Assembly: GCA_008508345.1 (NCBI GenBank)
Contig: QNGE01000922.1
Location: forward strand, 25,381-89,380
From: Paragonimus westermani
Taxonomy: Eukaryota > Platyhelminthes > Trematoda > Plagiorchiida > Troglotrematidae
Reading direction: 5' to 3'
Length of the DNA stretch: 64,000 nucleotides
Shown here: positions 1-64,000 of the stretch, piece after piece
Layout of the letters: every line of letters begins with the position of its first letter
Position numbering within the stretch: the first letter of the stretch is position 1
Position numbers and translations under genes: made by a program
Notes under the pieces: model-generated
Told to the model about the DNA's origin: nothing
What the model saw: the letters and a program-made list of their open reading frames with translations, nothing else
The model's database searches: none

Positions 1-354
1 TGCTCTCTGAAACTCCCCCACAAGTCTCCGCATATTCAAGCAGTGATCTGCAACAATCATGTGTACAGAACTAGCAGGATTTTGATAAGTTCAAACACTT
101 GGTTATCTAGCTCATTATTCGTTTTTATGTCACACTGTTTATTACGTGTTATACATGCATGCTTTTTATTGGCGTCATTATCTTTTGGTGATAAGTAACT
201 CTTGCGTCAATAGGTTAAATACCGAGACCGGCGGAGCGCGGGGACAACAGGACCCGGATCTAGGAAGTTCCTGGCAAAGTGGAGTGTACCGTATGTAGTA
301 GTTTAGTGTTGTGGCCCAGTGTATCTGATAAAGAAAGAGAACATTTAACATCGA

Positions 355-515
355 GTGCACGGAAGCCAGCTTTGTATATGGTACGACACTCCGATCACAA
401 GAGAATGCACACCACGTGTGTCAACAGCACCGAGGCCGGCACGCAGATCGTCGAGAAAACGAAAAGAGCCTGAACGCCTTTCGTTACGACTGGAACAATC
501 TTTGAGGGGGAGGAG
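355..515 (+). pseudogene. 3' internal remnant of an LTR retrotransposon, ending in a polypurine tract
   Basis: This stretch lies directly upstream of the LTR that begins at 516. One frame stays open from 355 into the LTR and reads as an arginine- and serine-rich basic tail, the kind of sequence often found at the C-terminus of gypsy-type pol polyproteins. The last 15 bases (501-515) are almost all purine, with a run of five G followed by AGGAG, as expected for the polypurine tract that primes plus-strand synthesis next to a 3' LTR. Sequence upstream of 355 shows no recognisable integrase or reverse transcriptase, so the body of the element is decayed or lies beyond the left edge. The polypurine tract is seen directly. 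The pol-tail reading is an inference. Confidence 0.4.
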
Positions 516-818
516 TGTAGTGAGGATAGACGGTCGCACCATACTACTCACACCGCTATTCAGTAGCAGCTGGGATCGAAATGATCGCGGGATAAATACG
601 GGAGAGATGTGGGAAGGATCGTTGGAGGACAAAATGACAGAATGGCTTTCGCCACATGACGGAACTGAGACATGGTGTCTAAAGCGACTGGAGCATCCTC
701 AGACGAGTGCGGCGTGCTAATGAGTGTTCCTGTTCGTAGTCCCTTTGAGACGCCTAAGTCGTGTATTGGTTTCCCAAATAAACAACTTGTGTGCCATCCG
801 CCTTCTCGGTTCACAACA
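516..818 (+). mobile_element. LTR of a gypsy-like retrotransposon (copy 1, 3' LTR)
   Basis: This is one of four copies of a roughly 300-bp sequence that starts TGTAGTGAGG and ends GGTTCACAACA, with the TG...CA ends of an LTR. It carries an AATAAA polyadenylation signal at 777-782, about 36 bases before the end. The same block recurs at 16305-16606 on the minus strand, at 34669-34978 and at 55399-55704. A polypurine tract abuts the left end, so this copy is probably the 3' LTR of a partly retained element and not a solo LTR. The size and the tract would suit small trematode gypsy elements of the CsRn1 type, but the family name is inferred. Confidence 0.7.
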
Positions 819-3389
819 CAACAACTCGTCCCACACACCTCAGGTGAACGGAGAAGTAACAAACGGTTCGCGACCTTGGAGAGAGTGTATTTTTGTGTCT
901 GCGTGTTTTAAACTAAGCACACATGCTTACTTAGGAAAAGTTGAGAGCGCGAAAAACAAGAAGTTACGATACACAAAAGGTTGTATAAACTCTACAAACC
1001 ACTCTACCGAATTATTTTGACGGTGTTTTAGGGTAACAGTTTCAATTCCCTATCACACGATTCCGGTTGGACGGAAGAATATCCTGTCACTTTCATTGTT
1101 GTGTTCTTTAAATGTAATCGGCCGGTGTAATCGTCTTTTCCAGCAGAAAAAACTACGTAGTTTAGTAACCACAAAAACCAACTTACACGTTGTGATGTTG
1201 CCCAACGTTCAGCTGCTATTGGTAGATGGTCGGCGATTCTGTTGAATTGTTCCACACAATTCTTAGGTTGGTTTCTAATTCCAATCTTGTAACTCACTTG
1301 ATAACAAACATCGGTGGTTTATGTTTCTTCCTGTTTTTTAAAAGTCACTTGAACTCCGAGGGATAGGTCGGTTCTCTGAGCTTCGTGTTTCTGGAGTTGG
1401 GCCAACTCCTATGAACTTCCTACTAAATAACGAATATTGGCTACCACGCACAGATAGATCAGCTTACTTACATACAAAATGTCTGTCCCGTATTACCTTC
1501 CGCGAATATATTAAAAAACGGTAGAAGATATCTCGGCTGCACCGTGCAGCGCTACTAGATGATGTTTCTGCCCATAAGGACCGAACAGTTGCTGACTGTC
1601 ATTTGTTTTATTTCCATCTGTTGTAAACACAGTCCAGCATGCACTTCCAATTCGGAAGCTTGACATACTTTGGGAACCATACGAACATTTTTAAGCTAGA
1701 AGGATGTGTCAAGTCCAAACATCTTCAACTCTAATATAAATTTAGAACTCAACTGCCCGACGTTAGATTTATAAGTTATTGACTCTCGTTTGTCAGATTA
1801 AATATTCATTGGGAGTGAACTTCATTGATATTTGTGGTGATGTGGAGGTTGTTTATGTTAGTGAAACATTCGACTTCGGCACTTAAGATTCCAGAGATGA
1901 ATAAACACTTTAAGATCGCAAATGTTGTTCTCTAAGGCATGATGCACGCTCGCTTCTAGAACTGGTAACTGCTTTTTCAGGGTAATTTGTGAACATTTCC
2001 GATCGATTCAACTGGGTACATGCCAGATACTGTAAGTTTAGGATTGGAAAAACTTGGAAGTTCTTCTAAAGAGAGACTATCTGTTTTTATCAGTTTAACT
2101 CCTTTGAATAGCCATTAGACAGTTAGTTCCCGTTAAGTTCGACACAGAATAAGGTCTTCATTAACGCCCTTATTGTGAAAATCAGGCTTCACACACACTG
2201 GTTAACACCTCTGACTCAATGCAATCCAAACGTAACCATTGTAATATGGGCTCCACTTTTTAATCTTGTAAACTAGCCAACCGGTTGATTTCGTTAAATC
2301 ATACGAAGTGTTGTTACGTAATAGAACCCTATGTATGTCACCTTCCTCCAGTCCGTGCTCGTTTAACCTAAATAATGAATTTTATGTGTACAGTAATTGT
2401 CGATGTAACTGATTAACTTACTTTGGTACTAAGTGCCATTTTTGCCTGAATATGGTTCAACCGAATGTCTGTTTTTCACCAGGCCTGTAACACGTATATG
2501 ACGTACGTCATATGTTTGTGGCTAATGAGGATCAATAAAACACATGCTTTGCAACGTGTCCTCGATCTTTATTATTGAGCAAAAGGTACGATCCTCTTAA
2601 GAAATGTAACAAAGGCCGAAGATTCAATTATCTTATAAACTAGACTGACCAGTGTACATGAACTCGTTTGCAGATCTCACTCGAGCGGCTTCGAATAAAT
2701 CTCAGCTTATCCAAACGTGATAATTAAAGTCTCTCACTATGTAGCGCAGTAATTGATTTTGTAATTATGTACGACTTGAAAATCGAGTGCGCTTTCTATT
2801 TTGGAAGGAGTTAGTCACCAGACTATCCTGTACAAGTTTGCTTATCAAGCCATAACTAAACAACAGAGCCCGAATAAATATAAAATTTTGTGAGGCTGGC
2901 TAATACGTTTTTCCATTGGTAAGCAAATTTACATTTGTTTGTTTTAGAAAGAAATTCCAAACTTCACTGTCAACTATCAGTTGTGTCGTTTCCGGTTTAT
3001 ATGGAAAGTGAACCACCTGAAGAACGGTGTGTAAGACCTCCTGTTTCACGTGTTTTAGGTTACCTGAGAAAACACGTTTAGAAATGAACGGAAGAGTCGT
3101 AAGACTTTCTGTACTTTTAGTTCAGGTGGGTCGAGGTTATTTTGGATGGCGATTTTCCTGGTTCCGTTGGTTCTTTTAACAAAGCAAACCTTAATCACTT
3201 CAAGTGCACTAAATCCGACGTGATTTTACTGCCTCAAATGGTTCACTATGTTGAGCCGTAAGTAATTCCACGAAAATTGACAGAAGTGAGTTTGGTGTAG
3301 AAAAATCATGCGAGAATGGGTGATATTGTTAGTCACCAAATGCTTATTTACAGCAAGCAAATGTGACATACCTCTCCAGTTGTCAGATG
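819..3389. other. No supported gene
   Basis: AT-rich, stop-dense sequence in all six frames. I see no domain, splice-bounded exon or repeat that I can support. The short open frame at 1028-1297 on the minus strand has no recognisable motif. Confidence 0.5.
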
Positions 3390-3536
3390 TGAGGTCATCG
3401 GCTAGGTGCTCAGAGCCGTTACCTCACTAGAACCTGAACGTGAATTCAAATCCCTGCAGCGGCTAGGATCTGTGCCATGGGTAGGCAGCAGCTGACTAGC
3501 TGGAAAGTTTATTTGGATGAGAAAGCTACAATTAAT
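3390..3536 (+). repeat. Diverged relative of the tRNA-headed hammerhead SINE
   Basis: The left end (TGAGGTCA, then GGC and a TG-TC stretch) lines up with the tRNA-like head of the repeat at 16835. The right end (GCTGGAAAGTTTATTTG, then a GCTACAATT stretch) lines up with the conserved tail GCTGGAAAGTCTATCTG of the same repeat. A GAATTCAAATCC stretch near 3440-3455 resembles a pol III box B. The middle part does not contain the CTGATGA core, so the ribozyme has been lost or was never present. Substitutions are many, so this is an old or separate subfamily. Confidence 0.4.
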
Positions 3537-4969
3537 TCTCAAGCAATGTTCGCTTTTTAGTTTAACCAAATCCTCCATTAATTATCAGTTATTCGACCTT
3601 ATGGGATAAATCAAGTCACTTGCTTACTGAAAGTTAAATAGGATGCTGATAGACTAGTGAGGTAAATTTTTAGGGTTTTGCTGTTATAAAACTTAAAACC
3701 TAATAAACTGTTATAATTGTCTAAAGAATTCTCCCAAACCGCAGTATTTAGTTTATCAGCTTTCCATTTTTTTGTCAGCTAAAACGTATGTTCTTAACTG
3801 CTAACACCCTAAGAATCCACAAAAGAAATTTGTTACGCTAGATAGATGAATTAAAATTAATCAATTGTTTACATACGTAAATGTTGCAAAAAAAATTAGA
3901 ATGTGCAGTCACAAGATAAGAACGGATTGGTCAACCAGAACCAGAGATGATTCCATAGGATTTGTATCATGCGTGATGTACCAAAGTTTTTAAGAGTTCA
4001 CCCATGTGAAAAAACCTTATCGATCAATACACACAGCAACGAGCAATTCCCCCAAATTCACAAACCAAACTTGAAGATAGCATGAGGAATACAAACGTTC
4101 GATTTTCAAGTTTGCTCTAAACGTTCAGTCAGGTGAGTGCGGTGAGAATACCATACATGCAATCGTATTCTTTCGCACCTAGACCATCCACGTTCGGATT
4201 TCCTAGGTAATCAAAACATGTCTGTATATCCATACCATTGTAAATTTGTAAATTATCGCGAGATACCGGATTGAGTAATTCCAACAAGAAATTGGCACGT
4301 CACTTACTAGAAAGAGCCGAAGTGGAACATTTAAATCATGATAACCGTTATGATGACAACGATGTGTATGTAGGGAACTCAGGTCGAGGAGTATGACAAT
4401 CCCAAGCATTCTCATTCAAGTGGTCGAACCATAATAACCAGAGTTGAAGAAGACGACCAACTTCTGAAGAAATCAAACTGGGATCCTGCCACTCCTTGTG
4501 TGAACTACATTTTGCTTTTTACCTCTTTGTGTGCGTCCTCATTCCTTATTCGGTCTTCGCCTACTGGACTGACTGCACTGCTGTAGGGGCTATTGATGTT
4601 AGCAGCAATTTTATTCATGCTCTAACCAGTGATTTTTTATTGAATAAGACATGGATTCCGTGAGTTATGCTTGGTTTTAATCAACATTATGTACATAAAA
4701 AGCACAATCAATCCAACAGAATCATTCCATCCTATCTATCGAGTCCGTGGTTTACAGTCAAAGCAAGTCAAAACCACCTGTTGGCAATCGCGAAAGTAAT
4801 CGTCATTCGCAGAAAGATTAATCTTCCATGGCTCCGTGTTTGTGCGCCGAATGAACGTATTCCGTGTTACTTTACTTTGTACAGTCGACTGTTAAGCTTT
4901 AAGTAACTAGGCCTCTCAAAAACTTCATCTATCTGACACTGATAATGGACTATCCGATCATTTGTTGTA
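3537..4969. other. No supported gene
   Basis: No coding exon, RNA gene or repeat recognised. The small frames at 4203-4415 (-) and 4667-4906 (+) carry no motif and lack clear splice context. Confidence 0.5.
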
Positions 4970-5061
4970 CATTCCCACGCAAGTGAATAACTGACATGAA
5001 TGTATCGTATTTAGCCGGATGATGAAATATCTAAAACGAGCCTGCTTGCCACACACCATCC
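4970..5061 (+). mobile_element. Decayed 3' tail of a Penelope-like element
   Basis: The stretch GTATTTAGCCGGATGATGAA, followed by AAAACGAGCCTGCTTGCCAC, closely matches the last ~55 bases of the intact element at 53300-53361 (GTATTTAGCCTGATGATGAA, then AAAACGAGCTTGTTCGCTAC). Weaker similarity extends left to about 4970. No coding part is present, so this is a tail-only fragment as left by severe 5' truncation, or an old copy whose body has decayed. Confidence 0.65.
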
Positions 5062-6905
5062 TCATGTACAAACGCGAAATGTTCATGTGAATTGAAAATA
5101 ATTCTCTTTACTGTTCATATTGCCGAACCTCCTTCATGCTGGGAATTCTTCCAACAATAAAAAGTCGTGGTCCAAATTTGTCTGACTGGAGCCTTCACTA
5201 ACTCCGCGGTGAAACTGATAAAGTCCGGAGTTATCAATTATCGAAATCCCATTAGACAACCTTGAATGAAGAAGTTTTGATTTTGGATACTAGATCTCTT
5301 TAATTACTTGGGGATATTAGTCATTATAACACCTCTGAATTGATTTACTTTATTTTCATACTATTCTTCCTGTTGACGTCTTCACTGCGTAATTCTCCGT
5401 GAGAGAGCGACTGTATGAGGGATGGTACGTCTGAAGGTGTGTGTAGATATAATGACAGTGGGGCTGTGTTAAGCTTCCACGTAGGTCCGTCGCTGAAGTT
5501 CACCAGTTATGAATTTGGAATCTCACATACCGGAAGAATCACCACCAACCGTGAAAAATAAAAACTAGTCAGGCATCTAATTTTCTGTGAAAGAGCAGAA
5601 CAAAATCTAAAGCTTCACACCGAAAGATGCCTAGCTGAAATAAAGCTTAACCAGTCGCTGTTTGACCCTCGTTTAGTTGCAATTCAAGCGCAGTTATTGA
5701 TGGCCAAATTTTAGAATGAAGTTAACCATGAGGCAGATTTGAGATCGTCCAGCTCTGTTCGGTCTTTTTCGGGAAGAAAATTAGTTAGAAGAAAGTCATT
5801 CCCTGTTTAACACGAAAACTGCATAAGTTGGTTTTTTCAAACGCAACGGGCAATTTTTTAAGTAGTAAGAGTATTTAAATTACAACTGCCTACCTTTCTA
5901 GAGTGAGCAGCAGAATATTGGCATTTTACCGAACAGTTCGATAGGTAATGAAAACATTTCTTGCCTTGCTAATGAAGATATGGTCTATATACCATACATA
6001 GTATTGCCGTAGCAAGTCTCGAGAAGCCGTGGAAGCATCAGTGATGCTGTCTGAGCGAGAGACCTATTCAATGACCGAAAACATCTTTGATATCTATTTG
6101 CCGTCCATATGACTTCACACGACTAAAGTTAAACGACGCATTAAAGAAAACCGCAGGAGTCATTACGTCTCCTGAGGGAGTGAGCTGGATAGCAAGGAAA
6201 TTGAGAAGCTATCAGATGACCGATTTAAACATCACCTTTGTTGTCAAAACCACAGTAAGTAGAATGTCGTTAGAAATACCTCGAAATAGCGCAGCGTTAG
6301 TAAACAAAGTTCCTGAGGAACAAGACATGTCTGTGAATATTTAGTCAGTCAGATTGCATATGAGGCAAGTCTGGAAAACGCCGAACGTCAGTAGCTGCAC
6401 AATGTCGACCATCACACTTCTGAGAAAAAGATCCCTGTGGGATAGACAGTCTGTTTCCAGGGCGTATGACAGTAATGTTTGAGTAAATACTGCTAAATGA
6501 GATAATGTAATGTATTGCGTGCTTGACGCTTATTTTCTAGTAGGAATCATCATGTTAATTTTATGATCACTTTTACCAGTCACTATCATCAAGAAGAAAG
6601 ATATTTACCAAAATAAGCAGTGCTTGTTGCCCGTGTCTACACAGTAGACACTTGGCTAGAGGATGTTTGACCAAAACTGGTTGTGCAATCCAAAATTGCA
6701 TGTAGGGTCATCAGATATTGGTAAACCACATAATTTTAGTCTAAAGACTCGAGGTGGAAATGAACTTAGCCTTCAATGTTATGTCTTTAGAACAAGCTTG
6801 TGGAGCCTAGTTAAGAGTTGCCTTCTAGGAATTTAATAAAAATGGCAACGATAAAGTTGTGTATGCTTTATCAAAAAATGGACCGAACACCACCGTAGTG
6901 AGCAG
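5062..6905. other. No supported gene
   Basis: Nothing firmly recognised. An 85-codon frame at 6087-6344 (+) has a moderately protein-like composition, but no domain and no clear splice partners. Confidence 0.45.
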
Positions 6906-6996
6906 GGAAAGTACCAGGCATTTGAGGGTGGTTGGATCAAAAGTGGTCGTAATGCTGCTCATTGTGGACGGTATCCAGCGAACGAAGAGCGAAACG
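6906..6996 (+). CDS. Candidate exon, unidentified protein
   Basis: An AG at 6904-6905 is followed by 30 open codons and one extra base, then a consensus GTAAGT donor at 6997. The reading contains a Phe-Glu-Gly-Gly-Trp stretch and an Ala-Ala-His-Cys-Gly-Arg-Tyr stretch, with balanced amino-acid use unlike the stop-rich flanks. It would leave phase 1, which fits the candidate exon starting at 7465. I do not recognise the protein. Support is limited to splice-like borders, an open frame and composition. Confidence 0.3.
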
Positions 6997-7464
6997 GTAA
7001 GTTTTATTTAGAGTTAGCCGATTATTATGAATGGAGAGAGATACAGAGTGCTTATCTGAGAAAAATCCAAGTTCTACTGTACCATCATAAACAAAGTGCT
7101 TTGCATTATCAAGGTTCATCGCATTTGTTTTTCCTCAAGTCGAACTGTGTAGATAATGTTAAGGTTGGTGTTATCATAGATTTTGATGTCCGGAGCTTTT
7201 ATTCGACCATTGAGCAATGCCTTGAAACATATACTCAACTGTATACTGTGAAACCTCCATTCGGTTGGCAGATTGTTCTTTTTGTCACAATCGATAAAAA
7301 CCCATTGTGTAGTTAATCACTAAATCCAGGGAGAGCAGTGCTCTAGCGAGAATTTTTTAATCCTCATGCGACAACCTTAAACTGTTTGGTGGAAGATCAC
7401 ATAGCGATAATTAAAGTATAACCATCCACAACGTAAGTAAGTCTATTTTCAAGTAAGAATGTAG

Positions 7465-7649
7465 CAGAGCAAAGAAAATTTTCCACAACTGAATTACATG
7501 AAATAGCCAGAGACAGATTGCAGTGTTTGGGGGCTACAGTTTGCTTTGATCCAACACCTGCTAGATATATACAAGGACGTAATTTGTGCCTAACGATCAG
7601 CGGACTGTCTAGTGTATATAAACAGCGGAAATTGAGACGACGATTATAA
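7465..7649 (+). CDS. Candidate terminal exon, unidentified protein
   Basis: The segment follows a TAG acceptor at 7462-7464 and is open to a TAA at 7647-7649. Joined in phase 1 to the GTAAGT-bounded segment ending at 6996, the frame continues without a stop. The reading shows a basic N-terminal part, a Leu-Gln-Cys-Leu-Gly-Ala-Thr-Val-Cys stretch and a Leu-Thr-Ile-Ser-Gly-Leu stretch faintly like the F strand of an immunoglobulin fold. The minus strand is also open across 7397-7705, which weakens the strand call. Function unknown. Confidence 0.27.
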
Positions 7650-7857
7650 GCCCTACCGGTAAGTCGTAGCAACTGAACTCGTGGGACTGATAGCAAGGAA
7701 TGCACTCGCTCGAGCCCAATGTTTTCCTCGAAGAAGAGGAAGTGGAAGATTGGGAGCTAGTGATATAGTTACGACTTCATCCTACACACACTCACATATG
7801 ACAATGCGTATAGCAGTTGGCTGGGGAAAGTGAAGCAAACAATCACCCCGTGTCCTC

Positions 7858-8142
7858 TTGGTACTCGAGTCGTGGAGGGATCACCTATCTGACAATTGTG
7901 TCACCAATGGCATCAAGGTAAGCAGGGTACTCTTGGTTGACTGTAGTACTACGGTTACAGCCGATGGACAAATGACCATGACGTGCTATTGTTTGAGAAC
8001 GGCTAACCCACAACCTGTGATCAACACATATTTGCTCCAACATTCAGTAATAAACTCAGAAAATTCGGGCAAGTTTCGTTTGTCCTTGATTGTGCCGCTA
8101 AACTTGTGGGGACGTCGACTAATTGTCAGCTGTAACAATTAA
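7858..8142 (+). CDS. Candidate exon with an Ig-like pattern
   Basis: A 94-codon frame ends at TAA 8140-8142. The second half has a Met-Thr-Cys, then Ala-Asn-Pro-Gln-Pro, a Ser-Gly-Lys-Phe-Arg-Leu-Ser-Leu and a final Leu-Ile-Val-Ser-Cys-Asn. That is the cysteine-to-cysteine layout of an immunoglobulin C2-type domain (B-strand Cys, E strand, F-strand Cys), but there is no Trp between them and no Tyr-x-Cys. AG dinucleotides near 7944 and 7960 could serve as acceptors, and AAG followed by GTAAGC at about 7915-7923 could be a donor inside the frame. This may be a fast-evolving Ig-fold exon or a chance pattern. Confidence 0.25.
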   Translation: MVLESWRDHLSDNCVTNGIKVSRVLLVDCSTTVTADGQMTMTCYCLRTANPQPVINTYLLQHSVINSENSGKFRLSLIVPLNLWGRRLIVSCNN

Positions 8143-10708
8143 TAAGTATAGTAACTGACCTCGCCGAAGTGCTGCTGAAGTTCCGCAGAGGCCATATTGC
8201 TTTAGAAGTGAACAACAAATGACTCATCCAGTCGTAATTCCATTGAGTGAGGTAAGTTTCTTTCGATTCATCAAGGGAAACCGATAAAGTTTCACGGGGT
8301 CGTTCATCCCACAGGAACAGCATTTTGACCTTTCTCCACATAAGTCACAGTGAGAAAAGCAGTAAGAGTGTTTTGAGGCAGTAATAGACAATGCGAAGGA
8401 AAGCAGTGAAAGATGTTTTCCCTGTCAACAGCTGTCTACCTTTATACAAAGATGTGCACAAAGCCATGTATTTTGTTAACGAATTGAAAAAAGTAACATC
8501 GCAAGACAGATTCCGATTTCGTAAGTGAATATCCAGTGACAGAAGGGCTTTTAAACATACTTTCGAAGATGCGTTTTCTTCACCAATCGAATGCTAGAAC
8601 ATTAGTCATCCTAAACACGAACGAACTTTAGAATATGGCTGGTATGTGGGAGAAAATGCTAGTAAGTTCCCGTCAGAAGTAGCTTCAAAATTGAGGATCA
8701 AATGAAGTATGTCGTATCTTGGTTCCTCATACAACTTTTCAAGCCTTCTTGCTCTAATTTTTTACCTAGAGTATTTTTAAATTATCACATTCTATTAACA
8801 TCGACGATTTAATAGTAGGAATGGAGTGAATATAAGAGGTGAGTCTCAGTAAACAGTAAAAGCACATCATACCTCCCAGGTGCAACTCCCTAGAGCATAC
8901 GAAAATTCACGTAGGTTGGGATATCGTTGATAGAAGATAAGAAGCCGCTGAGTGTGAAGTGAGAAGTTGACCAAGTACAGGTCTTGTGTAGGATATTAAT
9001 GGCAGTTAGGTGACGTTACTTAAATCAGGCTCAATACCTTGTCTGCGATTGAACGATGCTGTCAAGGCAGAGTGTCACTACTGAAACGTTAACCGACTCC
9101 CACTAACTTTTTGAGTTGATTCAATGGTAACATACTTTCATATCAGTCACGACAAAAGCTGGGACGACACATACTTCACTAATCGTCTGTTACTTACGCA
9201 TGTGCACACTCAGCATTTTCAGTAAAGAATTAGCCAAGGAAAAACAAACTCTATCGAGTAATTATTGTGTAGTCTAAAAATGAACAATTTAGCATGAAGC
9301 TGCTGAATTGACGGGCCTTTGTTTGCCGGGTACTCCATTGGCCATTTTATGGCGCCAAGTGTTTACCAAACGTGAAGATAAGACCAGTAGCTGGAGTCAA
9401 TCTGATAATATCTTCCAAAAGTTTATTTTACAAGCTTAAATGCCACTGTATTTGGCTGGAGCTGTTATGAGCAGTTGTTTACCTGCAGTCTTATGAAGCC
9501 TACGCCAGTATCCTGTGGCTTAGGCCGAATCATGATAATGCGGTTTGAAAATCTGACTGCGGATGAACTAAATGGAACAGGTGTAGATATTTAAAAATTG
9601 GTCCATTAGTGAATCTTTGCTGTGATGTATTCAGTCTTGTCATAGTAAAAAAATATTTTCAATTTGACCATCACTCACATTTGATCGCAGCCTCCGCATT
9701 CAGATAGAAGCCTAGTAACTTACGTGAGCTAAACCACATCATGGTGAAGGGAATGTTATGGGTAGCCCGTAGACTATGATATGCATACTTATTATTTGGC
9801 CTTGAGCACACTTCAATCATGCCTGCCACACTCAATGGTACGGAGCTCCTTGTTCACTTAGTCGTAATAAGAATGTCACGCAGGATCTCGCAGCCGTTAA
9901 TGGCTACCATGACAAGATGTTGGATAATCAAAAGAAAATCTGCTGTGAATGATGTCATCCGAACGTGTAGGCGACGTAAACGTAATCTTTAGAAGTTGGC
10001 AGAGCAACTTATAGTTCACATTCCTGTTCGTCGAATGCATGTTTATAGTTTTCCAACCCAATCTGTCTTTGAATATATTGTAGTCGTTCTAACGAAAGCG
10101 GTTAACTTTATGGCAAATTGATGTTTGTGTATTCACCTACTATATCATGCATATCGTTCACACGGAGGCAGTTCGGTTGTATTCAACTATCTAACCCCTC
10201 ACGGTGCTGACTAGTGTTTTCTCACCGATGTGTCCCGAAGGAAATACTTGATATCAATTTGTCTAATTTTCATGCAGTGCATACGGAGTTAAAACGAATT
10301 TTACAACTGCTATACCAAGAAGAAACAAACGAACATGTTTTGACCTATGGAGTTCGTTGGCATTTCAGCCCAATGGATGTTAATCGATCAGGTCGTGAAT
10401 AGGAAAGTGTAGTTAGATCCTTAAAAGAATACTGACCTCATTACATACCACATAATTTACGATGATGTATTAACAATCAGTTTGGTCAAGGTATAAAAAA
10501 TCTTGAACGGTTGACCAGTGAAGCACCTAGAGGAGGATTCATTATTTCCAATTGCTCTAACGTCAACCGTGTTGTTTTTGGTGAGATCAGACATCCTAAT
10601 TCATCCACAACATAAATGGTTTGGCATTTACAGTGGAAAATGAAATGAGGTACAAATGTTTGCCATTTACTTCTGAAAACGCTAGACTGTCTTTCATTCA
10701 GAAGTAAC
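8143..10708. other. No supported gene
   Basis: Low-GC, stop-rich DNA. Small frames such as 10214-10402 (+) carry no motif, and no repeat was matched elsewhere in the window. Confidence 0.5.
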
Positions 10709-10836
10709 CCAAATGTGAAAAATCTGGACTTCGCCTGGATCCAAACCAGTGACGGAAACAACATACTCAAACACGGAAAACACTCTGCCAGCTGAGCTAC
10801 GAAACCACACCGGGAGCTCGGAAATTTCACATTTGG
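10709..10836. repeat. 12-bp perfect inverted repeat enclosing a tRNA-like sequence
   Basis: CCAAATGTGAAA at 10709-10720 is the exact reverse complement of TTTCACATTTGG at 10825-10836. The 104 bases between them consist mainly of the tRNA-like pseudogene on the minus strand. The arrangement could be a small non-autonomous transposon, a SINE insertion with coincidental flanks, or a fold-back. No target duplication was identified. Confidence 0.4.
10726..10806 (-). pseudogene. tRNA-like pseudogene or SINE head
   Basis: Read on the minus strand, the segment has a near-perfect pol III box A (TAGCTCAGCTGG, plus-strand 10788-10799) and a box B-like GGTTTGGATCC (10737-10747) 40 bases further on. The ends can pair as a 7-bp acceptor stem using two G-U pairs (10800-10806 with 10727-10733). 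A D stem of 4 bp and a T stem of 4 bp (CTGG with CCAG) also form. The anticodon arm is poor: the stem has a mismatch and the loop lacks the T expected at position 33. The variable region is also long. It is therefore not a functional tRNA gene but a tRNA-derived relic. Confidence 0.5.
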
Positions 10837-13800
10837 ACCCAGTTCCGTTTCTACGAGTAAGCTAAAAGTGCTTCAATGAGAAGCGGGACTAAAAAACAAG
10901 AGATGTTGTGCTAGTATCAAATGGATACGACTGTTGGAGCCAGTGGATTTGACGGTTAACCCAAGAAGTGAAAGCCAGCGTATGTGGTATGGTGGATTGA
11001 ATGAAAACTAAAACTGCAAACGGTACTTCTTAGATAGACCCCACTAGTCTATCCTTGTTCAATGTTGACTCTGAGCCATAATGTTGGAAAGTGTCAGTTA
11101 TTTCACAATCATTGTATTATTTTTGATGATACAGCGATGTAGTTGTTTGGTTCGATGGATTAATTGTCAAATCTGTCACATTTGTCCCAGGTGCTTGCGT
11201 TTGTTTGCACTACGGTTGTACGCCCCGTCAAACCTTTCATGCATCCTTTCTCAAACACTGTTGACAACCCTATGCTGTACTGTTAAAATTATAGAATTAC
11301 AGACCGCTGAAAAAGGTACCCAATAGACAATTATTAAGCGTTTTATCCCAAATCTGCCTTACGGTTTTGTGTTTGTCTCATGTGTAACAATCTTGAGTAG
11401 AAACTCTTCAATAATGATACACATGTCACGTTTGAGTTCCGTGTTACACAATTTCGCGAGTTCCACGTGGTTGAGCAATTAAAATCGATACAAAGCTGCC
11501 ATCATCTGCCTCAGTTATAAAGCAAGTATACTTTATTGGCTACATTTGCTGATCATGCTGGCAATGGTTTTTAGATGTCCTGGTAATGTTCGCGTATGTG
11601 AGCACTCCCGGAAAGTTTTACGGTTTTCTACACACCGATTTAGGTTACTTTTATTTCGCAGTATATGAAGTCCAGTTAAACACGTTATCTACAGTGAAGC
11701 ATTTGGGATATAGTGTACTTATTCCAGTGACAGCCTTTTCCGATATCCGGATAACGACTGAACACATGGGATTTAAATCTTACTAAGTTGACCTTAGCCT
11801 ACCGATTTCCGTAGAGAAGTTTAGCGACATTTGGGCGCATGTACCGTTGGCGTTGACAGCAATTTTATCCACGCTCCCATCAGTTCTCTTTTCTGTTTAG
11901 GACGGGAATTGGCCTCGTAATTTATATTTTTATTATAGTCCAGTTTATTGGTAAAAATAATTTCGTCTACGTCTTTTAATGCTGTACTTCCTTTGTGCTG
12001 AGGCGTGCTCAAAGTTTTGTTGAACGTTCCACATAAGGATACACGCTGAGTGAGTCCAGTAATCTCCCAGTTTCATTGCAAAGAATCTTAACTGGTGTGG
12101 GGAGTCGTTCCAGGCGTTCCGTAGGTCTTCCTCCTTAACCCCGAGACATGGAAAAACGGGAATAAATTGAGCGATGAGGCGGTAAACGGCATGGAATGGA
12201 ACCATCTACAATGGAGCACTCCGTGTGCAGATGGCAGGTAGCTAGTCATATCCGACGCAGTCAATTCACACAACCGTCGCACAGCTTGACCGTGATTTCA
12301 TAGTAAGGTTTTGCGCGAGATGAGTTGTTTAGTGTGTGCGCGATGAGCCAACCGTGGCAGCCAAACCAAGCTTCATGGTCATCTACAATCTAAACTTTTA
12401 TGAAAACTGAAAGAAGGCGAACACTACGATATGCTGACGGTTCCCTATATACATTAGGCGGAAAAATGCAAAGAGTGGTTTGATAGGCATATCGTCACAC
12501 CAAGTACTGTGTTGTCAAGGCCAAGGTAACCCAACAGACTGTCGCAGCCACTTTCGTGCAGATGAAGTTTCTGATGAGTAACGAAATAGGATTCCCAGCA
12601 GCAGGTTCTACAAGTTGTGACTGATGTGCCTTCAGTAGTTTCAGCCACTTTTGAAAGCATTCGGCCACTGGCTGCGATAGTTGTTTATCTGTTCTACCTG
12701 TGTAGACGTCATCGGATCTGCATATGGAAGGCAGAGTAATCTGACGAGCCGAGTTCTATATTTATGTAGGTTTTGTGGGCAATGAAGAACTAGTGCTTTT
12801 ATGGTCTGAATCAACTGCAGCTGCGTAATCACATATGTTCCAGAAAGAACACACTCTGGTCTGTACACGACGTTGTCCACTGGACTGTTTTGTTTAGAAT
12901 TCAATCAAGCATAAAAGACGTGTGTTGCGAGGTATCGACATTTCGTTCACTCTCCTCAATTACTTAGTTAAATCAACCGATTCAAACAAGTGAATATGAT
13001 GCAAGTAGTGTGAAACCGAACAGATAAAAATGTATGGGTCAGAAGTTCACTACTAAACGAGAGTCACGGTCTGAGTCAGTAATTTGTGGACACACAGAGC
13101 TGGTCTTCTATGTATGGCCAGTAGGGCCTCAGTGTTAGGCACACGCTTTGAAGTTTGTGATACTTAACAATGCCATGTGCGAATTGAACAGATTCAATAT
13201 ATGGGTAGTCATCCGAATGTGTCTAACCATCGAGAACGAAGGGTTGTGTTGTTTCTTCTCAGCCGTAGTGATGCCTCGCTTCACGAAATTGATCATTCAA
13301 TCGGGAATATGTTCCGTTATTTGGTGACAAAGACACCTTTTCTTTGTGACAAATGCAAATGAACTGACAGACAGTATGAAAATTAGAACGGTCAGATGGA
13401 CAAAGTTTGACTTTGCTCAGACTTACTCCTTAGGGTGGCTGCACGAGACAGTTTTGCTGAATGATAGGTTCGAGACAAGGCGGATAGAAGCGTATGTCAA
13501 ACTGTGTTGTTCAAATGATCTCGTCGAAATGGTAACAGGATGTTAATATTCTTTTTGAGGATGGTATACACAATCGGTTCGGCTTGTTTAGGTTTTCTAT
13601 GGATACTAATAAACTTCCGCGGATTCCATACGCAAGAAACGTCTTCGTTAAGAACCGTTGTTAGAAAGTTGGTGCATCATTCGTAAAAATTCGATGGCCT
13701 CGACTGAATAATGGTTTAGCCAACGCGCGTTTATAATTGACCAGGGTAAAGCTGGTAAAATGGGTATATTGAACATACCAAGAAGATTTGCGAAAAAAAA

Positions 13801-16304
13801 TAGAGTGGCGTAATATCCCATCTAACTGTCGGGTTGAGGAAAACCTTTAAACAGACCAGGCTATCAGTGAATTCCGCCTAAAACATAGTGAGCAAAGAAG
13901 AGTGTAAAGAATTCGGTGTATTATAAGACGTGATAAAATTGTCGTTTAGTGAAAATCAAAATATCACTCTGGCGTTTGTAAGGTCCAGTTAAATCAGTAT
14001 AACCTAAAAGTGATTTATTTTATCAGTCCTAGAAGAATATCGGCAAGCGTTGAATCAACAGGACCATCCGCAGCTACTCCAACGACCTGTATAGAATGAA
14101 ATCCTACAAATTCAGATAGTGTTTTCTGTGCATAAAAGTACAAGGTCTCTAAGATATTCAAGAGGAGTTAGGATTCTAATTAATTACGATAGAATAAAAT
14201 CACGTGAAAAATCGACCATTTCATATCAAGGGACACTGGTAAAAGTGGCTCAGCATCTATGGAAAACGCTGTTGCACTTAGAGGCATTTCTGAAGTCGTA
14301 CACCAAGTCAGATATATTCTCAACACAATAAGGTGTTAATATGTTGTGCACCAAGTCGGGCAGTTTCACAAGCCAACGAGACACGTTGTGACAAGAGGGA
14401 TTGTTTGTGATCCACATTGGCCACAAGGGGACATCAATATTTTTGATCCTCTCCTACGAGGTGTTTGGACCTCGGCCGACCTAAACTGTTTTCTTAGTGC
14501 CCTGTTGATGTCGCGTTATAGGAGTAATAATTGCAACTTTCTTTCAACTAACTCATTATTTTATGGTGTGTCATTTGGTTTAAACTTTCTTCGGTTTCCG
14601 GGGATTGCAGTCATTTTATTAAAGGACTGATCCTTTTGCATAATGACGACACCTGAGCCTTTATCCGGCGGCAGGAACAGATCGCCTTCCATGTCTTCTT
14701 TTGAGTCTTCTGAGTGAGTTCATTGCTCTTTACTACGAGCCACGATGAATTTCTCGTGATAGCCATTCGGTAGTGAAGTTTGCCTCAGTATCTTTTTGCA
14801 TCTAGTTCATTAGAGTTACAAGTACACCTGACTGTACAGTCCAAGTTTTTCACTAGACCAGGTTTGTGCAAAGCTGGAGGAAGTCCATAAAACTGGGAAT
14901 ATCAACCACTTCATGTGATGCTGCGGAAAACTGAGTACTGTGACGTAGTTTAGTAATGAATACATCCAAAGACCCAAAGCGTTGTTAGATTCACTTTCGC
15001 GCGCGCGAGAGAGAGAGAGAGGTGGATTGGAGTGCACATTATCCAGATAATTAAAAGACTGATCAGAACTGTCAATGTCAACAGAAGAAAACTAAATGTC
15101 ACCAACTGAAGATTTCTACAACGCTTTGGTGATGTTATGCGATACTTCCAGCTCAAACATTTTCAGGAAAACATCCTTCAGGGCTAGACCTAGCAAACTG
15201 CTCATAGAGACAGTCTACAGTTCTGTACAAAAGTCCCCAAACTCAAGACGAACATCTCCTGTGAATAACACAATGAGCTATCTAAGGTATTCAAAGGCGA
15301 GGATGAAACAAACAGTCCGACTGCTTCACAAAGGGGAACATTCGTAGAAGAAGAATCGACATTGATGGGACACTTTGTCTATGCAATCACTAAAACATGT
15401 TCCTACGTTTCTGCTCATTCAAAGAAATCTTTCAGGCAATGGACACAAAACACTTTGTGACTGAGATTCATGTATTTTCTGTTTAGCCTGCGAACAACGA
15501 GTACATATATTTGGCCTAAAGTGGATTTTTAAATATTTCGCAAGTTTTTGTTTGAAATTTCACCGTATAATTCATGTATTGGCGCTCACCTCAGCCTAGG
15601 TTGTGTTACCAAAATCCCATTGACGTGGTTACACATTTACTGTTAGTCAGCTTGGTCGTAACGGTTGAAGGTTGGCCAGTAAACATGTGTTTTGAACTGT
15701 CTTCACGGAAATATTTTGTTGTTGTTAGCTCAGGTAAACAAGGTATATAAGAGACTGGTCCTATGCAACCGGCTCACTTAGCTATGGAAAATAACAACTG
15801 AAAAGCTTAGCGTCATCAAAACATGCAGCCAGGATGTGTTACTGTCACACTAAATGAAAATTCTATTCCGGGGAGAGACAGGGTAAACAACTTAATTGGT
15901 AGACTATTAAATTTTGAAATACTTCACTGTTGACTGTTCAGTTAATGAATAGATTGGTAACATATATTCCTTGATGACACATCGTACTTTGAAGCATTTC
16001 TTTCAGGGCCCCAAGATTCTTGAGACCTTTCGCCTTCTGAGATACTTAAATTTTGGAGGTTGGTTCTACCACATGTGAAAGACCACTTATCCAAAGTGGT
16101 CAATTTTTATATTTAGTCAGTCTAGCTGTTGGATTGTTTAAGTTCTTTAGGCTGCAGCAACTGTTCGAATATATCCACCAAATAATTTATTGATCAGAAC
16201 GTAGTTAACTAATTGCCTGTAAATCTGAGCTGCTGTCCATTACACCTATCACCGGAATTACCATCCCAGACAGGAAAACAGCAGAACCGTCGTTGAATTA
16301 CTGC
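10837..16304. other. No supported gene; (CG)n(GA)n microsatellite inside
   Basis: A pure CG run passing into a GA run occupies about 14998-15021. Between 12454 and 12904 on the minus strand two overlapping frames look mildly protein-like. One shows Cys-x2-Cys followed by His-Leu-His and a later Cys, suggestive of a zinc-finger remnant but without enough context to call. The rest of the stretch holds nothing I can support. Confidence 0.4.
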
Positions 16305-16606
16305 TGTTGCGAACCGAAAACGCGGATGGCACAAGAGTTATTTATTCGGGGAAACCAGTACACGGGTTATACGTTTCAAACGAACAAAAGCAGTCACAAT
16401 GCTGATCTGAGGATGCTCCGGTCGTTGTGGCCCCAAATTCTCAGCTCCTTCATATGGTGAAAACCATTCTATGTGATGCTGCCCTCCAATGATCTTTCCC
16501 GCATCTCACCCGTATTCGTCCCGCGGTCATTTCGATCTATGCTGTCGCCTCCCTACTGAATAATGGTGGTGTCATTAGTATAGTGCGACCGTCCGTCCTC
16601 ACTGCA
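16305..16606 (-). mobile_element. Solo LTR (copy 2) with 4-bp target duplication
   Basis: This 302-bp block is the reverse complement of the LTR at 516-818 with scattered substitutions. It reads TGCAGTGAGG at its 5' end and GGTTCGCAACA at its 3' end on the minus strand. It is flanked on the plus strand by CTGC at 16301-16304 and again at 16607-16610, an exact 4-bp target-site duplication. With no internal region between, this is a solo LTR left by recombination between two LTRs. The AATAAA signal is preserved. Confidence 0.75.
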
Positions 16607-16834
16607 CTGCTTATTGTTGTCTAAACGACATACTGTCAACGGTATCGAGAGGAAACTCAGTAACTGCTTTGTTAACTCCAATCGATAACCGTGTGATTAG
16701 GACTTCCGAGACACTTCCGATTTCACTAAACCGGTCAGGTGATGCGTTAGATCAAGAAGATCGGGCAACTTGAGCATTGCTCACAAGTGAGAGTGGTTAA
16801 GCGTTTATATTTGATAATTCGATCGTGCCTAATA

Positions 16835-17038
16835 TGAGGTCAGTGGCATAATGGTCAACACGGTTGCCACATAAAAAGTGTGGCCGGAGTCCGAACGCCA
16901 GCCGTGACGGACATATGCGCTACTGATGAGCTCTAATGAAAGCGAAACTCGAGGTCAGTGCCTCTTCTTTTCGAAAGGGGCTGGCTGGAAAGTCTATCTG
17001 CATGTGAAGGCTGCGATCGAATGTGAGTGATGGTCAAC
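16835..17038 (+). repeat. tRNA-headed SINE carrying a degenerate hammerhead ribozyme
   Basis: The left part (16835-16900) is tRNA-like. It has a box A-like TGGCATAATGGTC near 16844 and a weak box B (GGAGTCCGAACGCC) near 16886, as in pol III-transcribed SINEs. A hammerhead region follows at 16917-16962, then a conserved tail starting GCTGGCTGGAAAG and ending in GTGAGTGATGGTCAAC. The same head recurs at 63143 and the same ribozyme and tail at 22342. The layout of a pol III head plus hammerhead is that of the schistosome Sm-alpha family (established knowledge). Membership here is inferred from the layout, not from a database match. Confidence 0.65.
16917..16962 (+). ncRNA. Hammerhead ribozyme, degenerate copy
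   Basis: The core CTGATGA is at 16923-16929. Stem II is GCTCT with AAAGC around the loop AATG (one C-A mismatch at 16933/16940), and GAAA is at 16944-16947. Stem III is weakened to A-U, C-G, U-G. After the GTC at 16954-16956, the right strand of stem I reads AGTGC, which still pairs with GCGCT at 16917-16921, but the base opposite A16922 is missing. Compared with the intact copy at 22357 the mutations fall in stem II and at the stem I/cleavage junction, so self-cleavage is probably weak or absent. Confidence 0.6.
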
Positions 17039-17379
17039 TGGGAACAACATTAATCCCTGAACGATTCAGCTGCTAATAACAAGTTCGTGTGTGGAAAACG
17101 CCAGAAATCTCTCTGTTTCGCCTTTCTTCTCTCTTAGCACTCCGATATCTCAATAAGGACGTCCTCCTGATCGCTGACAAATAATGCCGTTTGACCGCTC
17201 AGCTTCATCACACTGGATAACAGCCTGGTAGAAAGTGGGCGGGGCACCACGGTGGGTTCAGAAATAATTATCACTAAACAAGCATCTGAATAGTGTAAGA
17301 GGAGCCTCCGCAGACGGCCGGTCTTAATTGCCAAGAGCTAGCTACGGAACGGATGGTCTGACCTAGCTAGGTCAACTCA

Positions 17380-17455
17380 ACACCAAGTACACTGAGGACT
17401 AGAACCTACTGCCCGAAAGCATGCATTTATCAGATGAACTACAGAGTCACGGCGA
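17380..17455 (-). repeat. tRNA-like SINE head
   Basis: On the minus strand a box B-like GGTTCTAGTCC (plus-strand 17396-17406) lies downstream of a box A-like TGTAGTTCATCTGAT (about 17429-17443). The spacing is right for a tRNA-derived pol III promoter, and a short T stem (AGG with CCT) can form. The anticodon arm is unconvincing. It lies about 340 bp from the SINE at 16835 in the opposite orientation and is not the same sequence. Probably the head of a second SINE type. Confidence 0.35.
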
Positions 17456-20400
17456 ACAATGTTGCAGGAAAAGTGGCAGTTTAGTCGTTTCAGCTGTTCC
17501 CGTTCAGTAAAACGGCTTGTAAGAAGTCCTCGAAATTTGTGTCAGCTTTTTCGAACTAACCGAACTCATTAGTAGCGATACATTGTTGGTCCTGGATTTA
17601 TTCCTTGTTGCTCAAATGGACAAAGTCCACCTCATGACCAGTGTGCACTGAGTTTGACCGTGACAACTGAAACTAATTATGTTAGTATTCACCGTGTACT
17701 CGTCTAAAGCCGAGTCGCTGTAATTTTGCCGTCCACAAAATTGTGTCAACTTTAGATGGGAACATGAGGGTTGTCGTTTTTAGTTTTTCAGCCTGTTTGT
17801 TTCCACCTGAGTCTACAAACTAAGAGTGAAAAGTGTCACAACTTATTGATCGAAGAATGCTGATCTGATATCGTTAGTTGTTTCCATTAACGGACTTGTT
17901 GATGTGACCACATTACAAAATATCACTTATCTATCTATTACATAACCTATTTGTGAACATCGTCTGAAAAAATTTAATTGTTACAGAAAATGCATGTGAA
18001 CACAAAATGGTCCATCGGCAAGCTTCTCAGAATGATCTAGCAATCTGGGACCGGATTATAAAGGGTCGAAAATTCCCATTGTTTACTGTATGCACACAGT
18101 TTGACGGTATTATTCAGATATACTGTGGGATGAGAAAATTTTAACAGGACCTAACAACACAAAATTTGTTTTCATTTGTATTGTCATGACGACCGTGTGA
18201 TAATGCGTTTCTACAGTTTGTTCACATAATTGTGTTTGTAGTGACCTGTACTCAAGGCAAAAGTATGCCGTTAAATCTTCCTCGAGGAAGGTCATTTGTA
18301 CTTTAATCTATGTTGAATAAATTATACAAGGACAGAGCAAACTAAGAAAGTTGATCATAACCCGAAAACGATACTCTACCACTACGTTTTCATGTGATTG
18401 TTGTATTGACCCCGTTAAACTTCCGTGTTAGAAAGTGCGTTAAACTTATTTTTTTCAAAAACAACTGCGGAAACAATTTTAAATTACCCGGAAGCTTCTC
18501 AAGCTTATGATGGGCGAACGAAATCAGGTTGTACTTAACAAACCTGAGACCTTTTTCCTATCTGAGCATTAAAAAACAGAAATTGTGTACTCACTTCAGA
18601 CCTGTGAAAAGAAAAGCTTAGGTGGAATTTAAAACAAGCTGTCTACTAAACGTCCTATGCAGAACCGTAGCACACTTTCGTGCATGTTTCAACATGCAGT
18701 GTTTACCAAAATAATGTCTTTTTATTCACGTATGACTGAAAATCGGTATTTCGTTCCTTTCAAATATCCTACTGTGTATGCATCTGGACTGTCTGTCAAA
18801 CGACGTGCCTTTCATCAAGTACACCTCAACATATGTTCACGTCAACCTAGAACTTAGCACAATAACTTGACTTGAATCTGAGCAATAATTCATTACTGGA
18901 CGGACGCCGAGCGTCCAAGGTAAATCAGGGGCTCTGTTGACAACAATAAACGACGCGGATCAGCTAGCAATGTTCAATTTCAACCCCACATTCCACCCAG
19001 TGAAAAACTTAAGTGCCAAGCTATCTCTGAGTACCGCTAAAGAAATGATTCGTCGAAGTACCTAAGCACTCACCGGTTGTCATGAAAATCCAGATAGAAT
19101 GCCACCTAAGCAGAAATGATGCGTAAAGTGAAACGGAAAGGCGGTGAAAGAAAGATTCTATGAAAAGCAACAGGGATGATCAGTTACAACAAATCCTAGT
19201 ATTAGACCGAGTAGGATTAAGGCTTTTTTTAGAGTAGAGCGCAATACAGTCACCAATGGTTGAAAACACATGTCACTATTCTCAGCCGCAGTTGTATCTT
19301 GTTTGTCAGTCCATACAACCGTTTTTTATAAACACCAATTTAATGAAAGTCATACCATGCTAGCTGCTGTCCGATTCGACTAATGTTGAAAAATTTGAAA
19401 CATTCGGACTATGGTTCATTTGCCACTCAGTTGATCTCAACGATGTATGCGTTGTCTGGCTATGGACCTCGCGACCGCCAGGAAAGCAACCGTTCAGCGT
19501 GAGTGAGTTATGGTCAATTTGTTCTTGTGGTACAATGTAGTGCGAAACCACAGTTCACGTCCTCCGTTTACGGTCGAAGCGGGAGCGGACTGATACGGGT
19601 CAGAGAAAAAAGAGTGAGTAGAACCAGGAAGGACTGACAACAAATGTGTTCCAATCAAGGAAGACTTGGAGACAATAAAGTTGGAGAAAACAAAGGCACG
19701 CCTGGAAAGGCGTTCGAGTGATCCTAGCAACAGTGCAATGTCTTTCTCAAGAGGTTCAAATGAAAGTACAGTAGAATGATAGAGCTAGTAGGTAAGATTC
19801 GGGTAGGCTCTTAAAACGACTGACCCCGGACTAAGATGAAAATGAGGCTCTGCGATACAAAGCATAAAATATAATTTTGGCATTTTACCTAAACGAGTGT
19901 TAATACTCAAAGTGGTCAGGCAAGTTTGTAGGATGAATTGCCTCTCAGGAGTTTGACATCAGACGATCTGAGACTACTTTCACTGGAAAGCGAGCCATAA
20001 TTGGCGTGAAACATCAGTCTACCAGTGGTTCCTACAGAACGAGAACTCAAGATTGTTTCGTTTAGAATTAGGGAGGTCAGGTAAATTGAGCACAACTACA
20101 AGTCTACGTTTTGAAATTGATGGTTACCTAGCACTGGAATGTAAACCTACTACTACAATACCATCAGTCTATTTAGATGGGGGAAGCTCTAGAGAGAGAG
20201 GTCAAACCTGTTGTACAAGGGAAACCCTAAGTTACTTTTTGTGGTGAAACAAATTTTTCCATTCTGGAAGGTAACCTACAGGGTATGAGTGACCTAACGG
20301 TGAATTACTGCAATTAGTGTGCCTCCTGCGAAGCAACTCAAAGCACAAATCTTTTTCCACCAACACATCCTTACAGTTTATGGTTTTTGAATAGCGAAGA

Positions 20401-22341
20401 TAAAGTTATATGAACTAGACTTTTTACAGTGTCCAGGATGAGGTGTGAAAAACGACAGACAGAATTTTTAATCCCCATTGTGCTTAATGCTAACGAACTC
20501 CACCGTCCAACGTTATTTTCTCAAACACTTACTGATGCATAGATTTGCTAGCAGTTGGCTTTCGTAAGTATCATTGTTGTTCCGTCATCTTTCAAACTAA
20601 CGAGAACTTTTTTTGTAGCAGTACAGATTATAATGAAACGAGCAACAAGCTATTGAACACGCTCTTTAAGAGCCATTCTAACCGATTCTTCCACTATAGA
20701 CTGTTTTAAGTGCATTCGTCGACTCAATATTCAACGGATTGGTCAGAAGTTCAGCTCTGTGCAGACATCAGAACCGAAAAAGTCTTAGTAGTTGAAAAGA
20801 TTGTGCAGTGAATGCGATCGACAATGCCAACTCTAATACATCTTGCAGTTATGAAAGGCCACTCACTAACTCCGGAACTTTACAAACTTGGCGACATTCT
20901 TTGTTAGCCGAGTAACGTTTACCTTAAAGTTAGTGTTTGCCAAATATAAAAGCCATTTTCCCTGAAGTCGCTCAAATCAAACCAGTGGAAACCGATCCAC
21001 ATGAGCACAGGTAGTTTCAGCTGAGAAACAATTATCATTTTAGAGGCTGACTTCTCAGATAACTTTTGTCGCAGTAAGACAGGCCTCAAACACAAAGATG
21101 GGAGATTGTATCAGAGTTTGCGAATCTTTCGAACCAACAGTGTACACGGACATGTTGTGCCTAAGAATGACCCATCAATCTGAACGACGAATCAATAAAC
21201 GATGAGCAAACTTATTACGCACTATCGGAGGAAGTTTCAAAATACAGGAAGCCAAGATTCCAAGCGATACCCGCTTTGAGGTAACGAAAACGTTAATGCT
21301 CTTTATAAAAAAAATTGAACGAGACATGTTACTAGCCATGTGGGAAGTTAGAGTGCATTCAGCAAGCTCAACATTTTCTGAAAACTAGAACAGAAACGAC
21401 TATAATTACTGCTGACTACACCTATGAAGGATTGAGGATATAAATGCACGGCGTAAAGCTTAAAAGAAACAGGACATGCAAATTTGATGTAGACATCTGA
21501 AAATACGCCAATGTGCTAACCACCCAAAAATAATGTTGCACTTTTCAAAACTCATACATTCGTAGTGACCCAGCGTGGCTTGACTTCACTGAGCGCGTTT
21601 TGTTTAGTCCTCCCAACAGTAACTAGGTAACAGAACAGTTAACAAAAAGTCAAAATTCTTGCCCTAGGATATATGAGGTGGCTAGTGAAAGATTGAGGGT
21701 AACGCCCAAGCCTCATTCTCTGTCATACTTAGTAGTTCGGTTTGCCTTGCTGTTAGTGTAGATTAATGAATTTATGTATTCTGTTCGATTAACATATACT
21801 TTTCCAAGATCGAACAGAAATTACTGGCCTGAGTAAGTAAATTTCTCCGTTCTATCTTCAGTATGTACAAATACAAATGGCCACCCAAATGCACACAAAA
21901 CTTCAATTTATCATTCAAATTCATACTGTCACATCAAATAAGAATGGAGGGTAATGACAGGATATTAACAAGATTCTCTATGAATGAGAAGGATATCCAA
22001 ATAAACAACACTTGATACAACATTTCACAACCTAACTCACTGTAGTTACTGTGTGAAAGTCTGTCTTTTTGGCCATCTGTCTGATTGTCAAAATTTTTGT
22101 AACTGGAGGTTAAATGCGTCTTGCTTGTTAGCACTATGAATTTTAAGACTAGCTATCACCTTCTCACTGATGTGTTGGATTTCATTATACAGGAGATATA
22201 GACCACTGTACAAGCGATAAAGATTATCAAATGTCCAATCCGACCTAACTGTTTCTCGGTACATTCTGAGTCAGTATTCGGTGTCAATAAAACAATCTCG
22301 TTCATCCAACTTAGTTTTTAAATTCCCTGAATAATATTCGA
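17456..22341. other. No supported gene
   Basis: Intergenic or intronic sequence. Short frames (for example 18657-18857 (+) and 19494-19730 (-)) carry no recognised domain or convincing splice borders. No internal repeats were matched to the rest of the window. Confidence 0.45.
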
Positions 22342-22475
22342 CCGTGGAAAGGATATGCACTACTGATGAGCTCTAATGAGAGCGAAACTCGAGTCTAGTG
22401 CTTCTTTTCGAAAGAGGCTGGCTGAAAAGTCTATCTGAATGCGAAGGCTGCGATCAAATGTGAGTGATGGTGAAC
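22342..22475 (+). repeat. SINE fragment with intact hammerhead (5'-truncated copy)
   Basis: Aligned to 16905-17038 this segment has the same order: CCGTG, then ATATGC, the hammerhead, the TTTTCGAAAG stretch, GGCTGGCTG and the GTGAGTGATGG tail. The tRNA-like head is missing and the homology begins abruptly at about 22342. That start lies 15 bases upstream of the ribozyme, which fits truncation near the head or insertion of a shortened transcript. It differs from the other copy by a number of substitutions plus small indels. Confidence 0.7.
22357..22401 (+). ncRNA. Hammerhead ribozyme, type I, complete and perfectly paired
   Basis: Every element of the motif is present. Stem I is GCACTA (22357-22362) paired with TAGTGC (22396-22401), six Watson-Crick pairs. 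The core is CTGATGA (22363-22369). Stem II is GCTCT (22370-22374) paired with AGAGC (22379-22383) around the loop AATG. GAA follows at 22384-22386. Stem III is ACT (22387-22389) paired with AGT (22392-22394) with only CG as loop. The cleavable base is C22395 after GU, so self-cleavage would fall between 22395 and 22396. Stem I is open at the outer ends, which defines type I. The three-pair stem III is strained in a monomer, as in other repeat-borne hammerheads. Confidence 0.85.
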
Positions 22476-23789
22476 TTGAAAATATCCGAATAAAAAACTC
22501 ATTTTAATACACAAAGCTCATTTCATCTAATTAGTTATTAACAAAAGGCGTTTGCACTCGGTTGGTTTGCTTTCAAACAAAAACCATGGGATGCTTGAGT
22601 ATATGCAATACACTGGCAACGACATTTATAAAATTCACTGGAATTGAGATTTGAACTAAAGAGAGGATATCAGCAGCTCCATGACCAAGGAACTGTTTGA
22701 GTCAACAGACGAAACCTACTGGGAGCGAGACAGCGCCTACTGAGTAGCACTGATTCAGAGCACAAATAACTATATGAATTTTCGATTGCACAACATCACA
22801 TCGAACGTTTCGACCGGGCCTGCCACTGGACGACTTTGAGCTCTGGTACACACTTTCTGTTGTCATTGCTTTCTTCCCCACAGCGCTTGACAATTATTTG
22901 GACATAAGTTTAGTCATTCTTTGTAATAATCATCAGTCTGTTCTGCCCATCTGGAAGTCGTTACAGCTGACATTTAACTGACATCAAACCCGACAGGAGG
23001 GGCATTTTGGTATATTACGATCGTCAGTGAACGCAACAACGCTTCAAAATGAAAGTAACAATCGTGATCCAACCACACATTATTTATCAACCAAGTATGA
23101 AATTGTAAGTTTCCCTGGCTAGTATATACGTTCTTAACTGACTAAAGTAACCGAACTGTTGACGTTTTGCAACGTTTTATTTCTTCATTGATCACTTTTC
23201 ATGTAAAACTATTGTTATCATTAGTTATGTTTTTATAGTGTAGGCCTTTTAACAAGATCTCAGTGTTACTGTCATTTTAATTTTTACTCTGGAAATCTTT
23301 TCCTGGTTGGTTACAATCATTACAAGAGGTGTAAGTTTGATGACTATGGAGTGGAATAGATGAAGCCGTATTATGAATACAACCAGTTTGCATCAGATGT
23401 TTAAGGTTATGAACAAAACACGACAGTCCTCTTGCGTTGCCGATACACATGTGTATTTGTGTCGTTGCTCGCACTTTTACATTTTCTTTGGTGCGTTTAT
23501 CCGTAGTAAACCAGATGTAGATGACCATGTATGTGCGCACATCTGAGTGCGTTTTGTATGTTTACGTGAGGAAGAGAGGAGAATACCTTGAGTTTAGTTC
23601 CGGTCACTTCCCGTGCCCAAAGAATCCGTCTAATCTACCAATGATGGATCGTTTCCGGAAGGGTTTTATGAAAATACCATTGGCAGAATTTCTTAAGGCC
23701 GCCGTGCTCTTAAATACTGATCGTGTGGATTCAGTTTATTTTGTGCCTATTCTCACTGAGAATTCACAGTATTTGACTACGATTCTTAC
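22476..23789. other. Region upstream of the RING gene
   Basis: No supported exon. A 91-codon frame at 23521-23796 (+) ends just before the RING start codon and is probably not coding. The sequence ATTCTTACAG at 23780-23789 is a fair splice acceptor and could join an upstream 5' untranslated exon to the RING exon. A promoter was not recognised. Confidence 0.4.
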
Positions 23790-23813
23790 AGTATAATCCA
23801 GAAAGGAAATTTA

Positions 23814-24293
23814 ATGGGCATACCATCAGAAAGATTTATCAATCATGTTGACGAAAATCTGATATGTGGGATTTGTCATGGAGTTTTTGTCTGTCCTGTG
23901 CTCACCGACTGCGGACACACGTTCTGTGCTCTCTGCATGAAGCAGTGGCTTCAAACCCCAAATTTCAACGTTGATCCGCAAACTCCTAAACGGTGCCCCA
24001 CATGCAGACACGAATTTCTCCAGACGTCATCAATCCAAACAGGAACAGAGGAAATCGGCGCAGTCTTTACATTCGCCCATCCAGTACTATCGCTGCGTAA
24101 TTTTATTGGTTCAATGTTAGTCCACTGTGAAAATACGGCGCGAGGTTGTACAACTGTGGAGTCGGTTGAAGTGATGAGTTCTGGTATCCATACTTGCGTG
24201 TGCTCATACACCCCCATGGATTGTGCTGGCTGTGGTCAAACGGTTAATCGGTTGGAGCTGGCCGCTCACCAGTTGGGTTGTTTTGGCATTCAA
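23814..24293 (+). CDS. RING plus TRAF-type zinc-finger E3 ligase, first coding exon (RNF41/NRDP1-like)
   Basis: This exon encodes 160 residues in a complete phase-0 frame. The start Met-Gly, then Arg-Phe at 7-8 and Val-Asp-Glu at 12-14, just before the first zinc cysteine, matches the N-terminal layout of RNF41/NRDP1 and PDZRN proteins, which supports this ATG. A C3HC4 RING is complete: Cys18, Cys21, Cys33, His35, Cys38, Cys41, Cys61, Cys64. A second, TRAF-type zinc-binding part follows (Cys105, Cys112, His126, Cys128/130, Cys137, Cys140, His152, Cys156). Such proteins transfer ubiquitin from an E2 to receptor or signalling substrates. The exon ends at a consensus GTGAGT donor (24294). The gap between the sixth and seventh zinc ligands is longer than in NRDP1. 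The family is clear, the exact orthologue is not. Confidence 0.85.
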
Positions 24294-27200
24294 GTGAGTA
24301 GCAGTCTTACAGAAGAGTGATGATTTTATTTCCCACAATTAAATCTGTTTACATCTGGTGCTTATTACCATACTTTATTGAACGAACCACTGTTAAATCT
24401 ACGAACACAACCAACTAACTCGTCCAGAAACAAAATAGCAAGTACACATATTTTCAGTGTTCCATCACGAAGCTTATTACAGCACAAATGCACAGGAGCT
24501 AGTTGCTAGGGCATGGTTAGCTTGACCAACCATTATCGTCTCGAGACAACTGTCGCACTTTGGCCTTTGTGGAGCTCATTCAAAACGTATCGAAAATAGC
24601 ATCTTCGCCTTCCTTTGAACTAACAAAGTTCACGTGATCTCCCAGTTTTTCCACACAGAAGCAAAATGTTAAAACTGTCTCCAGTGTATGTCAACAACAA
24701 GGATGGGCAAATTTTTACTAAATATATTAATTAATCTCTTGGCATACGATGTGATAAGTGCAATATTCGAAAAATGTGGATGATTCGCATAACCGTCAGA
24801 AAATTCCTATAAGAACAGAGGCAACAATGTGATCAACAGTTGTCGATTATTCCGTCCCGGGTCAATACAATCACAAAGATTTCACCAAGACGTCACAAAA
24901 CAAACTGCGAAATAAACAAGGCCAGACTGTTAACGAATGACAATAAATGCTACTACTAGACTCAACACAATAATTCGATAGGTCTGGACCGGACGGTGAC
25001 TGGATGGTACGTCACACGGTCAGGGCCAAGTGTTTGCGTGGTTAGACTGGATGTGACTGATCTGTGACCATGGAATTTGCAATGACTGAACGAATTACTT
25101 TTGAGAGCACAAGTTAGGGTTGCGTGCACTACTGGGCATATTCTTGCGATATGTCTGGGATAATCCTGTTAAATCGTATAAGATATTTCTAAATAATCGT
25201 AAATTGAACTTCCTAGTGAGTAGTTAAGTGGGGCTATTCGGACAATATGGGTCAGAAAACCCCGTTGAACTCAAACTCTCATTTTTACTGAGACACTCTT
25301 GATTGAACTGTTCACCACATATTGCCATATACGTTTCAAATAAATCACTAATTTCGAGTTGGCGACTAAAGAAAGTCAACTCAACTGTTAACATGTTGCG
25401 AAAGGCTCTCTCTCTCACTTTGTTCTGAAGAAATAGATAGAGAAACTCTAGCGTTTTATTTACACTAAGATCGAACGTCATTTGTCTACAGTCAGACATT
25501 CTGGTTCAATAATACTATCATCGTCAACGTACAGTCAACCCTGCAGTTAATCAGCACAATACACTTCTTCTCGTTAGACGAGAATCGGTTGTAATTTCCC
25601 CACATAGACATTTTTGAGATAACGCACGCTAAAACTGCCTACTTAGTATTGCCAAATTCCTAGTCATTCACTCTTTCTCACTACGATACTTCATACCTTC
25701 AGTTTTGCAAAATTATTTTTTTCTAAGCTCATTTCGATATCTATATTCACAATGTTTGGAAATTCCTCATTCTTCTCAAAGTTTATTAGAACACATCAGC
25801 TCATTTTTATTCTCAAGGTTACTATAATTTTGCTGCCGAGATGAAGCCAAATTTTAATGGTACGGGTTTATTTGGAATCATTTCGTATGAAACAAAAAGG
25901 AGTGTTTTTATTAGAGAAGATAAAGGCCTGTCTACATTGCAAAACATAAACTGACTGAGTGGAGTATCAAAGTGACTTCGAGTAATTACTTCGTAACGGT
26001 TATTCCTTTTTGCAGTATACAGATGCACGTTATTTTCCGTATGGTATTTCACAGCGATCTTGTTACAACAAGTTGAGGCGAACTTGCACAGACACGACAG
26101 GTGCACTGACAATCGACCAGCACTAACGAGAGCGGATCTTGATTGTTGTATTCCTTTCAGAAAATGTTAGTCAAAACAGATTATAAATTCACAACCATCG
26201 GCTTATTTAACTATAGTAACCGAGTAGTCCAATTCAACAGTTAGCTCGCGTCAATTCTCATTATCGATTTTAGTGTTTTCCAGTATAACATTCTCTTTTC
26301 CCTCTTGTTTTCACTTCTTTTCATTTCATTCACGATAACTCCTCGGCCAAGTGCGTACACGCTGTGGTCTTTTTTCCCGTCACTTCATTGAATTCTTCGT
26401 ACATACCATAGGGTTTGCCTCAAACATCTAATTTAACTGCTACCAAATCTAAACGTAACAACATGTTGTTTCCACTTATGACAAGTAACCATTATAGAAA
26501 GTCTTCAGAGTATTCTTCATTTCTTCAAGTGAATAACGAACCTTCATCTTGATGCAGTTCTGCTAATAGTCTAGAGATTACTTCAAGTGGAACTGTCACT
26601 AGGTTGCTTTATAACAAAGTCAGGGATTTATCTGTAAACGTCCGACGGTAAAAGTTTGGTCTCATTCTTCTCAAGTGATCAACAGGTTTATCAACGTTTG
26701 AGTTTGCCTCAGGTTGTGAAATATTCAATAGTAGTTTCCCCTGATCTGTTTTTAATGGATTTGGTACTTTTACCTGATCCTCAAATCATTTGTCATACAC
26801 AACTGCTACCCTCCTATGCACAAATGGTTTCTTTTATCACTGTTCCCGGCTGTTACGCTTTCTAGTGCCTACAGGCTAAAATCGATCAGTCGTTTTGTGA
26901 TGAACCTACATACGTGCAAGTATTCACCACTGTTCTAAAGAAGTCGAGTGAGAGGTTCTACGTCAAGACAACCGTCGAAGTATTTGACGGATTTCGAATT
27001 TGTTCGGTCTCTTCAGCACTACGTGCGCGGGAGAGTCGGATCTGGGCCTGAAAAGTAATGGTCTGAACTGTCGATGTGCGTCTACTCACAAGTAGCGGGT
27101 TCGGTATGGTGCTAATAGGACACAACTTCGCTTGTGGTCTCCGGAACCAAAAGTTTTTCAGTTGTCCTTCATCCGTTAGACACGTTAGTAAGCGATAAAC

Positions 27201-27402
27201 ACGAATTCTCTAATCTGGATGTTCAACGCATAGTGCTGATTACACGCTTACTGGGTTGGATAAGTTGCCTAAACTGGGTGGGCAGTGACAAAATATCATC
27301 GGTGATTCATCCGTATTAAAGTTCCGTTCATAGGTTTACTATGTAAGCTGATGGCATATGTACAGTAATTCAATCACCTTTTAACATTTTTCGTTTACAC
27401 AG
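24294..27402 (+). other. Intron of the RING gene
   Basis: Starts with GTGAGT and ends with a pyrimidine-rich tract plus ACACAG at 27397-27402. Both borders are phase 0. No middle exon with matching phase was recognised in these 3.1 kb. The frame at 26656-26865 (+) is hydrophobic but has no matching splice borders that I could support, so an extra exon cannot be excluded. Confidence 0.6.
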
Positions 27403-27792
27403 GCGGAATTACAAGATATTGACGCTGACAACTCACCCTTTGGTTTAATCAATAGAACTGACGAACAAACACAAACTGAAACAAATTTTGACAAGGGTAC
27501 TTCTGACGGACTGCAATGGCTGTCAACTGTGAAACACAAAACCAATGTCTGCTGCTGCACAAAAGAAACACAAACGGAATTTTTGGAATCAGAAGACTCA
27601 ACCACCAAACATAAAGCTACGTTTGTTCGTGAGCTAACCAGCTTATACTTACTTAACCGGAGCCTAGTCAAACTAGTGTATGCACTCAAAATTGAGTTGT
27701 CCACATCTCAGGCGGAACTGCGTTTGTGTAACTTAAAACAGAAGGCTGTCGCTCAGAATCTTATCAAGAGAGATCACCAGAAGACATTGTGA
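27403..27792 (+). CDS. RING gene, last coding exon
   Basis: Preceded by a strong acceptor (TTTTTCGTTTACACAG) and open in phase 0 for 129 codons to TGA at 27790-27792. This matches the phase at which the RING exon ends at 24293, and joined they give a 289-residue protein. The N-terminal part is acidic and polar with two Thr-Gln-Thr-Glu motifs and a Cys-Cys-Cys cluster. The C-terminal half (about 27630-27790) is Leu- and Lys-rich with heptad-like spacing, so a helix or short coiled coil is likely, as follows the zinc fingers in NRDP1-like proteins. An AATAAA lies at 28159-28164. The join is inferred from phase and splice signals and was not shown by transcript data. Confidence 0.65.
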   Translation, partial: AELQDIDADNSPFGLINRTDEQTQTETNFDKGTSDGLQWLSTVKHKTNVCCCTKETQTEFLESEDSTTKHKATFVRELTSLYLLNRSLVKLVYALKIELSTSQAELRLCNLKQKAVAQNLIKRDHQKTL

Positions 27793-29913
27793 TTATTCAA
27801 ATTGTTCATACTTTCAGATACGCATAAAATTTGATCCCCGTTTGAGTTTCTAACTTCACAAGCCTGCTCATTTACTTATTTTTGTCATTTCCTTTATTTT
27901 CTTGCTCTTCTTCATAACAGGCGAAACGGAAGCAACCTCACACCTTTGCCTTACACCATTGTATCTCACTGACTGTTTTGGTTGCGTTAAAAACAGGCTA
28001 CCTTTTGTCTAGTACCTGAGAAGTCTGTTTCCCATCAGGCTTCAGATCTTTGCACAATGGTATTAATTCTGTTATATTTTAACTGAGAGAATGTGTAGAA
28101 AATCCACTAGAGTTCCATGAGTGAGTGCGTTATTTATTTGGTTATTGGATAGAAAAAAAATAAAATACTAGATGGTAATGCCGAATTGTTTACAGTTTCA
28201 CATTTAGTTAAACTAATCAGTCGTGCCAAAAACGGTGTACAGCACCTTCTTCGTGCAACTCCTCTTCGGATCAATGAAACAACTTTCGGTTAATGAACTG
28301 CAAACAGTACTTTAAAACGAAGATACTACTGGTCCCAACAACAGGATGAAACTACACATAGCCCGGTACATCTCAATACAACATGTAATGAGTTATGCGT
28401 AAACTTTAACGACTTTCTGAGAAAAACTGGAGTGTGTTCTTGCTCGATATCCTACCGAAACACCAATGAACATGTGCTTGGTCGGCACACTTGATGAACA
28501 ATTAGAAACGATTGATAGGGTCTTATAAGAGTGTCACTGTCTCGAATACTTTGTTACAGTGAACGTGTTAGTGAACGAGCCACTTGCGTCAATCGTCACA
28601 AGAGACGGCAGACACATTTCTTGCCTAGAAGAGACAGGAAGGCAAAGGAACTCAACGATGGACCGTAATAGATACTCAGATGCACACTTCCGGCTACAGC
28701 GCCATGTACCAAGTGCCACATCTCTGAGTCGACTGAGCCCGAAATATAAACTGCCTGCCCTAATCAACATAGACCCGTGTTTATTCTGTACCCAGCATGC
28801 ACCACACCATGCATCTTTGTCGACTAAGTTCCTGTCGAACCAAACAAAGATGAATTCCAGTAGATAATGCGCAACCGATTTGATCACGTCTGTCGAAATC
28901 ATATTTTGCATATAATTAACTGTTAGTGACCTCTGTGTTAGCTAAAAGCAGGTCTCTCGGACATTTGAAAACTGAGGCCAAAACTCTCAAAGTCCAAAAA
29001 TCTAGTCCAGAATTCCATACTTGCAATTAATCTCCATCAATATTAGAATTCCACTTGCCGACTTCTTACATCGGGCGCGCTCACAACTCGGTTAGACACC
29101 TGTGTAAAACGGGAGTGAGTCACTCGTGTGCAAATGACCTTTACTAATGTCTGTGGTTGTCAGTTGTTTAACAATGAAGAATCCAAGACCCAGGCAAGTT
29201 CTACAGGTCCTTGAAATATTCTATTCGATAGAATAGACTAAACACTGTCTAGGTTTGATGACTAACAGCTCACACCCAGAAATGACTGTCCATTCTTAGC
29301 TTCCACAAGGAAGAAAATGACTGAATTTTGGAATAGACAAAACTTTCGACATTTTGCATCACTGTTCCGTCATTATACAAACGCTTTGATGGTAACCTTA
29401 TGATTGTGGTCTACGATTCCAGTATTAATTACAATGTGTATTTGAAAAAACTTCACTTTTGAAAACACCGTTAAAGTTCACATCCTTCCTTTGTCAACCG
29501 TCTCGATAGACACGCACGGCGGTAAAAACATAAGAGATTATTTTGGCCAACAAATCATTCGCTTTGAATTGTCGGTTAGTTTACCGAGCAATGTACGAAA
29601 CATCGGTTTGATGGAACACGTGACCGCAACACCTAAGTAAATTTTGAGGCAGTATTTTTAAAACAACTGACCGGTCCATTCAGTTGTCCTAATGCTACCT
29701 TCTTTTCAAGATTTTAAAGCAACAAATGATGACGCAAAAATGTAAGCTATCTTAGTCTTATTTAATAAACAGCAAAATCCTACGCCGTGTCCTCAATTGT
29801 GCCGGTTACTTGCATATTCAACGTTTGTGAAAATTGTCACGGCCAAAAAGCTTGACATATTTCCGTTATACCCTCTTCATTTGTCATTCACTCTTTTAGA
29901 CGTTCTGCCGCAG
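27793..29913. other. Downstream region, no supported gene
   Basis: Contains the likely 3' untranslated region of the RING gene up to AATAAA at 28159-28164. At 28534-28911 both strands are open for 100 codons or more, with no recognised domain. This may be a relic of a mobile element or chance. Confidence 0.4.
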
Positions 29914-29992
29914 GTGACTTCGCCCTTTCCGTTTATGTTAGACGGAGAGAGGAATGTTCCGGCTTCTTCAAGTCTTTCCTATGGGAATGGGT
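29914..29992 (+). CDS. Candidate short exon, unidentified
   Basis: A 79-base segment lies between a pyrimidine-rich acceptor (ending GCCGCAG at 29913) and a perfect GTAAGT donor at 29993. It is open in a frame that reads Val-Thr-Ser-Pro-Phe-Pro-Phe, then Asp-Gly-Glu-Arg-Asn, then Pro-Ala-Ser-Ser-Ser. The size is ordinary for an internal exon. No domain is recognised and no partner exon found nearby, so support rests on the splice signals alone. Confidence 0.25.
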
Positions 29993-31796
29993 GTAAGTTA
30001 AGCGAGGCAAGTTGCATATCAAACACAGACACTTGATATGAATTTATTGGCCACATCTGATGAAACTGATGCATGGAATACGTTTATTACAGTGCAACTA
30101 TATCCACTTGTATTAAATGATTTTCATTTGTGATTAGCCAGCAGTCCATGAGTTATTGGGGAAAAAATTTCATTATGACGGGCATTATTTTCGTTCGGAC
30201 TCACCAGTAATGATAATATGAACGAAGTGTAATCCGGTGTTTGTGTACAATCAGCTGAGTCCTTAATCCGTTAAATTGGCTCTCTGCGAGCAGGTCCCAA
30301 AACAGTCTAATTTGTTTCAAACAAATCTACGAATTGTGTATGATTTCGCCCCAATTTGTTTTTTTGCGTTTCAATAATTCAAGAAAAGAAGATACTTGAA
30401 TTACGATAGATTCTGAAGTAACAGTCAGTTCATATTTCGCGAGCAATGTAAGCAGTCACATTAGGTGTGCACAGTCTTAGGCTATTATGTTTACAACGTT
30501 CGCCATCTTATAGTTACGTGCATATTTAAACCAAGCTAGAGTTTACTGAAACGATGCTATAACATAGTAACCTTTCAACTGTTCAGCAAGACAAACAACC
30601 AGCTGTTTACACCCAACCTACAACTACTATGAACAGAAGCAACAATTAATTTGCGGGTCCCTTCACCTTATTGTGAGACAGTTGTACTGCACAGTTTTGT
30701 AAAGTTAAACTTTTTTAATTGAATTCGAAACAGTCACCTTAAATAATAACTCTAAATCTCGTACTCTTATGTGAAGACGGTATATTGATTCAATCGGCTG
30801 AAAGCATTACTTTGAAGTAAATGGTAAAGCTATCATTGTATTATTTACGCATTAGTCTACCGTACATACAAGTGAATTGAAACATTCTAACGTCAAAATA
30901 CTTACCAATTTTGTAAAAAGTACGGCATTGTTCAATTAAATTTGCATAGTATCTCCTAAGTTCATTCTGCCACAATTAACCCAGGCAACCCAGCAGACAG
31001 AGCCATAAACAATAAAGCAATTAAGGGATGTTTGTTTTGACTACACGAAAGCAGGGCAGAACACAGAAAACAATCAACAGTCTAGGAGTAGCCAGAAAAC
31101 AACCAGTGTATGCATTTCGTTGTGGTGAGCAACGGGATTATTCCCACTGACAGCTACCGAATTTATACGCTGAAAAGTGAATGAAGTTGTTTGGTGGCAA
31201 AATAAAAACAGGAATTATTCTCGAGATAACAGGAAGAGTAGTTTATTGAGCTGCTTGTTATAGCTTGGTTTTAGGCTGGAAGATTAATTTATATGTATAG
31301 AACATGTTATCGTAACGAGTCTGGCAAGAATGTACAACTTGAAAATCTTGATCGTCTAATCGGTAAAATAGTTTAAACCAGAATTTGTCTGTAATGCTGG
31401 TCAGTCAGGTTCTTTCAAACTTGGTCGAAATCAACGTGGTGGTTTTTGTGACGTTACAAATCTAACCTGACTAGTCCCTGTAGTAACAATGTCATCTTTT
31501 CAACAGTTATTTCATTGGCCACTCTGAGAGTCCGCGATGAGGAGATTGCTATGAATCTCTCCCCGAAGTACACAGAACTAATGTTGTTCAAGCCATATTT
31601 TATTTGAAAAGAGTAATTACAAACCTGTTAGAGTAGCTTTTTATTAACATCAACGGCTACAAACCGTAGTTCATTGGATTGCGACCTGAATGTGCAGCAG
31701 ACTGAATAGCAAGCCCCAACAAGACTTGCTAAAGGGAATTTATTTATTTATCATCAAGGTATGTTCATATATAAGTTTGTATTATTCTGTCGTTAG
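29993..31796. other. No supported gene
   Basis: AT-rich sequence without recognised exons or repeats. Confidence 0.45.
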
Positions 31797-31950
31797 CACA
31801 CAAAGGTACGTGTTGAAAATTGAAGAAATCAATTGGGAAGCTGGCCGAATGGATAACACAGACCTGCTCAGGATATGCTCACGATTTGATAAAATTGTCA
31901 CTGACGTTTCGGGTATACTTTCGAGGGACCAGCACTACACAATGTGCTAA
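31797..31950 (+). CDS. Candidate terminal exon, unidentified
   Basis: Follows TTCTGTCGTTAG at 31785-31796 and is open to a TAA at 31948-31950. It encodes about 50 residues of strongly protein-like, helix-favouring sequence (Leu-Lys-Ile-Glu-Glu-Ile-Asn-Trp-Glu, then Asp-Leu-Leu-Arg-Ile-Cys-Ser-Arg-Phe-Asp-Lys-Ile-Val). No family is recognised. It could equally end an open stretch that starts at 31690. The call rests on composition and an acceptor only. Confidence 0.3.
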
Positions 31951-34664
31951 GATTCTGATAACACGAAGATTGTCAACCGTTCTTAATTAAAATGACAATT
32001 AATATTTGATCACAGTATGCACCCAATACATATGTCCAAATGCAGTCAAGGTGCTCTGAGCACCAAGTTTAGTGGTTGTCATGCATCTGGCATTTCGAAA
32101 TCAATTTTCTCAGATCATTTAGCACAGGCGGTTTGAAATCACGGCCAATGGAAGTGAATGACAGAAGATGTGGAACAATTCGCGAGTACAAGAGAGATTT
32201 TGATATCTTGGGATGTAAGTACTCGGGTTTCTGCAGACTCTAGTTATCTTTTATTACAGTTGAACAGTGAATGCCACCCATGACAAATATTGTTTGGTAA
32301 CAAGCACCCAATGAACCTGACTAACAGAAATGACTCTGAACTCAGTGTTGGCCGCTAGATGAAATGCTTGTATAGTATGCCGCTAGGTCTCGGTTTGCTC
32401 AAGAAAGAATCCCGAAACTGACGATCCTTGCTTCAGTTGATCTATAACGTTAAAATTAAAAATATTACATTACCAAGGATGGTTTGTTCACTTATCTGTT
32501 GTAATAGTCGTACAAGATTTATGAGCACAATGTTTGGATCATCGGAGGGTCACAGGTGAGAACAAGTGTGGGGTTCTTTACTTGTATGTGAGCCTTTTAT
32601 TGGAACCAGTCTGGTAAAAAGCTATAAACGATATGTGAATCCAGCTGGAAGTCAGCAGTGGCCTTATTGTCGACCACTACAAAGTTAATAATCCAACCGA
32701 CGAACAAACCCTGTAATCTGCTTCCGTGGTAGAAATAGAGTGTATGAATCCTTCCAGCTATCGTCCCAAAAAGTCCAACGTCAATCGAACGCACCGAGAA
32801 ACTTTCAGACCGCATCTTTAACAGACCTGATGGAATATGCAGCATACACATGAACAATATTTGTGGCTGTCCTGTTCATAGATTGGTTGCGTAGTCTGTC
32901 AAGGCTCTTTGAAATACTGTATATTTACCTGTTTTTGAATCCCCATCTGGCCAGACAAAAAGGATTGGTGAAAAGTGGCCATATGTCAAGCTGAAATGGA
33001 TTCTCAAATCAAAAAAACGGTTTCCAGGTGTACAGTGAGAACAAAATTTTATCCAGTGATCTTGGCGGTTTCAACTTTCATTACGTTAAGCAACACCCTA
33101 AATTAATGCCTCACAGGAAACTATAGAATTCTAAAAACTCTGAATATTGATAATAGTTGGCCGTTTAGAACTACTTCGAATTCTGCATTGCCTTCAATAC
33201 AACTCCTTCGATTAAGTTAAATGGCCCATTAGGAGAATTTTAACGCCAGTTACAAGTGATTCGTCCACATACGTGGCACAGTGTTTAATTTTTCTGGTGC
33301 ACAAGGAGTTTTTGATAGCACATCGATTTACACTCCTATCTCCTTGGAACCGTACGGGTCTATGTAGAATTCTGATAGCGATGACGGTTGCTATAGTGTT
33401 AACGTATTCTGCTGACAGATTTGATAGCTCGCATCGACATTTCTAACCGGTGAAGTGATTGAATTGCTTGATATGATCTGTTTAGTATATATGTTCAAAA
33501 TGTGTTGATGAGTTGCCAGAGAGGGTTGGATTTTCTGCGTACGACGCATCTTGTTCCTCTCTACACATATCCGTTCCTGTTAAACCAAGCATTCCAAATT
33601 GATTACCTGAAAACATTTGATACCTCTCTTTGATTTTCATCTTGTTCATGATTATAGTAGCATATTTTTTCAACTTTTGTGAACCCAGCAATCGTAACCT
33701 GTTTCACCACTATCTGAATTCAGCTGTTTTCTTGAGTCTAACTTGTGACGATTTTTGACCCTTTTGTCGACTCTGTTGTTTGGTTGTTCTTAGCTCGTTT
33801 GGTTGAACACTCGATTGGTTCGCATTTAAGACGGGAGAGACTTTTCACTTTTCCGTTCATTTATCAAACCGTCTTAGCTGGCGTTACTGAAATAACAAAT
33901 TGAGTCTGCTAAGACTAATCCAAATCCCATAGCCGACTGTAGGCTACTGTTGAAATCCAGAAAGCAAACGTTTTTTACAAAACAAGAATACGAAAAAAAG
34001 TGATGGTCAGATAAGTAAATACGATCATGCCACTTCTATGGACTGCCCATTACAGCAATTAGTGTTGTCGCCAATTAAGTCAACATGAAATCTCACTAAA
34101 TATTCTCACAGACAATTTAATAACCAGGCTGTTGATCGCATCAACATGGATTGCACTTGATTTTTGTGTCAGTCACCCTTACGTCCGCTTACCAAAGAAC
34201 AGGCTCCGAGCGATCGAACCACTGAAATGAAATGGGGATGTGATCGTGTCAAGTTATATTTGTCTACACACTTCGTGTGCAGTGGTTGAACCTACGAACA
34301 ACAATTGGATCACTCAAATCTGGATTCGATGCAGTTAGCCAGACAAATTTTGGGAAGGAATGGTCCAGTAGAACCGGCCCATAACTGTGGCTAAGAATGC
34401 TGACAGTAAGTTTTCAATTCCCACAAGACTATGGACATGTTCAACGCTACGCACTTTGTCGAGGAAGTTGAAATTGTCAGTAAAATGCTTTTTGTGATGA
34501 ATTAATCAACAGTAGGCTTGAAGGGACCTAAGAGGCCAACATAATAGGAAAACGACAGTAGGGAGCTCTAGACTTCAGCTTTCAAAACAGTGAACTACCA
34601 CAAAAAATCACCGGAATCCTAGCATTGTTTAGAATGGCAGAAACACGTTACAGGTCTGCAGACC
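31951..34664. other. No supported gene
   Basis: No recognised exon, RNA gene or repeat. The small frames at 32597-32857 (-) and 33482-33691 (-) have no motif. Confidence 0.45.
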
Positions 34665-34668
34665 TCGG

Positions 34669-34978
34669 TGTAGCGAGCACGAGTGGTCGAAATATACTAC
34701 TCACACTAACACTATTCAAGAGTGTGGCAAGAGCATGGATTTTGAAACCGAAATGGTCAAGAGAAAAAAAAGAAGAAACACTGGGGTGCAGCATCGAGTG
34801 AAATGGTTCTTGCTAAATAAAGGAACTGAGGTTTGGTGTCCGTGTAAACCGTGACTTTCAGAGACGAGTTTGGTACGCAGGTGAGTGTTTTGCTGATGGT
34901 CCTGTTAAAATGCGTAACACATGGATTGGTCTTCCTGGTGAATAACCCTTGTTTCACCCGCATCCTTGGTTCGCAACA
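34669..34978 (+). mobile_element. Diverged LTR (copy 4)
   Basis: Starts TGTAGCGAGC and ends GGTTCGCAACA, and aligns along its length with the other LTR copies. Matching landmarks include ATACTACTCACAC after the start, AACTGAGG-TTTGGTGTC in the middle and a CATCC-TTGGTTCGCAACA end. It is clearly more diverged than copies 1-3, and its AATAAA has become AATAAC. Flanks TCGG (34665-34668) and TCAG (34979-34982) differ by one base and may be a decayed 4-bp target duplication. It is a solo LTR of an older insertion or a sister subfamily. Confidence 0.6.
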
Positions 34979-34982
34979 TCAG

Positions 34983-37900
34983 GAGTAGGGAAACTTCCAC
35001 ACATATCTTTGAAACTAATATACATTAATTTTGCCGTGACGGAATCCCATATAGAAGAATAAAAATTAAATTTTAGTAGGACAGCCATCAACATGAACTA
35101 CTTCACCTCAAAGCATAAATATATAGAACTTAACCGTACGATTTCTACGTCCAAAAGGGGCTTCGTTTATACACGAGAATATCACTACCATACAAACACT
35201 AATAGCAAGGCTGATGTAGCGACCCAAAACTGACGACTAAAATATTCATTAGGTGAAATAAGATGTGGTCACTTCAGAACCTACAAAACGGCAAACCCAA
35301 ACAAAATCGGCTTTCTGGGAACATCAGCACGTCAGTTAACAAGCGAAGCCGAACGGAAAATAGATATGAGGGATATGTAACTGGTACAAATAAACACAAA
35401 CTCACAAGACACATAAACATGTTGGAAGTCACATCACGCTAAAAGGCGAGCTGGTACATAAACAACACACACCTACACCCTGCTTTGACTAGGTCAGTTC
35501 CATTAACTGAGAAAAAACCACCCACCTAATTAATTCACCGCCCATGTCAAACGACGAAATAACAGGTATATTCTATTACAATGGATATCGGGGCTGCGTA
35601 AGTGGTGAATTCCCAACTAGGCATACTGACTGGCTGGAACGTCCTGTGCATTATTTCGTCACCCTATTTCTCACAATTTCAAGAAGGTAGTGACTAACGC
35701 CAGACGGTGAATTCGCCGGAAGTCATAGCCCATATTGAAGGGTTATTCGGCACGGTTGATAAGGCTGATTATCCTCGCCTTAAGGATTGCCATTAGTGGT
35801 TTTCACACTACCTTTAAGTAAGCAAATATTTGATAAAATATTTCACCCTTTCTTACATGGTGTTATCAGCATAAACTGAGGTAAAACGGAGGTTATTCCA
35901 TTCCCATAAACTTGCTGTTATCGTTTTATGCCGTTAATGATACTTACATACTGAACGCTACTAACTACTCGTTGTTTTGTCACTGGAATACATACCACCG
36001 CTTGGGAGGCAAAGTGGACTGAAAGTTAGGTAGTGGCAGAATGGCGTAACTTCGGAGAGGATAGTAACAACCGTTCATGACGTGAAAGAGGGTTGACTTG
36101 AAAATTCCAACTCCCAGCCTCTCACTCAGAAACATGATTCCCAAGACAACAGGAGATACAGCCCTTTTGGGGATCCCATTTAGAGCTGTTAGCTCAATTA
36201 GCATATCTACTCGACGATAAAGCATCTGCAAATCCCGAGGTCTTCGTGCATATAACACTGTCTGATTCTGGTTGGTGCTGGATAGAGTAGATACAATCAA
36301 ATATATATTGTGATGCCTAACAATACCAAAGATTTTTAAATTACACAGGTAAGTACTGCAAGGTCTACCGTTAACGAGTGGGTAACTGACGAACTCTGTG
36401 TCCGAGCATACATTTTCAAAACCCGTTTTTTATAATGCGGGAGACAGCAGTGCTGTCCCCCAAAAAAACCACAGTCCAGTCTCCCAAGGGGACTAAAATG
36501 TTTATGAACCCAATAATACCAGCACAATAACGAACGAGGGAAATGGGTCGATATCTGTACTACATTACGGGGACAGTTACAAGGCTTATCTTAAATGTGG
36601 CTGGCACTATTCAAAAGAGACTGTGAATTTGTTGGCATCCAATTTGAGAAAATTCGTTCCTTCTTTTGCCACTCCCCAGTCTACTCACCAGCCTGACCTT
36701 TAGTCCATATGCCCTACTCACCCATTTTTCACCAAATTAACTTCCTCGGCGCAGGTAGGCGTCCCTGTCCCGCCCTACTCGCGTGATGGTTCGAATTTGA
36801 CCTTACCGGCTCTATTCGGGACCCAGTGATTTTGTTGAAGGAGACTATCGTTGTGAACGAATGAGTTTTGGTTGCTGTAATTTTTATGCATTCTGTCAAT
36901 AGCACCGTGGAAATATTTGGGTCCAGTCCTGTTTTCTAGCTGGGGATTTGTTTTCGAGCTGCGCTCAGAGGTGGATCGTTTGACAAGGTCTGCCACTATA
37001 ATTTGTGGAAATGTCATTAAAAAAAATGTATTTTAGTCTGGTATCTCTAGGATCAGACTGACCAACGATGAGGTCACGCACCTTACAGATCCTGCATCCT
37101 GGGATAGATAAGTGAGGGGTTTAACCGTCAAAATACGGGAGAATGGATACAATCAGAAAATATACTGTGTTGTGTGTGTTTTAAATTTCGAAAAAGAAGA
37201 CGTCTTGGTCAAATCATTACGGAAATACTAAATGGCAACGTGCAACAACATCGAGTAAACGGAGCGAGCGAACTGGACTGACTGGTAATGGAATATCATG
37301 AAAGTAGACTGTTTTTAGTTAATTCTTACGTCCCTTGTCTCTATGTTATTCTTCAGATTTCTCTACAAATAAAACAAAAGACTGTTAGATACGATCACTT
37401 TCGGACGCAGCTACCAACTGAATAATTCCATACCGTGCCAGTGAACAGGTTCAAAGTGAACTTTACTCATGACTGATTCTGGCTTTCTTTTCAAAAAAAG
37501 ATCTCATCAGACTGGGGTTTTGTTCTCGTTGCAGCTCGCCCTTGTCATGGTTGTGAGTTGAAATAAGCTAAATCCTCGACTACTCACCAGCCACTGCATG
37601 ATTTACAGGCGATCACTTAGACTGTTGCGTCAAACAACTGCAATGTGATACTGAAGTTGCTAACGTGGTTGAATAGACGCACAATCGATACAAAGGTATT
37701 TTTCAAATTGACCCTTACATCCGTGGCCATAATACGAACATATGTATCGTATTCCGTAGACCTGATCGGCCTGACTATACAGCACAGGTGAATTCTCTCT
37801 CAGTTTTTAAACAGACAAGTGGTTGTTTGATGTTCATCTTTGTATAATATTTAAAAAAGTATAACGGATTAATTCCTACGAGGTGAGAAGCTTCAATGTC

Positions 37901-39505
37901 TACCGTGGCCGTTAAGATGGAATACCGGCACTTCAAACCATGAACGATAAATGAAAACATGGAAAGTACCCCATTTTTTCAATACATTAGAACGTTCATC
38001 TATCCCATCTATCAAGTAAAGAGAGACGGAATCATGAAATCAGCATCTGAATCGTTGTCAAAGAACGCTGGAGACCGACAAATCTCAAATACGGCACTCT
38101 TATGATATTGAACTATGTTGTGTCAGCAAGACATACTCGGCTGCAGTGAAGTAAGAATCGTAGTTCTCCAAGTCAATTCAGATTATCAAGACAGGCCTAT
38201 GACGGCATGCAGAAATCATTATGAATGAACTTATGTTCGGCTTCATCCATTCACTAAGCAGTGATGTTATCGGTACAACATGGTATGCTAACACAGTTCC
38301 TACCAGTTTGGAAGGCAACAGGTGGTGTCAAACTCGTGGTTACATAGAATGCAGCAACACACTATCAGTATGACTCCTGGAATAGTGGAGCTCGCTACCG
38401 CCTCATATCAAATCTCTTGGAATGTGTAACGGTGTCTTCGGAAAGCGTGATCACACTAATATAACAAATCAGCTTAGGTCATTTGTGCTACACAAAGGCT
38501 AATTCCCTACCTTTGAATTCTGCATTCCTTTCGCAGAGAATACAGCCTACCCGCTCAAAGTAACACCGTTACCCAGAACGTTGAAAAATCCTCAAACTCA
38601 GGAACATCACACAATTGCATAATTGCAGGCGGCAAACAACATCACAGCTCGAAAGTTTGAATGGCCTGCGAGCTCACGGTAAATTTTCAAACAAAACAAA
38701 GCTGCATCCCCTGCAATAGTTAACGATCTTAGACACATTCGAACTGTAGTGGCCTGCTGAATTTCCATCTTGTTTAAGGCATACAGACTCACAAGTTAAC
38801 TGAAAGAATACCTTCACAGTCCCCTTACTGCCGACTCACTCGACAGCCACGTAGTTCAAATACACACCTGATCGATTTTCAAAGCTTACAACCATTGTGA
38901 TAGACAGTGTAGTCCGAATCACATTTACCGTTTGTAAAATCTCCTGTGAGGTATGTTATCCTTCAAGTAAGATTGTCGATCAATCAGCCGCATTCAACTA
39001 TTGCTTCGAAGCCCTCGTCGAAGTAACGATCACTACGGCCACATGAAAGGATAGAGTGACCAAGTAAAACGCAAACTTCCTTCTCATCTACTAATAGTGC
39101 GGAACGTAGGTAGCAGAAGCATTGATGAAAAAGGTAATTTGGATGCCAAACTAGTTTTCCTATTTCATTTACCCACAACTTATGGACAGAAGCATACAGA
39201 CAGAGCAACACTTTGCCAACAGGCACAACGTAGTGATAATTCTTTTGATAAAACAAAACCTTTCATTATTCACCTCGCACGTTTCCACGCCATTTGCCCG
39301 TTCGTGTTTAGGAACCAGGATTCCAGTCCACAAAGCAGCGACGGTCTCCGTTTAAACCTCGTAATCACTTCTGCCTTGATCCTTGCGTTTGGCTGACGCC
39401 TTCTGTGGGCAATTTCTGGCTTTTATTTCTCGCCGCTGTTGAGTAACAACTCGTTCGGTCGCTTGCGTTGTCCACAATCCATCTGCCGTGGACTATGACC
39501 ATATC
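34983..39505. other. No supported gene
   Basis: A 106-codon minus-strand frame at 35980-36300 and another at 36336-36527 have no recognised domain. A weak tRNA-like box A at 36187-36199 is not backed by a proper box B. The rest is featureless to my reading. Confidence 0.4.
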
Positions 39506-39862
39506 TCACCGAGTTATAGAATAATCGCGTCTCCGACTTGGCCACCCATAAAAATAAAGCCCATCTTCCCTGACGATAGGTAACCCAAGAGCCCTACCAT
39601 ATTGCTGCAAAAAAAGTAAGGCTGGTGAATACAGCATAGCATTTACTGATTCTGATGAATGTGGATATAAGGGTTCCGGGTGGAAGTAATCACTGGAATT
39701 TAGAATGTTGTATGCCTTCGCCGGAAAAGTTTTGTCATGCGGATCAAATATGTAGAAATATGTAAAAATTACTCCACTTAAACCATACCAAAAGTGTGAG
39801 CCGAATCTCGTGAGACTAGCTGCTAGCCTTAGGGCTCTAGTTTCCTCATAGAAACATTTCAT
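39506..39862 (-). CDS. Candidate coding stretch, unidentified
   Basis: A 118-codon frame with balanced amino-acid use, including an aromatic segment (Phe-Gly-Ser-His-Phe-Trp-Tyr-Gly-Leu-Ser-Gly-Val-Ile-Phe-Thr-Tyr-Phe-Tyr) that would suit a membrane helix. Within it a splice acceptor (TACTTTTTTTGCAG on the minus strand, ending near 39609) and a GTGAGA donor near its left end could define a smaller exon of about 100 bases. The two readings conflict, and no family is recognised. Confidence 0.25.
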   Translation of the reverse strand: MKCFYEETRALRLAASLTRFGSHFWYGLSGVIFTYFYIFDPHDKTFPAKAYNILNSSDYFHPEPLYPHSSESVNAMLYSPALLFLQQYGRALGLPIVREDGLYFYGWPSRRRDYSITR

Positions 39863-42835
39863 TTTGAGCGACCAGTTATTTGTGGGGGCTATCGATCAGT
39901 CCCGGAAACTTAGGATTATTTTCTATTTGTGTTATACTACTCCTTTTCTGAATGAGTAGTGCACATTAGATATCCCAAACACAGTTGGCTATGTTCCGGC
40001 CCGGGGGACGAAGACAACAGAGGACGTGGTCGGTGGCTGGAAAAACTGATGGACATCTTGAACCGCCAGCCCAAAAATGCACAGCAAACGACAGACCAAT
40101 CGATAAACCAGCACCTAGCGAATGCTGTTGGCCATGTTCATCATCGGATTACCGTTTAACAATACCCATAAAACCGCTTAAGGGTGATCTTTTTCACGTA
40201 GCTAAGATTAGTTAGTTTTAAAGATGATTTTACGGGATCTTGCCTCTGAGAAGCCGTCAGTCACCAAAAAAAGCCCGGCTGAAAACAAAACATGCTCTTT
40301 AGAACCGATTTTCGTACATATTCTCTTGATAAGACATTCACTTCGCTGGCTTCCCGTAGTATCATGGATGCTTCGCCTGTGGCTTAATACATAATGCAAA
40401 GCTGTTATCACATTCATCGAGTTGATAACGATCATCTTGTTCTCTCAAGAATAAGCTGTCTAGTAGAAGGGCCCAGGACTAACCTTGTGACTGTTTCCTG
40501 TACGATTTGTGCAAATACAACATGGTCGTCACAACAGTAACTTTGATAAACAGTTCAAATCCTCGACTACTTGTCAGTCATCAGTACTATAATCAGTACG
40601 CCTAACGCCGTCTGTAATATCGCTTTGACTTATAAGTCTTGAGAATAGAGTCATCGATTAGAGGTAACAGGTCAGTTACACAGTATTCCCATTAGTGTCT
40701 GGACAACGTTAGTGTTACTCATGAGTCAGCGTGACAGGGCTATAGGTTTCTCGTATCTGTCTACGGTATCAGTGACTCGGTTGCTTTTCAAACACGTGAG
40801 CCGGTTGTGCCAAGGGTAAACACCACTGATTGGTTCAAGCAGGAACGGCACACGAAACTCTGTTTCCTTTTCTACAGGAGCAGGCCGAAAATAATACGTA
40901 AACGAGATGGCTGTGATCAGCTGTGTGTTATTCGGCACACATTTATAACGACAATAAGGTGGATTTTCCTAAGACGTAATTCACAGTTTTACAAACTGTC
41001 TGGCCTGTATGTGGTGGTCTTAACTGTAGCTCTGCCTTCGGGATCTTTAGCCGACGGACAAGGATCTGTTTTTGAGAAAAATGTGAGAACGTCAGATAAA
41101 GTACACCCACATTTTTGACGTTTTATTGAGAAGCATTAAACTGGATTATCGGTATCTGATAACATAAAAGATTCCTCAATACGATGTGCTCCTATCTGTA
41201 TCCATGATTATACGTGCTCGTTAATTCACATGATAGAAAATTGGGAGTCTTGTAATCGAGTGCAACTGTAACTCACATTCATTTTGTTTATGCTTCTCCC
41301 ACTAGTGGAGGGTGTTAATAAATCCCACAGTTTTGGAGAAGTTCTTGCAATTTGAATGTTTCAGCACAAACCTCAGGCGGAGAGTAACAGCATGGTCCGG
41401 TATACGTTGATACGACCGCACCTATCACGAAATCACTCCACTGGAAAATTTGGATGTGAAAAGAGGACACTGAGCTGAGTTCAAAAGGCTAATATAGAAT
41501 TGTAGATCATAACGGGAAGAAAGACTGACCATCGTATTTCGTTTCATGTGTTCGCGACAAAATATCATGTTTCATTTATATTCTGGTACACACTGTACTG
41601 CTTAGAGATGCTAAACGAATACATACACTAAAACTATTGCACTTATTCAGTGTTGTGTCCTCCATTGTATGATAACTCAGGTCGGACCATGGCGTGGATG
41701 GATGAAACACCATGACATAGCAGAAGGCAAAACACTGAAACAGAGCAGATAGTAAGACAGATTACTCCATATTTCCAAAGATCGAAATACTTGTACATAT
41801 GGTCAGTATATGTAGGGCTATCCGACCTCCCCGCTGTTCATAAAGCATTCGCGAGCGCAATCTGCAGGCCACAGAAGGATGAGCTGGTAATCACAACCAA
41901 GAAGCAGGCACTACCAGATCAGTGACCAGCGCGTTTGGGTATGTATGTGAGGATATTGAAAGAAATCCCCCAAACTGCGTGCATGTTCTTCAGATCACTA
42001 TGCGCACCACTTCAGAGCAATTGCTCAAATGGAATCAACCTGGAGGCGGCCCTTTTACTCTGAGGCAAACGGTATAACAACCTAAACGCTATAATAAATC
42101 AAAGCGGGGTTTTAAGAAACTGAGATTATGGTGAGAATGAGTTGCAACACTAGAGAACTTGCTATCAGTCGAAACCCAAGCACAAATCGTTGATAGGGGA
42201 AAGAAGGTGGACCGACGCCAGCCGAATTGAAGAACATTCAGCCGATGGGTCGAGCTTGTTTATGAAGACCCAATGATCACAAGAAGTCGTTCAAACATCC
42301 GTCCTATATAATCAGCCGAAATGGATGAAACAAAGCTGTAAGGCACAGTAACACAATGACTAGTCAGAACCAACTTACTTTCAGTCCAGTAGCAACGGCA
42401 ATACATTGTCGCTTTGAATAGTAACAGCATCATCCCAAAACTACATTTAGTTCAATTAATTGAAATACTTAGATCGCTTTATACCGCTCAGACTCTCACT
42501 ATTCCAATTTCTTGACACGTCAATCAGTTGCGACTGCAAAAAGTATCAAATACATTCAACAGGACACAACATTACCTCCCTCATATGACCAGATAGATTG
42601 GACCGGTGATATGGATGAGTGAAACATCTGGACAAAACAAGTAAGCAAAGCAATATGGCACAGAACGACACCCCTTTAATAAAATGACAACTGATGTGGG
42701 TCAGTGACCAAAAGGAATGCGCCCAATGCTACGTTTAAAGGAATTTTCATACCAGTGCACACGATAAAATAATGTGTCTGAACTCACTAGCATACATACA
42801 ATGCACACAATCAGAACCAGCACGATAAGCTTATT
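39863..42835. other. No firmly supported gene
   Basis: Two overlapping plus-strand frames at 39959-40215 and one at 40807-41118 look mildly coding. The second contains a good acceptor (CTGTTTCCTTTTCTACAG, ending at about 40879). No domain could be named. The block 41660-42740 is dense in GC-rich words and might be an old retroelement tail, but I found no match inside the window. Confidence 0.35.
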
Positions 42836-43192
42836 TCACCTAAGCTGTGAGGTAACTCCAACTATAGCACCGTATGTAACACCATCCACATATGCATGTC
42901 CAGAGCGTAAATTAATGTCCGCAAAAATAGTTATACACACTGTTAAGGATATAGTCATTGCACGGCAGTGAAGATTTGAAACACCTTTGGAAAAGCCAAA
43001 GTCCAACCGATTTTTGTCGGATACTGCAATTCTGGACGTCTCGGAGCCGACGGTCATCAAAGTGGATTTTGGTTGTTCTGGTTCAACCATGTTAACCACT
43101 TCCAGGCCCAGTAGAGTTCTAATAATTTCAACGTATTTTGTGGCCGTTTGGTATTCGCTGGAATGTCTGTGATCGTCACAGCAGGTTGTAAA
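42836..43192 (-). CDS. Candidate coding stretch, unidentified
   Basis: The minus strand is open for 118 codons before TGA. The upstream part is very protein-like: paired cysteines and acidic residues, then Tyr-Val-Glu-Ile-Ile-Arg-Thr-Leu-Leu-Gly-Leu-Glu-Val-Val, then a Ser/Thr-rich stretch and Asp-Phe-Gly-Phe-Ser-Lys. A Lys-Gly codon pair near 43008 contains AAAG followed by GT, a possible donor, so the true exon may be about 180 bases (43192 to about 43009). The downstream part would then be intron. No family is recognised. Confidence 0.3.
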   Translation of the reverse strand, partial: FTTCCDDHRHSSEYQTATKYVEIIRTLLGLEVVNMVEPEQPKSTLMTVGSETSRIAVSDKNRLDFGFSKGVSNLHCRAMTISLTVCITIFADINLRSGHAYVDGVTYGAIVGVTSQLR

Positions 43193-44130
43193 TCAACAGC
43201 GTGACGGGAATAACTTCTTGATCAGGTAAGCCTGATTCAGTGGATCGCGTCGAATATTATAAACCGTTCGGTCTGTCACCCTAGGATCGATCTAGTTTCT
43301 TCGACCGTAGATTTTATATGTGAACATACAGCGGCAAAACATCTTTATCCTTCATCGCCCAAATGATGTCACAGTAATTCAATCTTCGCTGTCTCACAGG
43401 ACTTCGTAGAAAAGTGGAATAACTGAATTATATCGATGTAGTCCAGGATGGACGCCTTCCATTTCAACCAAAAAGAACTTGATGATTGTGCACCAGGTGA
43501 GTTCCAATAACCTAAAGGGGACGGTACGAAAAAATTCATTGTAATATCACTGCCCTCAGTGCCAACTGTTGTCTCGCAAGTGCAAAAGACAGGAATGTGG
43601 CTCGTGTGTTATAACGAGTAGAATGTGCAATTGTATGTTGAATGTAGAAAGCGGGAACGGTTAGACAGCAGTAATGCGTGGTACCAAGGTGTAACAATGC
43701 AACAAGTAGAGACGATTGTGTGGTTAGTAGTCAGACCGCACAATGTCAACACGCGAGCGTAGGCACGCCAACGCTTACTTGTCCAATCGGGAAGGTCACA
43801 TGACTCAATCCAATCAAACTGAGACGAGGGCAAGGTTACCAGCACAGTGGCGCGCCGTGAGTGGCGAATTATGCAAATGGGCCTGCCGCGTAGACGCAGA
43901 CGTTGTCTGCGTGGGCGCACACAACATGACAACAAAAAGTGAATCACGGTTGATGAACCTCCTTGCTTGAGGTCACTCAGCTATCCGAAACACGAAGCTT
44001 CTCCTGAAACACTTTCGGATAACGAGGCTAATTTGCATTCTGTTCTAATAAGAGTATGACGGCAAGCGATTTCAAGTGGTAGTAGACGGATAACAGTTCA
44101 TGTCGGTGACGACGAGTTCAAGGGTGCCGC
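43193..44130. other. No supported gene; CpG-richer patch with an octamer and a palindrome
   Basis: From about 43735 to 43930 the sequence is richer in CpG than its surroundings. It holds a perfect ATGCAAAT octamer at 43871-43878 and an 8-bp stem with 3-base loop (43894-43901 with 43905-43912). It could be a promoter for the coding-like block at 44131-44768 or for a minus-strand gene to the left. This is suggestive only. Confidence 0.25.
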
Positions 44131-44768
44131 ATGAATAAATGCCGTTTTGTACTAACAACTCTCTTAATTGAAGTGAAATGTATTTTTTCGATTGAAGTAT
44201 TTGGTGAACCTACCTGTGAGATTCCATCCACCTTAATTTTTGAACCAGGTTGCAGCGTTGTTAAAATCCCTCAAACGCCTAATTGTGTTTCTGCTTTAAC
44301 TGATCTGTTTTCGCTTAAATCTTTTTCGGTGACATATCGTTATGCACGCTTTGCACGAATGAGTTTTGCCAATATCCAATTTATGTGGCATAAAATCAAG
44401 TTTTCGGAATCTAATTCTCTTTTCTCTGGACCAGTGCACCGATTTCTGATTTCCTACTACATGGGAAACAAATTGTAATTCAGCTACGCACAGAGTGCCA
44501 CTTTCATCTTGCACAAACAGTAATGAATCTTGGTTACCACATGTCGATCCGTTTGAAGCTCCGGTCCACACTAATTACAAGCGGTCAAGATGACGCGCTT
44601 AATCTTCAAGGATTACTCGATGAAATGACCTATCAGTTAAAGTTTTTCCGTTTCCGCACAAGAAACAGACAAACGGCACTGTGTTATTGTCATTCGAAGA
44701 AACTCCGGCAAGTTTTTCAGCTAATTAGCATATTTCGACGAAACTTCACTGGCAACTCAAGATTATAG
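44131..44768 (+). CDS. Candidate coding block, unidentified
   Basis: Two plus-strand frames, 44131-44478 (115 codons) and 44523-44768 (81 codons), follow each other closely. The minus strand is also open at 44296-44571. The plus-strand reading shows mixed hydrophobic and charged sequence with several cysteines, and no family is recognised. Open frames on both strands over the same bases make the strand uncertain. It may be exons separated by a small intron, or a decayed element. Confidence 0.25.
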
Positions 44769-47149
44769 ATGCACTCAAATATTGTGGCCAAGTGGAATTT
44801 TGGTTTGCAAGCGTCTGTGTCATAGCGATGATAACTTTCTGTAAATGGATGAAGTCAAATTGCCAACAGATGAGAACTTTCTGGTTTTCACTTGGCGACC
44901 TAAAATAATTCTTTGTGTTTGATGAATTAATGAAATAATACACAATTACTAGTGTGATGGGAGATTTTTACTCTTACAAACTGGAGGTCGTTCAAAATTG
45001 AGCTGTGATTTTTGCAATCACTCATAAGTTTACACTTGATTTAACTTAACTCCAAAGGAATCTGCCGGCTTAATGAACATTTTTTACTAGTCCACGAGTA
45101 ATGTATATCTCTGCCATGACTGGGAGCTGAACGGTGATTTTCGGTTTGATCACAACTCTGAATCATAATATTATATACATATATATTTATGTATAATAAG
45201 TAACGAATATGGCTTAGATGGTCCCTCTCTATCGGCAGAATGAGGCACTAACTGTTCCGTATATTCCAGTCCATAACCTCGTGTTTAGGACTTCACGATC
45301 AGACTGGAATTGTTAAATCCACTAATCCTAATGAGCGGTGTCTAAGGCTTATTGCACAACCAGGTAACCTAATCACTAATCGCAAGGTGATGTGACAAAA
45401 CATTTAAAAACCCTGTCATATTTGCTACGCAGTCACTTGAGTGAATTTCGACAGGTTCTCCTTATAAACAAGTAGGTTGTACTTCCACATTTTGTCAAGA
45501 TGATGATGTGCACAACAGATGAATTCTAACAGCAACCAGAGCCCATTCTGGCGGTTTACTTGAAATAAGTTTGAGAAGATATCTGTGTGAAAAAAGACGC
45601 AATCGGCTATCAACAACCTTCAGTTCTTCACAACCAGGTAAGCAAGATTATACGCTATCTGTAACGTTATCGACCGTTTATATTGAAAGACTCAGCAACA
45701 AATTTACAACGCCAAGAAAAACTCAAGAACTTCCACCCAATTGCATGTTTTCATTACCAGGTTATAGACTTCACTTTTGCAATTATACAGGCTCATATAT
45801 AAGTGAAGTTTGCCTAGATTCACTAACAATAAGACAGAACTTCATACCACCTTCAGAATACAAATTTGTGTCAATAATGTGTGATAACAATTACACAGCT
45901 CGTGACTAGCTTTATAACAAGCCCACTGAACTAAAAGGTTTTAGTAGCATAAAACTGAACTCGATGCACACAGACATCCACTGCTAACATTTTCAACAGC
46001 TTAACTATACCAGATAGTTTATTTAAATCGGACTCACAACTTCGACACTTTCATAAGCACAACTTAAACTAAATATTTGTAATATTTAGCAAAAAAATGA
46101 ATTATCGGCTTGATGTGTTGCAAGACAAAAGTTGAGTTATCACGGGAAAGTAGTGCTGTTGTAGGTTTTTTTCGACACACAATAAACAACCAGTACATGG
46201 GACAGGTGCTTTGTACTCTGACGCATATATGTATACAGATTGGGTAAACTAAGTTCCATCATGTGAATTTAACACACAATAAACAATGTAGTAAACCAGA
46301 AGCATTACACTGAACCCCGTTCGCAAATATTTCACGAATGCATAGAACTTTGTGCAATCTGATTACGTAACCGTCAATGTTAACTTAGTGTTATTTCAAA
46401 AAGAGTTTGAAATCCCTCGAAAGTTTTTCAAATGCAAGATATCCAGCCAATAAGGATGAGTGAAGTTGTACAAATGCCTTGTGATCAACTTATAAGAAAT
46501 GACATGTTTCAGCCTTTTTTAAAAAAACGCCTAATTTTCATCGGCCCCTGAAGTGTACATTTGGATCACTTTAAAAACGGGAGCAAGAAGGTATTTTGGC
46601 TGCGATCAACCGTGTGTGATGATCAATATATATTAGTGGAAGTCCCTAGCTTCGTAATAAAGTTTCCTGTTAATCAGCCATTTGTACGTCATGACAACTG
46701 CGTGAAAACGTTGAGACAAGTTGTACTACAGTATACTGCTTTCCAAGCGAGACAGAAACCCCTTCTGTTCAAGTGTCTCAGAAGGTGTGCACTTTAGAAT
46801 CTCTTCACATACATATAAGGACGGAAATGTATTTGCATTTGTGAAAAGATTCGGCAATAAAAGGAAGTTCTAGCTGACAATTGTAGAATTAATACTTCTG
46901 ACCGAAGATTCCGGCTTTGTAAAATAGCACTAAAATGACATTTGTGTAGTTTGCCAACCCAACGTCATATCGAGCAGACAAATCAGTTACCCACCATGCT
47001 ACTGACCATCTCATATGCTTGTTCAAGCCACCTACTATACTTTGTAGCTCTGGAAAAAGGAATCTATCAAGCCATACTCAAAATTTAAACCATCCACCGT
47101 CCTTCAAAGTAAATTTTTAAATAAAGTACAAGTTGATTCCAACGTACCG
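44769..47149. other. No firmly supported gene
   Basis: A 112-codon plus frame at 45571-45909 contains a GTAAGC donor-like site at about 45638 and might include a short exon before it. TA-rich low-complexity sequence lies at 45170-45195. Nothing further is recognised. Confidence 0.35.
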
Positions 47150-47421
47150 TTAAATAGGACTGACGGAGAATTTCGACCTCGATAGGAGCTGACATGTCCC
47201 TGAGTTTTGATGAGTCTGTTTAAATGCGTTGGGGAATTGTAGGTCATCAAAAACACTAGGTTGCCGTCTGGTGTGAATTTCACCAAATGATTTCGGAAAA
47301 GGTTTGACAATGTGATCATATAATCCACCTAATGGAACATGTTTGAAAGTATCGAATAGGAAATTGCTATTGGTAAACACGCGTTTCGGATTGATAAACC
47401 TGCAAAAACAGAAAGAATAAA

Positions 47422-47507
47422 GATATACAGATTGGGAATAACACAACGTTTCGAGCAAGAGTATTACAACTTGCTCGAAACGTTGTGTTATTCCCAATCT
47501 GTTTATC
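47422..47507. repeat. 38-bp foldback (inverted repeat with 10-base loop)
   Basis: The arm 47422-47459 is the reverse complement of 47470-47507 with one mismatch. The central 32 bp (47428-47459 with 47470-47501) is perfect, around the loop AGTATTACAA. The arms contain the word GCTCGAAACGTTG, of the kind seen near the 3' ends of Penelope-type elements, and the tail-to-tail layout resembles the inverted tail at the left end of the intact element at 49076. Beyond the arms the word GTTTATCAAT recurs on both sides, offset by an insertion of roughly 28 bases on the left. Confidence 0.8.
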
Positions 47508-47512
47508 AATAA

Positions 47513-47844
47513 CATGTTAAACACGACGCCCAAACTATTCAACTTCATTCGTACTACATTTGGTGCGGATATCTTAGAAAGAATAAAGTTTGCGAACAAA
47601 CTCGTACCAAACCATTTGAAATGGTCAGATATGTCATACGCTTAAGATTCAACAACCATCACATGAGCAAGGTAAACTGGGCTGATTTGCGTGGGTATCC
47701 TGTAATAAGATGGAAATTATACTTGGTGGAGAAAGCATGTACATACCCGAAAATTAGAAATGGAAGAGATTGTTTGACGTGGACAAACAATATACTAGCA
47801 GAATTGAAACCAGGTCTGATGAGCTATATGTTCAGTTCAAAAAC
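47513..47844 (+). CDS. Candidate exon A, unidentified protein
   Basis: Open for 110 codons from just after the foldback to a consensus GTGAGT donor at 47845. The reading is protein-like: basic, with several Trp and Tyr residues and a Tyr-Leu-Val-Glu-Lys-Ala-Cys stretch. A 76-base intron-like segment follows, ending TTTTATCAACAG at 47920, and a second open stretch begins at 47921. Small introns of this size are common in flatworms. The left boundary is undefined, since the minus strand is also open over 47150-47599. Confidence 0.3.
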
Positions 47845-47920
47845 GTGAGTGCAAAATCATTGTGAAAGTCAACTCTGATTAACTGATAATCATCCATTTA
47901 TAGAACGTTTTTATCAACAG

Positions 47921-48145
47921 CCCCATGAACCGGGGTTTCTTATGTTGGAACAGTTACTTATTTGGAATAACACTGAGACAGAAAAAGGTCGCACGTTTCG
48001 GAAAATTTGCAAAATTACGAACACAAAGTTTGCTCAGCATAACTGGATTCCACGTTCAGTAACAGGGCTTGAAACAACCTGTCGACCCGCAAATGTTTTT
48101 CGACCGCTGGACACATTTCGTAAATGGCCTACAGTATGCTCGTAA
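47921..48145 (+). CDS. Candidate exon B, unidentified protein
   Basis: Begins after TTTTATCAACAG and is open in frame 1 for about 74 codons to a stop at 48143-48145, with a protein-like composition. Following the phase left by the donor at 47845, the reading shifts to another frame that stops at about 48062, giving a different, hydrophobic and basic tail. The splice phase and the longest frame therefore disagree, which lowers confidence in one or both exons. Confidence 0.22.
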   Translation, partial: PHEPGFLMLEQLLIWNNTETEKGRTFRKICKITNTKFAQHNWIPRSVTGLETTCRPANVFRPLDTFRKWPTVCS

Positions 48146-49075
48146 CAAAGAAGAGGTTCAGCGGTAGAAGAAACTTTAGTTTTTCTCCTGAAGAAGAATA
48201 AAAACACAATTAGTGAGCAGTAAGCGGAGCAAAAAGACAGCGAAATGCAAAATGTAGCGCTGAGTACTGGATGCGATAACAACCAAAACAGTCTCTTGGA
48301 AGATTAACCTGGTAGCTCTAGTATAATTCTGTTGACAAATCGCAAGAATTGCACGACACATCGTTTAACATGAATATATCTTTCCTTTTCACGTGTCCAA
48401 TGACCTCATATTCAAATGGTTAACATTAACGATTTCCCCTGTTACAAATAGCTTAAAGGGAGATCTGTAATCGATAATTTAAAGGGGGGATAACGGTTTT
48501 GTTTTCCCAATTTTCACAGCTGTCTGGTAAAATGTTGATATCTTCAGCCTAAGCTATGATTATCGTTTTTACGAGAACCGGTTGAGATTTGCAATAATTT
48601 GTTTCCAATCAATGATTTAGGGGAATAAACAGGATTTGAAATTTGATAATAAAATCCATTCGTACACTCGCTTTCCTTTGCTATGTTCATTTCCATATAG
48701 CGGCTTAGAATGAGGTGATGTTGTGTTTTGCTTGCTACTGTTTCTCCGATTTTTTGGTTGAAAACAATGTAATTCTCATGATTTGCTTATAATTAATGCA
48801 CCATAGAGCCCAGATATTGATCTGAAAGCCACTAAAATGGCGATGTATTGTGTTTCTTGCGAATGATTTGTTGAATTTTTCTTTCATTTATGTTGATACT
48901 ACCACTGTTCGCAAACCATCACACCTTTCTCTATATGTCAGGGTAAGTTCACTGTATTTTACGTTTCATTTAGGCTTTTCAAAGAAGTTTTATCGTTTTT
49001 TTTAATATTTTGTCTTTTAACAGCATTGAAATATCAACCGTACGCCTAGATAGTTATATCTATACATATATGTAT
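48146..49075. other. AT-rich left flank of the Penelope-like element
   Basis: No gene or repeat recognised. The last bases before the element are a TA-rich stretch (about 49046-49075) that served as insertion target. Confidence 0.5.
49067..49075. repeat. Probable target-site duplication, left
   Basis: TATATGTAT here recurs at 53363-53371, one base beyond the right end of the element. Because the target is TA-rich the exact length is ambiguous. Confidence 0.5.
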
Positions 49076-49318
49076 ATCTCGTAAAAATTCCCAGCGTAGT
49101 CATGAAAAACAATGTGTAGCGAACAAGCTCGTTTTCAGTTATTCATCATCAGGCTAAATACATCACATTTATATCACACATTTCACGGAAGAATCGTTAG
49201 GGGAGTATACGGGGGGACATGTGGTTAATGAGGTCAATCAGTTCAATGTCACACTGCAATTATGTACCCACTTGAACAATGGGTCTTGACAGGCTAACCG
49301 GGTGGGGGGTTGGCCAGG
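49076..49318 (-). repeat. Inverted copy of the Penelope tail and unit start
   Basis: Reverse complement of 50513-50755. Coordinates on the two sides sum to 99831 throughout, so there are no gaps. Noticed differences are in the stretches around the ATTCTCCCGTG, CTGATGATGAATCACTGA and GTACATGATTGC words of the tail. The inversion breakpoint is sharp: at 49319-49323 the sequence switches to the direct copy just after codon 410 of the reading frame. Confidence 0.9.
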
Positions 49319-49319
49319 T

Positions 49320-50571
49320 CCAATTAAAGGAAACCATAGATTATCTGTGTGATTATATTGAGAACAGTGACATGGATATTCAGATACCGTCGGTCGAACT
49401 CAAACAATTACTTTATCTGTGCACTTACAACGTACAGTTTAAGTTCAATGAAGGAATTTATCGACAAAAGGACGGTGTCGCAATGGGATCGCCGCTGGGA
49501 CCACTGTTTGCGGACATTTTCATGGCGAAATTAGAAAATGAACAGTTGAGTCCAGCAATTCGCCAATGCAATTTTTATAAGAGGTATGTTGACGACATCC
49601 TTTGCGTACTCGATAATAACGTTGACCCAACTGACATATTGGCAACATTCAACTCCGCGCACCAAAATTTACAATTTTCGTTGGAGACCGAAATGAATAG
49701 CCAATTAGGCTTTCTGGATGTACGTTTACGTCACCGTGCTGATGGCTCAATTCAGCGGGCGATACATAGAAAGGATACTTGGACTGATCAGTATATTCAT
49801 TTCAATAGTTTCGTACCACTTGCCTCGAAAAGAAATCTGATCAACTGTTTGACGGGAAGAGCCCTAAGGATTTGCACGGAGGACACAATTGCGCAAGAAT
49901 TAGCATTCATACGCGCAATATTCATACAGAATGGATACCCGGAAAGGTTCATAGATAGGGCCATGCAACAGCGGGGGGTAAAAGACCGGCTGCACTCTGT
50001 AGAAAAGAAAGCTGTGCATATCGGATTACCATTCAAAGGCGATACTTTAGCCGAAACTATTACACGTAGGCTCACAAGCGCAGTCAACCGAACATTCTAC
50101 GCCGCTAAATTACGAGTCCACTTCACGTCCAATCCGGTTTTGTGCCCACGCCTAAAAGATAAAGTGCCTATTTCTGCAGCCTCGTTTTGTGTATATTCAT
50201 TTACTTGTTCCTGTGGGACCAGTTATGTTGGCCGCACGACTAGACGCTTATCGGAACGGATCCGGGAACATCATCCAGCTTGGCTCAACAGTGGTATAAC
50301 AAAGTCTGTCTGCAGCGCCATACTATCACACCTGGTGGATTCAAATCACGCTGTCAACGTAAAGGACGCATTTCGTCCAATCTACCGAGTTAAGGCCATC
50401 CGGTCGAGAGCGGTGAGGAGTAGGATTCTGTCTACAGCAGAGGCTATTGGGATCCGAATGTATAACCCACCCCTGTGCGCCCAAAAACGTTTTGTTCAGG
50501 CTCTGGATTTGCCCTGGCCAACCCCCCACCCGGTTAGCCTGTCAAGACCCATTGTTCAAGTGGGTACATGA
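49320..50571 (+). pseudogene. 5'-truncated Penelope reverse transcriptase copy
   Basis: Carries residues 411-825 of the full protein and no more. The motif A aspartate (Asp401 in the full copy) and the upstream DKG region are absent, so it cannot be an active reverse transcriptase, although the YVDD box and the GIY-YIG domain are intact. The open frame runs on upstream to 49279 into the inverted tail, adding 15 unrelated residues after a Met. The truncated copy may still supply promoter and tail functions to the full copy downstream. Confidence 0.85.
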
Positions 50572-50727
50572 TTGCAGTGTGACATTGAACTGATTGACCT
50601 CATTAACCACATGTCCCCCCGTATACTCCCCTAACGATTCTCCCGTGAAATGTGTGATATAAATGTGATGTATTTAGCCTGATGATGAATCACTGAAAAC
50701 GAGCTTGTTCGCTACACATTGTTTTTC

Positions 50728-53205
50728 ATGACTACGCTGGGAATTTTTACGAGATTCAAACAAGCCAAAGACCCAATTGCGCTGCGAGAACTTAATAAGT
50801 GCATTAAGTTTAGCGCAAGACTGGCGGAAGCGAAAGCGACTATTCAGTTCCTTGATAAATGCATGGACAGTTGCGAATACCCAAAGTACTATTGGAGTAT
50901 ATTACGTAGAAATCGGATCACAATAACGGCGACGTCATTGCAACGCCAAGCACTTAACGAACAAGACACAACGCGCAGCATGCTCGATGAGTTAGAGATT
51001 AACCTTACGAAGGCAGCGCGGGTTCTCGACCGATTGACACCTGAGGAACGGTCTAATTTTGAAGCTTATGCCGCACAGATTGCAACCAAACAAGGTGAAA
51101 AGAGGCTGGACAAATTACTCAAACAGATCAATCCAACGAAGCCCTCTTCGCAGTTTCCAATTAATCCAGAACGGTACGTGCACAATTTTTCTTCTTTGAA
51201 TCTGGACAAAGTATTACTCGAAGTGCTATCGTTAGGCCCTAAGTTTTGTTGTCCACAGCGTAAAACTAGGCAATTGGATTTAGAGGTGCAGTTTGAGAAT
51301 TTGTACGCACAGTTGTCGGTTCTCGATCCTACATCGACTCTAGATGCTGAGCAACTCAAATCTACACTAGTGAATTCGTGTTATCAGTACTTACGCTCGA
51401 GTCCAGCCTCTAAACAATTTCTCAGGAAAGAACATCTCGTAGCGGTTGAAAACTTGAAGAGAAATGAGAACATTTTAATTTCTAAGCCTGATAAAGGTGC
51501 GGGTATCGTGTTGCTTAATAGAGCAGATTATATCAACAAAATACGCACCATATTAGATGATCAGACCAAGTTTCGAAAAATGGAGAATGAAAAGGATAAA
51601 ACCCCACAAATCGAGAAAGCTATATCAAAATCCTTACGATGTTTAAAACAGAGGGGAATTATAGATTCAACTACATTTGAAAGAATTCGCCCCATCGGAA
51701 TCACGATTCCGAGACTGTACGGGTTACCCAAAATTCACAAAATCGGGGTACCACTCAGACCAATTTTGGACATGTGGAACTCTCCATATCACCCTCTAGC
51801 TAAGTGGTTGTCACAAATATTAGATCCCGTCAGGCGGAAACTCTCAACACACAGCTTACGCGACTCATATGATCTCGTGAATGCGATTAAGGATGCCAAT
51901 CTAACTGGGCAATCAATGTTTTCTCTCGACGTCACATCCTTGTTTACCAACGTCCCATTAAAGGAAACCATAGATTATCTGTGTGATTATATTGAGAACA
52001 GTGACATGGATATTCAGATACCGTCGGTCGAACTCAAACAATTACTTTATCTGTGCACTTACAACGTACAGTTTAAGTTCAATGAAGGAATTTATCGACA
52101 AAAGGACGGTGTCGCAATGGGATCGCCGCTGGGACCACTGTTTGCGGACATTTTCATGGCGAAATTAGAAAATGAACAGTTGAGTCCAGCAATTCGCCAA
52201 TGCAATTTTTATAAGAGGTATGTTGACGACATCCTTTGCGTACTCGATAATAACGTTGACCCAACTGACATATTGGCAACATTCAACTCCGCGCACCAAA
52301 ATTTACAATTTTCGTTGGAGACCGAAATGAATAGCCAATTAGGCTTTCTGGATGTACGTTTACGTCACCGTGCTGATGGCTCAATTCAGCGGGCGATACA
52401 TAGAAAGGATACTTGGACTGATCAGTATATTCATTTCAATAGTTTCGTACCACTTGCCTCGAAAAGAAATCTGATCAACTGTTTGACGGGAAGAGCCCTA
52501 AGGATTTGCACGGAGGACACAATTGCGCAAGAATTAGCATTCATACGCGCAATATTCATACAGAATGGATACCCGGAAAGGTTCATAGATAGGGCCATGC
52601 AACAGCGGGGGGTAAAAGACCGGCTGCACTCTGTAGAAAAGAAAGCTGTGCATATCGGATTACCATTCAAAGGCGATACTTTAGCCGAAACTATTACACG
52701 TAGGCTCACAAGCGCAGTCAACCGAACATTCTACGCCGCTAAATTACGAGTCCACTTCACGTCCAATCCGGTTTTGTGCCCACGCCTAAAAGATAAAGTG
52801 CCTATTTCTGCAGCCTCGTTTTGTGTATATTCATTTACTTGTTCCTGTGGGACCAGTTATGTTGGCCGCACGACTAGACGCTTATCGGAACGGATCCGGG
52901 AACATCATCCAGCTTGGCTCAACAGTGGTATAACAAAGTCTGTCTGCAGCGCCATACTATCACACCTGGTGGATTCAAATCACGCTGTCAACGTAAAGGA
53001 CGCATTTCGTCCAATCTACCGAGTTAAGGCCATCCGGTCGAGAGCGGTGAGGAGTAGGATTCTGTCTACAGCAGAGGCTATTGGGATCCGAATGTATAAC
53101 CCACCCCTGTGCGCCCAAAAACGTTTTGTTCAGGCTCTGGATTTGCCCTGGCCAACCCCCCACCCGGTTAGCCTGTCAAGACCCATTGTTCAAGTGGGTA
53201 CATGA
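50728..53205 (+). CDS. Penelope-like reverse transcriptase with GIY-YIG endonuclease
   Basis: An 825-residue protein, uninterrupted, starting at the ATG that is the first base of the repeat unit. An N-terminal helical, charged region (1-240) leads to the Penelope-type Asp-Lys-Gly motif at 255-257. RT motifs follow: the Leu-Pro-Lys-Ile-His segment, motif A Ser-Leu-Asp-Val with catalytic Asp401, the Gly-Val-Ala-Met-Gly-Ser-Pro-Leu-Gly-Pro motif B, and Tyr-Val-Asp-Asp at 498-501. The C-terminal GIY-YIG nuclease reads Val-Tyr-Ser at 700-702 and Tyr-Val-Gly-Arg at 711-714, followed by Arg-Leu-Ser-Glu-Arg and Glu-His, with flanking cysteines of the usual zinc-binding linker. Such proteins nick the target and prime reverse transcription of their own RNA in the nucleus. 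All visible catalytic residues are present, so the copy may be active. A Met nine bases upstream would come from a non-ATG codon and is unlikely. Confidence 0.93.
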   Translation: MTTLGIFTRFKQAKDPIALRELNKCIKFSARLAEAKATIQFLDKCMDSCEYPKYYWSILRRNRITITATSLQRQALNEQDTTRSMLDELEINLTKAARVLDRLTPEERSNFEAYAAQIATKQGEKRLDKLLKQINPTKPSSQFPINPERYVHNFSSLNLDKVLLEVLSLGPKFCCPQRKTRQLDLEVQFENLYAQLSVLDPTSTLDAEQLKSTLVNSCYQYLRSSPASKQFLRKEHLVAVENLKRNENILISKPDKGAGIVLLNRADYINKIRTILDDQTKFRKMENEKDKTPQIEKAISKSLRCLKQRGIIDSTTFERIRPIGITIPRLYGLPKIHKIGVPLRPILDMWNSPYHPLAKWLSQILDPVRRKLSTHSLRDSYDLVNAIKDANLTGQSMFSLDVTSLFTNVPLKETIDYLCDYIENSDMDIQIPSVELKQLLYLCTYNVQFKFNEGIYRQKDGVAMGSPLGPLFADIFMAKLENEQLSPAIRQCNFYKRYVDDILCVLDNNVDPTDILATFNSAHQNLQFSLETEMNSQLGFLDVRLRHRADGSIQRAIHRKDTWTDQYIHFNSFVPLASKRNLINCLTGRALRICTEDTIAQELAFIRAIFIQNGYPERFIDRAMQQRGVKDRLHSVEKKAVHIGLPFKGDTLAETITRRLTSAVNRTFYAAKLRVHFTSNPVLCPRLKDKVPISAASFCVYSFTCSCGTSYVGRTTRRLSERIREHHPAWLNSGITKSVCSAILSHLVDSNHAVNVKDAFRPIYRVKAIRSRAVRSRILSTAEAIGIRMYNPPLCAQKRFVQALDLPWPTPHPVSLSRPIVQVGT

Positions 53206-53361
53206 TTGCAGTGTGACATTGAACTGATTGACCTCATTAACCACATGTCCCCCCGTATACTCCCCTAACGATTCTCCCGTGAAATGTGTGATATAAATGT
53301 GATGTATTTAGCCTGATGATGAATCACTGAAAACGAGCTTGTTCGCTACACATTGTTTTTC
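53206..53361 (+). other. Penelope 3' untranslated tail
   Basis: The 156 bases after the stop codon are shared with 50572-50727 and, inverted, with the left end. They contain GTATTTAGCCTGATGATGAA and AAAACGAGCTTGTTCGCTAC, the part also found in the relic at 4970-5061. The end is fixed by the switch from shared to unique sequence after C53361. Confidence 0.85.
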
Positions 53362-53362
53362 G

Positions 53363-53371
53363 TATATGTAT
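53363..53371. repeat. Probable target-site duplication, right
   Basis: TATATGTAT, matching 49067-49075. One G (53362) separates it from the element end. The TA-rich target makes the border uncertain. Confidence 0.5.
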
Positions 53372-55394
53372 ATATATAACGTCATTTCCTTTGGAAATTT
53401 CAAATTTCTGAAATATACTTACTTGGCCTGTACAGTTTCTGATGAGAATTTTTATATAATAATCATTCTAAAGAAAAGTATGTAGTGTCCTACATATTTT
53501 AGTCACGTGATATTTCCTCCCACAATCAGGCTGAAGTGATGTCAACATTTCGTCAGAATGCACAATCAATATGGTCGTTCTATTCGGCGGTGTCCACAAA
53601 TCTGTCCAGTTCTTGTTTGTTTGTTTTTTACTCGGTTGACCAAATGGGGGAGAATGGCATCAACAAAGAGCTCCTAGAGGTGCTTGAGACGGCTGAAGAA
53701 TATTCCGTGTAGCAACTGCTCTCATTGAACCAGCACCAGTCCGTCCATATGCCATCCTCTGTTCGTTGACACAACGGAACGGTGCAAATTATAAGATAGT
53801 AAAGCACACGAAATGTATCGCCATGTCAAACAAACTACAGTACATTTGGATGTAAGTCAGTGTCAGTTTGCTCCTAAGTTTCTCATTCTGTAGGATACAA
53901 CAATTAGGAAAATTGAATTTTACCTGCAAAAGAAATGATGACCAACCTGTGAGTGTCAGGATTATACATCTCTGGAACAGATAACCGAAAAGTATAGAAG
54001 CGAGACGTAAAGGCGGACAAAAAGCATGTTATTCATATAGCTAGGGATAGCTGGTGTGGTAACGAAGTGGTTGATACATCGACGTACATTTTACTGAGCA
54101 CGAAAGTGGCTAGCTCACTAGTTTGGGGAACATGAGCCCAATATTTTTGTACTCACTTGTATAGTTAATCTGAATGTCCATTTTTTTTCCACTGACAGCC
54201 CAACGTGTCAGTAGAGCAACAGTAACCTTCTGACAAGTCTTTTTTTAATGCCGACTTCTGGATACTAAGTCCACATAATTCTAACAGTGGAATTGTTAAA
54301 TCGGTGCAGATAACTTGACAAAATTGTGCACTGTTGATAAACCTTTTGCTACTTCGATCATTACAAACTGCATTAGTTTGGATACCGATTTAGAAAACCA
54401 TAAACAGCAACACATTGTACGCATACCCTAGCATTTTCTATGGCCTCAAGAGCGAATAGTTTTTTTGTTATGTGGATATGGAAGTGCTCTCGTTTTTGGC
54501 TTCTTACCGCTTCACATTTTAGGCTGGTTTGCTACGAAATAACTAATTAGACCAACTTTAACCCAGAGTTGTAAACCCCAATGAATTGAGGTTGATCTAT
54601 GCTTACTACTAGGCAACCATAACGCTGCATCAGTATTCAGAATTCCAGTCGAGATGAGACATTAATGCCGAAGTTTATCAGTAATAACATACTACTGCAA
54701 AATCCACACATGATTTAACTTTTCTCCAGCAGTTTCTCTCTGTCTTAGAGGGAGGAACAAGATAGCAAAGTATTTAATTTTTACTGCGACTAATAGCAAT
54801 TTTCCACTCATCTCCCATCTTGGACAGGATTCCTCATCTAAGACATTAAGCAAGTTTACCAAAATACCTCCCTGTTTATGCTACTCAAAACTACTAAAAA
54901 TCAGCCTTAGCTAAAGGAGTGCAAACAGAATGTTGCTGAAAACGATAAGCGCATTTTCAGCCATATATACATCCCCATATGTGAACAGATGAGAAATTAA
55001 ATGAGTAGAACACTGTAAGTTATGCGGACGAGCGGTTGTCATTTTACTGGTGAGTGACCGTGTATTACAAAAATGGCAAGACAGATTAGACAGAATTAAG
55101 GTTCCGTGTGCAGTAGTTGGTGTTGAAAGTAGTGTGGGATACACCCGGGCTGAGTACTGTATGCAGGCGGTAAAGACAAACAGAAAGTATGCTATGAGGA
55201 GTTTCGGTATACACATGAATTAATAATTTGCGTCTTCCAACTATTTTGTTCGAACGTAAACTGAACAGTTGGTCTCCGTAAACGATGTTACGTACAATTT
55301 GTTTGCGGAAACTAAGGACGTAACCATGAAGTACAGTGTTCACCAACAAGCGATATATCACGGTATTTAATACTGGAGAAATCTCTATTTAAAT
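53372..55394. other. No supported gene
   Basis: AT-rich, with poly-T runs near 54181 and 54241. The minus-strand frames at 54911-55216 and 55086-55361 overlap each other and carry no recognised domain. Confidence 0.45.
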
Positions 55395-55398
55395 CTGG

Positions 55399-55704
55399 TG
55401 TAGTGAGGATAGACGGTCGCACCATACTACTTCCACCACTATTCAGTAGCAGCATGGATCGAAATGATCGCGGGACAAATATGGGAGAAATACGGGAAGG
55501 ATCATTGGAGGGCAGCATCACGTGGAATGGCCTTCGCTATATGACGGAACTGAGACATGGTGTTCAAAACGACCGGAGCATCCTCAGATCAGTGTGGTAT
55601 GCAAATGAGTGTTTCTGTTCGTATTCCCGTTGAGACGCATAATTCGTGTGTTGGTTTCCCCAAATAAACAATTTCTGTGCCATCCGTCTTCTCGGTTCAC
55701 AACA
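55399..55704 (+). mobile_element. Solo LTR (copy 3) with 4-bp target duplication
   Basis: A 306-bp copy close to the one at 516-818: it starts TGTAGTGAGG, ends GGTTCACAACA and keeps AATAAA near its 3' end. It is flanked by CTGG at 55395-55398 and CTGG at 55705-55708, an exact 4-bp duplication, with no internal sequence, so it is a solo LTR. It is probably the least altered of the four. Confidence 0.8.
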
Positions 55705-55708
55705 CTGG

Positions 55709-58700
55709 TATTGGGTTAGATCAGGCACAAATATACGCCTCTTGTACCCTGATAGTCAAAACGCAAAGACATGTTGAACGTCCAAAAATTTCATTTCAGG
55801 ACTTAGTTACCCAGCCAGCCTACAGATTTCGCTGACTAGCAAATGATTAACCATAAGTAGTTTTATTGCCATGTATGTTTATACAGATGTGTCACATATA
55901 TCCACGTGGCCAGTCGTACAGTTCAGTCACATCCCGCACGACATTTATCCATTTTGAATAGGCAATAGCCTAGCAGGCACGGAACTCACCTGAACTATCA
56001 GTTTCCACGAAAGTATTCATGAAGGGCCTATCAACTAACGAACAACAACTAGTCACCAATGCTCGTCAAGACAGTGAACCGAAAGATCAGGCCTTCGCAG
56101 CAAATAAAGTCAAAGAGAGATTCAAACAGTAAGTGCCCCGTTATTGGAGGCAATCAGATCTCCCCAGGCACAAGTGTTTGCTGTATCTCTGAGAGATGCT
56201 TGAAGAAAAAGTCGGTCTAACCAAGAACGCCAAGGACTGCCAGGAAACAGCTTCAAAGATGTTAGTATCACAGAAAGTCGGACAAAAAAAGCAAAACTAC
56301 GTTAGACCATGTCCTTTTGTCTCAGTCGTCGAAGAATAAGCTAGCTCGTGGTGGCGACAATATAAGCAGACGTCCGTAAACTAAGATGCAGATTCTTATT
56401 ACAAGATTTTGTCTTGTACTCACTGTTTGATGGTTATTCGGGCACAGATGAATGTTGTTCCTCCTGGATGTCAAGGTTAAAAGAAGAACTCACCTTTTCG
56501 TCTACAACCTGTAGGTAATACGCTATTTCGCTTCTATGACGAAAGGAAGCATTCAAGACGTAGGTATTTATGAACCATTGTTCTGGATTATTCTCGTGAA
56601 CGTCAAACGTTATTCCAGGCCTACAGTTCCTTTAACACCGTGGAATAATTGCAAAACTCAAACAGTACCGAGGCGTTGGCGGCCCGACACAGCCTTTGAA
56701 AATGAATTCCCACCTATGGGTTTGTCACTAAGCCCAGCGCCACTTTGAACGAAAGCAACCACTTCTTATATAGAATAAGCAGGCGGCTTCAAGAACATTA
56801 CTAAGCTCAGCTGCACACTGTAAACTGAAGGAAATGGAGTCATTCGCATAGTGATGACCACTAGTAACCTTGACACTGGCTGATAACGTTATTTTGTTCT
56901 TAGGAATCTCACCTTTGCACGGGTTGCGTTCGATCATTCGTCACATTTAGTGGAGGAAACTATTCAACAGTGCATGGGATTCTCCCTTTCCCATGGTTTT
57001 ACTTAAGCCGGTAGGCGACTGTTGCCTGCTGGTGAATACAGAGGTCTCGACAACACAATAATCTCGGACTGATACCCACTCCCTTACTTGTGAGTGTACA
57101 GTAAAAATGATCTTGCAGAAACATCATGCAGTTAGTCTCTAGGCAACCGTTACTGTCTTCTTGGTAATTTGAGTCCAAGTGACAGCCATCCGAACTCTAT
57201 GATTTAGTTAAACCTCTTTGTTAGTTTACTGACAAGGCTGAGAGTGGATTAGATCTGGCATCACATCATATTCATTATAATCAGGAACATTTGCATCACA
57301 CGCGTTCAGTTTTCGAACAATTGACCGATTACAAAGTAATTATAATTTGTGCCCAAAGGCAACTGGGAGCTGACCAGGTAGATTTTATGGATCATCCTGT
57401 TACCTCAAATGACCAATAAAAGCACCAGTGATTGGTATCTGCACCATACACGTACTGTTTACCAGATTAAGCACACTTGCAGTACGTTTACTCCTCATTT
57501 TCATCTCAAACTTTTACAGCTATGAACAGATTTGGCGATTTTCCTGGTCAACGTTAGAGGCATTCAGCAGATCCAAAACCGAACTAACGTAATGGTCGAA
57601 TACTGGCATACAGTTCATTATCTTACATTCCCCCCCCCCCAAAAAAAAACGTCTACAAGGATTAGTTACAACTAGAAAACGTCACTTTGCGCACACATTT
57701 CGGCCCAGATGCACCGATTATGTTCGCTGTTGACGTTTCTGGGTTAGGTATAAGTGTTTATAACAGAACCCCAATGAAGAAGGCATCTGGTCAGTTTTTA
57801 AGAGAACACTGGCTCCTGTATGTTATATTGTAAGCGGTATCGAACTGTTAGTAACTGATCTCAATTCAAGCTACTTCTGGCATTATTTTGATAGATTTAT
57901 ATTCAACCCTTGGTGTGACCACAAAACACTCGTGTACCCTTTACGTTCTGGTTTGAATCGTTGTCCTCCTTCTCACATGTATTCTCGATTTGGTAAGAAC
58001 GGTGAGGTAGCTGATGAATTATAGTGGGCGGAACTGCATATCTTATTACCGTGTTCTACTGTTGAATTTCTGGATCTGGGAGAGTCTCGGTGTGGACGGT
58101 CAAATTCTTGTCGAATGGTACAAAGACTCGATGACATATGGAGACTGTCTCTCTATCGATTAGGCAAGCTGTGTTTTTATGATAGTTTTGTTATAACAGC
58201 AAGACTTCTGTTTGAGAGCACAGTGTACACACGCAGGCACAAGGGTAACAAGTACAGATATGGCAGTATTTTGTTTGGATCAGCAATGAAAAAACGTTCA
58301 CGCAGCAGAGTAAAAAATGCCTACTCTGTCAACACTGAAGAGTCTAGCACCATATGTAGGTACCGCCTGGTACATTCACGATTTCGGACACTCATTTTAG
58401 CCATATACACGCAAGCATTGCTAATCCTTTATTTAGCGACCTCACTAAGCGTACACGGTGGACTGAGATGTTACGACAGGTTCCATTAGGTGTACACAAT
58501 AATTTGTGCAGATTTAGTTTGTACCGCGGTCAATCAGTTTGTAAGAAAAATCAGTCAAGGACCTCGTTCACAACGTTGTTATGTCTGGCTTCGTTCGTCG
58601 CCTTCATACAGCAATACTAACATTGCGGGTTATATGAACTTGCACTCAGGGAAGATTTGGTAATGCCAGCTGAACGATCTATATGTACATAAGACTAGAT

Positions 58701-61350
58701 ACGGTATTATTAGCACAACAACCAGACATTCAGCTAATTGAGATCGCTAACCGTACATCCGCATTTTTGTACGGTACGTCGAAATGTTAGACAATATAGA
58801 AATCCCACAGGTCAACGAGAAAAGAACACTAAGAAGCCATTCTATACAGACCAATTTTCCAAATCGTCACACTGGATCCTCCGTGACCTCATTACCAACG
58901 CGTCGAAGATGACTGGCCAGAAGAAACGAGTAAGCAGCGAACGCCATCTGGGAAACAGGTACACTTTTAAAATTGTTTAGGACACCATTTTTTATGGTAT
59001 TACGCTTAACTGCCTTAAGCGGTTTCTGTTCCTTGTTTGATAGAGCACCAAATGTAACCTAGTAAACAATCTTGGTTCTAATAATTCAACATCAGATTAA
59101 CTACTTTACATTCACGCCACGATTGTCCAAGAGAATCATCAACGAAGTGAGGAGAAAAAGGGTAGTTTAATGAAGCTAGTCCACTCGATGTCAGGGTATT
59201 CGAACAATGAAACTTACAAAGTTCGGGTCGGCCAACGTTGTTTCGAGGCTTGAACTAAACATCTTTGGGAACACGGTGATGGGTTGCAGAGGCGAATTTC
59301 AGCTGCCTCAATAATGGACAAGATCTCAGACCAGAGGGTTCTTGAGTGGTTACAATTAACTTGGTAGACTCAGCAGTGAGACTTCGTCACAGTGACTGAC
59401 CGGCATTCACTAGGTACGCTAGTGCGCAACTGTTGGGTGATTTCTTTGTTTCACTGTTGAGCCAAGTTTGGTCATGTTCACAGAGGCCGCAACGTCCACT
59501 CCAACAAGATACCACCTTTTTGTTCACACCTTTCTGTATTGGACGTAATTTGTAGATGGAACATAAAGCGATTACTAGGAGAGTCTAGGGATGATTACAA
59601 GCAATTTGCAAAGTCAGCTTGATGAGATATTTACTTTCTGTTCACCTCCTGACACATCTTATTCGGTAGGGGAGAGTTTTTACCAAAGACAGCACATTAG
59701 TGGGGAGGTATGTGACACCAACTGCAAATGTTTTTAAGCTAATTTTACAAGCAAACTCAAATTAAATAGGTCTATATTCTACTACATTTCCAACAGCACT
59801 AGTCTATTTAGCAGTGGGTTGATAGTGTTGCAGCCAGACTCAGATCACTTGATCCTGTCACAGACAACCCAAGCGAACACCCTTCGGCTGATCAATGGTT
59901 ACCTGATTACGAACACGAAGCGGTTTAACATGGTCATATAAAGTGTACCATTTCTAGACCCACTATACCAACCAATGAAACTACATCGGTTTAAAATACG
60001 GTCTACCCGTCCATTACAGTTTAGTTTGTATGGTGAATAAGTATCAGTATTAGTTGTAAGAAATGATTGACTGGAACAGCCGACGGCGGCTTTCAACGAT
60101 GCTGCCACCAAGCAGAGTACTTATGTAATTAATGGGCGGCGAGGCAGATTTATTCAGTATGACGAGGTATAGTTGTGTGAAATTCCAGAATTCAGCTACT
60201 GATATCACAATAAAGAAACTTTAATTTGAAATGAAACTAGATGATTAAGAGACATCAGAAGTCTTTTAAATGTCAACGGTCTTTGAATCGCCAATCAGTA
60301 AATACCACACACATGTACCCATGAACAATACCCGTAACCAACTTATTCGAAAACCAGGCAACTTCAGTTCTGATGTAGCACAGTCCAGCGGAGACGCATG
60401 TTCTTTGTTAGACCATGTGTTGGTACTCAATGACTGTGCATTCTAACTGAACGTAACGGAAGCTGTTTTTCTGACTTAAAAGTAAACAGTAGAACGGTAA
60501 GACCATGCCTTCCAATCACCTTATGTGACTTTTAAAGGTCATACTGTGATATTTAGTGGTAATGTTAATTATAAGTTGTGAAGCGCTGTACATTTGCGCC
60601 ACCAATTTCGTTCTCAATGCGAAATATCATCACCCACCAAATTAAGTTTTCGTTGTGTTATGTTCAGCTAGGAGTAACTACCCCACGCCCAGTGTACAGA
60701 CTCGGTTCCAACAAGAATGCTTTTAGACCAAGGAGGGGACTAGTTCGTTGTTCTCAACTCCTTGGTAGGGTCCAGTAAACCATTACCCTGTGATTAGCAC
60801 CAGAATCACGTACCTTCAAGACATTCAGTCAGTAACTCTTCTGTTGTAAATCTTTGTGTCCCTCGACCCAATTTTTCTTATTCATTTGACATTCTTCATG
60901 TTTTTCATTCTACTGTTGATGTTCAAACAAAATATCCTAAAATATTTTCTGACATTGGTCCTGTGTCATGACCTGGAAGTTTTAAGTCGACATTATTTTT
61001 AACCACCAATGATTAATTTCGGACTTCCCATTTCTGTTCGAACCTATCTCTATTCTGTTTGCTCATCAGAAAATAAGTCGAGTGGAAGTCGCCTTATGCC
61101 TACTCGTCCAAATATCAACCAGTGACAAAATGCTAGTGAGAATTTGTGAACCAATTTCACTGCACGAATGAAAAATCACCTCTTGTTGTTCTTCTCTGAT
61201 TGGCGCTCGTGATGTCTGACCGCATTTTAAATATATTCTGTGGCTTACATGCAGAGATGTAATGTATATCCACAAAGTGTACACAAAATATTTTCATTTC
61301 TAATCTTTCTGAGTTCAGGGTAAACTGATCTAGTTGTTTCCGATCGGCAG
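55709..61350. other. No supported gene; C11/A9 homopolymer junction inside
   Basis: An 11-base C run followed by a 9-base A run sits at 57630-57649. A 124-codon plus frame at 58115-58489 is the longest open stretch but has no recognised domain and odd composition. Small frames at 58738-58980 and 60578-60778 also lack motifs. The right end may contain the promoter and 5' untranslated part of the transporter gene, but no core promoter signal is convincing. Confidence 0.4.
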
Positions 61351-61970
61351 ATCAGCCAACAAAGAAAACTTAAGTATCTCCATGTCCCACAACGTTCCAC
61401 CTCCGTACGCCTTTGTCCCGCCGGAACAAATGTATGCTAGAGATTCCCGAACGATGATTTGCGGGCCGTATCGTATCAATACAGTGACCGCTCCCAGCTC
61501 ACATGAAACATATGAGGACAGACCGAAAATACTAGGTTTTCACGACCCTGCAGAACATCCGCCAGTTGCCTCTTGGGTCCAACCTGGAAGAGAACATTCT
61601 GCTATGCTCCGTGACCCAGCACATTATGGATACCAGGTGAATCATCGTGTTTTTGCTCCAAACGTACCACTCAAAATGGGTTCAAATATACAAATAGTAG
61701 AACCAGTGACCAATCTGAATTACGGTGACACCAAGCAGATAAGTACGCTCGAGGTGACCCCGATGACCATGTCTGAGAACGACCCGGCTGTTAACGCGGA
61801 ACAACAGGTAGGATCAAGCCGAGAGGCCGAGGTGCAAATTACCTACGGACGCCACGCGAATCGTGAAACATGGGATACGAAAATTGATTTCCTTCTGGCA
61901 GTCATTGGTTTTGCTGTGGATTTGGGCAATATTTGGCGGTTTCCTTACGTATGCTACAGAAATGGGGGCG
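61351..61970 (+). CDS. SERT: SLC6 monoamine transporter, serotonin-type, first coding exon (partial gene)
   Basis: Sodium- and chloride-driven reuptake of a monoamine across the plasma membrane is the role of this family. The exon encodes a long, proline-rich cytoplasmic N-terminus, then an Arg-Glu-Thr-Trp motif, a Lys-Ile-Asp-Phe-Leu-Leu stretch and TM1 with [13 protein letters not shown]. The TM1 Asp (codon at 61919-61921) is the amine-binding residue that separates monoamine carriers from GABA or glycine carriers, which have Gly there. Asp-Leu-Gly-Asn favours the serotonin type over Asp-Leu-Ala-Asn of dopamine carriers. The exon ends mid-codon at a GTAGGT donor (61971). A CGATCGGCAG acceptor at 61341-61350 suggests the translated start is ATG 61382. 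An ATG at 61334 in the same frame is less likely. Later exons are outside the window. Confidence 0.85.
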
Positions 61971-63142
61971 GTAGGTTGAGTCATTTTAGTAGCTTACATC
62001 TATTAACTACTAATTCTCCCATAAACCATATATGATTTGGTGTTCCTTAACCAATTCAAACGTTTTTTGCCTAGGTTTGTTTTGTTGTACAGAACTTCGA
62101 AACTAAAAAATATTATGAAAATAACGCGGGTTTGTATCTGTGCGAAGAGCTTGTATACACCATTTGGAAAATGTTAAAAAAATTCGGGAGTCGTGAAACA
62201 TTAACAAGAGACTATGCGGCTTTTTAATGAACGTGGTAATACGTGGCACATGTTGTATAATACATGACATATATATGCAGTAATATATGTCGTAAAAGTT
62301 GCTTGCGCAATGAGGACAAATCTGCTTCCAAACACCCATTTTACGACGATAAATTGCACAGATAGTGTCGTGTTTGAAATTCGTTTCTATCTGGGCTGCA
62401 ATGTGACCACATTCAGTATTTATGTTAACCTTACTATCATGTAAACACACCGGATGTCCGGTTTTTGCCCCCAATAATAATACTTGAAAAGGAATCTTAT
62501 GTTTCAAGGTTTCTTCTGTAACTGAACTTTCGTGTTGACTGAATAATGGTCACCTATCCAGCAGGTTCGCTTTACAGTCATGCATTATGTGATTTGCGGT
62601 AAACATGTTGGGGTTTGGCGAAAATTCTGTCTTTAGTTTGATCGTGATGTTGATTGTGACTTTACGTTGCAGGTAGACCACAGTTCAAAACCCTGTGTGA
62701 ACTCAGTGAGGGTTCTAACTAACTAAACTAAGTCAACAAACTGACCAATTTGTGAATCACAAATCCACTGCTTTGGTTGTGATTGGTCCGCCCACGTACC
62801 AGACGCATTACACTGTACAAACATGTTTTTTTCACGTAGGTCAAGGTCCATTGTTGAAGGGTCGTACCAATTGCACTCGGGTACTTTTTCCAACCAACCC
62901 CTTTCGAAAAAAATGACCTCTAAGTTTGTTACCTTCAGGTCTTATCTGTAGTAACATTATAGTTAAGGCCGGGAGTTGAACCATGACACGTTTTAATGAC
63001 GCAACTTTGTTGAGCACCGCCCCATCATCTTCACTGCACCGAACCACCAGACATGAAAGCTAAATTACAATCCTCACTGAGCAATGCTGAGGTGACAGAT
63101 GTCGCTAGGCGCTATGACATAATCATTCTGTAGTGTTCAGTG
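61971..63142 (+). other. Intron of the transporter gene
   Basis: Begins at the GTAGGT donor. No next exon encoding the Ala-Phe-Leu-Ile-Pro continuation of TM1-TM2 was found before the window ends, so the intron exceeds 2 kb. It holds one minus-strand open frame, at 62103-62507. Confidence 0.7.
62103..62507 (-). CDS. Open frame inside the transporter intron, unidentified
   Basis: A 134-codon frame with scattered Cys and His pairs (Glu-Cys-Gly-His in the N-terminal half, Cys-Pro-His-Cys in the middle) that might bind zinc. It lies antisense to the transporter gene. Composition in the second half is poor. It may be a fragment of a retroelement or chance. No family recognised. Confidence 0.22.
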   Translation of the reverse strand: MKHKIPFQVLLLGAKTGHPVCLHDSKVNINTECGHIAAQIETNFKHDTICAIYRRKMGVWKQICPHCASNFYDIYYCIYMSCIIQHVPRITTFIKKPHSLLLMFHDSRIFLTFSKWCIQALRTDTNPRYFHNIF

Positions 63143-63192
63143 TGAGATCAATAGCACAATGGTCAACATGTTTGCCACACAAAAACGTGGAC
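63143..63192 (+). repeat. SINE head fragment
   Basis: TGAGATCAATAGCACAATGG, followed by TCAACATG-TTTGCCACAC, lines up with the tRNA-like head at 16835-16884 with few changes and no large gap. The hammerhead and tail are absent, so this is a 3'-lacking fragment within the transporter intron. Confidence 0.6.
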
Positions 63193-64000
63193 TGTTATAG
63201 AAAGTATATACATACCTACTGGTTTAATCCTTGTTGAAACGAGGGTGGAAAATGAGACTAATGTTTCTTTTTAAGAAAGATCTGCTGAATCGCCCATCCG
63301 AACCATAAATCTATAGAAGTCTAGTCATGTTTTTTTAATTCATATCAGTAAACCTTCCTTATACATAAAGTCAGGCCACCTTTTACTTTACATAGTAAAC
63401 CTCTCGGCAAAGCTTCCAGTCCACTTCCACACGTCATTGCTGTTAATATTGAAAAATCAAGCCAATTTCGAAAATTAGTTCTGGAAATTCTTGCAAATTA
63501 GACCAGTCAACTGTATGGTAGGTAGTATAAAGAAAATTCCATTTCGTATATCAGACAAAAGCTAAAGCTGGTCACTCCGTTTTATCACAGTCATGAGCAG
63601 CATACCTGGTTTTTTCTGTTGAGTCTTACTCGTTGTTCTCAAGTGGCAATCAATGAAGTATGCGTGCACAGATGGTGTTCGCCAAACTTGTATTATAGCT
63701 CTCAAGTCTTTTGCTTCGACTTTTCAGAAATTCTTTCACCGGCGACCAAAGAAACCTGGTTTACATGTCACCGGAATGTTATGGGCACAGATATCACAGT
63801 GTTAGCTTAAAAAACGAAAAGTTTTGCTGTCGTACAGTAGACAATTGCGTATCCGAGCTAGTTACGGCCTGTCTGTCCACATTTAGTCCGTTGTAGAAAC
63901 TAACACTGGAGAGTGAGATTGTCTGGCAAAAGATACACTAAAATTGTGTATACTCGATGTTTTTCTCTGTCTATAAGTTACAGCCTTCTACGTCACAAAG
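63193..64000. other. Intronic end of window, one kinase-like fragment
   Basis: Between a good acceptor (TTGCTTCGACTTTTCAG, ending at 63727) and a stop, the frame at 63711-63896 includes Leu-Val-Tyr-Met-Ser-Pro-Glu-Cys, resembling the APE-type segment of a protein kinase activation loop. Nothing else supports a kinase. Otherwise no gene is seen. Confidence 0.25.

Follow-up and report, generated by a model that had tools for sequence, protein, structure and literature searches.

A 64-kb stretch of Paragonimus westermani DNA (the window, the whole of what was analysed) carries a ribozyme of canonical type I hammerhead structure at 22357-22401 on the + strand. This ribozyme very probably belongs to a SINE-like, tRNA-headed dispersed repeat of Paragonimus that is laid out like the SMα elements of schistosomes. 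Our confidence here concerns what the element is; the steps by which it may be transcribed, cut and spread are proposed separately below.

Identification of the hammerhead

Read directly, 22357-22401 has the order GCACTA-CTGATGA-GCTCT-AATG-AGAGC-GAA-ACTCGAGT-C-TAGTGC, which gives a stem I of 6 bp, a stem II of 5 bp with an AATG loop, and a perfect core. We scanned both strands of the window with a strict descriptor (CTGANGA, stem II of at least 4 bp, GAAA, stem III of at least three paired positions starting with A-U, position 17 not G, and stem I of at least 4 bp with G-U allowed). The sole match was 22357-22401, with 6, 5 and 4 pairs (the stem III count of 4 allows loopless pairing of the palindrome ACTCGAGT) and C17 at 22395. 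With a relaxed descriptor, in which one mismatch in the core and a stem III of two pairs were tolerated, this remained the only match on either strand of the window. The descriptor match and the Rfam alignment both contain the core CUGANGA ... GAAA ... NUH and three stems, open at stem I. By structure this is a type I hammerhead, and we infer that its RNA cleaves itself after C17, between 22395 and 22396, so that the 5′ end of the 3′ product would lie at 22396. An earlier note on this DNA had described a complete type I hammerhead with this stem I, a stem II with an AATG loop and C17 at 22395, all of which the direct reading and the descriptor bear out. Its stem III of 3 bp (CTC/GAG) has to be redrawn, because three pairs leave no loop. 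The palindrome occupies 22387-22394, and in one strand it can form stem III only as 2 bp, A-U and C-G, with a UCGA tetraloop; in a predicted dimer it forms a shared stem III of 8 bp.

The only good Rfam match by E-value was Hammerhead_HH9 (RF02275), an amniote intronic hammerhead; a further match from its clan, with a lower score, lay at the same place. The HH9 match covered 22344-22418 with 39.8 bits and an E-value of 1.3e-6 for the whole 64-kb window and 4227 families, or 5e-9 when 251 bases were searched. The alignment spans the full model (1-77) with no non-standard pairs marked, and it includes an outer stem I helix in which GAAAG (22347-22351) pairs with UUUUC (22405-22409) over an internal loop. 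The fluke ribozyme shares the stem II base GCUC/GAGC with HH9, but it lacks three model positions in stem III and it sits in a repeat. Because the gathering cut-off is 52 bits, we do not file the ribozyme as a member of HH9. The earlier note had named a covariance-model score below threshold as a result that would refute the ribozyme. Formally this is what we found, as nowhere in the window did a match rise to the gathering score of its Rfam family, but the E-value of the HH9 match makes a chance origin implausible.

We also estimated the chance level from random sequence. Among 150 second-order Markov sequences of 64 kb, scanned on both strands, the strict descriptor matched once and never with stems as long as those at 22357-22401, and the relaxed descriptor had no match in 12 random one-strand scans. 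The spaced core, CTGATGA followed after 6-30 bases by CGAAAC, occurred twice in the window (16923 and 22363) against 0.06 expected. The fold energy of a 57-nt segment was ordinary (z = −0.97, with 31 of 200 shuffles equally good). The claim that chance was very unlikely holds on the E-value and on the random windows, none of the 150 being equally strong.

The dispersed repeat and its tRNA-like head

Repeat, blastn and profile searches placed the ribozyme within a dispersed short repeat, as had been proposed, with at least five copies in the window, all five of which single queries had already found. The copy with the intact ribozyme lies at 22341-22486 (+ strand). It has no head, a blastn alignment of 127 bases puts its identity to the 16838 copy at 89%, and it is matched at 22335-22486 by a profile in which it is itself included. 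The longest copy, at 16838-17050 (+ strand), has a tRNA-like head, a damaged ribozyme and the shared tail. Its hammerhead (16917-16961, + strand), read by eye, retains both core blocks, with one stem II mismatch and an A/A at the base of stem I; it was not matched by the descriptor and scored 16.7 bits against HH9 (E = 0.13 on 231 bases). Two old, diverged copies with decayed ribozyme cores stand head to head within 62862-63305, with about 120 bases between them. The first (62862-63024, − strand) was found at E-values of 1.1e-7 and 2.3e-4 with single queries and 4.3e-7 with a three-copy profile, and has an exact tail motif at 62887-62908. The second (63146-63305, + strand) keeps a box A-like word and has a different, 7-bp stem II hairpin; its single-query E-values (0.0066 and 0.0024) are weak alone, and the three-copy profile gave 6.8e-5. 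A copy at 9652-9709 (− strand) consists of the tail only, without a ribozyme. The segment 40778-40937 (+ strand), whose core is not intact, may be a very old copy (single-query E-values of 1.1e-5 and 8.4e-10, and 6.2e-8 in round two). Further, weaker profile matches lie at 45447 (E = 3.1e-4), 3394 (0.0011), 46597 (0.0015) and 26090 (0.0077). The second-round profile had ten matches at E-values up to 1, five of them profile members that score by construction, and in the reversed window it had one match (E = 0.56).

The putative head of the 16838 copy was recognized by comparison with the box A and box B consensus. A box A-like element, TGGCATAATGG (16844-16854, + strand), and an imperfect box B-like element, GGAGTCCGAACGCC (16886-16899, + strand), are followed by the ribozyme and then the tail. 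ARAGORN found no tRNA, and Rfam found none in the 16838 head copy. Searching with the box A-like region as a 14-mer, with up to three mismatches allowed, gave 10 occurrences against 10.4 expected. In the 22357 copy, clear similarity to the head-bearing copy begins only at about 22335-22353. Because it has no head of its own, this copy would depend entirely on read-through for its transcription. Decay is seen in the other head-like copies, and none of the copies found in the window combines a head with an intact ribozyme. The description of the repeat as pol III-headed may thus fit the family, on the strength of the head-like words in the 16838 copy, but not the 22357 copy to which the earlier note had applied it.

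Additional features of the repeat were compared with random expectation. Compared with shuffles, the stem II hairpins of c63148 (0.008) and c22341 (0.017) stood out and those of c16838 (0.56), c63018m (0.28) and c40797 (0.086) did not, with segment edges set by eye throughout; the support that these statistics lend is weak. Target-site duplication scores for three copies (0.119, 0.942 and 0.135 relative to random pairs) did not exceed random. The pair AATATTCGA/AATATCCGA around 22341-22486 looked promising by eye as a target-site duplication and was rejected, since its best score of 6 was no better than that of random pairs. A search for relatives elsewhere gave no exact match in viral contigs or in genome contigs, sets that cover viruses and prokaryotes and may omit records close to the genome of the window, and a peptide search with three frames of the repeat (seven candidates) returned nothing at E-values up to 10.

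The state of the copies bears on whether the family is still active. Because only one of the ten profile matches (22357) is a descriptor match, the family may be mostly dead. The family might even be extinct, with 22357 a well-preserved relic that has neither a present role nor an RNA, an account that is compatible with the identity of the hammerhead and denies its present activity. It draws on the nine profile matches that the descriptor does not recognize (although 16838, among them, keeps both core blocks), on the missing head of the 22357 copy and on the decay of the other head-like copies. Against it, the core and all stems at 22357 are perfect despite about 11% divergence from the sister copy over 127 bases. 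We regard extinction as a serious possibility, albeit one that we lean against.

The window holds several other features. An open reading frame at 23760-24320, on the same strand as the ribozyme and about 1.4 kb downstream of it, encodes a RING finger (Pfam zf-C3HC4, above cut-off). Another dispersed repeat has copies at 515-819, 55398-55705 and 16402-16544 that are 78-92% alike, and possibly a fourth piece at 34930 (64%); the repeat search found no link between it and the ribozyme repeat. At 47427-47502, the perfectly matched 33-bp arms of an inverted repeat flank a 10-nt loop; its RNA fold (−56.6 kcal/mol, z = −14.8) was equalled by none of 200 shuffles, and it resembles a hairpin RNA, a microRNA precursor or a miniature transposon. 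A reverse-transcriptase element at 49076-53361, which we read as Penelope-like, has open reading frames at 49276-50571 and 50689-53205, inverted repeat arms that are 98% alike, and a Pfam RVT_1 domain; across 77% of the query, the reverse transcriptase (50689-53205) shares 95% identity with a protein of P. westermani. The open reading frame at 61334-62032 is a coding exon from the early part of a serotonin transporter (SLC6) gene, with 142 consecutive residues identical to a P. westermani serotonin transporter until the two sequences diverge, and 144 BLASTP identities over 163 aligned positions. Together with the reverse transcriptase, this exon marks the DNA as coming from P. westermani or a near relation.

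Single-strand and paired folds

We compared the predicted folds of one strand and of two. For the monomer (22344-22410), the hammerhead fold had an energy of −11.6 kcal/mol and the best fold −20.6 kcal/mol, a gap of 9 in a calculation without hammerhead tertiary contacts; the corresponding gap for the HH9 consensus was 2.2 kcal/mol. Pair probabilities in the monomer were 0.90-0.99 for stem II, 0.43-1.00 for stem I, about 0.64 for the outer helix and near 0 for stem III. With two strands, the predicted optimum was a double hammerhead at −49.9 kcal/mol, which is 8.7 below two monomers. This fold keeps stem II in each strand, forms stem I between the strands and includes the palindromic 8-bp stem III (pair probabilities 0.83-0.99), and its outer helices exceed the 5-bp length in the HH9 model. 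A dimer drawn by hand with 5-bp outer helices was rejected; at −39.7 it was weaker than two best monomers (−41.2 kcal/mol). Two 16838 strands were not predicted to form a double hammerhead, and for the mixed pair of the 22357 and 16838 copies a similar but imperfect double-hammerhead fold was predicted.

Among amphibian hammerheads, those whose stem III is weak (a single pair with a palindromic tetraloop, or two pairs with a tetraloop) are reported to cleave better as dimers (PMC7229834). The Paragonimus ribozyme might likewise work mainly in trans, with the palindromic stem III joining two element RNAs in a double hammerhead; cutting would then climb steeply with transcript level and put a brake on the copy number of the element. 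We consider this improbable. Because most invertebrate retrozyme hammerheads are reported to cut efficiently, unlike the vertebrate ones that need dimers (PMC7229834), and because the S. mansoni ribozyme is described as very fast once loop contacts are present (PMC6155905), the monomer mode appears at least as open for the Paragonimus ribozyme as the dimer mode.

Relation to known elements and significance

The kind of element described here is already known, and the Paragonimus lineage extends it. SMα from Schistosoma mansoni and Sjα from S. japonicum are reported to be SINE-like elements with hammerheads, the SMα-like copies being derived from tRNA-Gln, and a blastn count put the hammerhead candidates of S. 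mansoni at more than 38,000 and those of S. japonicum at about 5,000 (PMC2770079). A retrozyme paper also remarks on tRNA in the schistosome repeats (PMC4918200), and in a study of W elements three of five tested candidates in further S. mansoni repeats are reported to cleave (PMC8490949). Like SMα and Sjα, the Paragonimus repeat is a short, multi-copy, SINE-like trematode element with a type I hammerhead (PMC2770079, PMC8490949). The likeness to SMα that had been suggested from the outset is supported by the same layout in print, a tRNA-like promoter head (putative in Paragonimus), a hammerhead and a tail, and it is a likeness of layout, not of compared sequences. Paragonimus differs in being another fluke lineage, and its element is about 210 bp long, compared with 335 bp in the SMα-like W36.2_W001 (PMC8490949).

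In the part of a 2011 hammerhead survey on which we draw, Schistosoma is the only fluke named (PMC3088659), and the account of the P. westermani genome gives 0.96% SINE and 12.97% unclassified repeats (PMC6329441). A literature search whose reach stopped short of several schistosome and Penelope-like hammerhead papers (1998-2017) and of supplements contained no account of a hammerhead ribozyme in Paragonimus. The suggestion that this version might be undescribed agrees with that search but is not established by it; we consider it likely that the Paragonimus hammerhead repeat was previously undescribed.

A further reading is that the repeat is a metazoan non-LTR retrozyme, in which tandem copies give a multimeric RNA that is cut to monomers and circularised by tRNA ligase. 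The type I hammerhead with its 2-bp stem III and tetraloop has a form likened to that of invertebrate hammerheads, the copy of about 210 bp falls within the size class, and platyhelminths are among the named hosts of retrozyme-like repeats (PMC7229834). However, Tandem Repeats Finder found no tandem array in the window, and the copies are single and dispersed; we consider this reading unlikely. Penelope-like elements can carry minimal hammerheads, and the repeat might be what is left of one of these instead of a SINE, as the reverse-transcriptase element at 49.3-53.2 kb of the same window would suggest; the relaxed descriptor found no hammerhead in that element, and neither repeat search (seed 14, length 40) nor blastn linked it to the repeat, which leaves this account very improbable. 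A chance resemblance would be in keeping with a score under the Rfam gathering cut-off and an ordinary fold energy, but the E-value, the random windows and the same core in the sister copy make it scarcely credible.

Under the preferred reading, a hammerhead SINE with an SMα-like layout, the head-bearing copies would be transcribed by pol III, and self-cleavage of the element RNA, expected 3′ of C17, would part the head from the tail. Hammerhead cleavage leaves a 2′,3′-cyclic phosphate and a 5′-OH. Cutting could be aided by two transcripts pairing as a double hammerhead, and the element may have spread by means of a LINE reverse transcriptase.

Should the family prove real throughout Paragonimus, tRNA-headed hammerhead SINEs would not be restricted to blood flukes. 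It would then become testable whether this arrangement is ancestral to flukes or arose twice, and whether the ribozyme cuts as a single strand or as a pair.
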